64,000 nucleotides of DNA, taken from a virus. Below the pieces are notes generated by a model. It made no database searches, was not told the DNA's origin, and was given only the letters and a program-made list of their open reading frames with translations. The translations under genes were made by a program, and so were the position numbers. The stretch is from the IMG/VR virus record IMGVR_UViG_3300026382_000010, positions 1 through 64,000 of that record. One strand, given 5' to 3'. Of the stretch, positions 1-64,000 are shown piece after piece (within the stretch, counting starts at the first letter, position 1; each line of letters opens with the position of its first letter).

Positions 1-226
1 CGGTATTTCCAGTATGTGAAATGTAAAATTTGTAAGCAATCGATCCAGATTTTGTATCAAACTCTGGAATTAAACCTTTAATTGCAGTACGTGTTAAATC
101 ATCAACTGCATTTGCAAGCTGTTCTATAAATCCGCATAGAGACTTAAATGGATCTTGATTTTCGTCTTCGGAAGCCTCAGTTAAAATGTCAAGCATTAGA
201 ATTTCAGCTTCAGTAAGGAGATTCAT
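1..226 (-). CDS. 5' part of a protein with a prohead-targeting-like leader (runs off the left edge)
   Basis: Reading leftward from an ATG at 226-224, 75 codons are open to the window edge, so only the N-terminus is visible. Its stop lies outside. The ATG overlaps the TAA of the preceding 93-residue gene (TAATG), so translation is probably coupled. The first 18 residues (MNLLTEAEIL-LDILTEA) are nearly identical to the start of the 376-residue protein at 620-1750, after which the two diverge. The leader holds two L-T-E triplets, which resemble the L/I-x-E cleavage site of T4-type prohead proteases. A packaged internal head protein is my inference; the rest of the visible sequence is not recognised. 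Confidence 0.8.
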   Translation of the reverse strand, partial: MNLLTEAEILMLDILTEASEDENQDPFKSLCGFIEQLANAVDDLTRTAIKGLIPEFDTKSGSIAYKFYISHTGNT

Positions 227-507
227 TATTCCTCCTCATTTTTATTTTTATTTTCTTTGTCAGCAACAATAATTCTTACATTTCGTTCTTTATAAGGATA
301 TCCTACATCCTCGCATAAATCTTTAGTCGTCTCATATCCAAACCTACATATTAACAATTTAAAACCCGGATCTCTAATTTCATATGCAGGATTTCCTTGA
401 AAAATTTGCTCCAGCATTTCGTAAAACGCTTCACGTACGGGTTTATCTACATCAAGATACGCTACACGTCTTCCTTCTGAAGTATAGACAGGAAATTCCA
501 ACTTCAT
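226..507 (-). CDS. Hypothetical 93-residue protein
   Basis: Start ATG at 507 follows a strong AAGGAGG site with 7-8 nt spacing. The protein is small and mixed alpha/beta: N-terminal strands (KLEFPVYTSEG, RVAYLDVD), a helix, then a strand-rich middle (FKLLICRFGYE) and a charged Lys/Glu/Asn tail. No family is recognised and there is no signal peptide or membrane segment. It sits between the two genes with the shared leader and its stop overlaps the start of the downstream one, so the three probably form one transcriptional unit. Confidence 0.75.
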   Translation of the reverse strand: MKLEFPVYTSEGRRVAYLDVDKPVREAFYEMLEQIFQGNPAYEIRDPGFKLLICRFGYETTKDLCEDVGYPYKERNVRIIVADKENKNKNEEE

Positions 508-582
508 GAGACACCTCCTTTTTTTGTTTTTTAGGAAATTTTTGAGAATTATTTATACAGATTTTAACAAATAAAAAATAGA

Positions 583-605
583 CTCTCCAGCATACTGCTG
601 GAGAG
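583..605 (-). terminator. Rho-independent terminator after the 376-residue gene
   Basis: CTCTCCAGCA and TGCTGGAGAG form a perfect 10-bp stem with a 3-nt loop. Read on the minus strand it is followed by a T-rich tract (TATTTTTTATTTG). It lies just past the stop codon of the gene at 620-1750 and would separate that gene from the 93-residue gene downstream. Confidence 0.85.
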
Positions 606-619
606 CCTTGTATACAACA

Positions 620-1750
620 TTATTTAGCAAATTTTTCTTTTATTACGTCGATTAATACTTTGATTGCAGATCCAAATGCTGCTACCAATGTTAAAATTGC
701 AGCTGCTCCAATTATTGCAAGTGGAAGTCCTTTTAAACCGAGAGTTTTACATGCTGCAAAATACTTCTTGAATAAAGTAATAGGTTTTGTAAGGTGAGCA
801 GTAGTTAAACCTGCAATTTTCTTTCCGATAGCCCATACTGCCAAATACAATGCAATACCTACAGCTAATAATACTGCAACACCTTTAACTCCATATTCAC
901 CTTTAAGAGTTTTATACGCTTTTTGGAAGAGTTCTTTAATTTTACCTAAAACTCCTCCAGATTTAACAGCAGCTATAGTTGCGCTAGCTTCTTTAGTAAA
1001 TGCCTCTAATTTCTTAAGTACTTTCTTTACGTCTTTTTTAGCACAATTGAATACATCTTTAAATTTCTCATCATCAAGTCCAAGTGCTTTTTCTACTACA
1101 CCTTGGAATTTCTTACCAAGCCATACAAGAACACCTAAAGTTTCTGCATAAATTTTCTTGTAAGCATCCATTATTTGATTGTATACGGATATCACTTTTC
1201 TGTAAATTTCCTGAGGATGTTTGTATCGTTTTAATGCTTTTTCAAATTCTTCTTCATCATTGTATCTAAGCTCTTTTAATGCTTTTCCAAAACCAGCTTC
1301 TCTTAAATCGGAAACTGCTCTTTCAAGTTTCTTAATTTCTTCATCTACAAGTTTGTTAAACGCTTCTACTTTATCTTCAATTGCGTCTCTAATTGCTTTT
1401 ATTTCTTTTCTTTTTCTTTCCTCATCATCTTTATACTTTACTCTTGCATATCTTTCAATAACATATTCACATGCATCTTTACATACAGCTGCACTATTTC
1501 TTACGGTTTCTTTTGTCTTAGATATTGCGGATTTTACGTGGCTGAAAGTTTCTAAATTTAACGCAGATGCATCAATGTTTGCTGCAAATGAAGCTACAAG
1601 ACGTCTAGCTTGTTCATCAAGATAATCAGCTACTTTGTTTACTAAATCTGCTAAATTGGAAACACTACCTATGCTAGCAGGAGCTTCAGCGTTTTCAGCC
1701 TCAGTTAAAATATCCAATGCCAAAATTTCTGCTTCAGTAAGTAAGTTCAT
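620..1750 (-). CDS. 376-residue helical protein with prohead-targeting-like leader and two C-terminal membrane helices
   Basis: The N-terminus (MNLLTEAEILALDILTEAE) repeats the leader of the gene at 1-226 and contains two L-T-E sites of the kind cut by T4-type prohead proteases. Residues about 35-280 are Lys/Glu-rich and strongly helical, with no Pro-rich or catalytic motif, and are probably coiled coil. Two hydrophobic helices follow at about 288-308 and 341-362. Start ATG at 1750 has AGGAGG nearby. The combination suggests an internal head protein that is processed, packaged and perhaps delivered to the host membrane; this is inference. The gene is closed by its own terminator. Confidence 0.75.
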   Translation of the reverse strand: MNLLTEAEILALDILTEAENAEAPASIGSVSNLADLVNKVADYLDEQARRLVASFAANIDASALNLETFSHVKSAISKTKETVRNSAAVCKDACEYVIERYARVKYKDDEERKRKEIKAIRDAIEDKVEAFNKLVDEEIKKLERAVSDLREAGFGKALKELRYNDEEEFEKALKRYKHPQEIYRKVISVYNQIMDAYKKIYAETLGVLVWLGKKFQGVVEKALGLDDEKFKDVFNCAKKDVKKVLKKLEAFTKEASATIAAVKSGGVLGKIKELFQKAYKTLKGEYGVKGVAVLLAVGIALYLAVWAIGKKIAGLTTAHLTKPITLFKKYFAACKTLGLKGLPLAIIGAAAILTLVAAFGSAIKVLIDVIKEKFAK

Positions 1751-1809
1751 ATTACAATTCCTCCTGTTTAGATTTGAGTTTCTTTAATTTTGTTAAGCAT
1801 GTTAAAAAC

Positions 1810-3129
1810 TTAAGCATCGGGTTTATCTTTATCTTCTCTAACCCGAATAAATGTAGGATGTCTAAGTTTTCCATCTTTTGTAACTTCTAGAAATTTAACT
1901 TCAACTATTTTACCAATAATTTCTTCAGGATGTTCGAACCATCTTCTCCTATATTCGTATGGTAAACCTGAAACTTTTACATATTGATCCTTATACTTAA
2001 CCAGTAGTGCTTGAATTTCATTTGGACGTTTTGTAGAAGGTACTACATCAACAACAAGTAAATCTAAGGTGTAAAACTTTTTGAATTTTATCCAATAGTA
2101 CGTTCGTTTACCAGGTTCGTAAGGTGCATTACCTAATTTAAGCATTAAACCTTCCCAGCCTTTTGCAACAAGCTTATCGGTTAGTTGTAGAAGATATGCA
2201 ATACTTGGTTTTTCTACTTTATGATGTGGCACGTATATAAGTTTTTCATCATCGTAATGCGATAAAAATTTTTTCAAGTCTTCTTTACGTTTGATATAAG
2301 GACGAGTGTAAACAGAGTTTGCAAGTTCATTTGGATTGCCAATTAAAAAGTCATAGAGGTAATATTTAACAAGTTTTTCTTGACTTGGACTTAATTTGTA
2401 TTTTCTAGAGCTGGAAAAGGCCATTGAGATATTCCAATTTTTTGCATAAATTTCACCGTCGAGGATATAAGTTTCTCCTTTTGGAACTACGGATTGGTAT
2501 TTTTTAATATGAGGAGCAATTACTTCTTCAAAATACGTCATACGTTTACCATTTCTACTATAGCACATGAAGTAGTCTCTGGTTACGAAAGTTACGCAAC
2601 GTAAACCGTCAATTTTAACTTCCCAAAAGCAAGGTTGAGTTTCTAAAAAGTACTCTAATTTACTTTCAGGTACTTTTTCAAACGATTGAGCAAGCATTGG
2701 GTAAAACTTAGTTTCGGTATCTACATCTCCTTTAATTGCTTTTTTGATAAGTTGTAAACCTACTCCTATACGCAAATCTTTTGCAAGTATCCTTTTGTAC
2801 CATTTGCAATGAAATTCATCGCATTTCTTAAAAAATTCTTGAAGTGTTTTAAGCAGTACATTGCCTGATAATTTTCTGAGAGCAATTGCAGTCGCAATGT
2901 TCCAGAATTCTTCAAATGAGGTTGTATATTTTTTACCGCATGGGATTTTTTGAAGGGTTTCGTAAGAAACGTTGAACTTCAAGTTTTTATCAAATACAAG
3001 TTTTACGATTTTCATAAAGATTGCGGGATATAGTTCATATAGTTCGCGAATGATTTCTATTTTAACTTTTTGTTTTGTTTCTTTTTCGAGACGTTCAAAT
3101 ATTTTAAAAATCTCTGTTTCAGGTTTCAT
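1810..3129 (-). CDS. ATP-dependent DNA ligase
   Basis: Joins nicks in duplex DNA during replication and repair using ATP. The nucleotidyltransferase signature KIDGLR is at residues 172-177, making K172 the adenylated lysine. Further motifs follow in the expected order: LDGEIY (motif III), GWEGLMLK (IV) and WIKFKK (V). A C-terminal OB-fold region ends in HPTFIRVREDK, typical of the superfamily. The N-terminal 160 residues correspond to a DNA-binding domain. At 439 residues the length suits phage and archaeal ligases. It heads a leftward run of DNA-metabolism genes that also includes the recombinase and a Cas4-like nuclease. Confidence 0.95.
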   Translation of the reverse strand: MKPETEIFKIFERLEKETKQKVKIEIIRELYELYPAIFMKIVKLVFDKNLKFNVSYETLQKIPCGKKYTTSFEEFWNIATAIALRKLSGNVLLKTLQEFFKKCDEFHCKWYKRILAKDLRIGVGLQLIKKAIKGDVDTETKFYPMLAQSFEKVPESKLEYFLETQPCFWEVKIDGLRCVTFVTRDYFMCYSRNGKRMTYFEEVIAPHIKKYQSVVPKGETYILDGEIYAKNWNISMAFSSSRKYKLSPSQEKLVKYYLYDFLIGNPNELANSVYTRPYIKRKEDLKKFLSHYDDEKLIYVPHHKVEKPSIAYLLQLTDKLVAKGWEGLMLKLGNAPYEPGKRTYYWIKFKKFYTLDLLVVDVVPSTKRPNEIQALLVKYKDQYVKVSGLPYEYRRRWFEHPEEIIGKIVEVKFLEVTKDGKLRHPTFIRVREDKDKPDA

Positions 3130-3136
3130 TATAAAA

Positions 3137-3571
3137 CTACTCCCCGGAAGTTTTTATTAAATCTTTACAAGCCTTATAAATACAGAAGTAGAAGTCGTAA
3201 ATTGCTTTAATCAAGCGTAAATACGTTTTGTAATATGATTTTACTGGCTTAATTGAAAAAGTAATAAAATGATTGCTTCCTTGTCTTGAATGAGTAAAGT
3301 TTTCAAGTTTTTTTGACATTAGTTTGATTGCAGGTTCTAATACGTTTTTCTTATCTTCAATTACAAAGGAAATACATATGTTTTCTAAAACAGTGTAAGC
3401 AGGATCGTGAATAAATGTCACAACTTTACAGCCGAGTTGATTTAAGATTCTTTGAATAGGGTAGATTTTTTCATCAACATCTATCAATTTTGAGTTACTA
3501 CATTTGGGACATTTTTTATCAGTCCATATAGAGTCGTGAAAAATCTCAAAACATTTAGCGCATACTTTCAT
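3137..3571 (-). CDS. Small protein with N-terminal zinc ribbon
   Basis: The preferred start is the ATG at 3571, which lies 7 nt from GGAGGG; an ATG two codons upstream is too close to the ribosome site. Near the N-terminus, CAKC and CPKC lie about 15 residues apart and probably bind zinc. The rest is basic alpha/beta sequence without a recognised catalytic motif. It ends 7 bp before the ligase start, so the two genes are co-transcribed and a DNA-linked role is plausible but unproven. Confidence 0.75.
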   Translation of the reverse strand: MKVCAKCFEIFHDSIWTDKKCPKCSNSKLIDVDEKIYPIQRILNQLGCKVVTFIHDPAYTVLENICISFVIEDKKNVLEPAIKLMSKKLENFTHSRQGSNHFITFSIKPVKSYYKTYLRLIKAIYDFYFCIYKACKDLIKTSGE

Positions 3572-3598
3572 CAGCATACCCTCCTTTTTCTTACTTGA

Positions 3599-4036
3599 TT
3601 ATTTCGTTTTTCGACGCCTACGTTTCTTAAAACCTTCATCTTGTTTCAATACTTTTCGTTCTTCCGGAGTTAAGATGCAAGTCCATATGAAATAAGCTTC
3701 CGATTCGGATGCGTCAGGTTTAATATATCTTCGAACCTTTTGTACGATTTCCTTTAGTTCCTTTTTTGGACTCTTTTCGTTTTTACCATAAAAGATTTTG
3801 TCTTTTTTTGTTAAATTGTATTGACGCACTAACTTTTTTGCTAGCTTCAAATATGAAATTGCTGGAGCATTTAATGTCTGATAGTTATTTAAAACTTGAC
3901 TGAAAACAGATAAGTATTCAGGATGTCCAATGTAACGCGGAATTATTTGTTTTACCATAAATTCATTTTCTAGTAATTCAGGTGTTAAATCGCCATCTTC
4001 AAATAGGAATTTATCGATTTGAGCAAAGATAGACAT
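3599..4036 (-). CDS. Unknown 145-residue protein; possible small clamp-loader subunit
   Basis: The protein is helical, with Pro-Arg-Tyr and YLKLAKKL segments, then a basic middle (FYGKNEKSPKK), a C-terminal helix-turn-helix-like stretch ending LTPEERKVL, and a very basic tail (KKRRRRKTK). The overall plan of a short N-terminal helical region, a Lys-rich linker and a C-terminal helix pair vaguely resembles the small clamp-loader subunit (gp62-like) of T4-type phages, and the neighbours are replication and recombination genes. This is a weak resemblance by eye. A profile search against gp62-like families would decide it. Confidence 0.6.
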   Translation of the reverse strand: MSIFAQIDKFLFEDGDLTPELLENEFMVKQIIPRYIGHPEYLSVFSQVLNNYQTLNAPAISYLKLAKKLVRQYNLTKKDKIFYGKNEKSPKKELKEIVQKVRRYIKPDASESEAYFIWTCILTPEERKVLKQDEGFKKRRRRKTK

Positions 4037-4061
4037 GAGACCCTCCTAATCCATTTCTTAT

Positions 4062-4913
4062 TTATAGGATTACAAAATCTTGCTCGGAGTATAGCAAATC
4101 TGAACTAAACTCCTCTTTTTTCAGCAGACATATTTCTTTATAAGGACAGAAATAACATTTGGTTTTTTCAATAAATGGATGATCGAGATTTGGAATTTGT
4201 TTTGTAGCTATTGCTTTTTGAATTTCATTAGCTTTATTTATACAATATTCTACATCGGAATCATTAGGATTATACTCAAATGTAAATACTTTGATAGCAT
4301 CTAGATTTCGCGATATATATAAAAGCTGTCCGTATTTTACAGGTTTTTGTTGTTCAGTTGCAAGTAAATACATATAGAATTTGAGCTGACGAATATGTTC
4401 AATCCGTCCAGTAAAAGACTCGGATTTCAATTCATCAGCCTTGATTGTTTTGATTTCAATGACGTTATAAGAATTGTCATCAAGAATATTAATTGCATCA
4501 ATTCTACCTTTTACTTTAAGTTGCTCTGAATAAATTTCATGCTCAACGTAATCAAATCCAAGCAGTTGTTGTAAAAACTGATGAACAAACTCTCCAACTG
4601 CGGTAATAAGTCCCAAGTATGGATAAACGGATACATTACACTTATCGTAATTAAAGTACTCAAATAAAATTTGACGAATACATTTGGAAGTTAATGAGGA
4701 TACGTATATATAGTCTTTATAAAACATTGAATTCTTTTGCGTAAGTTGAGAATACTCCTTGAGAGCATTTAAAATGTTTTCTTCATCTAATAATTTGGCG
4801 ACATTTGACTGATGCGAAATATCGACATTTATATTCGGCTGTATACTAGATTTTTGCGTTTCTTTTTTCAGAATTCCCGCTTGAATATAATCCAGCAAAT
4901 TTTCTAAATTCAT
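4062..4913 (-). CDS. Cas4/RecB-like PD-(D/E)XK nuclease with Fe-S cysteines
   Basis: The core has GRIDAINI, then VIEIKTIK about 15 residues later, matching the D...ExK arrangement of PD-(D/E)XK nucleases. A cysteine in TSKCIRQ and a C-terminal CYFCPYKEIC give the four-cysteine pattern that holds a 4Fe-4S cluster in Cas4- and AddB-type enzymes. Such proteins degrade or resect single-stranded ends. I chose ATG 4913: an upstream in-frame ATG at 4967 falls inside the terminator hairpin. No cas1/cas2 or CRISPR array is nearby, and the next gene upstream is the recombinase operon, so a recombination role is more likely than adaptation. Confidence 0.85.
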   Translation of the reverse strand: MNLENLLDYIQAGILKKETQKSSIQPNINVDISHQSNVAKLLDEENILNALKEYSQLTQKNSMFYKDYIYVSSLTSKCIRQILFEYFNYDKCNVSVYPYLGLITAVGEFVHQFLQQLLGFDYVEHEIYSEQLKVKGRIDAINILDDNSYNVIEIKTIKADELKSESFTGRIEHIRQLKFYMYLLATEQQKPVKYGQLLYISRNLDAIKVFTFEYNPNDSDVEYCINKANEIQKAIATKQIPNLDHPFIEKTKCYFCPYKEICLLKKEEFSSDLLYSEQDFVIL

Positions 4914-4950
4914 TGCAGTATACTCCCAACTAAACTTACGAAAAAGAAAA

Positions 4951-4978
4951 GTTAGGCTGGGTTGCAACCCAGCCTAAC
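4951..4978 (-). terminator. Perfect palindromic terminator downstream of the recombinase operon
   Basis: GTTAGGCTGGGTT and AACCCAGCCTAAC form a 13-bp perfect stem around a GC dinucleotide. It begins at the base after the TAG of the 4979-5383 gene. On the minus strand it is followed by TTTTCTTTTTCG. It separates the recombinase operon from the Cas4-like gene. Confidence 0.9.
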
Positions 4979-5383
4979 CTATTTTTGTAACTCAGTGTAG
5001 TATGCATATTTACGAAATGTTTTAAAGATTTTTGGATTTTTTTGCTCACTTAACTGCTTAAATGCTAAATATGCAATATATGCCTTTGTAAGTTTTTCAC
5101 ATAATTTACCTGAACAGAGCTGAATTTTCCTGCTATTTGAAGTCTCAATTAAATGCATTAAAGCATCATCTTTACTTAAAACAGTTGCTAGTTTTTCGGC
5201 AACTTTATGTTTATGTTTTTTAACAAGAGTTTTCATTTCAGATAAAAGTTGATTGACATCTTCATATGTTTCAATATCGCAATGCTCAGCAATTTTTTTA
5301 GCAAGTTTTAATCGTAGCTTTGCAAATTTTTGACTTGAATCAATATACTCAAGTAGTCTCCGAATTATTCGTATCGCGGTCAT
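4979..5383 (-). CDS. Hypothetical helical protein co-translated with the recombinase
   Basis: Start ATG 5383 follows GAGGAG and lies inside the 3' end of the recombinase gene (35-bp overlap), so translation is probably coupled. The protein has 134 residues, is basic and almost entirely helical, and shows no recognised motif. The position directly behind a RecA/UvsX gene suggests a recombination mediator such as a UvsY-type protein, but I see no sequence signature to support that. Confidence 0.7.
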   Translation of the reverse strand: MTAIRIIRRLLEYIDSSQKFAKLRLKLAKKIAEHCDIETYEDVNQLLSEMKTLVKKHKHKVAEKLATVLSKDDALMHLIETSNSRKIQLCSGKLCEKLTKAYIAYLAFKQLSEQKNPKIFKTFRKYAYYTELQK

Positions 5384-6512
5384 CAATATTCTCCTCAAGC
5401 AATTGAGTTTCTAGATTTTTCGAAGTTTCAATTTGTTTACGTAATACTTCTTTTAACGTTTCGACATGTTCATCAAAAACTTCCTTGAATTTTGGATCGT
5501 TTTGATAGTACTCATATGCTTTTTTCAAATGGAATTTTTTAGGATACCCTTCCATAGAATAATAGCCACCCGATGCTCCTACTACCTTTAATACATCTCT
5601 CAAATAGAGGAAATTTGTCCAAAATTCACTAAACCCATTTGCATAATCTAAAACCATGTAAAATGGATGAAATGGTGCAACGTATTTGTTCTTCAGAAAT
5701 TTACATTCGGTAATTGCTCCTTGAAATCCAAAACTTCCGGATTTATCAGGTTTTAATTGAGTATACGGTTTCATAAGTAAAACTGAGAATGCTGCAAATA
5801 TTTGTGCTTTACCACCAGGTATTGATTTGTTTTCAAGCCCAGGTAAATTAATCTCGTTTATACCATCAAAAGGCCCAAGCTTTGGTTTCTCTCTAAGCTG
5901 ATTCACTGCAAGTAGTGTAATATTGTATTGTGCAAGATAACCAGTGATAGTTCTAAAGAAAGCTGATAAAATTCTAGCATTCAAACCTAGTGTTTGATTT
6001 ATATCATTTGTCTTTAATTCTTTTTCACTTGGTGTTTGAGCAATAGAATCCCATACGATAATAGTTGGGACTTTAAGATAAGAAGGATCCTTTTTAATTT
6101 TTTCACGTTTAATTGCAATGATTCCCTCAATAGATTCCATTACCTTTTCGAGTGTAATACCTGCATCGCAATATAATACTTTATCAAGTTTTACACCAAG
6201 TTGTTGAAATCTTTTACGGGACATTGCAGCTTCGGTGTCAATTATAAGAATTATTGCGTCTTCATATTTTCTTTGAATTGCTGATACGCATTGTAATGCT
6301 AAAGTAGATTTACCTGCACCAGGATTTGCTAAAAACAAATGGAATTTCCCTAAAGTTATACCACCTCCGCTGTAAATGTCAAATATTGTCAAATTTGTCG
6401 GAATTAAAATATCGTCGTCCTCAGCTTTTTTTCGAACTGGCAAAGATTTGGATTGTAATAAGTCAACTATTTCATCGTATAAATCTTCAGATTGTTTTCT
6501 AGTCTTCGCCAT
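5349..6512 (-). CDS. RecA/UvsX-type strand-exchange recombinase
   Basis: The Walker A motif NPGAGKST lies at residues 63-70, preceded by the RecA-type lead-in IFDIYSGGGITLGKFH. A Walker B-like IILIIDTEAA and a conserved Glu follow, then the loop regions with AVNQLREKP and the Gly/Pro-rich PGGKAQIF. The length, about 388 residues, matches UvsX. It forms filaments on single-stranded DNA and drives recombination-dependent replication and repair. GGAGG stands just before two adjacent ATGs (6515 and 6512); the second has better spacing. Its start overlaps the end of the 121-residue gene upstream and its end overlaps the gene downstream. Confidence 0.92.
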   Translation of the reverse strand: MAKTRKQSEDLYDEIVDLLQSKSLPVRKKAEDDDILIPTNLTIFDIYSGGGITLGKFHLFLANPGAGKSTLALQCVSAIQRKYEDAIILIIDTEAAMSRKRFQQLGVKLDKVLYCDAGITLEKVMESIEGIIAIKREKIKKDPSYLKVPTIIVWDSIAQTPSEKELKTNDINQTLGLNARILSAFFRTITGYLAQYNITLLAVNQLREKPKLGPFDGINEINLPGLENKSIPGGKAQIFAAFSVLLMKPYTQLKPDKSGSFGFQGAITECKFLKNKYVAPFHPFYMVLDYANGFSEFWTNFLYLRDVLKVVGASGGYYSMEGYPKKFHLKKAYEYYQNDPKFKEVFDEHVETLKEVLRKQIETSKNLETQLLEENIDDRDTNNSETT

Positions 6513-6864
6513 CATCACCTCCAATTACTGTAATCGTTTTTTGTAGTTGAGTTAAAATACGAGGATCAAGTTTGACTTGATCCTCAGATGTATCTAATTT
6601 CGATAAAAGCTTGATTTGTTGTAAACGTGTTGATATTGCTGTGGATTGTAACTGTCCAAAAATTCTCAATAACTCAACGTACATTTCATTTTGATTCATT
6701 ACATTCTTACTTTTATATGCATAATAGCTGGTGTCGCGTTTATCTGACAAAATCTGTTTTTGCAAAGTTTGTAGATTACTTTTAATTGTTGAAAGCATTT
6801 CATCAATATCGGATAATCTATTATCCAAATCTTGCATATATTCATCTAGTTTTTTATTTTGCAA
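6499..6864 (-). CDS. Hypothetical coiled-coil protein upstream of the recombinase
   Basis: 121 residues. The N-terminal 50 (LDEYMQDLDNRLSDIDEML...) have a clear heptad pattern of coiled coil, and the C-terminus is acidic (GGDDGED). A ribosome site AGGAGG precedes the ATG at 6864. It overlaps the recombinase start, suggesting coupled expression. The function is unknown; an accessory or assembly factor for the recombinase is a guess from position only. Confidence 0.7.
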   Translation of the reverse strand: MQNKKLDEYMQDLDNRLSDIDEMLSTIKSNLQTLQKQILSDKRDTSYYAYKSKNVMNQNEMYVELLRIFGQLQSTAISTRLQQIKLLSKLDTSEDQVKLDPRILTQLQKTITVIGGDDGED

Positions 6865-6878
6865 AAGAATTCCTCCTT

Positions 6879-8315
6879 TTATACGAGATGTTTTTGAATT
6901 TGTTTCATGTTAAATAGTTGCTTTCGAATTTGAGGCAATAAATGCTTTGCTCTAGGTAGAAAATCATAGAAAATTTTAAGCTCGTAGGCTAAAGCTTCAG
7001 CACGTACTGTAATTAACTTTTGATTCAAGAGATCCAAGTATGTATATCTACATACATTTGTGATAAATTTATGCCAATACTGAGTTTCTTTTGTATAGCG
7101 TTTAAATAGGTTATTTGGATGCTCATACAATTCATCTAAAACATTTTTGATTCCGGTTAATTTAACACGATTTTTCAACTGCTGCTTTACATTTGATGTC
7201 AATAATCGTGGAATTAATTGTAATTTGGCAAAGCGTTTAAGAAAATCGCTGTAATAAAGTACTAAAATTGCACTTTCTTTTTTAGTAAACGGCAATGAAA
7301 CAGTTTCACCAACCGTATAAGTTATTAATGGCGCTACAAATGTATCAAAAAACGGTTTGTTAAAGTTATATTGCTCGTAAAATACAGAGGTTTTCATACC
7401 ATATGTCTTTTCTAAATACTGCATCATATACATCAAATATTTATCGAAAGCAACCTTTAGGCAATAGTCAATATTTGCCTTATAAAAATCATCAAGTTCT
7501 AAATAAGTTAGCGAAACTTGATATACGTCAGTGTATAGGTAATACAGCTGACGACTCAAGAAGTCAATTACAAAACCAATGGGATTATAACTTTTATGCA
7601 TAATAGGAAGAATGTAAAAAAGAATGTTGTAGAAAAATTCGGAAACTACGTAATCTTCGTCTTTAAGCATTACTTCGGATAAAAATTTCCAGATGTTTTC
7701 TCTATTTTTCTTAGAACCGTATACTCTTTGTTTTACGATCACAAAAAGTTTATCAAAAACTCCATGTTTTCGTAAGGGTTCTAGTAAAGTTTCTGTTATT
7801 TTAGTATGCAATCCTGGTGAAAATTTTTTGGAAGTGTAAAAAATTAAACCATATAACTTCATCATCCAGGCATATTGAATCAATAAAAGACTATCTTCCT
7901 CATTTATCTTAACTTTTGCACGAGTATTAGTACGAATTTTTAGTTTCACATTTGGTAAATAATAAGTTTCGAGATATTGCTTTAGGAAATTAAACCCTGC
8001 AAATAAAATGTCAGAGAAAGTAATTTCGTCAATCCAAGAGTTTAAATATAGGTAATATGAGTAGAGAAATTGCTTTGCAAAATCAGGAAACTTCTCGAAA
8101 AAATCATCCAAATCGCTTAAAATATACGGACGAAATTTCCGAGTGATTTTTTGCTCTAATTGAACGGTTACATCTTGTAAAGTCTCGTAAGGATAATTTA
8201 TTCCGTATTCATCGCATGCATACTCATAAATCGACTTACGTGTAGAATCAGTTACACCAACATGTAATCGATACCCTCTGATATTAAACGAAAACCCCAA
8301 AGTCTCATAAAACAT
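6879..8315 (-). CDS. Hypothetical 478-residue protein
   Basis: ATG 8315 is chosen because AAGGAGGT lies 7 nt before it; the open frame extends further upstream but into the terminator region. The protein is rich in Tyr, Phe, Leu and Lys, with mostly long amphipathic helices and a His/Arg-rich C-terminus (FNMKQIQKHLV). I see no nucleotide-binding loop, zinc site or membrane segment. It is the first long gene of the leftward DNA-metabolism block, so a replication or recombination role is possible but unsupported. Confidence 0.75.
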   Translation of the reverse strand: MFYETLGFSFNIRGYRLHVGVTDSTRKSIYEYACDEYGINYPYETLQDVTVQLEQKITRKFRPYILSDLDDFFEKFPDFAKQFLYSYYLYLNSWIDEITFSDILFAGFNFLKQYLETYYLPNVKLKIRTNTRAKVKINEEDSLLLIQYAWMMKLYGLIFYTSKKFSPGLHTKITETLLEPLRKHGVFDKLFVIVKQRVYGSKKNRENIWKFLSEVMLKDEDYVVSEFFYNILFYILPIMHKSYNPIGFVIDFLSRQLYYLYTDVYQVSLTYLELDDFYKANIDYCLKVAFDKYLMYMMQYLEKTYGMKTSVFYEQYNFNKPFFDTFVAPLITYTVGETVSLPFTKKESAILVLYYSDFLKRFAKLQLIPRLLTSNVKQQLKNRVKLTGIKNVLDELYEHPNNLFKRYTKETQYWHKFITNVCRYTYLDLLNQKLITVRAEALAYELKIFYDFLPRAKHLLPQIRKQLFNMKQIQKHLV

Positions 8316-8355
8316 AACGAAATACCTCCTTAATTTGCTTGATACAGTGCGAGTA

Positions 8356-8392
8356 AAAATATGAGGGGGCTTTTTATGCCCCCTCATATTTT
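8356..8392 (-). terminator. 15-bp stem terminator between the 81-residue gene and the 478-residue gene
   Basis: AAAATATGAGGGGGC and GCCCCCTCATATTTT pair perfectly around a 7-nt loop. The TAA of the small upstream gene (8374-8376) lies inside the loop region. The A/T flanks make it work in either direction; on the minus strand the T run is followed by ACTCG. Confidence 0.85.
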
Positions 8393-8619
8393 GCTACAAT
8401 TTGTTTAATCGTATCCTGAATTTCTTCTAGCGTATTTGAATCTACAATTCCATATATATTTACACTGATTCCGATGGGATTACGTACAATCTCAAATCGT
8501 TGAATCAACTCAAAGTTGATGTGAGGAAACTGTTCTCGTAAGGTTTGTTGCAATTCCTTAATCAGTTCATCGGAATACAAATCGATATTGCAAACAGACT
8601 GATATTCAAACGTACTCAT
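8374..8619 (-). CDS. Hypothetical 81-residue protein, first gene of the leftward block
   Basis: A small alpha/beta protein with two predicted helices (SDELIKELQQTLREQ and NTLEEIQDTIKQIVAK) flanking a strand pair (FEIVRNPIGISVNIYG). A GAGGG site precedes the ATG at 8619. Its last codons encode one arm of the terminator hairpin, so the gene ends exactly at a transcription stop. No family recognised. Confidence 0.65.
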   Translation of the reverse strand: MSTFEYQSVCNIDLYSDELIKELQQTLREQFPHINFELIQRFEIVRNPIGISVNIYGIVDSNTLEEIQDTIKQIVAKYEGA

Positions 8620-9227
8620 TAATCCCTCACGTTTGATTGATTGTATGATTAATCTAGCAAGATAATCAAATATGCGCTACCTGTTTTCCTAAACTCGAAA
8701 TGCAAAATCAGCAAATTCTTCGTAAATGTAAGATAATCGAATTTCTACATCTGGTGTCTTTCACTTTATGCGTTAAACGAAAAGCTTTTATGTAGCTGAT
8801 CGATTGCAAAGCGAAAAAGAATCAGATTTGAGTACGAGGATATCCATCGAGTATTGCATCATACTTTGTGTTGTTCACTTTATGTGAATTTTCTGATTGC
8901 AACAATTGATTTGATTACAAGATCGATTAACCATCGATTACTCACTAGTGTTTCTGCAATACGTGTTTTCTCTTTATGTGATTTTAAAAGAAAGCTAATT
9001 TGCAATAAGGATAGTAAATTGCAACGATACTAGAAAGAGATATACTCACCACATTTTGTGTTTTGATAAGATGATTTGTTAATCTCATTGCTTTTTGAGT
9101 TTACAATAGGTTAATCAAAATTTGAGAAATCAAAATCGGATATGTAATGACTCGTTATAGCGGATAACGTAGTCCTATCCGCTATATTTTCTATTTTTAC
9201 TTAAGATATTTCTATCTCAAATTTTGA
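8620..9227. other. Non-coding divergent intergenic region, left part
   Basis: About 600 bp with no credible open frame on either strand. It lies upstream of the leftward operon and should contain its promoter. Besides the four palindromes it holds several ATCGATT/AATCGAT-type short repeats and the left arm of a large nested inverted repeat (from 9112). No tRNA-like TPsiC sequence or CCA end is seen. A promoter and control region or a replication origin are the reasonable options. Confidence 0.55.
8754..9065. repeat. Four degenerate palindromic repeats (CAC-TTTAT-GTG type), possible operators or iterons
   Basis: The same core occurs four times on the plus strand: TTTCACTTTATGCGTT (from about 8759), TTCACTTTATGTGAA (8874-8888), TTCTCTTTATGTGATT (8968-8983) and CACATTTTGTG (9050-9060). 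The second copy is a clean inverted repeat, TTCAC/GTGAA; the others are degenerate. Core-to-core distances are about 114, 94 and 80 bp. They sit in the non-coding gap before the leftward operon. Binding sites for a phage regulator or replication initiator fit this pattern, but no partner protein is identified. Confidence 0.5.
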
Positions 9228-9230
9228 TTA
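9112..9230. repeat. Nested inverted repeats (16-bp outer, 10-bp inner)
   Basis: TAATCAAAATTTGAGA at 9112-9127 is the exact reverse complement of 9215-9230. Inside it, ATAGCGGATA at 9157-9166 pairs exactly with TATCCGCTAT at 9176-9185. The inner hairpin has a 9-nt loop but no long T run on the plus strand, only TATTTTCTATTTTTAC further on. It could be a terminator-like or cruciform structure, or a protein-binding site. Confidence 0.7.
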
Positions 9231-9674
9231 GTTATATTCTTTATTACCTAATTGTCTATTTTCGATAGTTAGGTAATCTTTAGATATGAAATCAACAAAA
9301 TCTCTTTTAATTCTCACATAAGAATCACAAGTGATATCAAACGATAAATCAACCAGGAATTTGCGAATATTTGCATTTATGCGAATATTTGCAAATTCCG
9401 ATGAACTATCGATGTTATTACTTATTCCCATAAGCATCATTAGTAAGCAGATAATCAACAATAGAACGTATGATTCTCTTGTTTGAGATATCTTTAGATA
9501 TCTCAAATGAGAGAATCTTCTATTATTGCTTAATTTGCTAAAGGAATCGTAAGTTTGATAGATAAAGCTATAGAATAAGCTATTCTTATTTACGCAGATC
9601 ACGTTTTCGCACTTGTAATCCAATTGCTTGCATTGGTTTTCACATCTGGTTGGGATTTGTGAGAACTCCAACAT
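9228..9674 (-). CDS. Doubtful 149-residue open frame, one hydrophobic segment
   Basis: The only support is an open frame and a GGAGGT eight bases before ATG 9674. The predicted protein has a hydrophobic stretch (YVLLLIICLLMMLMGI) and otherwise unremarkable Asn/Ser/Lys-rich sequence. The DNA beneath it carries several inverted and direct repeats (9243-9277, 9362-9393, 9472-9517), which is more like regulatory or structured non-coding DNA than a gene. It starts right at the presumed left end of the IS607-type element. It may be a small membrane protein, or no gene at all. Confidence 0.3.
   Translation of the reverse strand: MLEFSQIPTRCENQCKQLDYKCENVICVNKNSLFYSFIYQTYDSFSKLSNNRRFSHLRYLKISQTRESYVLLLIICLLMMLMGISNNIDSSSEFANIRINANIRKFLVDLSFDITCDSYVRIKRDFVDFISKDYLTIENRQLGNKEYN
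9362..9393. repeat. Tandem copy of a 14-bp near-palindrome
   Basis: TGCGAATATTTGCA occurs at 9362-9375 and again at 9380-9393, separated by 4 bp. The unit is itself nearly palindromic (TGC-AATATT-GCA), so the four half-sites are spaced like a cooperative operator. It lies within the doubtful minus-strand frame. Confidence 0.6.
9472..9517. repeat. 22-bp stem hairpin
   Basis: Arms 9472-9493 and 9496-9517 pair over 22 positions with only two non-Watson-Crick positions, and these would be G-U pairs if the plus strand were transcribed. The inner 12 bp (TTTGAGATATCT/AGATATCTCAAA) are perfect with a 2-nt gap. The preservation of pairing through wobbles hints at an RNA structure rather than a DNA site. 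Confidence 0.65.
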
Positions 9675-9750
9675 TTGCAAACACCTCCAATGATTTTTTG
9701 ACGTCAGGCTGCACTCGTTTTTAAAAACGCAGGTGCAACGAGTATTATCT

Positions 9751-9768
9751 AGTGCAGCCCGGTCCGGT
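9751..9768 (+). repeat. 18-bp direct repeat, copy 1
   Basis: AGTGCAGCCCGGTCCGGT, identical to 10007-10024. The spacing is 256 bp. Its first nine bases are the reverse complement of 9707-9715, so either copy could pair with that upstream arm. It is much more GC-rich than the rest of the window. Confidence 0.8.
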
Positions 9769-10006
9769 TCCTAAATATATTTAGCCGGATCGCGATCATA
9801 ATATGTTATTCGGCACGTCATGTTAGACATCTGGGAAAACTCGTTGAATTTATTGGTCTTGCAATCTGTTAACCTAAGGTTGTCTGAGTAACGTGAGGTT
9901 TTCCGTTAACCAGACGTTTCGATTTCGTGAAATCCAGCGAAAAACGTTGCAAAAATTGTGGCTTAAAACGCTTGACATTTCAGAGACGGCGTATAAATTT
10001 AAAAAC

Positions 10007-10024
10007 AGTGCAGCCCGGTCCGGT
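10007..10024 (+). repeat. 18-bp direct repeat, copy 2
   Basis: Identical to 9751-9768. It is followed at once by the hairpin at 10029-10053. Two copies able to pair with one upstream arm (9707-9715) would allow alternative RNA folds, or they may be recombinase-binding sites near the element's left end. Confidence 0.8.
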
Positions 10025-10028
10025 AGCA

Positions 10029-10053
10029 GGTTCTCTTCGCAAAGAAGAGAACC
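10029..10053 (+). repeat. 10-bp stem-loop in the element leader
   Basis: GGTTCTCTTC and GAAGAGAACC pair perfectly around a 5-nt GCAAA loop. It is followed by GAGAAGGAGA rather than a T run, so it is not a simple terminator. It most likely belongs to the structured leader RNA. Confidence 0.7.
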
Positions 10054-10273
10054 GAGAAGGAGACAGGGCATCTACGTGTTGATTTTCTGAGTAAATAATC
10101 CCCAGAATCTACCAAATTTCAAGAATCCTTCCGAAATTTGCTTTATCTTCCATGCAAAGTATAAATCGGATTTTAACTTAACAAGTTTTAAAATATTTGA
10201 ATTTCCAAATAAAAGAATTTGCGTTAATTACACATGAATATTTTAAAACATATAAAAATGGAGGTATCTAATT

Positions 10274-10903
10274 GTGAAAGCTGCAGATGTAATGAGAATT
10301 TTGCAGATTAGTCGATCAACTCTCTGGCTTTATGTGAAACAAGGAAAAATCAGAGTCAGAAAGTTGCACAATGGTAGATACGATTATAATGATGAAGATG
10401 TCTGGAAACTTGCTGGTAAATGTAAGGAAAGAATGAATGTGATTTATGCAAGAGTTTCTACTCATAGCCAAAAAACCAGTTTAGAGAGTCAAGTTAAGCA
10501 ATGCGAGGAATACTGTAGAGCTAATGGGTTAACTGTACATAAAGTTTTTAAAGATATCGGATCTGGTATTGACTTTGAAAAGCGAAAACAGTTTATGCAA
10601 ATGTTTGAGTTAATCAAGCAATTCAAAGTTGATAAAGTAATTGTTACATACAAAGATCGCCTATCTCGTATTGGATTTGAATTTTTAAGAAAAGTTTTTG
10701 AATCATACGGTACTAAAATAGTAGTCATCAACGAGTCTAAGTATGATGATGAAAAACTTGCTGAAAAAGAAATCTTTCAAGAATTAATTTCAATTATTCA
10801 CTCTTTTGCAATGAGACTTTATAGCAATAGAAAAAAGAGACTGAAATTACAATATTGCGAAGAGGAGCTAAAGCATGAGCTCAAATGTGATAAAAGTACA
10901 TAA
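10274..10903 (+). CDS. tnpA: IS607-family serine recombinase TnpA
   Basis: Mobilises the element by serine-based strand exchange. Residues 1-50 form a MerR-like winged helix (VMRILQISRSTLWLYVKQGKIRV), followed by the resolvase fold with the nucleophile S62 in YARVSTHSQ. The conserved pattern LESQVKQCEEYC, then IGSGIDFEKRKQF and VIVTYKDRLSRIGFEF, matches the catalytic domain of IS607 transposases. It is 209 residues, as expected. The start is a GTG at 10274 with GGAGGT upstream. Its end overlaps tnpB. The reading frame is intact, so the enzyme may be active. Confidence 0.95.
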   Translation: MKAADVMRILQISRSTLWLYVKQGKIRVRKLHNGRYDYNDEDVWKLAGKCKERMNVIYARVSTHSQKTSLESQVKQCEEYCRANGLTVHKVFKDIGSGIDFEKRKQFMQMFELIKQFKVDKVIVTYKDRLSRIGFEFLRKVFESYGTKIVVINESKYDDEKLAEKEIFQELISIIHSFAMRLYSNRKKRLKLQYCEEELKHELKCDKST

Positions 10904-12569
10904 AGCATTGAGGTTAACCTCAAAGTATGCAAATAAAGACAAAAAACAATTCATTTTTCAAATACTTGATGATGTCAAACGTATGAAAAACCAAATGTCT
11001 GAATTTATGTATAATCGAATTCATGAATTAGTTGAATGTTTGGAAAATAAAAAGAAGAAAAGTCAATTTATTGGTAATTACAAACAATGGAAACACTCAG
11101 TTCTTCCAGCGCATACTATTCAAACTTTATTTTCCGATGTTATGACTTGCTATTTGAATCACATCAAGCAACTTATTAATAATGCGAAAAAGAAAATTCG
11201 CATTCAATCTAAACTAAATATTTCAAAAAGAAGTCAACGTATCTCTATTGAATTTAAGAAATCTCCTTTATGCAGATTAATATCGTATTTATTATCACTA
11301 TCCAACTTACAAGAATACACTTCTTTTTCACATGTAGAAGCCAAACTTATAAGCAAAGAGTTGCAAGAATTTTGGCAAAATCTCTCTTTCAAAAAGAAGA
11401 TGCTTGTTATAAATATTGTCAATAGCAAAATTCAGAGAATACTAAAAAGAATCAAACGTATTCAATTTACCTCTGGAAGCTTCAGATTAACCGCTTCTGG
11501 TTACTCTTACGAAATTGTGAAAGATGAAGATAATTCACTTTTCAAATACTTTTTAAAACTAGCTTTCAAATCTAAATCTATCTATCTTCCACTGCTTTTA
11601 GAAGATAATCCTAAAAACAAAAGAAGCAAAAAGTACTTTCAAAGAATACTTACTGGAAATTTAAAAAAGCAAATCTTTTTGATTGACCGAAGAAATTCTA
11701 CAAATAGTAAGAAACTCTTTTTTGTAGTAGTAAGCGAAGAAAATTTGACATTTCATGAATTTGGAAAATTTGTTGGATGCGATGTAAATCTAACATCTGA
11801 AAAGTTTCTTACATTCTCCAACGGATTTTCCGTTGAATTTGATAAAAGATTTCTCAAAGAATACCTCTCGTTTTTAGAAGAAATCGATAGAAAAGGATAT
11901 CGTAATCTGACTAAAGATGAAAAGAGAAAACTGAGAAAATATACAAAAAGAATTGAGTGGTATATTGAGTTTCTCATTGCAAATGTTATAAACAAACTCA
12001 AACAACTTGGATATACAGATATAGTACTTGAAGATTTAGATTTATTTAACAATGGAAAATTTTATGTTAATCTCTTTGGATACAAAATGAAACTCAATAG
12101 ATTTGTAAGATTTCTCAGACTAACTGGATTAAAGGAAAAATTCATTCGTATAGCTCATAACCGAGGAATTAGAGTACATTTAACACACTCCGCATATACT
12201 TCACAAATGTGTCCTTGTTGCGGACACATTTCTAAAAAGAATCGAAAAAGTCAATCTGAGTTTGTATGCGAAAAATGCGGTTTCCAATATGATGCTGATA
12301 GAATTGCTAGTGTAAATCTTTTACTAAGAATCAAACATAAAGAAATTTGCAAAAAACTTCATACTCAAACAAAGGATACTAAAGAATTCAGAGCAAAACC
12401 GATGACCTCTAGAAGTATTTTGTCAATCCTTGAAAAGTATTTTGATTTTATGACATTGTCTAAATTACTGGTACAGTTGGTAGATGTTCTACCAACTGAG
12501 TTTCTTGCTAGATACTTTCGACATAAACGTATGATTTTATGCGGGTTTCATCATGCGGTTTCCCGATAA
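10875..12569 (+). CDS. tnpB: TnpB RNA-guided nuclease
   Basis: TnpB cuts DNA under guidance of an RNA made from the element's right end and helps the element persist. The RuvC-like core is visible: D303 in VGCDVN, E386 in IVLEDLD, and D475 in YDADRIASVN. A zinc finger CPCC...CEKC sits between the last two. At 564 residues it is longer than many TnpBs (about 400), with an extended Lys-rich N-terminal half. The C-terminal tail after the last catalytic Asp overlaps the presumed guide-RNA region. All key residues are present, so it may be active. Confidence 0.93.
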   Translation: MSSNVIKVHKALRLTSKYANKDKKQFIFQILDDVKRMKNQMSEFMYNRIHELVECLENKKKKSQFIGNYKQWKHSVLPAHTIQTLFSDVMTCYLNHIKQLINNAKKKIRIQSKLNISKRSQRISIEFKKSPLCRLISYLLSLSNLQEYTSFSHVEAKLISKELQEFWQNLSFKKKMLVINIVNSKIQRILKRIKRIQFTSGSFRLTASGYSYEIVKDEDNSLFKYFLKLAFKSKSIYLPLLLEDNPKNKRSKKYFQRILTGNLKKQIFLIDRRNSTNSKKLFFVVVSEENLTFHEFGKFVGCDVNLTSEKFLTFSNGFSVEFDKRFLKEYLSFLEEIDRKGYRNLTKDEKRKLRKYTKRIEWYIEFLIANVINKLKQLGYTDIVLEDLDLFNNGKFYVNLFGYKMKLNRFVRFLRLTGLKEKFIRIAHNRGIRVHLTHSAYTSQMCPCCGHISKKNRKSQSEFVCEKCGFQYDADRIASVNLLLRIKHKEICKKLHTQTKDTKEFRAKPMTSRSILSILEKYFDFMTLSKLLVQLVDVLPTEFLARYFRHKRMILCGFHHAVSR

Positions 12570-12570
12570 T
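12400..12570 (+). ncRNA. Candidate omega (right-end) RNA of TnpB
   Basis: The 3' end of tnpB doubles as a structured RNA in this family. Here CAGTTGGTAGA and TCTACCAACTG (about 12474-12498) form an 11-bp perfect stem with a 3-nt loop inside the coding sequence, and further on GCGGG (12541) can pair with CCCG (about 12563), enclosing CATCATGCGGTTT. The guide would start just beyond, around 12571, and copy the flanking DNA. The 5' limit given is a guess. Confidence 0.5.
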
Positions 12571-12655
12571 TTAATTTTCGAATGTTTTCGAATATTTCAA
12601 AATAAAAACCGGATGTCATAGTGATTCAAAAATACTAAAAGAAGGAGGCGTTATT

Positions 12656-12973
12656 ATGGAGTCTATTCACTGTGAAATCCTCGAAAACCTTTGTAATACT
12701 ACATGTAATCCTAAACTTGTAGACATTTTTCAGCTTTTAGAGGAATATCTGAAACCTTTTTCTAAAATCTACTACGGCATATCGCAATCCGAATTTACAA
12801 TTTACCATCCTAATTTCAAAATCACTATTCGTTGCATTTCTGAAGAACCTTTTGAATTTGTCCTCGATTATAACAACAAGGAGTTATTCAGCACTACTGA
12901 CATAAATAAAGTAATAGAATTTCTGGAGTATACTTTATTACCAGACTACGAAATGGGCTTTATCTCAGATTAG
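12656..12973 (+). CDS. Hypothetical 105-residue protein heading the RNR operon
   Basis: Start ATG 12656 follows AAGGAGGCG. It is a small acidic alpha/beta protein with four Cys, not arranged in a clear zinc motif. It is the first rightward gene after the mobile element. The 80-bp gap to nrdD suggests co-transcription, but no functional hint is visible. Confidence 0.7.
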   Translation: MESIHCEILENLCNTTCNPKLVDIFQLLEEYLKPFSKIYYGISQSEFTIYHPNFKITIRCISEEPFEFVLDYNNKELFSTTDINKVIEFLEYTLLPDYEMGFISD

Positions 12974-13054
12974 TCAATTTGCATAACATAATAATGCATC
13001 ACTGAGAGCTAAGATGTATTGCTAAACCTTTGAATAGCAAGGAGGATTAAGAAA

Positions 13055-14605
13055 ATGAATAAGTATCACCAGATTATCCACGAGTTTATTAAAAACACAG
13101 ATATTGCAAGAAATAATGCAAATTTCATCAGATCTCTCCCAGCTCTTGAACATGTAGTTGTCGGCGAGGTTATGAAAGACTATCTCTTTAATCAAATTTA
13201 CAAAGGGTTACCAGTTAGAGAGCATCACGAAACTGGTTGGACTTACCATCATCAAGCATTTAAATTATCACCTTACTGTATTGGACTCTCTGCAAAAGAT
13301 GTTGCATTTTATGGTTTGAAATCTAATGCTAAAAATGCTAGAAATGGTAAACCTCCAAAACGTCTCGAAACTCTTTTTATGCAATGTGCAAATTTAATTT
13401 GTTTGATTGCACAAGAAGTATCAGGTGCAACTTCATTAAATGACATTAGTACAGTTGCTGCAGGGTATTTATGGTATCTTGAAACAAATGGAATTAAAAC
13501 GTACACAGATTACGAGTTGATTAATATCTGGCAAGAATTTCTTTTCAACATAAATCTTCCATTTCGCTCAGGCAACTCTCCATTTAGTAATATAACTCTT
13601 GAGTTTGGAAAACCAAATAAAATTCTCGCAAAACACAATGTAATTTACGCTGGAAAATTACTTGATAAGACTTATTCTGAAATTCCAAGTGAGTATTTTG
13701 ATAGAATTAACGATGCATTTATTGAGGCAATGAAAATTGGTGATGGAAATGGAAATCCGTTTACATTTCCACTAATTACAGTAAATATCACAGAAGATTT
13801 TGATAGAAATAATCCAATTTGGAAAAAGCTACTTAGAGAATCAGAGTACTTCGGTGGATTTTATGTGCAAAACTATCTCAAAAAGCCATTTCTTGAATCT
13901 GAATATAAAAAATACAATCCAAATATGAGACCGTTTGATGAAGACATGATATATAGTAATTGTTGTAGAATGCTATTTAATGTCTCCACAGTTGAAGCAG
14001 TTACAGGAAGTAATCCTTTTCACTCTGGAGCAGGAGTTGGTGGAATAGGTGTATATGCAATAAACTTAAACAGACTCCTATTTCTTGCAAAAGACAATTT
14101 CGAGCTTTTGAAGGAGATGCTTTCCTATTTAATGGAAATTGGAGCAAAAGCATTACAGAGAAAAAGAAAATGGATTATGCAACACTATGAAGACTTATAT
14201 CCATATCTTTCATTTTATCAAAGAACAGATAAATCCCTCTTCAATATCTTTTCAATTGTAGGTGGACATGAAGGTATGGTTAATGCAGGATTCAAAGGAG
14301 GGCTTGCAAATCCTCAGGCAAAAGAATACGCTCACAAAATCTTACAATTCATTCATGAAAAACTTAATGAATTCATGGAAAGAGATAAGGTTTTATATTC
14401 ACTTGAATATGCTCCTTCAGAAAATGCCGCAGTAAAACTTGCACAAAAAGATTTACAATTTGCATATCAAATTGCTCAACTTATAAACAACAATCAAAAG
14501 TGTACTCTATTTCATGATGAAAAACTCAATGACTTTGTAAATAGAGCAATAGAAATCCATGGTGAAAAAATATTTGACATACCAGAGGGAGTAGTGCTAG
14601 AATGA
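13055..14605 (+). CDS. nrdD: Anaerobic (class III) ribonucleotide reductase, catalytic barrel part lacking the glycyl radical domain
   Basis: Reduces ribonucleotides to deoxyribonucleotides without oxygen. NrdD landmarks run in order: SPFSNITLEFG, FPLITVNITEDFD, SNCCRMLFN (C303/C304, probable radical-transfer cysteines), GAGVGGIGVYAINLNRL, GHEGMVNAGFKG, and SLEYAPSENAAVKLAQKD near the C-terminus. The protein stops at residue 516, about 35 residues past the last motif, with no zinc site and no RVxGY-type glycyl radical loop. Those are encoded separately at 15436-15951, so NrdD is split. RBS AAGGAGG is well placed. Its TGA overlaps the next small frame (ATGA). Confidence 0.93.
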   Translation: MNKYHQIIHEFIKNTDIARNNANFIRSLPALEHVVVGEVMKDYLFNQIYKGLPVREHHETGWTYHHQAFKLSPYCIGLSAKDVAFYGLKSNAKNARNGKPPKRLETLFMQCANLICLIAQEVSGATSLNDISTVAAGYLWYLETNGIKTYTDYELINIWQEFLFNINLPFRSGNSPFSNITLEFGKPNKILAKHNVIYAGKLLDKTYSEIPSEYFDRINDAFIEAMKIGDGNGNPFTFPLITVNITEDFDRNNPIWKKLLRESEYFGGFYVQNYLKKPFLESEYKKYNPNMRPFDEDMIYSNCCRMLFNVSTVEAVTGSNPFHSGAGVGGIGVYAINLNRLLFLAKDNFELLKEMLSYLMEIGAKALQRKRKWIMQHYEDLYPYLSFYQRTDKSLFNIFSIVGGHEGMVNAGFKGGLANPQAKEYAHKILQFIHEKLNEFMERDKVLYSLEYAPSENAAVKLAQKDLQFAYQIAQLINNNQKCTLFHDEKLNDFVNRAIEIHGEKIFDIPEGVVLE

Positions 14606-14688
14606 TAAGCAAAATTCTATTTGTATTGGGAGTTATAGTAGGTACACTATTTGCACTTTCGCAGATTTTATTTTCACGCAAAAAATAA
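14602..14688 (+). CDS. 28-residue single-helix membrane peptide
   Basis: ATG 14602 overlaps the nrdD stop (ATGA). The peptide is MISK followed by a hydrophobic helix of about 20 residues (ILFVLGVIVGTLFALSQILF) and a SRKK tail, which fits a small inner-membrane protein with a cytoplasmic basic end. It fills most of the gap between nrdD and nrdG. It is too short to assign, and translation depends on coupling to nrdD. Confidence 0.5.
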   Translation: MISKILFVLGVIVGTLFALSQILFSRKK

Positions 14689-14712
14689 ATAGAAAAAGGG
14701 AGTATTATAGCT

Positions 14713-15411
14713 ATGTATTTGGATAAAGAAACGATTTTAGTTGCCGATTACATTGTAACTTATAAAGACGAACCAAATACTGCATCGCTTCTATTTCACA
14801 TTCCTGGTTTAATTTGCAATCTAGATTGCTATAAATGTCACAACAAATATTTTTCAAAGCAAAACAAAAAACCTTATTACACTTACAATGAACTCAAGGA
14901 TATTTTAAAGAAAGCAAAACTTATGCAAATTGAGTCTATTATAATTTCAGGAGGAGAGCCAACTCTCCTCCTCTCTCCTTTAATTGAACTTCTGGAGTTT
15001 ATAAAGGATTTCGGTTTTAAATTTATCAGAATTGATACAAATGGTACAAAACCTGATGCAGTAAAGTATTTACTTGAAAAAGCGCTTGTAACTCATTTTG
15101 CAATTGATGTAAAGATTCCACTGGATGTAGAAAATAGTCGATGGCATGAAAATTTAGAATTATGGGATCAAGTTTTATTTTCAGGTAAAAAGAAATTTAG
15201 TGAAGTAATCGAATATACAATAAATCTTAAGCAAACCTTTGAATATCTTAGGCTAGCAAAAAACTTGCTAAAACGAAGAATTCTATTGAGAACTGTAAAA
15301 TACCCCCAATATACCCCACATATTCTAGATTGGATATATCAGAATATTACCGAACTTGAATTTCCATATGAATATCAGGTTAATCAGTTTTATGAACCAG
15401 AAAAACTTTAA
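14713..15411 (+). CDS. nrdG: Anaerobic RNR activase, radical SAM protein (NrdG-like)
   Basis: Creates the glycyl radical on NrdD by splitting S-adenosylmethionine. The CX3CX2C cluster motif is in ICNLDCYKCHN, where CNL.C..CHN is the NrdG form, and SGGEPTLL is the SAM-binding GGEP motif. RIDTNGT is the following conserved strand. At 232 residues it is longer than the shortest NrdGs (about 155), nearer to pyruvate-formate-lyase activases. Position between the two nrdD parts settles the choice over QueE, which I considered because of the phage's queuosine-type genes. Confidence 0.88.
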   Translation: MYLDKETILVADYIVTYKDEPNTASLLFHIPGLICNLDCYKCHNKYFSKQNKKPYYTYNELKDILKKAKLMQIESIIISGGEPTLLLSPLIELLEFIKDFGFKFIRIDTNGTKPDAVKYLLEKALVTHFAIDVKIPLDVENSRWHENLELWDQVLFSGKKKFSEVIEYTINLKQTFEYLRLAKNLLKRRILLRTVKYPQYTPHILDWIYQNITELEFPYEYQVNQFYEPEKL

Positions 15412-15435
15412 GAAAATCAAGGAGGAAACGCAGAA

Positions 15436-15951
15436 ATGGTAAAGCCAAAAATGTTTGTATCAGGTTCTGTTGATGGACAAAGAGTATTCTTAACCTCTGG
15501 ATTTCAAGCGCCATCTTCAGCTCCATTATTTGAGCAAATAGATGTTGCAGCACATTTTCAATCTTACGCAACAGGTGGAGCAATTTTGCATCTTTTTACA
15601 GTTGAAAATTTAAGCGAGAAAGAACAAGAGGATTTAATCTTCAGAATATTTGAAAACTTCCCAGTGCAATATATGACTAAAACTCCATTTTTAACTGTAT
15701 GCAACGAATGTGGACATAAAGCTGTAGGATTACATCATGTATGCCCAAATTGTAGAGGAACAGATGTTACGCTCTACTCTAGGCCAATTGGATATTTTAG
15801 ACCAGTATTAAGAAAAGAAATATCTGCAGACTTATCTGATGCTCGCTTTAAATTCTGGCTTGACGGTAGAATTGAAGATTTTAGAACCAGATACAGAGTA
15901 AGTAAAAAAGACGTTGAAAGTATTGTTGAAGAACTCTCTTCTATCTCCTAA
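15436..15951 (+). CDS. nrdD: Separate C-terminal glycyl radical domain of NrdD
   Basis: 171 residues that match the C-terminal part of class III RNR. Early on comes YATGGAILHLF, equivalent to the Y-TGG-H segment of full-length enzymes. Then C89-x2-C92 and C103-x2-C106 form the zinc site, and SRPIGYFRPV carries the radical glycine G119. Start ATG 15436 has AAGGAGG upstream and lies 25 bp after nrdG, in one operon with the barrel part. The two pieces must assemble in trans for the radical glycine to reach the active site. A terminator follows directly. Confidence 0.92.
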   Translation: MVKPKMFVSGSVDGQRVFLTSGFQAPSSAPLFEQIDVAAHFQSYATGGAILHLFTVENLSEKEQEDLIFRIFENFPVQYMTKTPFLTVCNECGHKAVGLHHVCPNCRGTDVTLYSRPIGYFRPVLRKEISADLSDARFKFWLDGRIEDFRTRYRVSKKDVESIVEELSSIS

Positions 15952-15962
15952 GTCAACGAGTA

Positions 15963-15999
15963 AAAAAGGATCCTCCCCGAAAAGGGGAGGATCCTTTTT
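15963..15999. terminator. Bidirectional terminator between convergent operons
   Basis: AAAAAGGATCCTCCCC and GGGGAGGATCCTTTTT pair over 16 bp around a GAAAA loop. It lies between the convergent RNR operon and the minus-strand topoisomerase block and has A and T runs on both sides. On the plus strand TTTTTGTCTTG follows. Confidence 0.93.
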
Positions 16000-16005
16000 G
16001 TCTTG

Positions 16006-16383
16006 CTAAAATAGCGTAAGTAAACTCAAAATACAGAAAATAGTATTTCCAACAAGCGCTGCAAAGTATGTAAATGAATTTGGATAAACAAGTGCAATTG
16101 TGAGAAGCAAAATTTGTATAGAGATTAATGTAAGTGCAAGTTTTAGTTTTGTAAGCAGTTTTTGAAAACGAATCATACTGTTAAAACTTGCGTCTTGTAA
16201 GGTTTTAGTGTTCTTTTCAGTGATTTTTCTTAATAATGCTAATGCTTGTTTTAAATCCGAAATTTCGTGGTGTAAAGTATCTGTACTAGTTTCAACATGT
16301 TTTAAAGTACTATGAATCTGCGCAAGTAAGTCATTTTGAGATTCAATTAGACGATAAATACTTGGTTGGTTTTCGAAATTCAT
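16006..16383 (-). CDS. Coiled-coil protein with two C-terminal membrane helices
   Basis: 125 residues. The first 70 have a heptad coiled coil (IESQNDLLAQIHSTLKHVE, then EISDLKQALALLRKITEKN), followed by two hydrophobic helices (LALTLISIQILLLTIALVY and YFAALVGNTIFCILSLLTLF). AGGAGGG precedes ATG 16383. It overlaps the 325-residue gene upstream by 4 bp. The plan resembles small phage membrane anchors, but the function is unknown. Confidence 0.75.
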   Translation of the reverse strand: MNFENQPSIYRLIESQNDLLAQIHSTLKHVETSTDTLHHEISDLKQALALLRKITEKNTKTLQDASFNSMIRFQKLLTKLKLALTLISIQILLLTIALVYPNSFTYFAALVGNTIFCILSLLTLF

Positions 16384-17357
16384 GTCCCTCCTTCCTGTGC
16401 TGCTTTTTTAATACCTTCCTCAAATTTAGACAACCATTGGTCTAACATTTTCATAACAACGTCTTCCTCGTCCTTTAATTTTTTTGGGAGGAATAGAGGT
16501 TCTATCAGCATTTTAGAGATAACGGCTCCAAAAGTTTTCCAAGCAACATTTATAATAATTGCAACTAAATTTAGTTTAGCTTTTTGTAGCAGATAGATTA
16601 TTAGTTCGATGAGAATATCTAATCCTTCTACTGCAGTGTATGCATAAAGTGGCGATTGTTTTGGATTTGGTTCAGTAAAAATATTTCTTCCAAATTTTAA
16701 AACGTATTCTGCAACTGCACTATAAAGTATAGCATATTTTCCTAGTTCAGCCTGAGCCGATTTCTGTAACACACTACGTTTGTAGTACTCAAGCAACGTA
16801 TTAAAAATTTTACGTCCAATATATTGCAAGAAATATGCAAGTTCAAGTTTTAGCATACGTAATGTATGTAGAATTACATGTTCAGTTATAGTAGGAACCC
16901 ATGCAAAAGGAGCAATTATAGCTAAAGCTAAATCTCTAAATGCAATATCAAGGTAAGCATATTTTACTGCAAGCTCGATATCAGTTGTTTTATAGCGATT
17001 AAGTAGACGATTTTTGATTGGAGGTATTTTATCAACGAGTTTTGCAAGTAGTTTTAAGTATGTACGATAAAAGTCTTCAATTTTTTTACTTACTGCTAGA
17101 AGAAGGAGACATACAATGATAACGAATTTTTCAATGATATTTAGATCTGCCAAATATGAGGCAACGATGAGGGCTTTATCTAGACGTCCAAGTTTTTCGA
17201 TTTTCTTTTGTAGTTTTTGTAAACCTTCTTCTGTAGTCATCAATTTTCTGATTTCTTTAGATGTCCAACCTGCCAATTTTTTATCTCTTAACGCTTTGGC
17301 AATAACTTTACTAGATGTAAAACAAAAACGATTAAGTTTTAATAATGCTTCGCTCAT
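16380..17357 (-). CDS. Hypothetical 325-residue helical, probably membrane-associated protein
   Basis: All-helical, with a hydrophobic segment near residue 80 (FVIIVCLLLLAVSK) and further apolar helices (LALAIIAPFAWVPTI, ILIELIIYLLQKAKL, LVAIIINVAWKTFGAVI). The ends are basic or acidic and soluble. It is bracketed by overlaps with the topoisomerase gene upstream and the small membrane protein downstream, so the three are one unit. A GAGGT site precedes ATG 17357. No family is recognised. It is odd to find membrane proteins cotranslated with a topoisomerase. Confidence 0.75.
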   Translation of the reverse strand: MSEALLKLNRFCFTSSKVIAKALRDKKLAGWTSKEIRKLMTTEEGLQKLQKKIEKLGRLDKALIVASYLADLNIIEKFVIIVCLLLLAVSKKIEDFYRTYLKLLAKLVDKIPPIKNRLLNRYKTTDIELAVKYAYLDIAFRDLALAIIAPFAWVPTITEHVILHTLRMLKLELAYFLQYIGRKIFNTLLEYYKRSVLQKSAQAELGKYAILYSAVAEYVLKFGRNIFTEPNPKQSPLYAYTAVEGLDILIELIIYLLQKAKLNLVAIIINVAWKTFGAVISKMLIEPLFLPKKLKDEEDVVMKMLDQWLSKFEEGIKKAAQEGGT

Positions 17358-18819
17358 ATTCTCTTACCTCAATGCATTCTTTGAACATCAAAAGTTTTTG
17401 CATTGATTTTGGAAGTGGAATATTATACTTTTCAAAGTAGTCTAAAATAAGATGCGGATCTACGTAGTATTTAACAGCCGTCGTCCAAGTAGGTTTTTCA
17501 TTGTTAATATGTCCTAAAGTTTTTCCTACATCAAGCATAACCTGTTTAAAGTATTTTAGATGCACTTTTGGATCGTCTATATTTTTATATGGATTTTCTT
17601 CAAAAAGATATTTGTATGCTATAGCTGAACCCTTTAGATGTCTGAATTTATGTGCAGTAATTGGTAGCCCAATTCTTTTACGTAAATAATCATTTAATTT
17701 CTGGGCTTTGAATGTAAATACTCTTTCACTTGGCTTTTTGTTTTTAATAAGCTCTTTTAGGTATTTTACAAGTTTTGGATCGTCAATGATATGAGTTTGT
17801 ATAATTCCTTTTTTACCAGGATAACGAATTACACATTTTTTATTGTCACATTTTATATGCTTGCGTAATATTGTAACTAAACCGAATGTATCCTTTGTTT
17901 CAGTACCAATACGTGCAGCAGTTTGATAAAGTAGCTCTGTTGCAAGAGCCATTTGCTTAATTATCGGATCTTTTGATTCTAGATCCTTTAACCAGCGCCT
18001 TCTATATTTTTCGATGTTTTTAAGTAGGTACTTTAGTTTTTCAGTGTATCCTTTGACAACGCGTTTCTTGTAATCTTTTGTATAACAGAATTGCCAGGAT
18101 TTACCACCGATAGGTCTAAATTTTAAAACGTAGCTATCGTCTTTTTCAGGATTGTAGTCTTTGTTTATTTCAATTTCAACGTGAATTAAAGGAATATTAC
18201 AGTCGAGTTCCTTTTTGGTTTTACATACATATAGTTTTAACTGCGCGTCGATACAAATTAAATTGGTATCAACTAAAACTGGAGGATAACCCAGTTTTCT
18301 AAGTTCCCTATTGAGCGTCTGAATAGAAATATACTTCCACTTATACTTATGAAACAGGTATTGAATTGCGTATTTCAATTTTTTAACGAGATCCTGTTTT
18401 AATTGCATATACTCAGGTTTTAGTTTATGTTGAGCCAGTTTCTGAATATCAACTTCACCCTCTTTACTTGATGAGTCTATTTTTTGGGCAATTGAGTATA
18501 ATTGTTTTTGTAGTCGTTTTATAACATCAGGTTTCGGAAACTTTTCGCTATATGTTAACTTATACGTTTTTAACAAGTGAATTAGTTGTATGATTGTTTC
18601 TTTGTCATATATTTGCTTACGATGTATTTTGTACAGCAACTCAACGATGTTGTATAAATTATATTCGAATTTACAATTTTTACGAAAACTGGATATGGCT
18701 GCTTTAAATTCTTCGTCGTTGAGTTTTGGTTCAGTTTTAACTACACAAAATCCTGAATTTTTACAAATATGATAAATCAGATAATGAATTAGATGCTTAC
18801 CTAACGTCTTGCATTGCAT
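17332..18819 (-). CDS. Type IB DNA topoisomerase
   Basis: Relaxes supercoils through a 3'-phosphotyrosine nick. The catalytic set is visible: R303 in LLYQTAARIGTE, a Lys in PGKKG (336-337), H390/R393 in TAHKFRHLKGS, H437 in TLGH, and Y452 in KYYVDP, equivalent to the SYIHP tyrosine of poxviral and bacterial enzymes. These spacings also resemble tyrosine recombinases, but AARIG with PGKKG and LGH..YVDP favours topoisomerase IB. At 495 residues it is longer than the viral enzymes (about 315), with some 200 extra helical residues at the N-terminus. TAA of the upstream gene abuts its ATG. Confidence 0.82.
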   Translation of the reverse strand: MQCKTLGKHLIHYLIYHICKNSGFCVVKTEPKLNDEEFKAAISSFRKNCKFEYNLYNIVELLYKIHRKQIYDKETIIQLIHLLKTYKLTYSEKFPKPDVIKRLQKQLYSIAQKIDSSSKEGEVDIQKLAQHKLKPEYMQLKQDLVKKLKYAIQYLFHKYKWKYISIQTLNRELRKLGYPPVLVDTNLICIDAQLKLYVCKTKKELDCNIPLIHVEIEINKDYNPEKDDSYVLKFRPIGGKSWQFCYTKDYKKRVVKGYTEKLKYLLKNIEKYRRRWLKDLESKDPIIKQMALATELLYQTAARIGTETKDTFGLVTILRKHIKCDNKKCVIRYPGKKGIIQTHIIDDPKLVKYLKELIKNKKPSERVFTFKAQKLNDYLRKRIGLPITAHKFRHLKGSAIAYKYLFEENPYKNIDDPKVHLKYFKQVMLDVGKTLGHINNEKPTWTTAVKYYVDPHLILDYFEKYNIPLPKSMQKLLMFKECIEVREYERSIIKT

Positions 18820-19125
18820 TTAAAATTCTTTTCTGATTCTAATTCCGAGTTTCTTTTCGCAGTTATTTTTACGATATAATTCCGCAGCTTTCTTTGCGAT
18901 ATCAAAGTAGTGATATTCGCTAGCTCTTAAGTATGCTGCAAATAATAATCCACAATGATATTTACAGTCATCAGTCATAACTGGAAATGCTAAATCTTCA
19001 GGTCTTAAAAAGGCTTTTTTACCACATTTTTTAAGTAATTGCTTTCTCCAAGTTCTAGTATGCACTTTTTGTTGTAAACTTGCAGGAATAATATCGGTTC
19101 TAACTTCAAGTAGTACTGAATACAT
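18820..19125 (-). CDS. Hypothetical 101-residue basic protein
   Basis: First gene of the leftward topoisomerase block, with AGGAAG before ATG 19125. It is basic, with Cys in KKCGKKAF and DDCKYHCGLLF, and helical towards the C-terminus. It joins the topoisomerase start without a gap. The Cys/His content hints at metal binding but there is no clear finger. Confidence 0.65.
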   Translation of the reverse strand: MYSVLLEVRTDIIPASLQQKVHTRTWRKQLLKKCGKKAFLRPEDLAFPVMTDDCKYHCGLLFAAYLRASEYHYFDIAKKAAELYRKNNCEKKLGIRIRKEF

Positions 19126-19217
19126 GGTAGCTTCCTCCCACGTTGAGTTTATGTAATTTAAAAAACAAAACGATTATTTTAGATTTTCACTAAATTAAAA
19201 GAAGGTGGTTATGGAGG
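19126..19217. promoter_or_regulatory. Divergent promoter region between the topoisomerase block and the rightward block
   Basis: Genes diverge from this 90-bp A/T-rich gap, so it must hold two promoters. I see no convincing -35/-10 pair. GTTTATGTAATTTAAAA near 19149 resembles the TTTATGTGATTTTAAAA repeat at about 8974, which may mark a shared phage promoter or operator element. Confidence 0.4.
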
Positions 19218-19667
19218 ATGTATGATATCAGGTATCCATTTGAAAAGCTAACAACAAATGATAATATTTATTGTGCAATTATTGGATCAACATTATGGAT
19301 TAAATGGTATGATAACGTTATTAGCTTAGATTCTGATTTAAATTCCATTAATCGAACTACGCTTCCTAAATACATTCGACTATTTTTATATTACCTTGAC
19401 AAATATACGCTCCACGCGTTTTTAGAATACTTGATCCAAAATAACTTCGTGTTTCTATTTGACTTTCAAAATTTACAAGGATTTATTGCAAATGAATCAT
19501 GTCAGTGTTTATTTAAAAACAATACTGCAACTATAAATAGCTATTTACCTGCAATGTTTATGTTTTATCATAAGTTTCATACGCGAAAAGTTCATAAGAA
19601 AATTTTCTACAATCATCGTTCGGATATTAATCTGTTTAATAGGTTTTTTAAACAATTACGCTCATAA
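19218..19667 (+). CDS. Hypothetical 149-residue protein
   Basis: GGAGGATGT precedes ATG 19218. Rich in Phe, Tyr, Asn and Lys, alpha/beta, with no motif I recognise. A basic C-terminus (RSDINLFNRFFKQLRS) and no hydrophobic segment. It is followed after 14 bp by the HU-like gene. Confidence 0.65.
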   Translation: MYDIRYPFEKLTTNDNIYCAIIGSTLWIKWYDNVISLDSDLNSINRTTLPKYIRLFLYYLDKYTLHAFLEYLIQNNFVFLFDFQNLQGFIANESCQCLFKNNTATINSYLPAMFMFYHKFHTRKVHKKIFYNHRSDINLFNRFFKQLRS

Positions 19668-19681
19668 CTGGAGGTACTGAT

Positions 19682-19876
19682 GTGTTATACAAGGAGATAT
19701 GTGAAGAAATTGCAAACGAATTAAATACTAGCTCAAATCAGGTACGATTTGTAATTGATCGATTTTTCGAAAAATTGCTTGAATTATCTTCGCATAATGT
19801 AGAATTTGAAATTCCAGGATATGGACGTCTTAGAACGTTAAAACGAAAAAAATATATTGAATTAAAAGGAGTGTAA
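19682..19876 (+). CDS. Truncated HU/IHF-like DNA-binding protein
   Basis: GTG start with GGAGGTACTGAT before it. The sequence follows the HU plan: LYKEICEEIANELNTSSNQVRFVIDRFFEKLLEL (helix 1-turn-helix 2), then VEFEIPGYGRLRTLKRKKY, equivalent to the HU strand with its conserved G-G-F-like turn. It ends at residue 64, before the long DNA-binding beta arm. Such short HU-like proteins occur in phages and may dimerise without wrapping DNA as HU does. It may help compact or regulate phage DNA. Confidence 0.65.
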   Translation: MLYKEICEEIANELNTSSNQVRFVIDRFFEKLLELSSHNVEFEIPGYGRLRTLKRKKYIELKGV

Positions 19877-19878
19877 TA

Positions 19879-20274
19879 ATGGCTACAAAAGCAGTAGGAA
19901 ACTGGACTAACGCAGAGTATCGTAAGATTAGAGCATTTTTAACCCTCGCCCTATTTAAACATGATGGATCGTATACTAAATTTGCAAGAAAATATGGTGT
20001 AAGAACGTACTCTGATTTCTACAAAGTATTCAAAACTATTAAGGAAAACCTTAAAAAAGACAGAGAAGGTATTGCATTTGAGATTATCATTGACATGGCA
20101 AAATCTGTCGTTGGAAGATTGAAACCGAGAATGCAATCAACGCTTGGAATTGATGCAACTTTTGCAGCATTTGTATACGTATTGAGAACCATTGCATTTA
20201 TTTTAGATGATCTTAAGACATTAAAAGTTGCACTTAAGAAAATGGACGACGAAAATAAATCCCGCAAAAAGTAA
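19879..20274 (+). CDS. Hypothetical 131-residue basic helical protein
   Basis: AAGGAGTG precedes ATG 19879, two bases after the HU-like stop. Four to five amphipathic helices with many Lys/Arg (NAEYRKIRAFL, FARKYGVRTYSDFYKVFKTIKENLKKD) and a basic tail (ENKSRKK). DNA binding is plausible given charge and the HU-like neighbour, but no named fold is recognised. A terminator follows. Confidence 0.65.
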   Translation: MATKAVGNWTNAEYRKIRAFLTLALFKHDGSYTKFARKYGVRTYSDFYKVFKTIKENLKKDREGIAFEIIIDMAKSVVGRLKPRMQSTLGIDATFAAFVYVLRTIAFILDDLKTLKVALKKMDDENKSRKK

Positions 20275-20281
20275 TACTGAG

Positions 20282-20315
20282 AATGTAGGCGGTTGTGTTA
20301 ATGGCCGCCTACATT
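20282..20315 (+). terminator. Rho-independent terminator
   Basis: AATGTAGGCGG and CCGCCTACATT form an 11-bp stem with a 12-nt loop, followed by TTTTTGTCTCG. It ends the HU-like operon before queD. Confidence 0.88.
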
Positions 20316-20380
20316 TTTTGTCTCGAACAGATCTGTGTAAATAAAAGCATGATTTTAAAATAAAAAGGAGGTATTACAAG

Positions 20381-21073
20381 ATGTTTTACGAAATTGGAAA
20401 AGAATTTGAGGTATGTTTTGCACACCGTGTAAGAACTCAGGATCATCCTTTAGGTAAATGCAAAAGAATTCATGGACATAATTACACAATTGTCCCTATT
20501 TTAATAGGAGATATTGATACAAAAACCCAAATGGTTTTAGATTACTATTACTTTTCCGACTTCAAAAAGTTTTTAGATGAGTATTTCGATCATCGTTTTG
20601 TTGTTGATATAAATGATGCTGAATTACTCTCCGAGCTAGCTATCAAAGAGGATACTACAATTGAAATTTGTACGCCATATACTAAAGAATCCTGTAAATT
20701 TAGTGAAATTCCTGAAAAAGAAGGTTGCTGTAATTTATGGCTTGCAAAAGTAATTGATGACTCTATTATAAAAGGATCCTTGATAATAATTCCAGTTACG
20801 CCTACTGCAGAAAATCTAGCAAAATTTTTAGCAGAATTTTTTGCACATCAACTCATTACAAAATTAGACGATAGAATTTTACAGAATATTCGTACACTAG
20901 GAATGAAAGTAAAAGAAACTTCAAAAACCCATGCATTATACGGATTAGATTTTTCAGAACTTTATCAAAATCTTACAGATATTGAGGAAATGTTAAGTCC
21001 AGATGAAAATTTAACAGAGTTACTTACAGAAGAAGCACTTACAGAATTTATACAAGAGGAGGAGGAAAAATAA
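20381..21073 (+). CDS. queD: 6-carboxy-tetrahydropterin synthase (QueD), enlarged
   Basis: Converts dihydroneopterin triphosphate to carboxy-tetrahydropterin, the second step towards preQ0. The zinc and catalytic residues are visible: H in CFAHRV, C and H-x-H in GKCKRIHGHNY, catalytic H in FDHRFVVD, the family signature PTAENLAKFLAEFF, and a final E in VKETSKTHALY. The family is usually 120-150 residues. This one has 230 because of an insert of about 50 residues before PTAEN, with a CC pair and further Cys, and an acidic C-terminal extension of about 50. GGAGGT is well placed, and the stop shares a base with thyX. Confidence 0.9.
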   Translation: MFYEIGKEFEVCFAHRVRTQDHPLGKCKRIHGHNYTIVPILIGDIDTKTQMVLDYYYFSDFKKFLDEYFDHRFVVDINDAELLSELAIKEDTTIEICTPYTKESCKFSEIPEKEGCCNLWLAKVIDDSIIKGSLIIIPVTPTAENLAKFLAEFFAHQLITKLDDRILQNIRTLGMKVKETSKTHALYGLDFSELYQNLTDIEEMLSPDENLTELLTEEALTEFIQEEEEK

Positions 21074-21873
21074 TGATGCTCCCAATTGAGTCAAATTATA
21101 TTCCAAAAAAGTATTACGCACTTGTTGCAAAAATTTGCGTAACAAAACTTGTTTATCCCGAAGAAAACTATCTCTCAAATCTAATATCCAGCGTAAATAG
21201 TATATCAGATATCAATATGTATCTTGATACACTTGTTAAAAGAAAACATTACTCAATTTTTGGAACGCTTTATTACACAACGGAAAATCCTAAATACTTT
21301 GGAAAATACAAATGTTTTAAGCTCAACAACAATTTATATGCAATAACTTTGCGTCATATTCTTGAAGAGAATCCTAACGGATTCTCCCTCTCTACATTTT
21401 CCGACATTGATTTTAATCTTGATTTTACAAAGCTTTCCAGACATGTGTATGTAGTTTACGAAGATGAAATACAGCTTTCGGTTTTGTTTGTAGGAGTTTC
21501 TAGAGTATTTACTCATCAACTTGTAAGACATACAATTTTTAACTTTATGCAGGTTTCCAATAGGTATACTACAATTGAAAAAGAAATCTTCAGATATCTC
21601 GACGATTTAATTTCCGACAATCCATTTTTAAATCTAGAGCTTATTCAACTTATGCAAGAAAGTTTGTCAATTTATAGAACTCTACTTAATTCTGGAATAA
21701 GAAAAGAATATGCTAGATATGTTGCACCAATGGGTACCCCAACCGTAATCTTTGTAAATGGCTTGAAAGAACATTGGTATAAACTACTTGAAACTCGTCT
21801 TAAAGATGCAAGTCAATATGAATTTAAAAAACTAGTATATCCAATTGCTAAATATTTACATTATTCAAATTAA
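21073..21873 (+). CDS. thyX: Flavin-dependent thymidylate synthase ThyX
   Basis: Makes dTMP from dUMP using FAD and methylene-tetrahydrofolate. The signature RHR-X7-S appears as RHTIFNFMQVS followed by NRYTT, so the second Arg is Thr here. Upstream lies FVGVSRVFTHQLVRH, the usual lead-in, and downstream SGIRKEYARYVAPMGT, matching the conserved R-E-Q-A-R-x-V-L-P segment. At 266 residues the length is normal. It starts in the queD stop and supplies thymidine alongside RNR and the dNMP kinase. Confidence 0.9.
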   Translation: MMLPIESNYIPKKYYALVAKICVTKLVYPEENYLSNLISSVNSISDINMYLDTLVKRKHYSIFGTLYYTTENPKYFGKYKCFKLNNNLYAITLRHILEENPNGFSLSTFSDIDFNLDFTKLSRHVYVVYEDEIQLSVLFVGVSRVFTHQLVRHTIFNFMQVSNRYTTIEKEIFRYLDDLISDNPFLNLELIQLMQESLSIYRTLLNSGIRKEYARYVAPMGTPTVIFVNGLKEHWYKLLETRLKDASQYEFKKLVYPIAKYLHYSN

Positions 21874-21894
21874 TTTAACTGGGGCATTTTGCAA

Positions 21895-23061
21895 ATGCTT
21901 AAATACAATGCTTTAATACAAACTCGTAATAAATTTAAGTTTGCGCATCAATTAAGGTACTCCGATTTTTTTGTTGAAAGCTACGATTACACTCATTTGC
22001 ATTACGTACATGAATATATTTCAGGATATGCAATTGCAGGTAGTATTCAAAAAATCACTCAATTTAGAGATAACCGAGTTTTGTATCTTGAGGTAAATGG
22101 AGGAGGCTATTTTTATATTCATCCCTATTCAAAGGTACTCACCATTGATCGTAATACCAATACGTATCAATGGATACGAGCACAAGATTTAACGTTGGGA
22201 ACTCTACTGGAAACTGGTTCTTATAAACAGGAAGTTGTGTATCTAAAATCGTATAACTTTGATACTCGTTTTATATCCATTGATGCTGCACCATATCACA
22301 ATATTCTTACTTTTTCCTTTAATAATCATATTGTGCTATCATCAGATTTTCCTCCGCTTTACGTCCTACTGATTCCTATGTATTTTTCCATTTTAGATGA
22401 TGCTCAGTATAACACTTTGCTTACTGGGTTACAAAATCCTTATTTATCAGCATTTATCATCATCAATCCAAATTCGGGAATTACTGATGATTTATTTGAA
22501 ACATACAAAACAAATCCCGTAATTCAAGAAAGATTAAAAGAACTCAGAAAATATGCCAAGCTATTTGGGTACATACCTACAGGTTATGCAAAAGATCTTG
22601 GAAGACTTGATGAAATTAGACACCAAATTGATTTGTATAAAGCTTTAGACTTTGAGGGAATATTTTTCGATGAATGCTATTCAAGTCCTGATATGGCAAT
22701 TATATCGTATTACAAAGAGATGACGGATTATGCTCATAAACTGCAAATGGAGTCAATTGGGAATTTTGGTGTAAGTCCTATTGATAGTATTTATTGGGTG
22801 TTTTTCGATTATCTAGTTGCATTCGAAAATTCATGCGATAATTTTAGTATTGATAAAGTACAATTAAAACCAAATACATGTGTAATTATTCACTCATGTT
22901 CTGATTATAATAGCACTTTATCAGAGCTTGTATCAAATACAATAACCTACTTTTACATTACTGATCGCGACTATATTTATCTTCCAAGTTACTTTACAGA
23001 GTTATGCCAAAGTGTATCACAGTATAATGCTGATTTAATTGAAACCTATGGAACTTCATAA
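21895..23061 (+). CDS. Spherulin-4-like (glycosidase-fold) protein with N-terminal beta domain
   Basis: The C-terminal half follows the spherulation-specific family 4 pattern: AFIIINPNSG, then a helix, LFGYIPTGYAKD, an amphipathic helix, and FEGIFFDECYSS. This is a TIM-barrel family related to galactosaminidases, and the acidic F-F-D-E at the strand end is the likely active site. The N-terminal 160 residues are beta-rich, perhaps a virion-attachment domain. A role in cutting host surface polysaccharide from a tail fibre or spike is inferred. ATG 21895 is preferred over a TTG two codons earlier. Confidence 0.7.
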   Translation: MLKYNALIQTRNKFKFAHQLRYSDFFVESYDYTHLHYVHEYISGYAIAGSIQKITQFRDNRVLYLEVNGGGYFYIHPYSKVLTIDRNTNTYQWIRAQDLTLGTLLETGSYKQEVVYLKSYNFDTRFISIDAAPYHNILTFSFNNHIVLSSDFPPLYVLLIPMYFSILDDAQYNTLLTGLQNPYLSAFIIINPNSGITDDLFETYKTNPVIQERLKELRKYAKLFGYIPTGYAKDLGRLDEIRHQIDLYKALDFEGIFFDECYSSPDMAIISYYKEMTDYAHKLQMESIGNFGVSPIDSIYWVFFDYLVAFENSCDNFSIDKVQLKPNTCVIIHSCSDYNSTLSELVSNTITYFYITDRDYIYLPSYFTELCQSVSQYNADLIETYGTS

Positions 23062-23083
23062 ATCCAATAGGAGGCAGTAAATC

Positions 23084-23251
23084 ATGCAAGAATTTGTAAG
23101 AGTTCATATGTATTGTCCAAACTGTAGACGTTATACAATTGCATTTTTTAATCTAAAGGATAATGTAATGATTTGTAACGAATGTGGGTATTCCTACTTT
23201 ATATGTGAGGATGAAGACGATTTTAAAATGGAGGTTGAATTTAATGGCTAG
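23084..23251 (+). CDS. 55-residue zinc-ribbon protein
   Basis: A short frame with AGGAGGCAG before ATG 23084. CPNC and CNEC, 22 residues apart, form a clear zinc ribbon, followed by a further Cys and an acidic stretch (CEDEDDF). It overlaps the Nudix start by 8 bp, so the two are translationally coupled. Small zinc ribbons of this kind often bind nucleic acid or polymerase; nothing here says which. Confidence 0.75.
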
Positions 23252-23636
23252 AGCCGCGGGATTTTGCTTTAACAAAACCGGTGATAAGATATTAATGATT
23301 CTAGTGTCGGTAAATGGAACTACTTATTGGTCTTTACCCGGCGGAACGATAGAAGAAGGCGAATCTCCAGAAGATGCTTTTATTCGCGAGGTTAAAGAAG
23401 AAACTAATTGTACAATCAAAATACTAAAGCCTCTGGGATCGCATCAATTTAAATCAAAGACAGTGTACTTTTTTCTAGCGCAGGTTATTCGCTATATTCC
23501 TAAACCACAATATGAAGAAAATATAATAAAAGTTGAGATGAAACCTGTTTCTGAAGCATTTCAATTAATTAAAAATCCAGTTTACAAAAAATTCTTTAAA
23601 CTTGCCCTTGACGAATTCCATAAACTAAAGCGATAA
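23244..23636 (+). CDS. Nudix hydrolase
   Basis: Hydrolyses nucleoside diphosphate derivatives, for example damaged or excess dNTPs or capped RNA. The full Nudix box GX5EX7REUXEEXGU is present as [14 protein letters not shown] followed by IREVKEETN, with all catalytic Glu residues; the final Gly is Asn. An open frame extends upstream to 23184 but GGAGG before ATG 23244 marks the true start, giving 130 residues, the usual size. It follows the zinc-ribbon gene. Confidence 0.9.
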
Positions 23637-24389
23637 ATGCTATTTGAAGTAGTTGTTTCAGCCAATGTATCTTTCCATGATTTTTCCACTGAAAATAAAA
23701 GTGATTACATTGAAACTTATGTTGTAAATAAACAACAGGTATATATCGATCCTCGAGTTCAAGTAAATTATACAGGTGCCGGTTCACTTATTGAAATAAG
23801 TCGTATGAATTACAATATACGTAAAAAGTGTGAGGAAGCAATTGTAACATATCAAATGGATAAGTTTTACGGTTCAATTTCAATTATTACGCATAAAATA
23901 CCTGAGGCATTCGTTTGGACTCATAATTTTGCAAATTATCAGGTTTCCAGCAACTATATTGAAACTATCGTGAAAGAATCGCATAAAAATATAAATCCTT
24001 GTGTTTTTACTCACCTTGCAACTTATGAAACAATTGTAAACGACGGGCGTTTACAAGGTTTATTTACTAGCGTATATGCAGACTGCTATCTACAAATCTT
24101 AGATTATGCGCAATTATTATTTGTAGGACACGTTTCTGATGTAAAATTACAAAACGACGTAACTTTAAAATTCAAAGTACCCTTTAGTCATAAATGTGCA
24201 TTATTAAAATTACCACAATATACCCTACTTTCCAAATCAAGCGATAGAATTAGCATTGAGAATAATATCGTTTATTATCATGCAACTGTTAATCAAGGTT
24301 CAGATGAACTAGTTGTACAATTTACAAATGGTGCAAAATTAACATGTATTTTCGAAATCATTCCAAATTTAGCCATCTACTACCTATAG
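23637..24389 (+). CDS. Hypothetical 250-residue beta-rich protein, probably structural
   Basis: ATG directly follows the Nudix TAA and there is no separate ribosome site, so it relies on coupling. It is dominated by alternating hydrophobic/polar strands, with no catalytic motif, membrane helix or zinc site. Its place before the fibre genes suggests a virion component. Confidence 0.6.
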   Translation: MLFEVVVSANVSFHDFSTENKSDYIETYVVNKQQVYIDPRVQVNYTGAGSLIEISRMNYNIRKKCEEAIVTYQMDKFYGSISIITHKIPEAFVWTHNFANYQVSSNYIETIVKESHKNINPCVFTHLATYETIVNDGRLQGLFTSVYADCYLQILDYAQLLFVGHVSDVKLQNDVTLKFKVPFSHKCALLKLPQYTLLSKSSDRISIENNIVYYHATVNQGSDELVVQFTNGAKLTCIFEIIPNLAIYYL

Positions 24390-24423
24390 TCGAAAATTTC
24401 TATTTAAAAAGGTGTCTACGGAT

Positions 24424-25203
24424 ATGCAAATTGATTTGAGCAATGTAGTTTTAAATAGAACGTTTCTACTACCAAAGATTGATTTAGGACTTGATAAAAA
24501 ATATTACGAAAGAAAAGCACTTAAAGATAAAAATATCTTAGATATTCAGTTTCAAGATGATGCGGCATTTTTACCTGATTTATTTATACCTGAGGATAAG
24601 TTTGAGGATAAATATCAGGAGTATTCTAGAGCAGATTATCTCGATTTTTATACATCGCTTTCTACTATTTCAGCTTTTCTTCACTTTATTCAGAATGAAG
24701 ATAAGTTTGCTTATGTTGAGAAAAAAGCACTCGCAAAACTAATTGTTGATAGAATTACTCATGAATTTCAATTTAATGTGAATCTGCCCGAATTTGAAAA
24801 CTTTGAGATTCTTAATATCCTGTATTTTAAACGTATTCAAATTTTAAACATGATTTTTGCAATTTACTATATGCATGCGTTAAAAATTGCAAAAGCATAC
24901 AAAAATCCACATTTACTTAGTATCTTGACGCGTTTACTTCGGGATAAACAAAAAGCATCCAAAATAGTATCCGTATTTGAAGCACTTAAAGAAGTATGTT
25001 TTAGTGGAGCAATTTCTTTTCCAAGTCAAATTGCATATGTAAAGAAATTGAGCGAGTCATATGCTATTGACTCGCGTATTCTATGTATATTTTCCTATAA
25101 TTTGGCATCAACTATTTTTAAATTTTATCAACAACTTCTTAATATTCCACCTATATATTTTGCATATTTCTATTTACTCCGAGTTATTTCAAAGTATGTC
25201 TAG
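24424..25203 (+). CDS. Hypothetical helical protein
   Basis: ATG 24424 is preferred because AAAGGTG stands at a better distance than from an in-frame GTG at 24412. The first 80 residues are acidic and loop-rich (QDDAAFLPDLFIPEDKFEDKYQEY); the rest is helical with aromatic-rich helices. No recognised family. It converges with the minus-strand gene at 25184, overlapping 20 bp at the 3' ends. Confidence 0.65.
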   Translation: MQIDLSNVVLNRTFLLPKIDLGLDKKYYERKALKDKNILDIQFQDDAAFLPDLFIPEDKFEDKYQEYSRADYLDFYTSLSTISAFLHFIQNEDKFAYVEKKALAKLIVDRITHEFQFNVNLPEFENFEILNILYFKRIQILNMIFAIYYMHALKIAKAYKNPHLLSILTRLLRDKQKASKIVSVFEALKEVCFSGAISFPSQIAYVKKLSESYAIDSRILCIFSYNLASTIFKFYQQLLNIPPIYFAYFYLLRVISKYV

Positions 25204-25642
25204 TTACGGGATTTGAAAATAACTCTAGGATTTCTTTGTTATAGGATTTGATTGCGGAGGTTCTTTGTATACGCTTTAAAATGTCATCAATTGTTGCAAG
25301 AAACAATCTTTTTTGTGTAACATCTGATTTTACAAGAGTTCCCTTAATTGGAAAGTTATTTGTAGTCCATATATAGTAAAACGCCTTATAATCAGGAAAA
25401 ATTATATACCAGTGTTTTATTTTGTCTTTTTGGATTTCACCAGATATTGCATATAGTGCTGTTGGTTTAACTGATTTTGGATAGGGAATCAAATTCATTT
25501 TAAATTTTGGGAATTCAATTATTGCAACTTTTCGATGAGCAATGATATACATAAATTCATCTTCTGTAAAGCGATAGTCTTTGAGGATATTACTCTTAAG
25601 AAATCTAAAATCAGCCTCAGAATTTGAATAATATAGTCGCAT
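25184..25642 (-). CDS. Hypothetical 152-residue protein on the opposite strand
   Basis: A lone minus-strand gene between rightward genes. AGGTTGA lies before ATG 25642. It is basic alpha/beta, with strands KVAIIEFPKFKMNLI and KHWYIIFPDYKAFYYIW. No motif recognised. Its overlapping convergent 3' end with the gene at 24424 and the short gap to the divergent fibre gene leave little room for regulation. Confidence 0.6.
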   Translation of the reverse strand: MRLYYSNSEADFRFLKSNILKDYRFTEDEFMYIIAHRKVAIIEFPKFKMNLIPYPKSVKPTALYAISGEIQKDKIKHWYIIFPDYKAFYYIWTTNNFPIKGTLVKSDVTQKRLFLATIDDILKRIQRTSAIKSYNKEILELFSNPVTRHTLK

Positions 25643-25680
25643 ATTTCAACCTCCAAGTTTTTTAAAAGGAGCGTAGTACA

Positions 25681-27837
25681 ATGGGATATAAACTAACTCA
25701 ACCTAGATGGATTAATCCAGGTGAACCAGTATTTGCAGATATTACTAATCGTCCAATTCAGGATTTATACCAAAATTTCTTAAATCACTTGACGTTCTTT
25801 TATGATCCAAGTGGAACTGACTATACTCGTTTTCCAAGCGCAGACGTTAATTTTACAATTCCTGAAAATACACTTTGTTTAGCAAACAATATTGATTCCG
25901 TTAATTATATTGAAGATGAAACTGGACAAGAAATTAAAAACGTTCAGTTTTACATTTATCAAGGAGGAGCATGGAATTTATTTAAGAGTCTCGATCTAAC
26001 TAAAATTCCTAAGAATACCTATTTTTGGAGCACTCAAAAGCTAAAATGTAATACGTTTTATATTGGTGGTTTTCAATCAAGAGCAAAACAAGAAGTTGTT
26101 CTTGCAAATATCATTGATTCAAATTCAGTACAAGTTTTACCAAATCATAAATGCGTAATTCCTACTCTCGAAACGCTAAAGGCTCAAATTCATGATATAA
26201 ATGTATCCTCAGGAACTCTCAAAGATTGTACGCTTACAAATGCATCTCTAGATAACTCATCAATAGCAAACTCAACAATTAATAATACTACACTTATCAA
26301 TTGTACTTTAGAAAATCCAGAGACAAATACCCTCTCTACCCAATCCTTAAATGTGGACTCTAATGCAAATTGTAAATCTCTTCATACCTCTACATTACAA
26401 GTAGATTCTAATGCTACAATTCAACTGGCATCTATTGAGAATGCAAATATTTCTCAAATTCAAGGAACTGAGTGTACTTACGATACTGGAACGTTTCGCG
26501 TTTTAAACGTTACTGAAACTTTTAATGGTCCTGCAATTACAACTGATAATATTTCCTCAGGCATTATTGCGGGAGAAACTCTTACTGCCGATTCCGCTGT
26601 AATTGATAGCTTAACTACTCAAACATTAACTGTTGAATCAAACGCAACTATTGCAAGCTTAAGTGGTACAAGTATTGAAGCTAAAAATTTAACTATTACA
26701 ACAAATGCTCAAATAGATACTATAAATTCAACAACAATTAATGCTAGTAACATACTTGCAAATACCCTTTCTACTCATTCGCTAAATGTAGATTTAAATG
26801 CGCAATTTGATGCAATAGATGCTACAGCTCTTGATGCAGATAACATAATAGCAAACATAGCAAGTATTCATTCATTAACTGTTGATTCAAACTCTCAGTT
26901 TAACGTAGTAAATACTACGTCACTTAATGCTAATAATGCATCCGTAAATACTCTTCATACTACCTCTTTAAAAGTGGACTCAAATTCTCAATTCAACGCG
27001 ATAAACTCTACTAAAATTGAAACCGGAAATATACTCGCAAATGCAATTAATATACATTCATTAAGTGTTGATTCAAATGCTACATTTAAATCCTTATCTG
27101 CGACAAATTTAAATGCGGATACTGTACATGTATCAAATGATATAGAAACAGATACACTAACTGTATCTACAAGTGCTTCAATTCAAGATGCAACTGTGGA
27201 TACTTTACAAGTTTCAACTAACGCGCAAATTAAACAGAGTTCAATTACTACATTAAGTGCTGCTAATGCTACAATCGATAATATAGATGCTACAGATATT
27301 GACACACAAACAATAACAGTTACAAATTTAAATGCATCAAGCTTCAACTATCCTAATTTTATAAACAATTTTAGTGCAATCTTTACTACGGATACAAATG
27401 GTAAAGTACTCTTAAATGTAGAATCTCCTCTTATTTATACAGATACCGGAATTAGTTTAGATTTAGCTGAAGTTGAAAAATATTTAGTTGCTGATGCTAC
27501 TCATACATTAGGAGACAAAGTTATACATGTTAAAGATGCTACAATTATTGTGGATTCTTCATCTGTAACTGAAATTACAGATACATCTTCAGGAACTGTT
27601 TATTATACTGCAACATATACCATTGATGCAAGTGTAACTGTAGACGGTTATGAACTTGTAAATTACATGCTAGAGCAAATTCTTGCAACAGGTTTAAATC
27701 AATTAGATGGGATCGTGATTAATAAAGATGTTGCAAAAAAGCAAATTCAAATTATTTTAACTTTACCTTCTATACCATCAAAACAACTTGCTTTAGGTTA
27801 TTCAATTTATGCAATTATGCGGCCTACGTTAACTTAG
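25681..27837 (+). CDS. Repeat-rich tail fibre protein (31-residue beta-solenoid repeats)
   Basis: 718 residues. Residues 1-170 form a non-repetitive head with a likely attachment role. From about 180 to 560 the protein consists of degenerate repeats with the pattern xLHSLxVDSNAxFxxIxxTxLxAxN; four successive copies around 360-483 are each exactly 31 residues. Ser/Thr/Asn/Ala dominate and charged residues are few, as in trimeric beta-helical fibres. The C-terminal 155 residues are non-repetitive and may be a foldon or receptor tip. RBS AGGAGCG. The helicase gene converges on its 3' end with a 9-bp overlap. Confidence 0.8.
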   Translation: MGYKLTQPRWINPGEPVFADITNRPIQDLYQNFLNHLTFFYDPSGTDYTRFPSADVNFTIPENTLCLANNIDSVNYIEDETGQEIKNVQFYIYQGGAWNLFKSLDLTKIPKNTYFWSTQKLKCNTFYIGGFQSRAKQEVVLANIIDSNSVQVLPNHKCVIPTLETLKAQIHDINVSSGTLKDCTLTNASLDNSSIANSTINNTTLINCTLENPETNTLSTQSLNVDSNANCKSLHTSTLQVDSNATIQLASIENANISQIQGTECTYDTGTFRVLNVTETFNGPAITTDNISSGIIAGETLTADSAVIDSLTTQTLTVESNATIASLSGTSIEAKNLTITTNAQIDTINSTTINASNILANTLSTHSLNVDLNAQFDAIDATALDADNIIANIASIHSLTVDSNSQFNVVNTTSLNANNASVNTLHTTSLKVDSNSQFNAINSTKIETGNILANAINIHSLSVDSNATFKSLSATNLNADTVHVSNDIETDTLTVSTSASIQDATVDTLQVSTNAQIKQSSITTLSAANATIDNIDATDIDTQTITVTNLNASSFNYPNFINNFSAIFTTDTNGKVLLNVESPLIYTDTGISLDLAEVEKYLVADATHTLGDKVIHVKDATIIVDSSSVTEITDTSSGTVYYTATYTIDASVTVDGYELVNYMLEQILATGLNQLDGIVINKDVAKKQIQIILTLPSIPSKQLALGYSIYAIMRPTLT

Positions 27838-29721
27838 CACTGATTTAACTAAAGACTTAAAGTAATTGAGAATTTCTTCTCTACGCATTTGTATTGTCTT
27901 TTCAGGAGTATCTACTTTGATGGTAATAATTTTAACTGGTTTGGTTTGTCCAATTCGATAAATTCTATCTACAGCCTGTTTTAAATAGATATCTCTAAAT
28001 GGTAAGTCAACGAGTATCACCGTATCTGCTTCCGTAATTGTAAATCCAACACCAAGTAGCGCATATGTAGTTACTAAAACTTTTGCATTTGACTTTACAA
28101 ATTCTTTGATTTTAGCAAGTCTATCTTTATCCTCACGAGAAATTACCATACATTTAAATCCACATGTTTTTTCTATAATCTGAGCAACTTGATTTAGAAT
28201 TTGCGCTGAATTTGTAAAGAAAATAGTTTTGATTGATTTTGCAATATATTTACAGTACTCGGTACATTTGGTTAAAACTACAAGCACTAAATTTCTTAAC
28301 GCTTCATTATAATGCTTATTTACAAGTTTGGTGAGTAATACTAAATCTGCAGCATAAGCAATTGTTATGTAATTTTTAAGTGTATCTCTAAATTTCGGAT
28401 CCTTTATTTCCTTTAAAATCTCAGTACGTAAATTTACAATTGCATTACGAATCTCCTTTGGAATTTTGTAGTAGGATTTATCTTGACATTTTAAAATAAG
28501 CATAAGCAGTTTTTCGAAACGTTTGTTATTGCGAAAATGTTTTTGATAGATTTCATAAAGTTTTTTAAGCGCTTCTTTTTGCAATTTACGATATTTTGGA
28601 AGTAATGCTTTAAATTCATCAATGATTGTCTGTCTAATTGCTTTTAAAAGAATTTTGGATTTTTTGAGAGTTTCTTCATCAAGTTTACAACGTAAAGTTA
28701 TTTCGTATTTTGGCGGCAGTTTGAGTACTTGTGTTTTAAGCTTTCTTACCATAAAAATCTTGAGTTTATTCTTGAGAATAAATGAAGTCAACTCGGAATT
28801 ATATTTGTAAATCTCAATAAATCTCTTGATAAATTCATCAGTCATAAATGGATCAAGTAGTTTTAAGTATGGAGCAAACTCAGTAAATTTTCCAGCAATA
28901 GGTGTACCTGACATCAAAAGAATCTCATGGATTTTATATTCTTCTTGTAACTGTGAAAGTAATGTAACACGTTTTGTATGTATGTTTCGAATATAATGAG
29001 ATTCATCAACAATTAGCATAGGGCTTTTTCTTAAAAACTTATGAACCTTGTTTAAACTCTCAAAATTTACAATTATGTATTTTGGATTCTCAACAATACT
29101 ATCTGGGATAACTGTAATCATATCAGAATTGACTTTCATATCAAATTTTAAAATTTCCTCTTTCCAATTTGGTTTTAATGAGTTCGGACATACTATTAAA
29201 ACTTGATGCGCATTAATAACTTTTGATAATGCTATTGCAGTTAGCGTTTTACCTAATCCTTGATCGAATGCTAAAATCATTCCGCGTAGATTTGTAACTT
29301 TACGAATGGTTACATATTTTTTGAGAGCTTCAAGTTGGTAAGGATATAACTTTGCATTTATTTCCTCAAGTTTTCCAAAATTTGCATTTACTGGAATATA
29401 ATCAATTTTTTTCAAGGTAGATAGGTAATAATTTTTTAATATAAGCTCAACTGTTTTAAAATGACTTTGTAAATCGCTTGGAAATGCAAATTGTTGTAGA
29501 AAATTAAAAAGAAACATTAAATCGAAATGAAATGCATTGGGATACACTAGAGTTTTTATAAGTTTTGGGAATTCAGTACGAGTCATAGTTTCGAGAAAGA
29601 AAACTACTGAGTCAAACTTTTGCTTAAGTACATTTTTGAATGTATTCAGATATCCATCAGGTAACCAATCCTGCAAAATTGAAAAATATCTATTTTTCAA
29701 TGAAACCTTTGGGGTTATCAT
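27829..29721 (-). CDS. SNF2-family helicase/ATPase
   Basis: DNA translocase of superfamily 2, which remodels protein-DNA complexes or branched DNA. Walker A DQGLGKT at 153-159, DESH at 239-242, SGTP at 271-274, and the C-terminal QAVDRIYRIGQ (motif VI), typical of SNF2 proteins. LVTTYALLGVGF is motif V. About 170 Lys-rich helical residues are inserted between the two RecA lobes, as in many SNF2 enzymes. At 630 residues it resembles phage UvsW-like or SNF2 helicases. It is the only clear DNA enzyme in the fibre cluster and is on the opposite strand. Confidence 0.92.
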   Translation of the reverse strand: MITPKVSLKNRYFSILQDWLPDGYLNTFKNVLKQKFDSVVFFLETMTRTEFPKLIKTLVYPNAFHFDLMFLFNFLQQFAFPSDLQSHFKTVELILKNYYLSTLKKIDYIPVNANFGKLEEINAKLYPYQLEALKKYVTIRKVTNLRGMILAFDQGLGKTLTAIALSKVINAHQVLIVCPNSLKPNWKEEILKFDMKVNSDMITVIPDSIVENPKYIIVNFESLNKVHKFLRKSPMLIVDESHYIRNIHTKRVTLLSQLQEEYKIHEILLMSGTPIAGKFTEFAPYLKLLDPFMTDEFIKRFIEIYKYNSELTSFILKNKLKIFMVRKLKTQVLKLPPKYEITLRCKLDEETLKKSKILLKAIRQTIIDEFKALLPKYRKLQKEALKKLYEIYQKHFRNNKRFEKLLMLILKCQDKSYYKIPKEIRNAIVNLRTEILKEIKDPKFRDTLKNYITIAYAADLVLLTKLVNKHYNEALRNLVLVVLTKCTEYCKYIAKSIKTIFFTNSAQILNQVAQIIEKTCGFKCMVISREDKDRLAKIKEFVKSNAKVLVTTYALLGVGFTITEADTVILVDLPFRDIYLKQAVDRIYRIGQTKPVKIITIKVDTPEKTIQMRREEILNYFKSLVKSVLS

Positions 29722-29773
29722 CTTATTTTACTCCTTTTGATTGATAATTAAATTCTTTTTGAGGCTTTAAAAA

Positions 29774-30016
29774 ATGCTTACAAATTATGGAGCTTTACAG
29801 TATTTCTATGGCAAAAATTTTGAAAAGACGTGTTTTTCAGGAATAGCATGTCCAATATGCGGCTGTCCTGATATAATATTTTTAGGTAGAGTTCCTTTAA
29901 TGGGATTTCGTTTTAAATGTCAGAAATGTAAAAACGAATTTGCAGTTAGACTTGCAATAATTCGTTCTGATAAAAAGCGTAGGTCTTTAAAAACTGACTA
30001 TAATGCTGAGGGGTAG
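29774..30016 (+). CDS. 80-residue zinc-finger protein
   Basis: CPICGCPD and CQKCKNEF are 24 residues apart and form a zinc ribbon; another Cys lies upstream in KTCFSGIAC. The C-terminus is basic. It begins 50 bp after the divergent helicase start and ends 8 bp before the next fibre-like gene. The function is unknown. Confidence 0.7.
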   Translation: MLTNYGALQYFYGKNFEKTCFSGIACPICGCPDIIFLGRVPLMGFRFKCQKCKNEFAVRLAIIRSDKKRRSLKTDYNAEG

Positions 30017-30024
30017 TAGATAAA

Positions 30025-31716
30025 ATGGTTAAGATAAAGATAGGAGATAACTTGGTATTATTTCGCGTTGGTCAGGATAAACCTTATTTATATTCAGTTA
30101 ACAACTCAATTTGGAAATATCCCGAGTTAATTCCAACAAATGCGGTTATTCATTCATACAATCATAACTTTGCAGGAATGTATGATTTTATGGCTTCTCC
30201 AATTTGTGGAATGTCGGATAGATGGTATACAACTGATAATCAAACCTGTTCTCAAACTACACTTGGCAACTGCAATTCTATTATTTATAAGGATTTTTTC
30301 AGCGGCTCTATTTGGGACAGGGTTAAAAGTTCTATAATACGTACTAATCAAACATTTACAGAATATAATGCTAGATATGAAACTTTCGATGCAGTTTCTA
30401 GCGGTGTTTTCTACCGCGGTCCAATATATGCTACGAAAAATGCTTATATTATGGTAGGATTGTATACAAATGGCGATGGGTATGTAGAAACTTACGATCG
30501 AGTAAGCAAACGGATACTCAAATGGCCTAAAATTTGGGATTTATCATGTAACGGTTATCAATCCTATTTTCTAAATAGCGAACTTACAACTACAACAAAT
30601 TATCTATTATGGTATGGAACTGCAACCGTTAGTGCCCAGTCGTATCAATATATAGGACATGAATATCATTTATGGGTTATAGTTGATGAAAACGGCAATC
30701 CACGCGGCATAACTCGTATTTACTACGATCAAATAAACGACAATCGTACAGAAACTGAGAATACATACGGTCTCGATTGGGGCACCGGATCTACTACCGC
30801 AAACAATATTGGTTACGGAATTATTGAAACTGATAGATACATTTACATATACGGATCGTTTTTAGTTAAACTTGGGGCATTTGGTGGTCTATCAATTATA
30901 GATAAACAAACTGAAAAAGTTTACGTTGTAAGATTTCCAATTGATTCAGAATATTTTAATCACGTAAGAGCGGTTGCAGGTACTGGAAACGGTGTAACTT
31001 GTACGCGCTTATTCTATGATGCTAATACAAATACACTTTACGCTCGTAATGTGTATCGTTACGGTAATCAACTTACAACTGATTACCATGTAATTAAACC
31101 AGTTTATGATGAAACAAATGACGTATTTACCGTACAATTTGAAATCGGCGAGGAAATCTACAAGTTACTTGATATCAATTTAAGTGAAAGTTACGCACTT
31201 GCTGCAAATAAATCCGGTACACTATTTTATGGACATGCATCAGCATACAGTTTATTTTTCCTTAGAAACGATTTTAATACAGGCAAAATTGAAGTGCAAC
31301 ATATCGAAGCGTTTGATTATGTACCCTACGCGATAAGTCGAATTGATGATGAAACTTTTATCGTAAACTGTCATGCAGTTTGTGATTGGCCAGATACTTA
31401 TAAATGCTACTTACTTAAACCGGGACTTGCTCATACTTTAGATATACACTTTCCAAATGTTACTTACACCTACGATGGTAATCCAATTGATACCTACGTC
31501 AAAGTTGCTGCAAAGGACTATGAAGGTAACTATGTTTCCGCTAAAATAAAATTAACCGTTCAAACAGGAGACGGTGCATTTATTGATTCAAATGGTAATG
31601 AAGTTTTAGAATATATTGTTACAACGGATTCAAACGGTCCTATTCAGGTTCCATTTAGAATTTTAGGGCCTGGAAAAGTTACAGTGCATGGAGATTATAT
31701 ACTAGACAATACATAA
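30025..31716 (+). CDS. Fibre/baseplate protein with beta-propeller-like body and C-terminal Ig-like domain
   Basis: 563 residues, beta-rich. The body alternates short strands with Tyr/Asp/Gly turns, suggestive of a propeller. The last 85 residues (from TYDGNPIDTYVKVAA to GPGKVTVHGDY) form an Ig-like domain of the bacterial Ig group 1 type. The same domain ends the minus-strand gene at 34900-36471 (EGTPIDTNIYVNV, then GPGRVSIDGK), so the two are paralogues. A host-binding fibre or adhesin role is inferred. Confidence 0.7.
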   Translation: MVKIKIGDNLVLFRVGQDKPYLYSVNNSIWKYPELIPTNAVIHSYNHNFAGMYDFMASPICGMSDRWYTTDNQTCSQTTLGNCNSIIYKDFFSGSIWDRVKSSIIRTNQTFTEYNARYETFDAVSSGVFYRGPIYATKNAYIMVGLYTNGDGYVETYDRVSKRILKWPKIWDLSCNGYQSYFLNSELTTTTNYLLWYGTATVSAQSYQYIGHEYHLWVIVDENGNPRGITRIYYDQINDNRTETENTYGLDWGTGSTTANNIGYGIIETDRYIYIYGSFLVKLGAFGGLSIIDKQTEKVYVVRFPIDSEYFNHVRAVAGTGNGVTCTRLFYDANTNTLYARNVYRYGNQLTTDYHVIKPVYDETNDVFTVQFEIGEEIYKLLDINLSESYALAANKSGTLFYGHASAYSLFFLRNDFNTGKIEVQHIEAFDYVPYAISRIDDETFIVNCHAVCDWPDTYKCYLLKPGLAHTLDIHFPNVTYTYDGNPIDTYVKVAAKDYEGNYVSAKIKLTVQTGDGAFIDSNGNEVLEYIVTTDSNGPIQVPFRILGPGKVTVHGDYILDNT

Positions 31717-31729
31717 GTCTTTTTTCGTT

Positions 31730-32404
31730 ATGAGTTTATTAGAAACTAGAGTAAGTGTAACTGTAGTCTCCCTTGATTATCAGTCAAACATTGTTGATTA
31801 TAAATCAAAAAGCACGAACGTTTTCATTCAAAATGCTTCTCATGAAACGTCAAATATTTCTCTTGAGTATAAAGATGATATTGCAATTGCCTACGTAACA
31901 TCAAGACGTACTTATTATCTTGACTCAAATGCAACTGTAGGAGTTCAAGTGTTATCATATCCAAAACCAAATGTAGTAAATACTTCATATCAATTTTCAT
32001 CAAATGCTTTAACTCAACTCTTTTCTCTGGCTTATAATACTATAATCGATTCACGGGTATATCAAGATAAAACGGCAAGTGCCTTTGTATTCTATCCCTA
32101 TAGAATTTTTGAAGGAGATGATACATCAGCAATTGTTTATCATATAAAATGCGACTTGCTTAAAACTTTAATAGGGCTTTGTTTTCAAGGCTATTCATCT
32201 GAGTATTTAACAATCCTAGTGCCAATTACAAAGAATTTAAACTATAAGATTTCAGTTTGTACTTTTACAAAATATAACCGAGAATATATAGTTGATATAC
32301 AAGCGCTAATTTCCAAAGGATTTATTGTAGATCAAGTTTACGATGATTACAATAACCCATTTTATGTCAAAGTGATACCATATTTTGGAGTTCAAATTTC
32401 ATGA
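31730..32404 (+). CDS. Hypothetical beta-rich structural protein
   Basis: 224 residues of alternating strands with Ser/Asn/Tyr-rich loops. It carries a YYLDSNATVG turn, like the DSN turns of the neighbouring fibre genes. It overlaps the next gene by 4 bp (ATGA). No catalytic or membrane features. Confidence 0.65.
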   Translation: MSLLETRVSVTVVSLDYQSNIVDYKSKSTNVFIQNASHETSNISLEYKDDIAIAYVTSRRTYYLDSNATVGVQVLSYPKPNVVNTSYQFSSNALTQLFSLAYNTIIDSRVYQDKTASAFVFYPYRIFEGDDTSAIVYHIKCDLLKTLIGLCFQGYSSEYLTILVPITKNLNYKISVCTFTKYNREYIVDIQALISKGFIVDQVYDDYNNPFYVKVIPYFGVQIS

Positions 32405-34410
32405 TTAGAAAGCTATCATTTCTCTATAAAGATTCTAACGGATATGAACTTGTTTCGATAGAAAGTGAAAAGCAGTTTGCATATACATTTTTCGATTCTA
32501 ATGGTGAATACATTTTAAATCCCAATAAGACTTATATTGATACAAATAGTATTTCAGTAGAGTATCCCGATCGAATTACAGGTGACATTCAAGATGTAAC
32601 GACAAAATATACTACGCACTTTTCAGAAAATGTATCCATTTACATTCCAAAATCTGGTATTCTAGATAGATGTAATCACGAACTCGAAAATTTCGATTAT
32701 TTAGATAACTTAAGAGTATATGCACTCGATGTACAAGATTACGTAACATTTGAATTTGACTCAAATATTAAAATAGAAAACTTTATGTTTTACGTGCCTC
32801 CCTCATATTTTTCAACAAAATTACGAAAGCAGCTTTATAGCAGTCCATATACATTTATCTACAATAAAACATTAAAGCGCGTATTTTTTGGGGCGTATCG
32901 TCATTCAAATGTATTAATAACAACCCGTGATTTTGAGACAAATACTGAATACGAATTAGAAATACGCTCTACAGCAAACTATCCATATCGAATCAATGCG
33001 CATATTACGCGTCTATCTTATACTATGATTCCTAATATTTATGACACGGGTTATCAAATGTCTTACATTGGTCCTTGGATTCCTACATATGATTACCATG
33101 TTTTGTATACTACGGCCTATCAAGCAGGTTATATACCTGCAAAATTATGTGGAGTTACAACAGTTCCTCAGGAAGGTGTATGTCCTCCGCTTTCTACGCT
33201 TAGAAAGTATTTCTCATATCTACTGGTATACTTTTATGGAGAACTTTGGGGTACCTGGATAACCTATGGAATTCATTTTAATAATTATCAGTTACATTTG
33301 AATCCACGTGCAGGCTGGGCTTTCTATGATCCCGATGGTAATAAGTTAATTGGCGGCGGTACTTGTGGATATGATGATAACATTCGCGTGCAAATGGTTG
33401 TTGATGTATACAATGGAATTTTAGCGTTTAGAGTATGCGACGTTCATCGTCTTCATAATGCTTTAACTACTATGAGAGATACGTATACACTTGGAGCTCG
33501 TTTTAATCTAGATGACTTTAAAACATGGGATGGTTCCTTTTTTATTCTGCTAGATAGATCTTCATGTGTTTATGCATACGATGAAGCAATTTATTGGTTT
33601 TTATGGACTCCCGATATAAAACCAAAAGCGCGTTTTCGTGTAAATATAAAAACATGTAATATTCGAATTTATCCAAGTTTTATGATTTCAAACATACCGG
33701 ATTCTATCAGAGAATCCGGTTTAACTTATGATAACGGATCAAAAGTTTTTGATTCAAATTATAATCATCTAGGAAACATTGCTTACTCGTTTACGGACAC
33801 TGAAATTACTGCGTTTACTCACACGGATGTTGCATTAATAAAACCAGGTTCACTTTATACTGTAATTGTAGATTCAAGTTCAAGCTATACAATAAGTGCA
33901 GATTCTACGTCAATAACATGTCAAATTGATTCAAATACATATTCAATATCTTATTCAGAGAATTCACTGGTTAAATTTACATTTACGGGAAATAGCATAA
34001 CTATTTCGACATCAAATGATTCTATTGAAATTCCTGTAACGTATAGCAAAATTATCCGCACTGGTAAATTTATTTTATTTGCAAATTCCGATATTCCTCA
34101 GGAAGACTTAATACAAATTCAAGCATCTAGCTTATGGCACGAAATTCCGCATCCATTTATTCTCTACAATCTTGGAGTTTATAAGGATGCATGTGATAAA
34201 GGCAGTTATCAAAATTTTGAATTGGGCGATTATCTAGAATATGTAGTTGTTGAAAATAAAGACGTTTATATTTTAGCAGTTGCAAAAGTGTTTGGAGAAG
34301 AAAAAAATCGTATTATAGCAACCTATCGTAAACATAAGCCAGATTATAACGCATCTGTAGAACGTCCTCGTGAAACTTATCAAGTAAAACGTCTTGAAAT
34401 TGACGTTTAA
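32401..34410 (+). CDS. Large beta-rich virion protein
   Basis: 669 residues with many strands, repeated FDSNG/IDTNS-type turns, a Cys-containing middle (KLCGVTTVPQEGVCPP, GGGTCGYDD) and a C-terminal stretch of Ser/Thr-rich strands (DSSSSYTISADSTSI). The end (HKPDYNASVERPRETYQVK) is polar. It is probably a tail-fibre or receptor-binding component; the family is not recognised. Confidence 0.65.
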   Translation: MIRKLSFLYKDSNGYELVSIESEKQFAYTFFDSNGEYILNPNKTYIDTNSISVEYPDRITGDIQDVTTKYTTHFSENVSIYIPKSGILDRCNHELENFDYLDNLRVYALDVQDYVTFEFDSNIKIENFMFYVPPSYFSTKLRKQLYSSPYTFIYNKTLKRVFFGAYRHSNVLITTRDFETNTEYELEIRSTANYPYRINAHITRLSYTMIPNIYDTGYQMSYIGPWIPTYDYHVLYTTAYQAGYIPAKLCGVTTVPQEGVCPPLSTLRKYFSYLLVYFYGELWGTWITYGIHFNNYQLHLNPRAGWAFYDPDGNKLIGGGTCGYDDNIRVQMVVDVYNGILAFRVCDVHRLHNALTTMRDTYTLGARFNLDDFKTWDGSFFILLDRSSCVYAYDEAIYWFLWTPDIKPKARFRVNIKTCNIRIYPSFMISNIPDSIRESGLTYDNGSKVFDSNYNHLGNIAYSFTDTEITAFTHTDVALIKPGSLYTVIVDSSSSYTISADSTSITCQIDSNTYSISYSENSLVKFTFTGNSITISTSNDSIEIPVTYSKIIRTGKFILFANSDIPQEDLIQIQASSLWHEIPHPFILYNLGVYKDACDKGSYQNFELGDYLEYVVVENKDVYILAVAKVFGEEKNRIIATYRKHKPDYNASVERPRETYQVKRLEIDV

Positions 34411-34424
34411 TTGGAGTTACGAAA

Positions 34425-34853
34425 ATGAGTATAAATGCTTTAATTAAGGCTTTACAAACTAAGTTATCAGAACAGCTCGAAACGTTACAAACAACGTACT
34501 CGGATATTTCACTTATTGATCAGATTGCGCAATATATACAAAATACCTCCAATTTTAAAATTGATACAGAAGGTCCTTACGTGTATATTGATGGAGAATT
34601 AGTTGCTACAAATCTAATTGTAGACTTCGATAAATTCAAGTTATTTTTCCGAAACAAAATAAATCTTATTCTGGCTACTTTTTCAAATCCTATAGGACAG
34701 TATCTGGAAACCAATGTTTATTATGATGATGACTCGTATTCAGAGTTATATTTGGGTTCATTTCAGAATCTACAACTTATTAAAACTATGAATACCTTTT
34801 CTGAACTCCAAAAGAAAATAAATGCAATTAAATTACTACAAGCGAGCGAGTAA
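34425..34853 (+). CDS. Hypothetical 142-residue protein ending the fibre operon
   Basis: TTGGAG lies before ATG 34425. The N-terminal half is a helical coiled-coil (LIKALQTKLSEQLETLQTTY), then strands, then a helical C-terminus (FSELQKKINAIKLLQASE). A small trimeric connector or fibre chaperone is possible. It is followed directly by a bidirectional terminator. Confidence 0.6.
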   Translation: MSINALIKALQTKLSEQLETLQTTYSDISLIDQIAQYIQNTSNFKIDTEGPYVYIDGELVATNLIVDFDKFKLFFRNKINLILATFSNPIGQYLETNVYYDDDSYSELYLGSFQNLQLIKTMNTFSELQKKINAIKLLQASE

Positions 34854-34854
34854 A

Positions 34855-34891
34855 AAAGGTTCCCGACCCTTTTATTGGGTCGGGAACCTTT
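34855..34891. terminator. Bidirectional terminator between convergent fibre operons
   Basis: AAAGGTTCCCGACCC and GGGTCGGGAACCTTT pair over 15 bp with a 7-nt loop. It lies between the stops of the plus-strand gene (34853) and the minus-strand fibre gene (34900). On the plus strand ATGTCTCG follows the T run. Confidence 0.92.
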
Positions 34892-34899
34892 ATGTCTCG

Positions 34900-36471
34900 T
34901 TATACTACAATTTTTCCATCAATTGATACTCTACCTGGGCCAGTTATTGTTAGAGATACACTAGTGTCATTATCAGTGTTAGTATTTACTGTAATTGAGG
35001 TTACTTTATTACCAGAAGAATCTATAAAGTATGCATTATCTGATAAAATTGTAAGTTCAACGGGTTTTGCAAGACGATTTCCTTCTCCATCCCAAACGTT
35101 TACGTAAATATTTGTATCAATAGGTGTACCTTCCCAAATGTATTGATTGTTTGCAAATCTAATTTCTAGAGTTGTAGGAATGTTTGGTGCAATTAAGTAA
35201 ATTTGCTTGTCATTTGTAAGAGCCCATATTCTTCCAAATTCATCGAATCCAAGTTCTTGTAAATCTGGGAAAGTTTGTTGTGTTACGTAAGTATAACCAG
35301 ATGTTGTAGGATTATATTGAAACTCATAATAACCGCCAGAAGATATAAAAAATAGTTTGTCTCCTTTTATTGACGGTAGCGCATACTCAAAGAATGAGCT
35401 ACCAATATCTGTAAAGTTAGTTACGCTTTCAATACTTAAACTTTTAGGATCTGTTGCATCTATACTCATTACGATTGCAAATGGAGCAATTTGCGGACGG
35501 GTAGTTGTTGAAGAGTCTGCAGTCAATAGAAGTTTTCCATCTGATGTAAATGCAGTTACTAAATTAAAACGGATATTTGTTGGGAGAGCTCCGCCCATTT
35601 CAGCAATAAAATTAGTTTTTGGATTTATGTTACAAGGCTCAATTTGTAGTTGTTGAGTTAGATGATCGTAAGTTACATAAAGAATTTCTATTCCGCAGTT
35701 TCCGGAATCAGAAATTGAAGGAACTGCAACATATGCTTCAAATCCGTTTTCGGTTTCCCTGAAGGCACCAGGTGATGTTTCCCAGTAATAACTTGATGTT
35801 GAGTTTACTGTATAAGTTTGTAATGTTATTGTATTTGTAGTATTTCCGGGAACTCTCTGATATGTTCCGAAACGTAAATTATACTCATTAAAACGTACAT
35901 GCCACATCCAAAAATATACTACTGAATCCTCTTGACATAGGTTTCTTAAAAATTGAACTTTTCCTAATGCACCTCCGTAACCTAAAAGTGTTAATTCGCC
36001 GCCTTTTATGTATTCGTAAACATGAGCATTTCCATTAATATCAACGGAAATAAAATAAATATGAGAATCAGTTATGTACGTTTCAGTAACGATCGTGCCA
36101 TACGGATCTGCTAAGTATTCATATGAATATCTAGTACCTTGACGAGAAATTCGAGTAATATATCCTGCAAGATGCCAGTAAACATTTGGATCCAAATTAT
36201 CCTGAATTAGAGAAAATTTATTTGTAAGATATTTTGCCTCATATTGATAATGGCAAGGATGTAAAGGATGTCTATCTCCTCCTAAGTGTACAGCAATTGC
36301 TGTTTGTAATTCAAATCCCCCAGCGGCCATTTTAAGATAACCTAAATACTGCTGAGTTAAAGGTAATTTATCTAAAACCATATTTTTAAGTACCATAATA
36401 TCTGGGCCTTCTAATACCTTTACACCTACATTAGTCTCATATCTATCGTAACCATTTACCACTGGAATCAT
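34900..36471 (-). CDS. Fibre protein paralogous to the one at 30025, on the opposite strand
   Basis: 523 residues, beta-rich. The C-terminal 85 residues (WEGTPIDTNIYVNVWD, YFIDSSGNKVTSI, TGPGRVSIDG) repeat the Ig-like domain of the gene at 30025-31716. The N-terminal bodies share only the general plan. It is transcribed towards its relative, so the two genes form a convergent pair around the 34855 terminator. A fibre or adhesin role is inferred. The start ATG at 36471 is followed after two codons by VNGYDRYETNVG. Confidence 0.7.
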   Translation of the reverse strand: MIPVVNGYDRYETNVGVKVLEGPDIMVLKNMVLDKLPLTQQYLGYLKMAAGGFELQTAIAVHLGGDRHPLHPCHYQYEAKYLTNKFSLIQDNLDPNVYWHLAGYITRISRQGTRYSYEYLADPYGTIVTETYITDSHIYFISVDINGNAHVYEYIKGGELTLLGYGGALGKVQFLRNLCQEDSVVYFWMWHVRFNEYNLRFGTYQRVPGNTTNTITLQTYTVNSTSSYYWETSPGAFRETENGFEAYVAVPSISDSGNCGIEILYVTYDHLTQQLQIEPCNINPKTNFIAEMGGALPTNIRFNLVTAFTSDGKLLLTADSSTTTRPQIAPFAIVMSIDATDPKSLSIESVTNFTDIGSSFFEYALPSIKGDKLFFISSGGYYEFQYNPTTSGYTYVTQQTFPDLQELGFDEFGRIWALTNDKQIYLIAPNIPTTLEIRFANNQYIWEGTPIDTNIYVNVWDGEGNRLAKPVELTILSDNAYFIDSSGNKVTSITVNTNTDNDTSVSLTITGPGRVSIDGKIVV

Positions 36472-36511
36472 TGAAGATAAGCCTCCTTTACATTAGTTTA
36501 TAACTACATCA

Positions 36512-37072
36512 TTAGAAATAACTTGAGTAATCCGGAGTTGCAGATTCAGTTAAACCATATGTAATTCTTAAGTCAAGTTGTAATTTTTCACCTTTTGCAT
36601 AAATTTCAAGGGCATCTATATTTACAAGCTGAAAAATTGCAGTAGTTTGTCCATTAATACTGTATTCAATTGTACTTAAGTTCGTCGGAATGTAATTGAT
36701 TTTGACAAAACCTTGTGTTGTTGCTAAATTCGATACAACTAAACTTGCTTCAACAATGTTGCTTTTATCTAAATGCGGAAAGTAGTACAAAATGGATTCA
36801 GGAATAACTAAATCAGGAAATCGGAATGCTAAGGTATAATCTGTAGCATCTTGAATAAGAGTACTCCACGTTACAGTTGTTGAGAACCGATAGATTACTG
36901 CTTTTCTACCTAAAATTTCATCGAGAGGTACCCATTTTTTAAGCTGGAAAACGTAGGCATAAGGTACCGAATCATCAGTATCAATCCAAATTGGATATTC
37001 ATAAGGATTACTTGGAGGTTCAGGTCCAAGCCAAATACTACGAATTATATCAATATGTTGATAACGAAGCAT
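36512..37072 (-). CDS. Hypothetical 186-residue virion protein upstream of the minus-strand fibre
   Basis: AAGGAGTG precedes ATG 37072. The N-terminus has an IWLGPEPPSNPYEYPIWIDT segment, like the short Pro/Trp-rich modules often found on phage fibre or tail proteins that bind a partner. The rest is beta-rich (RFSTTVTWSTLI, VKINYIPTNL). It probably works with the fibre gene it precedes. Confidence 0.6.
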   Translation of the reverse strand: MLRYQHIDIIRSIWLGPEPPSNPYEYPIWIDTDDSVPYAYVFQLKKWVPLDEILGRKAVIYRFSTTVTWSTLIQDATDYTLAFRFPDLVIPESILYYFPHLDKSNIVEASLVVSNLATTQGFVKINYIPTNLSTIEYSINGQTTAIFQLVNIDALEIYAKGEKLQLDLRITYGLTESATPDYSSYF

Positions 37073-37151
37073 TGAAATACACTCCTTTTTCTAAACCTAA
37101 CATAGTTTTAGTTATAAAATGACTTACGGCAAAAGAAGGAAGATATAAACT

Positions 37152-38564
37152 ATGCTTACATATACTAGTTTAGCGAAACTTAAAAAGATAATAACCGATC
37201 CGAGATTTTTAAAAGAGATTGAAACTACAAGTTCGATTGCAGTATTTTTAACACTACTAAATATTGCAAGTTTATTTTTCAACAAGTTTTTTAAATCAAA
37301 GATACAGGCATTTGTTCAAGGATTCACAACTGCATTTGGAATTTACGCAACCTATCTAGATACCAGTTTAACTGATATTCTTATACAATACCTTGGGCAA
37401 AAAAATAAAGAAGTAAGTGACGAAAGGACTCTATATTATGAGTATTTAAAACGAATTGGACTTGTAGCAGTTGGATTACTAATTGCCTCTGTCTTAGCAA
37501 AGCTACTGTCTCGAAAAACAAGCGGAAAAGTTATTAAAGCAAATGTAGAAACAGTTGCACCTTCCGATGTATACTTTTTTGCAGGATTTTTTATCGGTGC
37601 ATTAGGATGCGTAGTTTTAACATTTACACTTAAATTAGATTACAAACGTATTATAAAACAGCTATATAAAGAAACCAATTTAATGGCTTTCTTTGTAGTT
37701 TTTTACTATTTGGGAGTCGCTCTCTATAGACGTTCACATGTATCTGATGAATTCGTAGAAACTGTTGAAAAAGTACTGTCTAAGGAACTACGAAGACTTC
37801 CAATTCGTCAAGTAAACCAAATTTATTCAAATAGTGTTTTATTGGTTACAGGTGCTAGATTTACATCTAAACTAGATTCTCTGAAATACGCGTCTACTAC
37901 AAAACCAACACTTCGTGTAAAACCTGATAAATCCGAATTCAAACAATTTGTAAATAAAGATATTTGGTTAATTTTGGAGCAACCTCTTGCTGCCTTCAAA
38001 CTATCAATTGCTGAAATCGTTAAATATGCTTTTTTAATAGCATATTACCTTGTTTTAAAACGTTACAAAACAAAGTATGATATTGAGCTTGCTATTGTAA
38101 AACAGTTTGAAGGAGCTGCTGTAAAGGCATCCTTTACAGGACATATGACGCTGTATATAGGCTATGAGTTTGTATCCAATTTGTATTATAAGAATGCAAG
38201 GTTAAAACATTTAGTTGCCGTAATCCTTCATGAACTAGGACACGTATTCAATTTACATTTAATTCAGCTTTCAATGACTGCTTTACTAAGTATCGCCCTA
38301 ATTGGAACCTATATAAATCATAAATCGGAAATTGCATTTGTTAACGGTTGCATATTTTGGATACAAGTAATGCAAATTATGCGTCGTCAAGAACAAGAGG
38401 CTGATGCATTTGTAGCAACTATTCATATTGAATTTTTAAATGCTTTACGTGAAGTTTTAGAAACTTATACGCGTAAATCTACTTTAAAAGACTGGTTACT
38501 TGTAGATCCTCACGATAGTAAACGGAGGGTATACGCGTTAATTGATTTTTTAAAATCTGTCTAA
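37152..38564 (+). CDS. Membrane-bound M48-type metalloprotease
   Basis: An N-terminal half with about five hydrophobic helices (e.g. SIAVFLTLLNIASLFF, VYFFAGFFIGALGCVVLTF, LMAFFVVFYYLGVALY) precedes a soluble domain with the zinc motif HELGH at 360-364 and the third-ligand Glu in QEQEADAF (E414/E416 region), as in the HtpX/Ste24-like M48 family. A phage-encoded membrane protease is unusual; it could act on host envelope proteins. A look-alike without the zinc motif lies at 42306. AAGGAAG is before the ATG. Confidence 0.85.
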   Translation: MLTYTSLAKLKKIITDPRFLKEIETTSSIAVFLTLLNIASLFFNKFFKSKIQAFVQGFTTAFGIYATYLDTSLTDILIQYLGQKNKEVSDERTLYYEYLKRIGLVAVGLLIASVLAKLLSRKTSGKVIKANVETVAPSDVYFFAGFFIGALGCVVLTFTLKLDYKRIIKQLYKETNLMAFFVVFYYLGVALYRRSHVSDEFVETVEKVLSKELRRLPIRQVNQIYSNSVLLVTGARFTSKLDSLKYASTTKPTLRVKPDKSEFKQFVNKDIWLILEQPLAAFKLSIAEIVKYAFLIAYYLVLKRYKTKYDIELAIVKQFEGAAVKASFTGHMTLYIGYEFVSNLYYKNARLKHLVAVILHELGHVFNLHLIQLSMTALLSIALIGTYINHKSEIAFVNGCIFWIQVMQIMRRQEQEADAFVATIHIEFLNALREVLETYTRKSTLKDWLLVDPHDSKRRVYALIDFLKSV

Positions 38565-38612
38565 ATTAAATTTGAATAAATCCAAAAAATCATATAAAGG
38601 AGGAGTTTACCC

Positions 38613-39236
38613 ATGAAGGTATTGTTACGTCCCGGTTACGCCCACGAACTTGAAAAACTCTTACCCAACTTATGTAAATTTCTTTTAAAGGAGGACTACG
38701 TAAACTACACAATCAAAGACGATCAAGTAATTTGTAACGGTAAACCTATTGCAAAGTTAATTGAGCATCCACTAAGCGAATCAAGCGAAGTAAAACTTCT
38801 TTGGATTGACTCTACATTATTACGAAAAGCACTTGCACGTTCTGGTTTTATCATCGAAAAGGATTTAGTTGTAATCTTTCCATACAGAAAATACTACACA
38901 ATGCTTTATAGAGCATATTCTGATTTAGTTATAGGCGTAAGAAATACTGAAAAAGAGCATCCAAACTTTGTAGCAATTCCAAAGAGCCAAATAATAACTG
39001 TAAATTCCGGCGTTAGAAAGATTCCATTAGGAGATGGTCGTTATAAATACTTTACATTATATGAAGTCGTTACATTTAAAGAAACTTATGCGCATCCATT
39101 ACCAAAAATCACAATGTATCTTCAATATCAAATTGCAAAATTGATACTAGAATCTGATGCTCCAAATGAACTTGCAATACTTAACGAATTAATGTCTTCA
39201 TTTGGATCACTCGGCAATCTCAACTTATCTGAGTAA
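38613..39236 (+). CDS. Hypothetical 207-residue protein
   Basis: AAAGGAGGAG precedes ATG 38613. Alpha/beta with a Leu-rich N-terminus, a central strand pair (DLVVIFPYRKYYTMLY) and a C-terminal helix (PNELAILNELMSSFGSL). It heads the folE-containing run. No family is recognised. Confidence 0.65.
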   Translation: MKVLLRPGYAHELEKLLPNLCKFLLKEDYVNYTIKDDQVICNGKPIAKLIEHPLSESSEVKLLWIDSTLLRKALARSGFIIEKDLVVIFPYRKYYTMLYRAYSDLVIGVRNTEKEHPNFVAIPKSQIITVNSGVRKIPLGDGRYKYFTLYEVVTFKETYAHPLPKITMYLQYQIAKLILESDAPNELAILNELMSSFGSLGNLNLSE

Positions 39237-39278
39237 ATAAAAGATAGAAGTAAAATAAAAGAAGGAGGTTTTTAAACA

Positions 39279-39890
39279 ATGTTTGCCCACGAAAATAAAC
39301 TTCTCAGCGAAAAAGAAAAAGCTAAAATCAAAAAGAAACTCGAAAAAGAATTTGCAAAAATTTTAGAAATTCTAGGTTTTGATTGGCAAAACGATCCCAA
39401 TTTACAAGGTACTCCCAGAAGAATTGCCAAAATGTATGTTGAAGAATTACTTTCAGGTTGCTATACTGAACCGCCAAAAATAACTGTATTTCCAAATGAT
39501 AATCCAGACGAATTACTTATCGTAAGTCCTATCAAAGTAAAATCATTATGTAGTCATCATTTTGTACCATTTTATGGATATGCACATATTGCTGTAATTA
39601 CTGGCGATAAATTAATGGGACTTTCAAAATATGCACGTATCGTTGAATGGTTTGCAAGAAGGCCACAATTACAAGAAAATCTGACAAAGCAAATTGCAGA
39701 TTATATTCAAGAACTCATCAATCCAAAGGGTGTACTTGTAGTTTTAGAATGTAGACATCTATGCATGGGTGTTAGAGGAGTAAACGATGAACATGCGCGT
39801 TTCATAACTCAAGCAAAAACTGGAGTCTTCAGAGAGGACTACGGTTTAACTCAAAGAGTTTACGGAATGATGCATCTCAAAAAATTCTAA
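39279..39890 (+). CDS. folE: GTP cyclohydrolase I
   Basis: Turns GTP into dihydroneopterin triphosphate, the first step towards preQ0 (and folate). Conserved elements are all present: TPRRIAKMYVEEL, SLCSHHFVPFYGYAHIAV (zinc Cys and catalytic His), KYARIVEWFARRPQLQE, and LECRHLCMGVRG (the second zinc Cys with neighbouring His and Cys), then ARFITQAKTGVF. At 203 residues the length is normal. GAAGGAGG precedes ATG 39279. With queD, queC and a GATase gene in the same genome, a DNA-base-modification role is more likely than folate synthesis. Confidence 0.96.
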   Translation: MFAHENKLLSEKEKAKIKKKLEKEFAKILEILGFDWQNDPNLQGTPRRIAKMYVEELLSGCYTEPPKITVFPNDNPDELLIVSPIKVKSLCSHHFVPFYGYAHIAVITGDKLMGLSKYARIVEWFARRPQLQENLTKQIADYIQELINPKGVLVVLECRHLCMGVRGVNDEHARFITQAKTGVFREDYGLTQRVYGMMHLKKF

Positions 39891-39915
39891 ATAAAATCCT
39901 AGGAGGTTTCTAGCG

Positions 39916-40542
39916 ATGGTAAACATTTTTGAAATTCAAAATTCAACCAAAGGAAAAATCTGTCTTTATGCTAATGGTTACGGAAAACTTTCATGGCAAT
40001 TTATTCCAGTTTTAAATCCAGTTGCTCCAAATCAAATTCAAAAAGGAATGAAAGTATACAATTATGACAATTCGTACTTCTTTGCAACAGATTTATATGA
40101 AGCTACAGTAATAGCTTATACACTTGAAAAGTATTTACAAACTAGAGAATTTCCACAATTTGAAGAAAATCATATTAAATGCGATGGTAAACAATTATCC
40201 ATAGTACATTTCCCGGAAGGAAAAATGAGCGCATTAACATTTTTTATTCATTCAAATCACATCTACCTAGGCTATAGTTTATTTGCAAATAAACAAAAGC
40301 TATTTTCATTAAACCTTGCGCTTTCATATTTTAAAGTGCATACTCTTGTTAGAATCTTAAATCAAGCTCCAACATTAACAATGGTTTCTGAAGTATTCAA
40401 ACGTCAAAAATCACAAAGTAATAGCAATGGTAAAGCATCTAGAAACAACAACAATGTAAATCGAGCTTCAAATACTGCTCCATTTACTCCAAATAAAACA
40501 GTGGCTGCAGATGATATACAGCAGGTATTTGAATCTCTGTAA
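39916..40542 (+). CDS. Hypothetical protein with disordered tail and acidic tip
   Basis: 208 residues. Residues 1-160 are compact alpha/beta. Then comes an Asn/Ser/Lys-rich disordered linker (QSNSNGKASRNNNNVN) and an end with ADDIQQVFESL. A folded core plus disordered tail with an acidic/hydrophobic tip is the layout of single-stranded-DNA-binding proteins, but I see no OB-fold signature. Treat this only as a possible replication accessory. CTAGGAGG precedes the ATG. Confidence 0.6.
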   Translation: MVNIFEIQNSTKGKICLYANGYGKLSWQFIPVLNPVAPNQIQKGMKVYNYDNSYFFATDLYEATVIAYTLEKYLQTREFPQFEENHIKCDGKQLSIVHFPEGKMSALTFFIHSNHIYLGYSLFANKQKLFSLNLALSYFKVHTLVRILNQAPTLTMVSEVFKRQKSQSNSNGKASRNNNNVNRASNTAPFTPNKTVAADDIQQVFESL

Positions 40543-40578
40543 TACAACCTAGTATAAAAAGGACGAGGTGGTTTAAAG

Positions 40579-41193
40579 ATGTACATATATCTAAATGGTG
40601 CCTTTCATCACGTAACAACTGGAGCTCGTTCATCTGTATCTAATCCAACGATTCGCTCTATTTTAAACAAGATTATCCGTCATGTAGTTTCTAGAGATGG
40701 CTACATTAAAAAAGTAGTATTTTTGGGAAATGGAATAGAAATACAATTTTCTGATTTAGGAGCATTGGATTTGTATTCCTTAAAACAGGCACAAGCATTG
40801 TTTGGGGATCATGTTGATATTCAATTCAATGCATCTACAGGCGTTGTCAAAATCTTTTTAAAACCAGTTAAGCAAGATAATATAGAAAAACCTAAACAAA
40901 CTCCGGATGCAAATGAAGATACAAAAGCATCTGAAAATACTGAACCAGCAAATGAACAAGAACTCCCAGTTTATACATTTGAATTTACCAAGGATAAAAA
41001 AAGCATCAAAAATCCAGATATTGAAATTCCATGCATAATTACTGCAAAATTTGATCAAGAACTTTATAGCCACGTACTTGTTATATACAAAGATAAAAGT
41101 AGAGATGCTATTGCGGAACCAGATGGTACACTTAAAATTGAAAAACCTGTTAAGAAATTAGTTGCAGTTAGCAATAAGAAGAAAAAAGACTAA
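40579..41193 (+). CDS. Hypothetical two-domain protein with Lys-rich end
   Basis: 204 residues. An N-terminal alpha/beta domain is joined by an acidic/Pro-rich linker (about 103-128, KQTPDANEDTKASENTEP) to a beta-rich C-terminal domain ending in KKKKD. GACGAGGTGG precedes the ATG. It is closed by a terminator. Function unknown. Confidence 0.6.
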   Translation: MYIYLNGAFHHVTTGARSSVSNPTIRSILNKIIRHVVSRDGYIKKVVFLGNGIEIQFSDLGALDLYSLKQAQALFGDHVDIQFNASTGVVKIFLKPVKQDNIEKPKQTPDANEDTKASENTEPANEQELPVYTFEFTKDKKSIKNPDIEIPCIITAKFDQELYSHVLVIYKDKSRDAIAEPDGTLKIEKPVKKLVAVSNKKKKD

Positions 41194-41194
41194 G

Positions 41195-41221
41195 GATACG
41201 GGAGCATTATGCTCCCGTATC
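41195..41221 (+). terminator. Rho-independent terminator
   Basis: GATACGGGAGCA and TGCTCCCGTATC form a 12-bp stem with a TTA loop, followed by TATTTTTGCTCG. It stands 1 bp after the stop of the 204-residue gene. Confidence 0.9.
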
Positions 41222-41266
41222 TATTTTTGCTCGTACTTTAAATTCAGTATCAGAAAGGAGAACTAA

Positions 41267-42277
41267 ATGATTAAATTCATACTGCTTCCCAAACAAAAAG
41301 AGCTTGAAACGATTGAGGGTAAAACTTTTGATTACGTATTTATTGACTTAAAAAATGCTTTGCCTATGATATTTGATGAAAAAATTGCCATGCATATTCT
41401 TGAAAATCCCATGTATGCATTTAGTGAATTTCTAGCAACTATTTTGAATGCTATGTTTTATTTACGCTCGCACATCAAATTTGGTTCACTGATATTTTTT
41501 TGCGAAACCGGACAAAGTGTTTACCATAAAAAATATTTAAAGACGTATAAATCTAATCGGTATCAATCATGGGTTCTTCTAAAAGAAAACGAAAAACAAA
41601 GTTATCTAAAGGTATTACAAAATATTTTCGAAGCACTCGTAAAGTTTTTGAATCGTATACCAAACACTTACGCATTTATGCTTCGGTATTTTGAAGCAGA
41701 TTTTATTCCGCATTTTATCGTAAATAAACAAAACACATGTAATGCACTTATCTTATCAAACGATAAAGATTTGCTACAATGTGTAAATGAAAACACTTGG
41801 GTTTATCGTAAAGTTTCATCAAAATTTATTACTCGTATTCAAGATGCTCATAAAGAACTTTTACCTGACGTTACCTATGATAAAACAAACTTAATTGCTG
41901 AAATTTTATCTATTCTCGGAGATAGTAGCGATGGCATTCCTGGTGTTAAAGGAATTGGGCCTAAAACGTTAACGCATCTTATAGATATACTTCAACCCGA
42001 AAATTTAAACGATTTCTTTCAAAAAGCACCAAATACTACCAATAAGCGTATTTTAAATGCATATAAAAAACTAATTGCAAACGAGTCGATAATTAGACGT
42101 AACTACAAATTGATTGCTTTTTCTGAAATTGAAAAAAATCTACCAGTTTCAATATTAGATGAAATTGATAGTATTTTTGCAACTCAAAAGTATCCACTGA
42201 CAAAAATACAAACATTGCTTTCAAAATTTGGGATTTCTACTGATTTACCTATGTTGGAAAAACTAGTTGAATCATAG
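41267..42277 (+). CDS. FEN/T4 RNase H-type 5' nuclease
   Basis: Removes RNA primers and 5' flaps. It has the carboxylate sets of the family: YVFIDL near residue 24, FEADFIPHF, SNDKDLLQC, and LGDSSDGIPGVKGIGPKT, where the last joins D-x3-D to a helix-hairpin-helix DNA-binding loop. At 336 residues it is close to T4 RNase H (305). GAAAGGAG precedes ATG 41267. It fits with the ligase and topoisomerase as lagging-strand machinery. Confidence 0.92.
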   Translation: MIKFILLPKQKELETIEGKTFDYVFIDLKNALPMIFDEKIAMHILENPMYAFSEFLATILNAMFYLRSHIKFGSLIFFCETGQSVYHKKYLKTYKSNRYQSWVLLKENEKQSYLKVLQNIFEALVKFLNRIPNTYAFMLRYFEADFIPHFIVNKQNTCNALILSNDKDLLQCVNENTWVYRKVSSKFITRIQDAHKELLPDVTYDKTNLIAEILSILGDSSDGIPGVKGIGPKTLTHLIDILQPENLNDFFQKAPNTTNKRILNAYKKLIANESIIRRNYKLIAFSEIEKNLPVSILDEIDSIFATQKYPLTKIQTLLSKFGISTDLPMLEKLVES

Positions 42278-42305
42278 AAAAAAATAAGTAAAACAGGGAG
42301 CTTCA

Positions 42306-43742
42306 ATGATACAAACCGTTATAGTTAAAACAACTGAAGTTATAACTGCCTATATCCTGGATAAATATGATAAACAGGATTTTAAACCTCGTGTGGAAAT
42401 TGTAATCTTCTACATGATTTTCTTTGCATCGCTTCTCGTTTTATTTTTAAGCAATGATAGTACTTATGCAATTTTACTTGCTTTTCTAACTGGATTTTTA
42501 ACTGGTTATATGCTACTTACACTATCCGATGAACATTATCTTTCTCCTAATTTAGATGTCATCAAAAGTTTAAAGGCCCGAAAAATAATAGAGGTTGCAG
42601 ATCAGTATAAGGATTTACTACCAGTTATTGAGGAAATCTCCGCAAGGAAACTCACTAAAAAAATACTAGTGATTCTAATTTCAAAGCTTGTATCCCTACT
42701 TTTAACTACACCTAGTATAAAACAAATCATCAACCGGCTTACGAAGAATTTTATTGAGATTTTTGCATCCGCTAAAATAAAAGCGTTAGAGAAAATATTT
42801 GCGCGTATAGTTTATACCTATTTCATAGGTATTATCATTGGGTTTATAGGTTCATGTTTATACTATTTGTATATCAAAAAAGTACCGTTTGAAAATTTAC
42901 TTAAGCAAATTGCAGCTTCGTTAAAAACTCTTGTTTCCTCGAAAGCCGTAACTGCTATTGTAATTGCATTATTTTTGAAAGGAAAACAAGTTTCACAATC
43001 ACAAATCAATCGTTTGGTTAAAAAATTCTTTCCCAATATTCATTTACCAGATGATAGACTGCAAACTTATTACAGTTTAATTTTACAAAACGTCTTTGGC
43101 AAAAACATCAAAGTTAAACGCGTAATTCGTATCAATATTAATTCAAAACGTTTTGAATTGCCTATTTCCAATAAATACATTCAAAACGTCATACATGCAT
43201 TTGTCAATTATGTTGTGGAAAACTTTTCAGACGATATTCATTTAGTGTATATATTTGAAGCAAACGTAAATGCGTCAGTATACGATAAATCTACAAAAAT
43301 TCTTTACGTTTATTTAAATTCTTATGAGCAAATTAATTCAATGACTAGCGATGATTTTATCGCATATGCACTCTTTGGATACTTCTGCGTTAAAATCTTA
43401 GATACAAAGAAATATATTGGTTATTTAAAGGCTTGGTACATTGGGGTAAATATACTTTCAAGCATTAGCTTTAGCAATTACAAAGTTACCGTCACCGAAA
43501 GTACAATTATCAATGCAATTTTAGAAATTTCTCTTAGAGCATTTATAAATGCATTGGTTGGTTATATAAAAGCACTTTATATGCAACTCGGTTTAAAAGA
43601 CTCCGTTTTATCTATGATTTTATCTGTCACAACAATAAATTTAAACGACGTATTTAAAGGAAATTCCCTAAAGGTTGAACAAGAACTCGTCAAAAAGCTA
43701 AGTACAGCAGATATGGTCTTCAACGCATTGACATCTGTTTAA
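42306..43742 (+). CDS. Membrane protein resembling the M48 protease but lacking the zinc motif
   Basis: 478 residues, nearly the length of the M48 protein at 37152 (470), and with the same plan: four to five N-terminal hydrophobic helices (VIFYMIFFASLLVLF, AILLAFLTGFLTGYML, YFIGIIIGFIGSCLYYL), then a soluble domain. Where the protease has a KHLVAVILHELGHVF segment, this protein has DDFIAYALFGYFCVKI, with no His pair. I infer a diverged paralogue, a pseudoprotease perhaps pairing with the active one. The homology is by eye only. Confidence 0.65.
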   Translation: MIQTVIVKTTEVITAYILDKYDKQDFKPRVEIVIFYMIFFASLLVLFLSNDSTYAILLAFLTGFLTGYMLLTLSDEHYLSPNLDVIKSLKARKIIEVADQYKDLLPVIEEISARKLTKKILVILISKLVSLLLTTPSIKQIINRLTKNFIEIFASAKIKALEKIFARIVYTYFIGIIIGFIGSCLYYLYIKKVPFENLLKQIAASLKTLVSSKAVTAIVIALFLKGKQVSQSQINRLVKKFFPNIHLPDDRLQTYYSLILQNVFGKNIKVKRVIRININSKRFELPISNKYIQNVIHAFVNYVVENFSDDIHLVYIFEANVNASVYDKSTKILYVYLNSYEQINSMTSDDFIAYALFGYFCVKILDTKKYIGYLKAWYIGVNILSSISFSNYKVTVTESTIINAILEISLRAFINALVGYIKALYMQLGLKDSVLSMILSVTTINLNDVFKGNSLKVEQELVKKLSTADMVFNALTSV

Positions 43743-43766
43743 ATTAAATAAAAATGGAGTTTAATC

Positions 43767-44672
43767 ATGTATTCCAAGGAGTATTTCTTATATCATTTCT
43801 TCTCAACATATACTGCTCCTTCAAATTTCGATAACCTATACAACATGTATCTAGAGCTTGAACGAAGACTTATTCAAGTTAAACTCATTCATTTTAAACC
43901 AGTTAAATTCAAGCATAATCCAAATATTCCACTACGAAAAAGCCAATTTGAATTTATCTACGGATACGAGTACGATATTTCAAATGCAGGATTTACATAC
44001 ATTGAGTATTTGCAACAAAATGGACTACTTTCTTTATCTGATGAACTATTACTTTCAACATTAAAGCAAATTAAAAACAGAAAGCTTCAAAAATACTTTA
44101 TGACAAAACTATTTGGATTGCTCGTTAAACAAAATCAATCTATCTACACAAACTTCATTGAAAGCCTACAAAATTTTTGGTACTTGTTAATACGTACAAA
44201 TTTACAAAATGGTTTTTCTGGAAAATGCATGCGTATTTACCTTGATGAAATTGTATTTGATAAACCGCTGTTTATAACTTCAATTTCTTTTCCAATTCCG
44301 TATAAATTAAAACATCGGAAAATCTACTACTTTATTCAAAATCTGGCGGAGTATAATAAACAGCTAAAAATTACCGACGAGTCAATTGATATTCGTTTAC
44401 CATTTTTAAATGAAAAATATTTGAAAACATTACATTCATGTATTGCAAAAGGACGTAGCGGTATTATACAATTTGATGCATTATCAAGACTAATACTATC
44501 CGATACCTGGGACGACATGTTTTTACTATACGATGAAAATGGACTTTATTACCTTGCAAACAATGAAAAAGTTTATATCAACAATCCCAGTGAAATTCCA
44601 TCAATCAAAGACGGTATGTCTTATTATCGCTATCTGAATCCTTTAAATTTAAAATGCAGAATACTATTGTAG
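43767..44672 (+). CDS. Hypothetical 301-residue protein
   Basis: AATGGAG precedes ATG 43767. Tyr/Phe/Leu/Lys-rich, helical first half, more strand in the second (DDMFLLYDENGLYYLANN). No membrane segment or motif is recognised. It directly precedes the PAAR-like tip gene, so a tail-assembly role is possible. Confidence 0.6.
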   Translation: MYSKEYFLYHFFSTYTAPSNFDNLYNMYLELERRLIQVKLIHFKPVKFKHNPNIPLRKSQFEFIYGYEYDISNAGFTYIEYLQQNGLLSLSDELLLSTLKQIKNRKLQKYFMTKLFGLLVKQNQSIYTNFIESLQNFWYLLIRTNLQNGFSGKCMRIYLDEIVFDKPLFITSISFPIPYKLKHRKIYYFIQNLAEYNKQLKITDESIDIRLPFLNEKYLKTLHSCIAKGRSGIIQFDALSRLILSDTWDDMFLLYDENGLYYLANNEKVYINNPSEIPSIKDGMSYYRYLNPLNLKCRILL

Positions 44673-44690
44673 GTAAAAGGAGTAACTTTC

Positions 44691-44996
44691 ATGCCGCGTA
44701 GAAACCATCGGGTAATGGATTTGAGGTTTGGTTTTGGATGTGGAGCTCCATGTATTGGTATTTCAATACTTGGATCCCATAATGTACGAACCAATCGTAA
44801 AATGCAAATGCGTTTACTTGATTTAGAAATAGCATTTTGTGTATGCGGTCCTCACCCTGGAATAATGATTACTGGTTCTGATACTGTATATGCAAATAGG
44901 CGAAAAGTTCATAGGCTATTTGATTTAGCATTTAACTTTTGTCCAGGTATTGATTGGGCAATTACTGCATCTCCAAATGTTGACTCTGGCGGATAA
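44691..44996 (+). CDS. PAAR-like spike tip protein
   Basis: 101 residues with three tandem copies of a short beta module: IGISILGSHNVRTNRKMQMRL, then IMITGSDTVYANRRKVHRL, and AITASPNVDS. This is the PAAR rhythm (GS..V..N..P..R..D), with Cys in GCGAPC and CVCGPH and His available for metal binding at the apex. In contractile tails this protein caps the central spike and pierces the envelope. GGAGTAAC precedes ATG 44691. No spike (gpV/VgrG) gene is recognised next to it. Confidence 0.75.
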   Translation: MPRRNHRVMDLRFGFGCGAPCIGISILGSHNVRTNRKMQMRLLDLEIAFCVCGPHPGIMITGSDTVYANRRKVHRLFDLAFNFCPGIDWAITASPNVDSGG

Positions 44997-45019
44997 AATA
45001 AAAAAAAGGAGGTATTAAA

Positions 45020-45538
45020 ATGAAGCCAGTATTTACTAAAGAAGAAATTCAAAAAACCATTGCATGTCTTGCAAAAGTTTTAAGTAAACATTTTGAAACC
45101 AAAAAAGTTTTAGTAGTTGGAATAATGGAGGGAGCTTTATTTTTTCTCGCTGATTTAATGCGTCAGCTTCCTGAAAATTTCACCTATTGTACCATTCATT
45201 TAAAGAGCTACGTTAGCGACGGTAACCAAGGGGAACCTAAACTTTACGACGAAAAATATCTAAAAGACGTACTTAATAAAATTGAACCTGACATAATAAT
45301 TATTGCTGATGAAATTTGCGACACTGGAACTACAATCAATTATCTTAAAACTACATTGCAGGAAATATTTGGTTTACAACCAGTGGAAATTTACACATGT
45401 GCTCTTATTGTAACCAAAACTGGAAAAGACAAAGTTGATTTCTATGGATTTGAATATACAGATGATAAATGGCTTTACGGTTACGGAATGGATTTAGATG
45501 AATGGAGGAGAAACCTCGATGAAATCTACTCAAAATAA
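45020..45538 (+). CDS. hpt: Hypoxanthine/guanine phosphoribosyltransferase
   Basis: Salvages purine bases by joining them to PRPP. The PRPP-binding signature IIIIADEICDTGTT is unmistakable, preceded by VVGIMEGALFFLADLM and the flexible-loop region SYVSDGN. At 172 residues it has the family's normal size. GGAGGT precedes the ATG. A phage copy may recycle host purines or, more speculatively, handle a deazapurine base. Endonuclease III begins inside its 3' end. Confidence 0.93.
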   Translation: MKPVFTKEEIQKTIACLAKVLSKHFETKKVLVVGIMEGALFFLADLMRQLPENFTYCTIHLKSYVSDGNQGEPKLYDEKYLKDVLNKIEPDIIIIADEICDTGTTINYLKTTLQEIFGLQPVEIYTCALIVTKTGKDKVDFYGFEYTDDKWLYGYGMDLDEWRRNLDEIYSK

Positions 45539-46223
45539 CATGTATCCAAAATTATCATGTAAAACCTTTTGTAAGCTTATTTATAAAGAACTTGTAGATT
45601 TCTTTAGGAAAAATCGGGTATTTATTCCTAATCGTAAATTGCATGAACTATACAATCAAAACGAAGAACCATGGATGTTTGTTATCAAAGTTATCTTATC
45701 TGCACAAAGTAAAGATAAGACAGTTAACCAAGTTGCAAAAGTATTATTCCAAAAATATCCAACGCTTGAAAAATTGGCAAATGCAAAAATCGAAGACGTA
45801 GAAAGAATTATCAAACCAATTCCATTTTACAGGAAAAAAGCGGTAATGATTATAAATGCTGCAAAAATTTTGTACAATGAATTCAATGGAAATATTCCTC
45901 ATACGTATGAAGATTTGTATAAGTTACCAGGTGTTTCTCGAAAATCTGCTGCAACAATTCGCGCAATTATTCATGAAATTCCATCAATTATCGTTGATCG
46001 ACATGTTATACGCGTATTAAATCGACTACGTTTTGTAAATAATGTTGAGGATCCAATTTATGTTGAATCTCGTATTGAAAAATGTTGTCCTAAAGAAATC
46101 TGGATTCCACTATGCTTGCTTCTTATACTCTTCGGAAGATATATCTGCACAGCAAGAAACCCTCAATGCCATAGATGTCCTTTGCAAAAATATTGCTTTT
46201 ACAGTCTTTCCAACAGAAAATAA
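45519..46223 (+). CDS. nth: Endonuclease III-type DNA glycosylase
   Basis: Excises oxidised pyrimidines. Helix-hairpin-helix LPGVSRKSAATI supplies the catalytic Lys, and VDRHVIRVLNRL supplies the catalytic Asp (VDTHV in most relatives). A C-terminal CTARNPQCHRCPLQKYC is the four-cysteine 4Fe-4S loop. ATG 45519 has GGAGGAG at good distance; an ATG seven codons upstream lacks one. It overlaps the phosphoribosyltransferase by 20 bp. Confidence 0.93.
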   Translation: MKSTQNNMYPKLSCKTFCKLIYKELVDFFRKNRVFIPNRKLHELYNQNEEPWMFVIKVILSAQSKDKTVNQVAKVLFQKYPTLEKLANAKIEDVERIIKPIPFYRKKAVMIINAAKILYNEFNGNIPHTYEDLYKLPGVSRKSAATIRAIIHEIPSIIVDRHVIRVLNRLRFVNNVEDPIYVESRIEKCCPKEIWIPLCLLLILFGRYICTARNPQCHRCPLQKYCFYSLSNRK

Positions 46224-46246
46224 AAAAGCAGGAAGGTATTTGTATC

Positions 46247-49200
46247 ATGGCTACATTAGATTTGTATCTTAAAGTTGCTCGGGATTTAAACTTAATTGAA
46301 AATGATGATATTCTTAGTTTGAGTCAGAATGTCCAAAAAAGTTTAGATGAGTTATGTAATATACTCGAAACATTACAATCCAAGCTCGGATTGTATAGTG
46401 TTTTATTCCCAGATCCGATTTTGACAATGATTGCCAATAGATTAATTCCAATTCAAGCTAAATTAAAAAGTATTGAAGCTTTTTTATCAGGTCAAGCAAT
46501 CTCACAGGATCTTGAAAAACTAAATGAAATAATAACCTTGCTCGAAAAAGTATATGCTATCAAGCCACTGCTTGAAGTTTTAATCAAATATTATGAATCT
46601 CAGGAATTCGACTCGTTAAAAACTCTTTTTCAGGAAGCCCACAGTAAAGCTTTAGAAATTTTAGAAAATGATGAATTGAAAATAACATCAGACGACTTCT
46701 ATACATTTTTTCCAAGCGATGCCGAAACATTGTCTTACAACTCCTACCTACAACTAATTAAATTCCGAGATTTTCTATATACTTCGAAATCCAATTATCT
46801 AGCATTTTTACGAAAATACTTTTACAATGCTAATAAACCTTTTGATTACATTGCTGAATTCAAAAAAGTTCTAGAGACTTTATACAACAAAGCGCTAGTA
46901 CTTGATGAGCATATAGCAAGTAACAAATCCTATACAGTTGTTGCAGCATTCTTTGGTTTATGCAATCGTCTTAAAAATGCATTCGCAAACATCTATATTC
47001 CAAAATTATCAACTTTAGAACTTAAAAGTGCATACAATAAATTAAAAACGCTTATTCCAAAATTGCAGCAATTTTACTCTGAGAATAAAGATTTACAAGC
47101 ATATATCTACTCGCTCACTAAATTTGATATTCCAGTTATATGGTATCCATTTTTGACAATTTATAAAGCGCTTTTACCAATTTACCAATACATTTTAGTA
47201 TTACGTGAGGCTTTTCCAAAAAATGTCGTAGATTATTTACAATTGTATTATGAAGTTGCCAGTGCTATCAATGATTTACGTAAATATCTAGAGGATGCAA
47301 CAGTTTTATACAATGAATTACGTCTCGGACTACAAAATGAATTATATGCCGAATTTCTTGCAGAAATCAATAAACTAAAACAAAGCAATTTAAATACTAT
47401 TGACTTACAGCTTTTAAATGAAATTGCAACGATAGTAAATTTCAATCTCGATATTGCTCATAATGATTTATATCAACTATTTCAGGCTCAAATTTTAGCA
47501 TTTTTATTCCTTCCATTTGAGTATCAGATTTCCTACGAAACATTTGACATTGCAATTTCAAATATTGAGCAAGTGTTGGAAAAATTAGATTTGCTACAAT
47601 CACTTAATGCTCCATACTTCCAAACTCCAACGGTTACTCAATTTGCTCCTGTCTTCAAAATGTATCTCGATAATTTTAACGAGAGTCATCTTTCTGAATT
47701 TCCACAAATATATAGCGTACTTGAAAAATCCCTCAATCAACTTATAGATACGCTGCATACGTATATTCATGCATTATATCCTTATGCAAATTATAGTCGT
47801 TTAGTAAATAACTTTCTCAATTATACTTCAATGTATTTTAATCCCGAGTTTATCAGTTTTCTTGAAACTGGAGCAAATGTAGCAAGCTTTCAAATTTCAT
47901 TTAAAGACATTTTATTTTCTCTTGTTGATTTAAAGAGTTATTTGGATAAGTGGCTTACTCTTGAGGAGGCTTTAAAAAATTTATATCGTAATTCAAGCGG
48001 ATTTTTTGATACCGTCAAGTTAATTCAAACACAAGAAGCATTTGATGTACAAAAAGCTGAATTCTTAAATAACTTCTGGAAGGAAAGTTACAATTATTTC
48101 CGAAACCATACGCTTACACTCCATCTTGACGAATACTGCAATACAATACATCAACTTTCAAATTTCCACGAGTGTATTTTACCACTTTCTTACCTAAATT
48201 TTGAAGCATTAGAAAAGCTAGAGCAAATTTTACAATTCTTCGATATCAATAAGATTGATAAGACTATTTCAGAGCTTTATACTTATGCAAGAAACCTTTC
48301 AAGTATAGATGTCAATTTGATTACTGATAACTATGAAAAACTTAAGGAGTTAACCCTTGAACCATTTTCGTATAACGAGTGGAATCTAATTTTAAACCAA
48401 ATGTATGCTCTATCCTTTTTAAAACATGTATTGCCATATAGTGAAATAAATTCATCTCCCGAAAATTTATACCTAACTCTAAAGCAAATTGTACGTACGG
48501 TATCTAAATTAAGCTTCATTTCTCCTAAAGTATTGGAGACTCTTGTTCAAAGTTACAATCAAAATCACTATGACATCAAGCAATTTTACCCAATCCACAT
48601 AATTATTACAAACCTAAAGAGAACTCTTGCAAAATACTTTGTACATGCGCTTGGTTTAAATGATACTTACGTAGATATTATTGTTGGATCAGTTAAATCA
48701 TTATCTGAACTGTATGAGGTATGCCCTACACTTGGATACAATGAAAGTAAGTTTGCAAATGCTCTCGCTCTCTTTAAAAGACTGTGCGATATCGAGAAAA
48801 AATTTGAAGCGTTATTTAAATTCTGTAATACAAGTAATTTGCCAGATACTTTAGAACTTGATACCAATGAGATTCCTAATGTCAACTATAATGCTTTAAA
48901 GCAATATATTATCTCACTATTTGAAATGCTTGATAAGGAGTGGTGGCATCTATTTTTCGATAAAGCAAAGTATCATTATGAAGCCTTTATCCAACTTTTT
49001 GCAAATAATGTATTGAATGTAGAGTTTGAGTATGACTTTGCGTTAAGCGATATTGTTTTATATGAAGTAAATCCAATGTATGATTATCACGACTCTGCAT
49101 TTGGTATTATCTATCTAAATGAATCGGAAGTAAGCGATGAATTACTTGGTACTAATACTTATATCCTAAGTCAAGTTGTAAATTACGGATTAAATGAAAT

Positions 49201-50953
49201 TGGATCCGACTTAGAAACCATATTGCAAGATATTCAGGAGTATCTTACGTATTTGCAAGACATCATAAAGTTTACAGAATCATATTCATGTAAATTATTT
49301 GTGGAATTTATACAAGGTAATCGAGATTTCTTATATAGACTTCGAAACTATAGCTCGTATTACGACTTTTATAAAGCAACTCCAAGTTTTTTAGAGGAAA
49401 TAAAACTCAAAATTAATCCAAATATGCTTCCGCAACTAGCCGCAAAACTAAAATGTTACCAAGAGTATTGCGAAATTTTAAAACAGCTTCGTGATAAATT
49501 AAAACAGTGGGTTGAAACATATCCAAATCAAGAATATCTACTTGCAAGTCAACAAATGTCTCAAATAACTTCAATCACTGACGACTTATATAATCTATTA
49601 ACCCAGCTTTATGCAAATTCAAGCATTCTTACCATTATAGTACTACTTAAGCATGTATACAATTTAATTCAAACGGTTATAGAACAACTCCGACAAATTT
49701 TACAAAACCTTCTCGATTTTATTCAAGCATTCTACGATAATCTAGCAAGTATCCTCGTGACATATTTAAATTCACTTGCTTCAAATTATCTTTTGGCATC
49801 TCTTTTATTTAATCCGAATGCATCATCAAGTTTACTTACATTGCTCGGATTAAGCTTATTTACTACATTATGTAACCAAGACGTTATAGCGCAGATAAAT
49901 GAAATGTTTTCAAATTTAGCATCCGATGGAAATGTAGGTACTTTAACAGCATATTTATACGAAAATAACTTAATCACAAAACCTGAAGTTGAGTTATTTG
50001 ATGAATCTATATTTGAAACTTATCCATATCTTGAAGTAATCCAAGTTAATGAAAATTTAGCAATCGATTATAATGATTCAAAAATCACCTGGTTTAATGA
50101 CAAACCAATTTTAACCTTCCGAATTTATGCAGTACATTATCATAATGATCGCAAAGTTTTACAATCACTAGGTTACGGAGTTATCGACAAGGATAATTCA
50201 ATATACTTACTTGAGAAGAATCCGACATATCCAAAATTGTATCCGTGGAATTTATATGAAATGGTATCACTTGAAAACGCATATTTCCGAGTATTACCAA
50301 TCAATGAAACCTACGGTTTACTATTTAATGGAACAATTCCACTTTGTATATACAATTTTGAAACAAAACAAGTTTATGTGGATCAAAGTTGGAATGATGT
50401 ATCCTACTTAATTCCAAAAGTTGATTTTAGTAATGCAATTGTTTCTAAGTTTTATGGCCCATTTGGGATTGCAGTAAATAAACAAGCCTACTTAACTGAC
50501 AAAACCTTTAAAGACAAATCTATTTATCTGGTTGACGTAGGTTTCGGTTTTTATTTAATTGACTCCAATGGCAAGGCATTTTACGATTCCTCTATCCTTA
50601 TGAATACCTATAGTCAATTGTATGTGGATCTTGACAATACGTATCAAGTTAATAGCTATACATATTACGGAGTAAAACTGCTAACTGGCTTAAATTTGAC
50701 ACATGAAACATATGGTCCATTTGCTATAAAACTTGGTAATCAATGCTTTTTGGTATTTAATACATCGCTTATTGCTTCTCAAAACGTTGATCCAAAAGTT
50801 TACCTTGGTAATAATTTACTTGTAGATAATGATAAACTATGGATTGGATTTATTAGAGGAAGCCTAAATTATATTGCCGATGAAAATCTTCATACATTAA
50901 AACTCGGTACAAAAGAATATAGTCTTAAAATTAGAGCACCCGTGTTAGCCTAA
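46247..50953 (+). CDS. Giant structural protein (1568 residues)
   Basis: ATG 46247 follows GGAAGG; the frame opens upstream inside nth but that part is not needed. Residues 1 to about 1200 are long Leu/Lys/Asn/Tyr-rich helices, including an apolar stretch near 1120-1210 (ILTIIVLLKHVYNLI, LASNYLLASLLF). The last 340 residues are beta-rich with three related units carrying ETYGLLF, KFYGPFGI and ETYGPFAI, each followed by a strand-rich segment. Size and helicity allow a tape measure, but the distance from the sheath (11 kb) and the beta tail make a large baseplate or tail-associated protein equally likely. Confidence 0.75.
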   Translation: MATLDLYLKVARDLNLIENDDILSLSQNVQKSLDELCNILETLQSKLGLYSVLFPDPILTMIANRLIPIQAKLKSIEAFLSGQAISQDLEKLNEIITLLEKVYAIKPLLEVLIKYYESQEFDSLKTLFQEAHSKALEILENDELKITSDDFYTFFPSDAETLSYNSYLQLIKFRDFLYTSKSNYLAFLRKYFYNANKPFDYIAEFKKVLETLYNKALVLDEHIASNKSYTVVAAFFGLCNRLKNAFANIYIPKLSTLELKSAYNKLKTLIPKLQQFYSENKDLQAYIYSLTKFDIPVIWYPFLTIYKALLPIYQYILVLREAFPKNVVDYLQLYYEVASAINDLRKYLEDATVLYNELRLGLQNELYAEFLAEINKLKQSNLNTIDLQLLNEIATIVNFNLDIAHNDLYQLFQAQILAFLFLPFEYQISYETFDIAISNIEQVLEKLDLLQSLNAPYFQTPTVTQFAPVFKMYLDNFNESHLSEFPQIYSVLEKSLNQLIDTLHTYIHALYPYANYSRLVNNFLNYTSMYFNPEFISFLETGANVASFQISFKDILFSLVDLKSYLDKWLTLEEALKNLYRNSSGFFDTVKLIQTQEAFDVQKAEFLNNFWKESYNYFRNHTLTLHLDEYCNTIHQLSNFHECILPLSYLNFEALEKLEQILQFFDINKIDKTISELYTYARNLSSIDVNLITDNYEKLKELTLEPFSYNEWNLILNQMYALSFLKHVLPYSEINSSPENLYLTLKQIVRTVSKLSFISPKVLETLVQSYNQNHYDIKQFYPIHIIITNLKRTLAKYFVHALGLNDTYVDIIVGSVKSLSELYEVCPTLGYNESKFANALALFKRLCDIEKKFEALFKFCNTSNLPDTLELDTNEIPNVNYNALKQYIISLFEMLDKEWWHLFFDKAKYHYEAFIQLFANNVLNVEFEYDFALSDIVLYEVNPMYDYHDSAFGIIYLNESEVSDELLGTNTYILSQVVNYGLNEIGSDLETILQDIQEYLTYLQDIIKFTESYSCKLFVEFIQGNRDFLYRLRNYSSYYDFYKATPSFLEEIKLKINPNMLPQLAAKLKCYQEYCEILKQLRDKLKQWVETYPNQEYLLASQQMSQITSITDDLYNLLTQLYANSSILTIIVLLKHVYNLIQTVIEQLRQILQNLLDFIQAFYDNLASILVTYLNSLASNYLLASLLFNPNASSSLLTLLGLSLFTTLCNQDVIAQINEMFSNLASDGNVGTLTAYLYENNLITKPEVELFDESIFETYPYLEVIQVNENLAIDYNDSKITWFNDKPILTFRIYAVHYHNDRKVLQSLGYGVIDKDNSIYLLEKNPTYPKLYPWNLYEMVSLENAYFRVLPINETYGLLFNGTIPLCIYNFETKQVYVDQSWNDVSYLIPKVDFSNAIVSKFYGPFGIAVNKQAYLTDKTFKDKSIYLVDVGFGFYLIDSNGKAFYDSSILMNTYSQLYVDLDNTYQVNSYTYYGVKLLTGLNLTHETYGPFAIKLGNQCFLVFNTSLIASQNVDPKVYLGNNLLVDNDKLWIGFIRGSLNYIADENLHTLKLGTKEYSLKIRAPVLA

Positions 50954-50970
50954 GGAAAAGGAGGGTTATT

Positions 50971-51402
50971 ATGCAACCTATGGAAATTCCAGAGGAATTA
51001 CTAAAAAAATATTCTCGTTTTATGAGACATCCTAAAGCTTTGTACTTTAAACTGGTTCAAATTCCCTTTGAACCTGAGTTAATTGATTTATATGCTGACA
51101 AATATAGTACAATTGCATTTTGGTTGGATCAACTAGAAAAATTTCCCAAAGATTTCCCAGAACCTCTTGCAATTTATATACAACAAGAAAAACAAAAGAG
51201 TTTGAGTTTTTTTAAACCAGGGATACATGTAGTTTTAACATCGCCTTTTCTTCCTTTTTACCGCGGTTGGATTTTAGAGGTTTTTCATACGGAAGATGCT
51301 GAAAGCTTTGCACAAACTTTACTACAATATGATATAATGGTATATGGTTATAACGTGCATCGTATTAAAAACCTACAGTTTGAATCGCTTTTTAATTTCT
51401 AA
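50971..51402 (+). CDS. Hypothetical 143-residue protein
   Basis: AAGGAGGG precedes ATG 50971. Helical with aromatic residues and a central PGIHVVLTSPFLPFYRGWILEVF strand pair. No family recognised. It follows the giant protein by 18 bp and may be its chaperone, which is a positional guess. Confidence 0.6.
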   Translation: MQPMEIPEELLKKYSRFMRHPKALYFKLVQIPFEPELIDLYADKYSTIAFWLDQLEKFPKDFPEPLAIYIQQEKQKSLSFFKPGIHVVLTSPFLPFYRGWILEVFHTEDAESFAQTLLQYDIMVYGYNVHRIKNLQFESLFNF

Positions 51403-51429
51403 AATCAACATTATAAAGAGGTATACCCA

Positions 51430-51573
51430 ATGAAATTCAAATCTCTACGTGAGTATTTATTGTATATGATGCAAAACAAACAACTTCCAACTGGACCGAA
51501 AGATAATTTCTCAATGTCTGAATCAGTTTCTCGCAAAATCATCCGCGTAAATAAAAATAAGAAACAAAAATAA
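51430..51573 (+). CDS. 47-residue basic peptide
   Basis: A short frame with AAAGAGGT before ATG 51430. It begins MKFKSLREYLLYMMQNKQLP and ends in a Lys/Arg/Asn-rich tail (RVNKNKKQK). It fills the otherwise empty 200-bp gap before the dNMP kinase. Real translation is likely given the ribosome site and packing; the function is unknown. Confidence 0.55.
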   Translation: MKFKSLREYLLYMMQNKQLPTGPKDNFSMSESVSRKIIRVNKNKKQK

Positions 51574-51599
51574 AACTGTAAAAGGAGGTACTCTTAACA

Positions 51600-52343
51600 A
51601 TGAACGATATTGTTTATGTAATTGCATTTGTAGGAAGAAAAGGATCCGGAAAAACAACTGCAGCACAATATCTAGTGGAAAAATACGGTTTTCATAAAGT
51701 ATCTTTTGCCAAACCTTTAAAAGATTTAGTTGCAAGTCTTGGAGTTAATAAAGAAGGTGAACTTTTAAATCCTGCTCTTAAAGATTTCTCAATGCAAAAA
51801 CTAATTGATTATGTAATTACGGGTTTAAGAAATTTTGAACCAAATTTACCAATTTCTCATAGTGTAGCTTCAATTATTGCTGCAAGTATTTATCATTATT
51901 ACCACTCCGATAATATTGAAGATAGAAAACGCATTGCTAGAAAACTTTTGCAATTTATCGGTACAGATGTATTTAGAGCATGGCGTTCAGATTATTGGGT
52001 AGCTAAAGCAATTGGTATGATTCAAACTCTTATAAAACAGGGAATTACTAAGATAACTATTGACGATATGCGATTTCCAAATGAATTCCAAGCTATTTTA
52101 GAATTTTCAGATGTTTACGTAGTTAACGATAAAATCTACAATGTTTTTAGATACATTGTAGGAATTATTGGAAAAACAGATAACGACGAGCATCCATCTG
52201 AAACTGAAGTTGATAAATTAATTCCGAAATGTCATAGTATTATTCATAATACCTATGATGAGAAATTTTTTGAGCATCTAGATAGACTGCTTGAGGAGGT
52301 TAATATAAAAGTACGAAATGTAGAAACTGCAGATGGAGCTTAA
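51600..52343 (+). CDS. Deoxynucleoside monophosphate kinase (T4 gp1-like)
   Basis: Phosphorylates dNMPs for DNA synthesis. P-loop VGRKGSGKTT at residues 11-20, then FAKPLKDLVASLG, and DVFRAWRSDYWVAKAI, which is typical of phage dNMP kinases. ITIDDMRFPNEF carries the acidic Walker B-like site. At 247 residues it matches T4 gp1 (241). GGAGGTACTC precedes ATG 51600. The end overlaps the membrane protein by 11 bp. Confidence 0.9.
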   Translation: MNDIVYVIAFVGRKGSGKTTAAQYLVEKYGFHKVSFAKPLKDLVASLGVNKEGELLNPALKDFSMQKLIDYVITGLRNFEPNLPISHSVASIIAASIYHYYHSDNIEDRKRIARKLLQFIGTDVFRAWRSDYWVAKAIGMIQTLIKQGITKITIDDMRFPNEFQAILEFSDVYVVNDKIYNVFRYIVGIIGKTDNDEHPSETEVDKLIPKCHSIIHNTYDEKFFEHLDRLLEEVNIKVRNVETADGA

Positions 52344-52632
52344 AGAACGCGATCTTCAACTTTTAGAAAAGTATTTAGGTAAAGATGGTTTAAAGGAATA
52401 CTTATTCAAGCAAACCCAACTGGAAATTATCAGAGCATCTGTACGTCCAATTCTTACGATTTTAATAATTGGACTCTTTATGATTGCATTGATCATAGGA
52501 TTATATACTCATCAGCTTTCGTATAAAGAATTTCTACTTTCAATTTCAGGAACCGTATCCACATTAATTGGCTTTTGGTTTGGAGAACGTGCAGCTTTGA
52601 AAAATCCAAATGCAAATAATACTCTAGATTAA
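52333..52632 (+). CDS. Small membrane protein, holin-like
   Basis: 99 residues with an N-terminal amphipathic helix and two membrane helices (PILTILIIGLFMIALIIGLY and SISGTVSTLIGFWFG), the second ending in FWFGERAALK. That end (W-F-G-x-R) recalls three-helix phage holins. It starts inside the dNMP kinase. No endolysin gene is recognised beside it, so a holin role is tentative. Confidence 0.65.
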   Translation: MELKERDLQLLEKYLGKDGLKEYLFKQTQLEIIRASVRPILTILIIGLFMIALIIGLYTHQLSYKEFLLSISGTVSTLIGFWFGERAALKNPNANNTLD

Positions 52633-52661
52633 TCAATCCTTAAATTTTCAATGGTAAAACA

Positions 52662-53399
52662 ATGAGTGCAATTCGTACTTATGACAACATTAGTTTAGAT
52701 GATGTGATTGAAAAATGGGCTCAAGATGTAGCAGAATATTGGTTTCCTTCGTATCGCGACAGGTTTATTAGTTTACTGCGCTACTCTGAATTCAGAACCT
52801 ATCAATTTACCGATTACGTAAATGAAATTATGCAGTATTACTTTGAAAACTGGAGTGAGAAACGGCTAAAAATTTATTTCTTCGAGTTTTTTAGAAAGCA
52901 AGTGTTTATTCAAACAGAAGATTCCGAAGGAAATATTCATTATATTCCAGTTCAATCATGGTGTAATTTTACCCCAGATTATATTATTTTCCATTACAAG
53001 TATAACAAAATAACTATCCCACGAAAAACTGCAGAGGATTTAATACCAGAGGAATATGTAAAAGGTTTCCTTTATGCTCAAGCAAAAAATAATGTGAGAG
53101 TTCCAACGTTAGCATTCGGAATTCAAGAAGTATACGATGTGCTCTACAGATATTATCAAGGATTTGCTACATTACAAGATGTTGATAAAGTTTTAGCTAA
53201 ACATTCAATCAACTATTTCCCTTTTCCAAATTTAATTCAACCAAAATCTAAACTCGACTGGGAATGGATAAAGAAGTACGTCTATCATATTGCGTGGGTT
53301 AATTTATATGAAAGTGAAGCTTGTACATTTGAACGACTTGTTGAAATCGGGCCAAAATTTTACCGTCATGAAATTTACAACTTTGTATATTTACTTTAA
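52662..53399 (+). CDS. Hypothetical 245-residue protein
   Basis: Aromatic-rich (Tyr, Phe, Trp), mostly helical, with a central strand region (DSEGNIHYIPVQSW). No nucleotide, metal or membrane motif is visible. No strong ribosome site; it follows the holin-like gene by 29 bp. Confidence 0.6.
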   Translation: MSAIRTYDNISLDDVIEKWAQDVAEYWFPSYRDRFISLLRYSEFRTYQFTDYVNEIMQYYFENWSEKRLKIYFFEFFRKQVFIQTEDSEGNIHYIPVQSWCNFTPDYIIFHYKYNKITIPRKTAEDLIPEEYVKGFLYAQAKNNVRVPTLAFGIQEVYDVLYRYYQGFATLQDVDKVLAKHSINYFPFPNLIQPKSKLDWEWIKKYVYHIAWVNLYESEACTFERLVEIGPKFYRHEIYNFVYLL

Positions 53400-53419
53400 A
53401 GAGAAGGTGGTATGTAAAA

Positions 53420-54100
53420 ATGAGCTGTCCCTGTAGAAAATACAGTCGTGTAAATAAACCAACTGTACAAAAAAAGCTATATGTGTATACTGGATGCTGC
53501 GGATCTTACAACAAAGACTATCTTGATGCATGTCTTAAGATGCTTTCTCGGTTTTTCAAAATTATTATTGCAGATTTACCATGTTGCGGAATGAATACTT
53601 GGTATCTTAATCCAAATTTAACTATAGCCCGTCTAGCAAATCTAAACAAAATCATTATTGATCACATTCCCATTGTTAGCTTATGTAGTTCATGTACATT
53701 GAGTTTGGGATTTGTATTTGCACTTCATTATAGCGAAAAATTCGGTTTACTAAAGGATTTGCTATCCATATGTACTCAATATTATATGCCAAATATAGTA
53801 CGAGCATTAAACGCAAAAAGAACTCTATTGGTTGTAGGTATGCATAATTTATATACTTTTGGTATTGAGTACTACAAATTTCAACAAAGTAAATTACGTG
53901 CATTCATACCAACTATTTCAATTTTTGAACTCAATACTACATTAACAACTGAAATGTATTACAAAGAACCATATAACTCTCAATACATAGAAACTCTAAA
54001 GCGAATCTCTAGACAGTATGATCTAGTTGTAACTACGGCAATTAATATCGCAAATGAATTGGATTTTACAGTTTACTTACCAACTTTATTATCTGCATAA
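53420..54100 (+). CDS. Cysteine-rich CCG-domain protein (HdrB-like)
   Basis: 226 residues with C26-C27-G28, C55-C56-G57 and C89-x2-C92: the CCG pattern (CxnCCGxnCxxC) that binds a special iron-sulfur cluster or zinc in HdrB, GlpC and LUD-type proteins. An extra CPC lies at residues 3-5. Only one CCG unit is present where HdrB has two. It sits directly before the GATase and QueC genes, so it may supply reducing power to base modification, or to the RNR. Either is inference. GAAGGTGG precedes the ATG. Confidence 0.65.
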   Translation: MSCPCRKYSRVNKPTVQKKLYVYTGCCGSYNKDYLDACLKMLSRFFKIIIADLPCCGMNTWYLNPNLTIARLANLNKIIIDHIPIVSLCSSCTLSLGFVFALHYSEKFGLLKDLLSICTQYYMPNIVRALNAKRTLLVVGMHNLYTFGIEYYKFQQSKLRAFIPTISIFELNTTLTTEMYYKEPYNSQYIETLKRISRQYDLVVTTAINIANELDFTVYLPTLLSA

Positions 54101-54137
54101 ATAATTCATGACAAAAAACATAAAGGAGGTATTTTTT

Positions 54138-54779
54138 ATGTGTACTACTATCATGTATCACGGAAAGCTTTCACTATTTAAGCAAATCATTCCTACGCCA
54201 GAAAAATTAAAACGTATTTGGTTTTATCGCGGATATGATGCTTTGGGACATCTATTTATCAACTATAGCACAAATTTTGCAAAAAAATACGTTGGTCATT
54301 TTTGGGATAAAGAGCATAGTTCAGAAAATATAAAGGAGGTTTTTGAGAAAGCAGTTTACAATATTTACGAGCGAAAGCATAAAGGCGATCCTGAAGTACT
54401 AATTGCTTTATATGCGCGTGCAATTCCGGAAACTGAACCAATCGATACCCATTTACCTTTAATTCTAGAAATTCAACCACTGGATTTGCGCGACTATATT
54501 TTTTTACATCATGGTATAGTATACGAGTTTGATAACGTAAAGGTAACTGACGAAATAATCGATACTCAACTTGTTGCATTTTATATCGACTCGATGTCTG
54601 AAAAACTTGAAGTATCTGAAATAGCAAGACATCTAAAAGAGAAAACCAAAGGAATGTCTCTATACATTCTCTACCACAAAATGCTAAAGAAAATTATCGT
54701 CGTGGAAGCAGGGTTAAAAGCATTTACTTATCAGTTTAAGGATGGAATGCTCGTATCAAATTTTGCACTCTTTGTATAA
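54138..54779 (+). CDS. Stand-alone class II glutamine amidotransferase domain
   Basis: Releases ammonia from glutamine. ATG 54138 follows AAAGGAGGT and leaves C2 as the N-terminal nucleophile after Met removal. YRGYDALG (30-37) matches the RGYDSAG of GlmS-type domains, YAR (92-94) the substrate Arg, LHHGIV (123-128) the H-N-G-I oxyanion segment but with His for Asn, and IDTQ (141-144) the S-D-T-E site. It is followed after 31 bp by queC, which suggests the split form of the Gat-QueC enzyme that makes archaeosine-type bases in some phages and archaea. Confidence 0.78.
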   Translation: MCTTIMYHGKLSLFKQIIPTPEKLKRIWFYRGYDALGHLFINYSTNFAKKYVGHFWDKEHSSENIKEVFEKAVYNIYERKHKGDPEVLIALYARAIPETEPIDTHLPLILEIQPLDLRDYIFLHHGIVYEFDNVKVTDEIIDTQLVAFYIDSMSEKLEVSEIARHLKEKTKGMSLYILYHKMLKKIIVVEAGLKAFTYQFKDGMLVSNFALFV

Positions 54780-54810
54780 AAAAGAAGAAGGAAAAAGGAG
54801 GTATATAAAA

Positions 54811-55518
54811 ATGCTATATCGAAATCTTACAGTACAAGTAGATCCTATTGAAAGAAAATTTTATCTTGAGGGAAATGTAAACTGTAAAACTGCACTTGTT
54901 TTATACTCCTCAGGATTGGAATCAATCACCAACGTCTATCTTTTATTACGCTTGAATATAAAACCATACTTGCTTCACTTTACATACAATCATTTGGCCG
55001 CAGAAATTGAACTCATAAAAACAAGAGAGCTTGCAAAAAAATTAAATCTACCGCTTTACATCATTGAAATGCCTGAATTGGCACCTATCTCTAATTTTGA
55101 TGAAGAAGAAGCAGAATCTAGTTCACATTACATTCCTGTTCGTAATACGCTTTTTATTACTTACGCTCTAAAAATTGCTGAAGAAAATCAATTGGACGCA
55201 GTAGTATTGGGAGCAAATTTATCAGAATCTATGACTTATCCTGATAACTCCTACCCATATATATTTGGATTCGGATATGTTGCAAATTACGCAACGCAAT
55301 TTCCAAATACTGTGACTATCTTAACCCCTTTAATAAACCTAACGAAAACATATCTCGTAAAATTGGGCGAACTACTAAATGTAGATTATTCAATGTCAAA
55401 TTCATGCTACTATCCAAATGAAAATGGAGAGCCATGTAATAAGTGTGGTTCATGTATTTTACGAAACATAGCATTTGAGCGTGCAGAAGAACTCGGGAGG
55501 TTTACACTGACTTTCTAG
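54811..55518 (+). CDS. queC: QueC-like preQ0 synthase (PP-loop ATPase)
   Basis: QueC converts carboxy-deazaguanine to preQ0 with ATP and ammonia. The PP-loop is LYSSGLESI (31-39), a variant of SGGxDS. YIPVRNTLFITYAL and VVLGANLSES follow the family plan, and CYYPNENGEPCNKCGSC is the four-cysteine zinc site. At 235 residues the length is normal. ATG 54811 with AAGGAGGT is preferred over the longer open frame. The GATase gene just upstream may let it amidate the nitrile further, to an archaeosine-type base. Confidence 0.92.
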   Translation: MLYRNLTVQVDPIERKFYLEGNVNCKTALVLYSSGLESITNVYLLLRLNIKPYLLHFTYNHLAAEIELIKTRELAKKLNLPLYIIEMPELAPISNFDEEEAESSSHYIPVRNTLFITYALKIAEENQLDAVVLGANLSESMTYPDNSYPYIFGFGYVANYATQFPNTVTILTPLINLTKTYLVKLGELLNVDYSMSNSCYYPNENGEPCNKCGSCILRNIAFERAEELGRFTLTF

Positions 55519-55556
55519 TAGGTGTATAAGTTCAAAGGACGGCAAGCAATTGTAAA

Positions 55557-55973
55557 ATGCTTGATAGGGAAACAATAACTGCGTTCAAAGTATTTGTTGA
55601 TAGCTATCCATTACATTCTCTATTGTTTTTAATAGCGATAATTATTTTTGGATTGATAATTCTTATTTCAAAATTAGGACTGAAATTTGGGAAAAAGTCT
55701 AGCTCTAATGATAATGAACAAAGCAAAACTAAGGATGTAGATATTGATGAACTCATCAAGGAATTGCGCGAGACATCAAGCAAACTCGAAGCAATATTAA
55801 ATCAAATGAGACAAGAAATGCAAACTGATACCAAATTAAGGGATAAGGATTTTAATCGCATTTTCGACGAGTTTAAACACATTCATGAGCGTTTAGATAA
55901 AATATATCTACAGGTGGAGGTAATAGTTACAAAGCTTGATTCATTGCTTAGAACCGATAAGTTTTTACGTTAA
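55557..55973 (+). CDS. Membrane-anchored coiled-coil protein
   Basis: 138 residues: one membrane helix at about 16-39 (HSLLFLIAIIIFGLIILISKLG), then a charged linker and a long coiled coil (IDELIKELRETSSKLEAILNQMR, then DEFKHIHERLDKIYLQVEVIVTKLDSL). This resembles phage lysis or spanin-like and baseplate-anchoring proteins, with no specific match. The start has only a weak ribosome site. Confidence 0.65.
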   Translation: MLDRETITAFKVFVDSYPLHSLLFLIAIIIFGLIILISKLGLKFGKKSSSNDNEQSKTKDVDIDELIKELRETSSKLEAILNQMRQEMQTDTKLRDKDFNRIFDEFKHIHERLDKIYLQVEVIVTKLDSLLRTDKFLR

Positions 55974-56017
55974 TCAAAGGATGGTATTATTAAGTACATA
56001 TTAATAAACGGGTAACA

Positions 56018-56821
56018 ATGAAGTTACGTTGTAAGGTAGATTGTAATTTATGTAGGGATCCTGGGGATTTTTACTACGTCCTTAAGGAATTAGAAATCAA
56101 ATCAGTTAATCAATCCGAATTACTATTAAAGTTTGACTCATTTAGGTTATTCAGATTATTTGTGAAAATTGATACGCATAAAGCGGACTTGTATAAATTT
56201 CGCTCAAAAATTTTCGAGTCTTTAATTGCATTTGATCATAAGTTTAAAGAGAATACGTATGCAATAGTTTATACTTTACTACAGCAACTTATTAACATAT
56301 ACGATATTTTAAGCCGACTTATTGTATATTACAATGGTCATATTTGGAATGAATGTGAGTATGCTCAGTCTTCCATTTTTATACGACTGTGTGAATTTGT
56401 ATGTAAACAGATTCGCACTATTCTTGAAAAATGTGGTTTTGAGTCAGATATTTTTAAGGAGCATGTTGAGGAATTATATCTAAAACCATTTCAACTAGTA
56501 TTCAAACATCTAGAGCAGGAACGCCATAAACTTACAGATATTGATTTTTTAGATACACTTGTTACATACATTTTCTACCTTGCAGAATTCTACTTCTATT
56601 GCACTGTGAATTTTGACTTTTACATTAGTAATCTATCCGTCATCTATATTGGACCATCATTTTTATACTTTAAGAAAACATTTGAGATTGATTACGTGCA
56701 ATTCTTTATAGACATATTTACTGCGCGCTTTAAAAACATTGTGATTAAAACTAGCGAATATGATATTCTTACAAAATTGCAAGAATATGAAACTGAAACC
56801 GTTAAAGTTTGTTTAATGTAA
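56018..56821 (+). CDS. Hypothetical 267-residue protein preceding the baseplate genes
   Basis: Helical, aromatic-rich, with CKVDCNLC near the N-terminus (three Cys in seven positions, perhaps metal binding). The rest has no motif. AACGGGTA precedes the ATG; no strong ribosome site. It starts the tail block that runs on to the sheath. Confidence 0.6.
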   Translation: MKLRCKVDCNLCRDPGDFYYVLKELEIKSVNQSELLLKFDSFRLFRLFVKIDTHKADLYKFRSKIFESLIAFDHKFKENTYAIVYTLLQQLINIYDILSRLIVYYNGHIWNECEYAQSSIFIRLCEFVCKQIRTILEKCGFESDIFKEHVEELYLKPFQLVFKHLEQERHKLTDIDFLDTLVTYIFYLAEFYFYCTVNFDFYISNLSVIYIGPSFLYFKKTFEIDYVQFFIDIFTARFKNIVIKTSEYDILTKLQEYETETVKVCLM

Positions 56822-56849
56822 AATTAGTAGAAAAAGGAGGGTACTAGTA

Positions 56850-57704
56850 ATGCCTATTAAAGTAAAACATCCTACTTACGAAGTTATAACTCCGGTTTTT
56901 GGAAAAAAGGTACTCGTACGTGGTCTCACATTCAAAGAAGAAATAGCATTGCGTGAATCCGTTACTATGTACAACAAACAAGCATCCTATTTATATCTTC
57001 ATGCAATTTACAATTGCATCGAAAACAAAGAAGTTTATAAAAATGACTTTGAGTACTTTTTAACCCATACAATTGATGATGATCTTGCCGCAATCGTACT
57101 TGGAATTGCAATATTAACCGTACCCGAAAAGAAATTGAGTTTTTCAGTAACTTGTCCCAATTGTAAAAAAGAAAATACATATTCAATACCCTTTGAAAAT
57201 TTGATAACCGATATAAAAGTAAATCAAAACAATGAGCCAATTTTCGATGCAAAATCCGTAATTTCACTCCCCGAAAGAGATATCGAAATCAGTGTATCCT
57301 TCCCAAATTATAAGAAAGCTATTATAATAAATGACATTATAGGTACGCTTTCGTCAGATAAAAGCCTTTGGCCTAAATACAATATAACCGAAATCAATTT
57401 ACCTCTAATTACAACTGCATTACTTCAATGCTTAATTATTGATGGGGTAAAACAGATATCTACTGGCGAATCTGTTACAATTAGCTGGAATCAAGAAGAT
57501 CCAAATTTCTTAGATACCATAATGGAATTAGTTAAAGTTATCGCTGAATTTGATGCTGAAATCTTGGAAAAGGTAAACTCTTGGGCACCTTTAAACAAAT
57601 ACTACTTAAAGATGGAGTTTAAGGCAAATTGTAAAAATTGTAATCATGCGTTACAGGGGGATCTAAAATCCACTGTTATAAATCTTTTTCGTCCAGGATC
57701 TTAA
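56850..57704 (+). CDS. T4-type baseplate/hub assembly protein
   Basis: 284 residues beginning MPIKVKHPTYEVITPVFGKKVLVRGLTFKEEIAL, like T4-type baseplate proteins (gp26/gp51-like family) in which a P-x-Y-E-x-x-x-P start and K-x-x-x-E-E motif are conserved. A CPNC pair (residues 106-109) and a CKNC pair near the C-terminus probably bind one zinc. AAGGAGGG precedes ATG 56850. The next frame (57745) opens before this stop and has no start codon with a ribosome site, so a frameshift extension is possible. Confidence 0.65.
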   Translation: MPIKVKHPTYEVITPVFGKKVLVRGLTFKEEIALRESVTMYNKQASYLYLHAIYNCIENKEVYKNDFEYFLTHTIDDDLAAIVLGIAILTVPEKKLSFSVTCPNCKKENTYSIPFENLITDIKVNQNNEPIFDAKSVISLPERDIEISVSFPNYKKAIIINDIIGTLSSDKSLWPKYNITEINLPLITTALLQCLIIDGVKQISTGESVTISWNQEDPNFLDTIMELVKVIAEFDAEILEKVNSWAPLNKYYLKMEFKANCKNCNHALQGDLKSTVINLFRPGS

Positions 57705-57744
57705 GAATTTTGAAACTACTTTATTTGCAGAAGTTTTATACTTT

Positions 57745-57996
57745 TTGGGAGTGGATCCTACGTTTCTATATAAGCTTCCGCGAAAGAAAATTGTTAAAAT
57801 TATGGAGAAAATTTACAAATTTGAAAAACAGTTTAAATTCATTGCTTCTAAAATGGCAGATCGGTACATTCTTTTACAAGATGGTACACTTGAAGCTGGT
57901 GAAGATGTAAGCGATATACAAAGAAAGCTATCGCAAGTTGAAACCGTATCAAATCACTTCAAGAAATTTGAAAGGAGAATTCCTAAGAAAGAATGA
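57745..57996 (+). CDS. 83-residue protein in the +1 frame of the baseplate gene; possible frameshift product
   Basis: The frame is open from 57682, 23 bp before the preceding stop, with no ATG; the first possible starts are TTG 57745, GTG 57751 and ATG 57802, none with a clear ribosome site. Its sequence (DPTFLYKLPRKKIVKIMEKIYKFEKQFKF, then SKMADRYILLQDGT) is helical and conserved-looking. The overlap contains AATCTTTTTCGTCC, where a +1 slip (TTT to TTC) would join the two frames into one longer protein. The 3' end overlaps the gp25-like start (ATGA). Confidence 0.6.
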   Translation: MGVDPTFLYKLPRKKIVKIMEKIYKFEKQFKFIASKMADRYILLQDGTLEAGEDVSDIQRKLSQVETVSNHFKKFERRIPKKE

Positions 57997-58394
57997 TAGA
58001 TCTTCAGCCTTTCATTCAACCAAATGCAGTAGATTTGCAATGTCTTACTGATTATACTCAATTTATCGTAAGGGATATTTTAACTCTACTTACATATCCA
58101 AAGGGTGCTAAAATTTACGATCGTCTTTTCGGTTCCGAAGTTTTAAATAGAGTATTTGACAATCTAGATGACTTACTACGAAAACAACTTGAATCCGATT
58201 TGACTTATGCATTATCACAAAGTCAAATTTTTGACTTAGTAAATGTAATTGTAAAGCGCATTGAAAATAAAGAATTATATGCTGAAATTACGCTGAAGTT
58301 AAAAACAAAGGATTTAACTTATCGAATCCTTTTGAAAATTGCTGACAAATACGTATCTATACTAAATATCGAAAAAGTACTCGGGGTACTCTAA
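57993..58394 (+). CDS. gp25-like baseplate wedge protein (GPW/gp25 family)
   Basis: 133 residues. IVRDILTLLTYPKGAKIYDRLFGSEVL fits the family core I-x-x-I-L-x-T-x-x-G-x-R-x-x-x-P-x-F-G-S, and LLRKQLESDLTYALSQ is the following helix. The C-terminal strands match the lysozyme-like wedge fold. In contractile tails this protein sits in the inner baseplate and helps start sheath assembly. Its ATG overlaps the preceding stop (ATGA). Confidence 0.85.
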   Translation: MIDLQPFIQPNAVDLQCLTDYTQFIVRDILTLLTYPKGAKIYDRLFGSEVLNRVFDNLDDLLRKQLESDLTYALSQSQIFDLVNVIVKRIENKELYAEITLKLKTKDLTYRILLKIADKYVSILNIEKVLGVL

Positions 58395-58397
58395 AAT

Positions 58398-59312
58398 ATG
58401 ATTTTCAATCCACTTGATTATCAACTAGACTATTTAAAAGCATTGCATTTGATTTATAGTGCATTTCCAGCTCCTATTAAATGTCAGTATTTCCAAGCGC
58501 AAATGCAACCTAACCTAACAACTCAAACTTCACTATATTCTCATGAACTCGACTCCTACTCAAGCTTGCGCTATTTACAATTTGTAGACTTACCAGTATA
58601 TATGATTGATTCTGGATACACAAAAACTCAAGAAGCAAATGAAACTGGAGTAATTTTCCGTCAAGATGAAATTAACATAGTTTTTCCATCTCATTTTGGT
58701 ATTGAGCCTACAAATGCTGATAAGATTGCTTTCACAAGCGTTAATCATAATCGCTTGTTTAAAGTAGTAAATATTCAAATTTCAAATTTCTTTGAAAAAG
58801 CTCCATTACGTTTCTACCGTCTAACTCTACAGGTTGATAAATACGAAATATCTAAAATTTTTGAACGTGTAGATAAAAAGTACATTTTAAACTATGACGT
58901 TTGGTACTTTTTTGAAGAGTCCAAGTTCAAACGATATACGGCATTTTTAAATTTTCTCGACACATGTCTAAAGGCTTTAGATATGCAGGTTGATGAATGC
59001 GTTAACAATGTACTTGCATATTTATATGAGCAATACAAAGTAATCTGGAATATATTACTTGCAAAATACATGTACAATAATTTCCAACTTTTAAGCTATG
59101 ACTCATTAAATCCATGTATCTTGATTCTTAGGGGATTACCAAGTGATGATCCAAATGCTTTAACCTTTAAGCAGTACTTGGAAGATCGTAAAATACAGGC
59201 AACTAAAGATGGACAAATACCATCATTGACAAGCAATGATAAATTCTACTTACTTGCATGTACATATTATGCATTTCAATATTTAGATACGCTATTAAAA
59301 AATCCAAGGTAG
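58398..59312 (+). CDS. Hypothetical 304-residue baseplate protein
   Basis: A beta-rich first half (VIFRQDEINIVFPSHFGIEPTN, FKVVNIQISNFF, RFYRLTLQVDKYE) and a helical second half rich in Tyr/Leu. Only 3 bp follow the gp25-like stop, so translation is coupled. Position next to gp25-like and another tail gene argues for a wedge component. No family recognised. Confidence 0.6.
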   Translation: MIFNPLDYQLDYLKALHLIYSAFPAPIKCQYFQAQMQPNLTTQTSLYSHELDSYSSLRYLQFVDLPVYMIDSGYTKTQEANETGVIFRQDEINIVFPSHFGIEPTNADKIAFTSVNHNRLFKVVNIQISNFFEKAPLRFYRLTLQVDKYEISKIFERVDKKYILNYDVWYFFEESKFKRYTAFLNFLDTCLKALDMQVDECVNNVLAYLYEQYKVIWNILLAKYMYNNFQLLSYDSLNPCILILRGLPSDDPNALTFKQYLEDRKIQATKDGQIPSLTSNDKFYLLACTYYAFQYLDTLLKNPR

Positions 59313-59315
59313 TAG

Positions 59316-61199
59316 ATGGCATTAACTACTGATACTTTTATCAAACAGTATATCGATTACGTTAATAATGCTGATTCCTCGTTAACTCTTGATTTTATCC
59401 TATCACAATATCCTGAATACTACAAATCCTTTAAGTTTGCAAATGTTTTAGCAGAATTTCTTGCAAAACGAAGTGTTGGTATTATAAATTATGCGACATC
59501 CTATTTTGAGCCTTCCTATTTAACAGGTAAAAACTTTCTCAAAACTATGTCATTTTTATACATTGATTACCTTTTTGATGTTGAAGCAGTTGATATCTTA
59601 CAACAACGAATGGTTTATCAAATTAGACATCTATTTTCAAGGCTTGCAATTAATGAGCTTATAGAAAATATCCTGTCAATTTTAAAAGTCTATCAATTGA
59701 TATGTGATCAAGTTGTTTTAGTTAACAAAGATCCAATAACGTTTGTAACAAAAGATACTGGTTTGCTACTTGATACAAACACCGTTTTAAAAAGACTTCG
59801 CTTGGATCCTAAGGTTATCGAGCAACTAACAGTACCTACATTTACATCCTTATACTTTATCGGGAAAATTGAGTATGTAAAAGAAATCCGTACGGAGTTA
59901 TTTTTTCTCAATACATTGGCATATGTTGCATACTACAACTATAAACGCCACGGTATACTAGAGAAAACTTTACAGCCTTTTACAGAAACAAACGAACTCT
60001 ACTCGTTTTTAGAAATTTATTTGGCTCGTCAGTTTATTTTACATTTGATAGGCGTAAATGTCGATTTTCAGCAATTTTTACTACTAACTGAAGACAATGA
60101 GTATTTAATTTCGGAGTACATTAAATATACATATGCTGGCTACTTTACAACTCCAGAGATTAGAGATAAAGTAGTTCAATTATGCGTTGAATATGTAAAA
60201 CAACGTATTTTCGAATATTTAGATTTTCGTACTTATTTGCAAGAACATGTAGAGCTTGATCCATTACTTGAAAAATTTGCAAGCAAGTTTTATGAAGAAT
60301 GTAAAGGTTTTAAGATTTTAGAGCATGCGGCGTATTTCGCCGCAACTACATTTTACGATAGGTATACTACACAATTAGGATTTGAAGAAAATCTAACGGA
60401 AAAGTTTAATGAGTTTGTTAGTTATTATACTGTTGATTTAACCAAAACTCATAAAGAAGAATTTGAAGTTTTTACCAACTTTGAGTTGTTAAAAGAAATC
60501 AATTACGACTTGTATCTCATTACCGTAAACATAGCATATTACACATATGTAGTAAAACAGTTTCCAGAAAGTGAGTGTTTTAAATTCATTGCCACATTAA
60601 TTGACGCGATAAACTACTATTTAATTCAACTTAAATACGAAAAATGTCTTCTTACGAACTACTATAATTTTAAAGAGTCAATTGCTAGTTTCTTGCAAAT
60701 TTATCGTAAGATTTTTCCATATTATGTAACTTTTTATTCCGACGAGTCTATATATTTGCAATTTGAGTCGGTATTTGAAACTTTGAACATTACGGATTTA
60801 CAAAGAGCTTTAACTATTTTAATTTACCCATTTGAAAGACTTCCCCTTCAAGAACATTGCGAAAAACTAATTGAGAAATACAACAATACTTTTTACGCAT
60901 ATTTAGATCGCATCATTTGTTATCTTCCTTACACCGGGGTAATTTATTACGATCAATCTAAATTTGTATACAACTGGACTCTAGATGGTGTAAAGCCAGA
61001 TTCTAGTGCAATTGATAATACAAAGTGTCAATCGTTTAATACAATTTACGAAGATATTATTTTGGGAGAGTATAGCGACTGGATTTTATTTGAAGAGTTT
61101 GGATTGTTTAAAGATATGAGCGTTGACTATAGTATTAAAACTTTTGATTCAAATGGAACTCTTTTAAAGGAAGTAACTTATACACGAACCAGAATCTAA
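59316..61199 (+). CDS. Large baseplate/tail protein, gp6-like position
   Basis: 627 residues, aromatic-rich and mostly helical up to about 560, with a beta-rich end (GVIYYDQSKFVYNWTL, YSIKTFDSNGTLLKEVTYT). The tail has the FDSNG turn seen in other virion proteins here. In contractile phages the gene after gp25 is the wedge protein gp6/J, and this one is about the right size, but I see no diagnostic motif. AGGTAGTAG precedes ATG 59316. Confidence 0.6.
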   Translation: MALTTDTFIKQYIDYVNNADSSLTLDFILSQYPEYYKSFKFANVLAEFLAKRSVGIINYATSYFEPSYLTGKNFLKTMSFLYIDYLFDVEAVDILQQRMVYQIRHLFSRLAINELIENILSILKVYQLICDQVVLVNKDPITFVTKDTGLLLDTNTVLKRLRLDPKVIEQLTVPTFTSLYFIGKIEYVKEIRTELFFLNTLAYVAYYNYKRHGILEKTLQPFTETNELYSFLEIYLARQFILHLIGVNVDFQQFLLLTEDNEYLISEYIKYTYAGYFTTPEIRDKVVQLCVEYVKQRIFEYLDFRTYLQEHVELDPLLEKFASKFYEECKGFKILEHAAYFAATTFYDRYTTQLGFEENLTEKFNEFVSYYTVDLTKTHKEEFEVFTNFELLKEINYDLYLITVNIAYYTYVVKQFPESECFKFIATLIDAINYYLIQLKYEKCLLTNYYNFKESIASFLQIYRKIFPYYVTFYSDESIYLQFESVFETLNITDLQRALTILIYPFERLPLQEHCEKLIEKYNNTFYAYLDRIICYLPYTGVIYYDQSKFVYNWTLDGVKPDSSAIDNTKCQSFNTIYEDIILGEYSDWILFEEFGLFKDMSVDYSIKTFDSNGTLLKEVTYTRTRI

Positions 61200-61219
61200 C
61201 AGTTATTAGGAGGAATGCT

Positions 61220-61966
61220 ATGTATTTTAAAGGCGAAGTTATTAGAAAAATATATGAAAACGGAAAACTCTTAGATGTAAGACATGAAAAGAACTTAATT
61301 GTACAAGTAGCAAATGAATTAGCATTAGTGAAGTTTACCCTTGGGCCATTAACTCAACCTGCAAATTCTCTAGTACCTCCAACTGTTTGGGAAAAAGCAG
61401 ACAACTACAGAATCATTTTATTTGGAGCAGGTACTGATAATTCTTCGCAAGTATTATTATCTTCATCAGATTCATCAAGTTCATCTACTTCAAGCGATAC
61501 TACAACTGATTCAAATGCGAGTTCCACTACAACAAATACTACAAGTACAGAAACATCAAGTAGCGAAAGTACAGTTACTACCGCATCTGCATATACTTTA
61601 ACAAAATTAATTTCTCCATTACCATTTAAAGCATCTGACGATACTTCAATTGATACTTCAATTTACTACAAAGATCCCGAAATGCCCGATTTAGGATATA
61701 TCTACAAACGCATTGGAACTTATCAAATTGTAACAGATGATACTTTAGGACCAGTTATAACTGAATTCCAAATAAAAGTAGAAACTGACGATATTTCTTA
61801 CGATCCAACAATTGCAACGTCAATTGGTGAATGGGGATTATTTATGGCTTATCCCGATGACATTACTGGATATCCAATTGTATTATTCTCTAGACTTATT
61901 GAGCCTGAGCCAATTCCAAAGAATGATTCAATTGCAATTGAATTAACATGGCGTGTAAGATTCTAA
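61220..61966 (+). CDS. Tail protein with Ser/Thr linker
   Basis: 248 residues. An N-terminal beta domain (VIRKIYENGKLLDVRHEKNL), then a 40-residue run of only Ser, Thr and a few Asp/Asn/Glu from about residue 76 to 118, then a beta domain ending WGLFMAYP, LFSRLIEP and IAIELTWRVRF. This C-terminal pattern (GLF..., LF-R, W-x-V/I-x-F) is found in small phage baseplate or tail proteins. The low-complexity linker is unusual for the window. RBS AGGAGGAATG. Confidence 0.65.
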   Translation: MYFKGEVIRKIYENGKLLDVRHEKNLIVQVANELALVKFTLGPLTQPANSLVPPTVWEKADNYRIILFGAGTDNSSQVLLSSSDSSSSSTSSDTTTDSNASSTTTNTTSTETSSSESTVTTASAYTLTKLISPLPFKASDDTSIDTSIYYKDPEMPDLGYIYKRIGTYQIVTDDTLGPVITEFQIKVETDDISYDPTIATSIGEWGLFMAYPDDITGYPIVLFSRLIEPEPIPKNDSIAIELTWRVRF

Positions 61967-62022
61967 TTTGACATACAATTAGAATTTTAGTTTGAATACG
62001 TAGAAGTGGAGGCGCATATAAT

Positions 62023-64000
62023 ATGGATATGATATCCCCAGGTGTTTACGTACGAATTACAGATTTATCAACATATTTACAAGAGATTCCAGGTACAATA
62101 GGGTTTATTCCATTTTTAAGTGAACGTGGTGAAGATAACGTAATGTTATTTGCATCAAGCATTGATTTACCTGTATACTTTGGAGAACCAAACCTCCATA
62201 AATACGGACAAGGACTATATAACGCTATCAACTATAAGAAGGCATCTACCTGGCTTTACGTAATGAGAGTATTACCAGTTCAAGAAAATATTCCTGAAGA
62301 CTATGCTCACCCTGTAGTGAGCGGTGAAGTTCTTCCAGCACCTACTTTTGCTCATATGACTTTAGGTGTAGTATATCAAACTGACTCAAATGGAAATCTT
62401 GACAGAGTTGCTCCATTTGTAAGATACTTTGATCCACTTTATGGAGTACCAGAAGATCCAGATGCAACACTCGACTTAGATGAACAATTTGGATATGTTA
62501 CAAAATCCATTTCTGCAACTACAATTAGAACTGACGATATCGACTTAGAATACAACCCACTTATTGTAAAAACTGATACAACAATTCCTGCACTTTTAAC
62601 TGAAACCAACTGGGAAGAACTCAAAATCGACGCAATCTTAGATCCAAGCAACGGATTTACTGATAAATATTTCCCTGGTTATACAGATCCATCTTCTTAC
62701 TGGTATAACTTTAATCCAGCTGCAGACTCTTTCAAACCACTATTTGTAATTTACGGGGTTGGAAGAGGACCTTGGTATAACTCACTTAGAATTGGAATTA
62801 TACCAGATGTAACAAATCCAGGTTATTACAAAGTTACTGTATTTAGATATGATGATACAACAAATACACTTTCTCCAATTGAAGGTCCATTTGTAGTATC
62901 CTTCGATCCAAAAGATACAGACTACTCTGGAGAATCCATCTACATCGGTTATGTACTTAATAAATACTCTAAATACGTAAGAATTCAAGTAAACGCTGAT
63001 AATTTAAAATGGGCTGTTGAAACTCCAGATCCTAAGGATCCAAACAAGAGAATTATTGATAGAGTATTAGAGCCATTTTATGAATACAATCCAGGATCTC
63101 CATTCCCTAACGAGAGAGTACTTATTGAACTTAGAAACGGTTCATTTGGAGCATTATACGACGAAAAAGGTAGACTTGATCAAGTTGTATTTGCAAATGC
63201 AATGAACTACGCACTTTCTGGATATTTTGATGATAGAGTTGTAGATATTTACGATAACGACATTTCCTTAATCTTTGACGCAGGGTATCCTCTTAACATC
63301 AAACTTAAAATACTCGACTACGTTTTAACAAGAGGAGACTGTTTTGCAGTAATTGACTTACCTAGATCTAAAGATCCTGATGAAGCAGTAACTATCAGAA
63401 ATAATGAAATGGCATCCTTCAACCACTGGCAAGCAGCAATTTATGCACCATATTCCAAAATCTATAGTGAACATGAAGGAAAAGAATTATGGGTAGCTCC
63501 ATCTTATCATATGGCTTACGTAATTCCAAGAAGTGATAAGATGGGTGAATTATGGTTTGCTCCTGCAGGATTTAACAGAGGTACATTCCAATGTCTCGAA
63601 TTACAATACGTAGTTAAAAATGCAGACTTAGATAGATGGTACCTCAATCAAATCAACCCACTTACAAAAAGAATGGGAACTTATGTAGTTTGGGGTAACT
63701 TAACCTCTCAAAGAAAACCATCTGCATTACAAAACGTAAACATTGCAAGACTTGTATTATATATTGCAAAATCCTTAAGAAAATTCTGTGAATACTTCAT
63801 TTTTGAACAAAACGATCCAACTACATGGCAACAAATTGAAGCCGGAATTAGATCATTCCTTGCAGAAATTCAAGCAAGACGTGGTTTAGAGCTATTCAAC
63901 GTAACTGTTGGAGCTACAGAATACGAAAAGAAACAAAAAATGGCTCATGCTACAATTTTACTTGTACCTGTAAGACCATTGGAAAAAATTCTTCTCGACT
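62023..64000 (+). CDS. Contractile tail sheath protein (runs off the right edge)
   Basis: ATG 62023 with GTGGAGG upstream. It starts MDMISPGVYVRITDLS, the P-G-V-Y-V start of sheath proteins. 659 codons are visible and the frame is still open at the edge. The C-terminal half has the sheath core: DRWYLNQINPLTK, NVNIARLVLYIAKSLRKFCEYFIFEQND and WQQIEAGIRSFL, LEIQ-type helices and YEKKQKMAHATILLVPVRP, which matches the sheath domain packed around the tube. It forms the contracting outer tube. The stop and C-terminus are missing. Confidence 0.93.
   Translation, partial: MDMISPGVYVRITDLSTYLQEIPGTIGFIPFLSERGEDNVMLFASSIDLPVYFGEPNLHKYGQGLYNAINYKKASTWLYVMRVLPVQENIPEDYAHPVVSGEVLPAPTFAHMTLGVVYQTDSNGNLDRVAPFVRYFDPLYGVPEDPDATLDLDEQFGYVTKSISATTIRTDDIDLEYNPLIVKTDTTIPALLTETNWEELKIDAILDPSNGFTDKYFPGYTDPSSYWYNFNPAADSFKPLFVIYGVGRGPWYNSLRIGIIPDVTNPGYYKVTVFRYDDTTNTLSPIEGPFVVSFDPKDTDYSGESIYIGYVLNKYSKYVRIQVNADNLKWAVETPDPKDPNKRIIDRVLEPFYEYNPGSPFPNERVLIELRNGSFGALYDEKGRLDQVVFANAMNYALSGYFDDRVVDIYDNDISLIFDAGYPLNIKLKILDYVLTRGDCFAVIDLPRSKDPDEAVTIRNNEMASFNHWQAAIYAPYSKIYSEHEGKELWVAPSYHMAYVIPRSDKMGELWFAPAGFNRGTFQCLELQYVVKNADLDRWYLNQINPLTKRMGTYVVWGNLTSQRKPSALQNVNIARLVLYIAKSLRKFCEYFIFEQNDPTTWQQIEAGIRSFLAEIQARRGLELFNVTVGATEYEKKQKMAHATILLVPVRPLEKILLD

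Follow-up and report, generated by a model that had tools for sequence, protein, structure and literature searches.

A phage class III ribonucleotide reductase with a catalytic subunit probably built from two chains: a split nrdD conserved in five lineages

Ribonucleotide reductase (RNR) of class III, the anaerobic, glycyl-radical type, is very probably encoded in functional form by the virus described here, with a catalytic subunit made of two non-covalently joined polypeptides; the complex, its activation and its activity are what we infer from the genes. The DNA analysed, hereafter the window, comprises positions 1 to 64,000 (64,000 nucleotides) of the IMG/VR virus record IMGVR_UViG_3300026382_000010. 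In it, nrdD is divided into a gene for a large chain (nrdD-N) and a gene for a small chain (nrdD-C), and all catalytic cysteines, zinc ligands and the radical glycine are retained across the two. Five distinct phage lineages, the window and four others, share this break, which therefore looks like the mark of a working two-part enzyme, not of a broken gene.

Two genes that together make one NrdD

The coordinates of the open reading frames (ORFs) were re-derived from the window sequence, and all four ORFs lie where the initial annotation, made from the sequence alone, had placed them. The features of the locus are as follows.

13055..14605, + strand: nrdD-N, large chain, 516 aa; NRDD profile positions 2-432; most of the ten-stranded barrel, without ATP-cone
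13277..13279, + strand: codon of C75 of nrdD-N, equivalent to the active-site cysteine C79 of T4 (alignment)
13964..13966, + strand: codon of C304 of nrdD-N, equivalent to T4 C290, the thiyl-radical cysteine, in the motif SNCCRM (alignment)
14468..14602, + strand: C-terminal tail of nrdD-N, ~45 residues, no counterpart in single-chain NrdD (alignments)
14602..14688, + strand: hydrophobic ORF, 28 aa, overlapping the nrdD-N stop, between nrdD-N and nrdG
14713..15411, + strand: nrdG-like radical-SAM activase gene, 232 aa; Radical_SAM, cluster motif CNLDCYKC
15419..15425, + strand: Shine-Dalgarno sequence AAGGAGG of nrdD-C (sequence)
15436..15951, + strand: nrdD-C, small chain, 171 aa; last ~70 barrel-core residues, zinc ribbon, glycyl-radical loop
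15700..15753, + strand: zinc-ribbon cysteines C89, C92, C103 and C106 of nrdD-C (alignment to T4)
15790..15792, + strand: codon of G119 of nrdD-C, glycyl-radical site in SRPIGYF, equivalent to T4 G580 (alignment)
15962..15999, + strand: palindrome resembling an intrinsic terminator, directly 3' of nrdD-C (sequence; scan)

The start of nrdD-C lies 831 nt past the end of nrdD-N. The palindrome, which can be read on both strands, probably marks the end of the operon; the terminator scan found 3 such elements against 1.8 expected, which is weak alone.

Against the Pfam family NRDD, nrdD-N matches profile positions 2-432 (E 2.4e-63) and nrdD-C positions 437-546 (E 1.9e-20). As the two spans do not overlap, the chains are complementary and cover one NrdD once, the sequence for the barrel and the C-terminal domain being present jointly on both; this bears out the initial proposal that the two genes together make one class III reductase. 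Alignment to T4 NrdD, which had been suggested as a check, places C75 and C304 of the large chain and C89, C92, C103, C106 and G119 of the small chain on the T4 sites, the four zinc-ribbon cysteines corresponding to T4 C543, C546, C561 and C564. Thus the ORFs, the NRDD matches and the alignment agree with the original description of a 516-residue NrdD and a 171-residue gene carrying the zinc cysteines and G119, with nrdG in between. The zinc ribbon with its four ligands, ahead of the glycyl-radical loop, is present on nrdD-C; its cysteines are kept in all five small chains, and the radical glycine is invariant across the 28 sequences aligned. One local difference is seen ahead of the CCR motif, where nrdD-N has Asn and T4 has Met288.

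Fold models were made with AlphaFold2 chain by chain, nrdD-N and nrdD-C each alone. The nrdD-N model (pLDDT 83, pTM 0.84) has only class III NrdD among its top PDB matches (4con, E 5.3e-18), and nothing other than NrdD structures matches below E 1e-3. For nrdD-C, modelled with moderate confidence (pLDDT 75), the best PDB fold match is the C-terminal part of Thermotoga maritima NrdD (4coi, E 4.9e-4). Both chains are thereby predicted to belong to the barrel fold of RNRs and glycyl-radical enzymes, with lower confidence for the small chain.

The IMG/VR record that holds the window is 106,051 bp long, and no second NRDD match was found anywhere in it, so that a full-length NrdD elsewhere, one of the findings that would have made the two genes remnants, is absent from the record. 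The virus records may be incomplete, that is, fragments, and a host reductase may be at hand during infection. Sequencing or assembly error, another way to explain the break, is ruled out by an independent contig with the same structure, IMGVR_UViG_3300026484_000545, which is collinear with the window over 21,548 bp with 40 mismatches, one of them within the nrdD operon, and no gap.

The break lies inside the barrel core

Alignment with single-chain relatives puts the break into a loop, with the PAE..LARxDL helix ahead of it and the IFVQG...YLTSG segment after it. On the Prevotella copri (P. copri) NrdD chain, the small chain corresponds by alignment to residues 604-737, in a PDB numbering possibly offset by ~4 residues from the published one, in which the core comprises residues 123-671 and the glycyl-radical domain residues 676-739 (PMC11226230). 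The small chain therefore also contributes the final ~70 residues of the barrel core. In T. maritima NrdD, the zinc ribbon is an insertion that separates the last barrel strand from the glycyl-radical loop (PMC4493059), and by alignment nrdD-C includes the barrel strand that precedes the ribbon. The initial view of a barrel gene plus a separate glycyl-radical-domain gene consequently holds as to the two genes but not as to the boundary, which lies within the barrel core, ~70 residues before the glycyl-radical domain. With these residues on the small chain, a free-floating radical domain is less likely than a constitutive complex.

The large chain also differs from single-chain NrdDs at its own end. 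A C-terminal tail of ~30-50 aa is found in all five split lineages and is absent from single-chain NrdDs; in the nrdD-N model a helix is predicted within it at residues 490-507, with low pLDDT.

The same split in other phages

Further split loci were sought by pattern scans for which the small chain and alignments served as queries; a first scan of genome contigs with the small chain alone gave no match. The four lineages found in addition to the window, with G standing for nrdG and N and C for the two parts of nrdD, are these.

L005 (IMGVR 3300026382_000018): order G-N-C; N 543 aa, C 169 aa, 2 nt between them
L097 (IMGVR 3300026512_000234): order N-G-C
L098 (IMGVR 3300026512_000011): order G-N-C; ~19 nt between N and C
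L136/L137 (IMGVR 3300005573_000054 / 3300002182_000013): order G-QueC-N-C

The L136 and L137 contigs are 99.99% identical and come from two metagenomes. In pairwise comparison among the five split lineages, large chains are 53-73% and small chains 41-66% identical. The records of the window, L005, L097 and L098 have few other genes in common, most of these with 25-40% identity, and thus represent distinct phages. A catalytic subunit in a single polypeptide is absent from the window and the four other lineages, while the cellular relatives checked are single-chain.

It could be supposed that a continuous NrdD is regained, as it is in T4, phage 949, c-st and the Jug phages, through splicing of an intron or intein, trans-splicing, frameshifting or read-through, since introns and inteins often target phage nrdD (PMC3653736, PMC12363816) and two relatives of the split nrdD, L097 and L098, carry inteins in the large chain. 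The evidence makes this very unlikely. No Rfam match was found at 12500-16500, which disposes of the intron that had been named as a possible cause of the break, and there is no endonuclease or intein domain at the junction, the intervening genes being nrdG and the 28-aa ORF. In L005 and L098, with gaps of 2 and ~19 nt and the two chains in different frames, an intron would not fit. The small chain is provided with a start and a ribosome-binding site of its own, with no HN-Cys/Ser/Thr splice junction at its head, and in four lineages (window, L005, L097 and L098) a purine-rich ribosome-binding site is found ahead of the small gene. The translated tail that closes the large chain does not resemble the N-half of an intein. 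A split intein at the nrdD junction was likewise considered and rejected, as there is no intein motif there. In L136 alone, N and C share one frame with a single in-frame TAG between them, so that read-through could produce some single chain in that phage. TAG is an ordinary stop there, ending 35 of 147 genes at a coding density of 94%; recoding of TAG was rejected, as the standard code fits.

Both pieces appear to be in use

Phage RNR genes are commonly fragmented (PMC3653736), and nrdD of Vibrio phage 355E48.1 is annotated as fragments, which raises the question of whether the two genes are degenerating, non-functional remnants of a broken gene. This is extremely unlikely in view of the open frames, in which the catalytic residues are kept over the above range of identities in five lineages, and of the retention of both parts although gene order has been rearranged. 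Moreover, between the window and L097, dN/dS is ~0.15 for N and ~0.24 for C, with dS near saturation; these values, well below 1, point to purifying selection on both pieces.

Additional evidence against remnants comes from the inteins of the large chain. L097 has a 342-aa intein, which contains an HNH domain, directly before the equivalent of C304; in L098, a 172-aa mini-intein sits directly before the same residue, and a second intein, of 422 aa and the LAGLIDADG type, directly before the equivalent of C75. Splicing at these places restores the catalytic cysteines. Since inteins at catalytic-cysteine sites are tolerated only if splicing restores a protein that is needed, the large chain is probably in use.

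The probable activase gene and the 28-aa ORF

The 232-aa gene matches Pfam Radical_SAM (E 1.8e-14), and its best NCBIfam match is NrdG2 (E 3.6e-22), at 78.7 bits against a curated cut-off of 131. With the score below the cut-off, the putative activase specificity is assigned from the position of the gene: each of the five split lineages, and the majority of the single-chain relatives, has an NrdG-like gene next to nrdD or close by. Its place varies among the split lineages, either between N and C or upstream. The location of nrdG between the two parts, as first described, is thus correct for the window and not a fixed trait. The 28-aa hydrophobic ORF, described at first as a membrane peptide lying between the two parts, has no room or counterpart in the other four lineages. 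Both the ORF and the position of nrdG are outside the conserved architecture.

Origin of the split

The split sequences group into a single clade at 100/100 support, in the joint tree as well as in the N-part tree and the C-part tree, and the AU test rejects grouping the window and L097 with unsplit relatives (p 0.0018). The sister group is single-chain and consists of a Thermaerobacter metagenome-assembled genome (MAG; NrdD of 642 aa, gene order nrdD-nrdG) and five phage contigs (L100 and L102-L105); identity to these closest single-chain relatives is 38-41%. They, and not T4, with which the initial annotation had compared the pieces, are thus the nearest unsplit forms.

No split nrdD occurs among the 80 cellular loci closest to the large chain, and none among the matches listed for 151 genomes of the class of the Thermaerobacter MAG and 398 of its phylum, a list from which rare cases may be missing. 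Among the same matches, the C-terminal part lies in a long frame; the short frames checked are contig ends, and one further short frame (G311) starts 8 bases from a contig end. On the evidence of the trees and of the conservation described above, the break is old, arose once and was maintained by selection across several phage lineages. In three lineages N and C are neighbours, and nrdG lies between them in the window and L097; adjacency is probably the ancestral state, with nrdG inserted later. Branching inside the split clade is unresolved in the N and C trees, so no support can be claimed for mosaicism between the two.

A proposed two-chain enzyme

In NrdD chemistry, NrdG puts a radical on the glycine, which hands it to the finger-loop cysteine. 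In the enzyme proposed here, one operon would yield both chains. The large chain would bring most of the barrel, the substrate site and the active-site cysteines, and the small chain the last ~70 barrel-core residues, the zinc ribbon and the radical glycine. The two would dock non-covalently by completing the barrel, possibly aided by the C-terminal tail of the large chain acting as a clamp. The NrdG-like activase would convert G119 of the small chain to the glycyl radical, and the radical would then be handed to C304 of the large chain, starting each reduction. Activation and radical transfer between chains are made plausible by two precedents: the glycyl-radical domain is highly mobile already in single-chain NrdD (PMC11226230), and YfiD, a separate small chain, reactivates cleaved pyruvate formate-lyase (PMC8683613).

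YfiD, a stand-alone glycyl-radical domain, completes cleaved pyruvate formate-lyase and has been proposed to replace a barrel strand, and spare parts for other glycyl-radical enzymes have been considered possible (PMC8683613). By analogy, the small protein could be a YfiD/GrcA-like spare part that repairs oxygen-cleaved NrdD of host or phage, which is exceedingly improbable here. There is no complete NrdD to repair in the record of the window, and no additional NRDD match was found in any other split record; in all five lineages the small chain accompanies a large chain that is missing exactly that part. Furthermore, NRDD alone passes the cut-off for the small chain, with no Gly_radical match up to E 1.

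A constitutive two-chain enzyme could still share something with such repair, if the small chain were an exchangeable radical cartridge, replaced after oxygen cleavage at the glycine; this is rather unlikely. Phage NrdG would then activate the small chain alone or in a loose complex, before docking for catalysis. If true, the large barrel chain would survive damage that is fatal to a single-chain NrdD, and a YfiD-like rescue would be built constitutively into the reductase.

A conserved two-chain form allows the direct question of whether a radical glycine can act from another chain. It also opens to study what keeps the C-terminal part in place in the barrel, whether the small chain suffices for NrdG or the assembled enzyme is required, and whether a radical part, once damaged, can be exchanged. 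The 171-aa small chain would be a convenient object for EPR, NMR and studies of its complex with NrdG.

Comparison with known systems

Split reductases, such as NrdJab and Aeh1 NrdA, and phage nrdD genes interrupted by introns or inteins are already known. The literature searched yielded neither a conserved class III reductase encoded by two genes with no mobile element between them nor a glycyl-radical enzyme that always has its radical subunit apart; as far as found, the class III reductases that have been characterised have radical glycine and barrel on one chain. The NrdDs of T4, T. maritima and P. copri have the same domains, barrel fold, active-site cysteines, zinc ribbon and radical glycine, and an adjacent NrdG where the window has an NrdG-like gene, but they are one chain, whereas the window enzyme is two, lacks the ATP-cone and has an extra tail on the large chain.

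Several phages, including T4, 949, c-st, phiAS4, the Jug phages and Vibrio phage 355E48.1, likewise have the nrdD coding sequence in several pieces. Those breaks are mostly driven by introns, inteins or endonucleases, with splicing shown for some, whereas the break described here is a single old one, without a mobile element at the junction and common to five lineages. A junction in Jug-phage nrdD (230 aa / 91 aa) is also without splicing evidence (PMC12363816) and may be another split case.

In YfiD/GrcA and T4 Y06I, cofactors of pyruvate formate-lyase, the radical glycine also reaches the barrel from a separate small chain (PMC8683613). They differ in being optional repair parts for an enzyme that has its own glycine, in belonging to the Gly_radical family and in having no NrdD-type zinc ribbon.

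The split class II enzyme NrdJa/NrdJb of Pseudomonas aeruginosa and relatives and of Thermus phage phiYS40 works as (NrdJa-NrdJb)2, and both chains are needed (PMC4520616, PMC9669993). Like the window enzyme, it has a barrel chain with an extra C-terminal element, the additional C-terminal domain of NrdJa (PMC9669993) being what the nrdD-N tail resembles, and a zinc-finger C-terminal part on a second chain. It differs in class and in its use of adenosylcobalamin, and the role of NrdJb, which has no radical site, is in disulfide exchange. The class II barrel of NrdJab belongs to PF02867, the class I/II reductase large-subunit domain, which has no match anywhere in the 106,051-bp record; NRDD is found instead.

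NrdA of Aeromonas phage Aeh1 is, similarly, a phage RNR catalytic subunit in two polypeptides, which reassemble into an active enzyme (PMC2988022, PMC3653736). It is of class I and was broken by insertion of the mobE homing endonuclease, which is still present. Together with NrdJab in class II and Aeh1 NrdA in class I, the split nrdD suggests that all three classes of RNR occur in split form in nature.

Inteins in the large chain

In two lineages with a split NrdD, the large chain is interrupted by inteins:
L097 (IMGVR 3300026512_000234), 142-2697, intein-bearing large-chain region
L098 (IMGVR 3300026512_000011), 2649-5981, intein-bearing large-chain region
The insertion points lie exactly 5' of the two catalytic cysteines (equivalents of C75 and C304 in the window), and the elements comprise an HNH type, a LAGLIDADG type and a mini-intein. 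The split enzyme of L098 is made up of two genes plus two inteins.

The nrdD operon and its surroundings

Immediately upstream of the operon lies an IS607-type transposon (10274-12569), in which a TnpB/Cas12f-like protein comes after a serine resolvase. At the 3' end of nrdD-N, a sigma-70-like promoter match (14574-14603; 11/12, with TG ahead of the -10), of a kind commonly found by chance, would let nrdG and nrdD-C be expressed without nrdD-N. Within nrdG lies a G+C-rich hairpin of ten pairs (14949-14972, AGGAGGAGAGCC/AACTCTCCTCCT). Elsewhere, the window encodes:
1810-3129, phage-encoded ATP-dependent DNA ligase
20381-21073, PTPS/QueD-like protein
39279-39890, GTP cyclohydrolase I
45498-46223, phage-encoded endonuclease III with iron-sulphur motif
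54742-55518, QueC
The PTPS/QueD-like protein, GTP cyclohydrolase I and QueC constitute a 7-deazaguanine pathway, possibly serving DNA modification; QueC also adjoins the split nrdD in L136, one of a near-identical pair (3300005573_000054 and 3300002182_000013).

Further nrdD breaks

In L136 (2420-4489), the two NrdD chains share one frame with a single TAG in between, a junction that offers a natural site for a read-through test. In Vibrio phage 355E48.1 (MW824376, 1493-4453), which lies outside the five split lineages, three nrdD fragments are annotated with another ORF in between; the third, carrying the radical end, is merely 77 aa, and this fragmentation is probably of the intron type.
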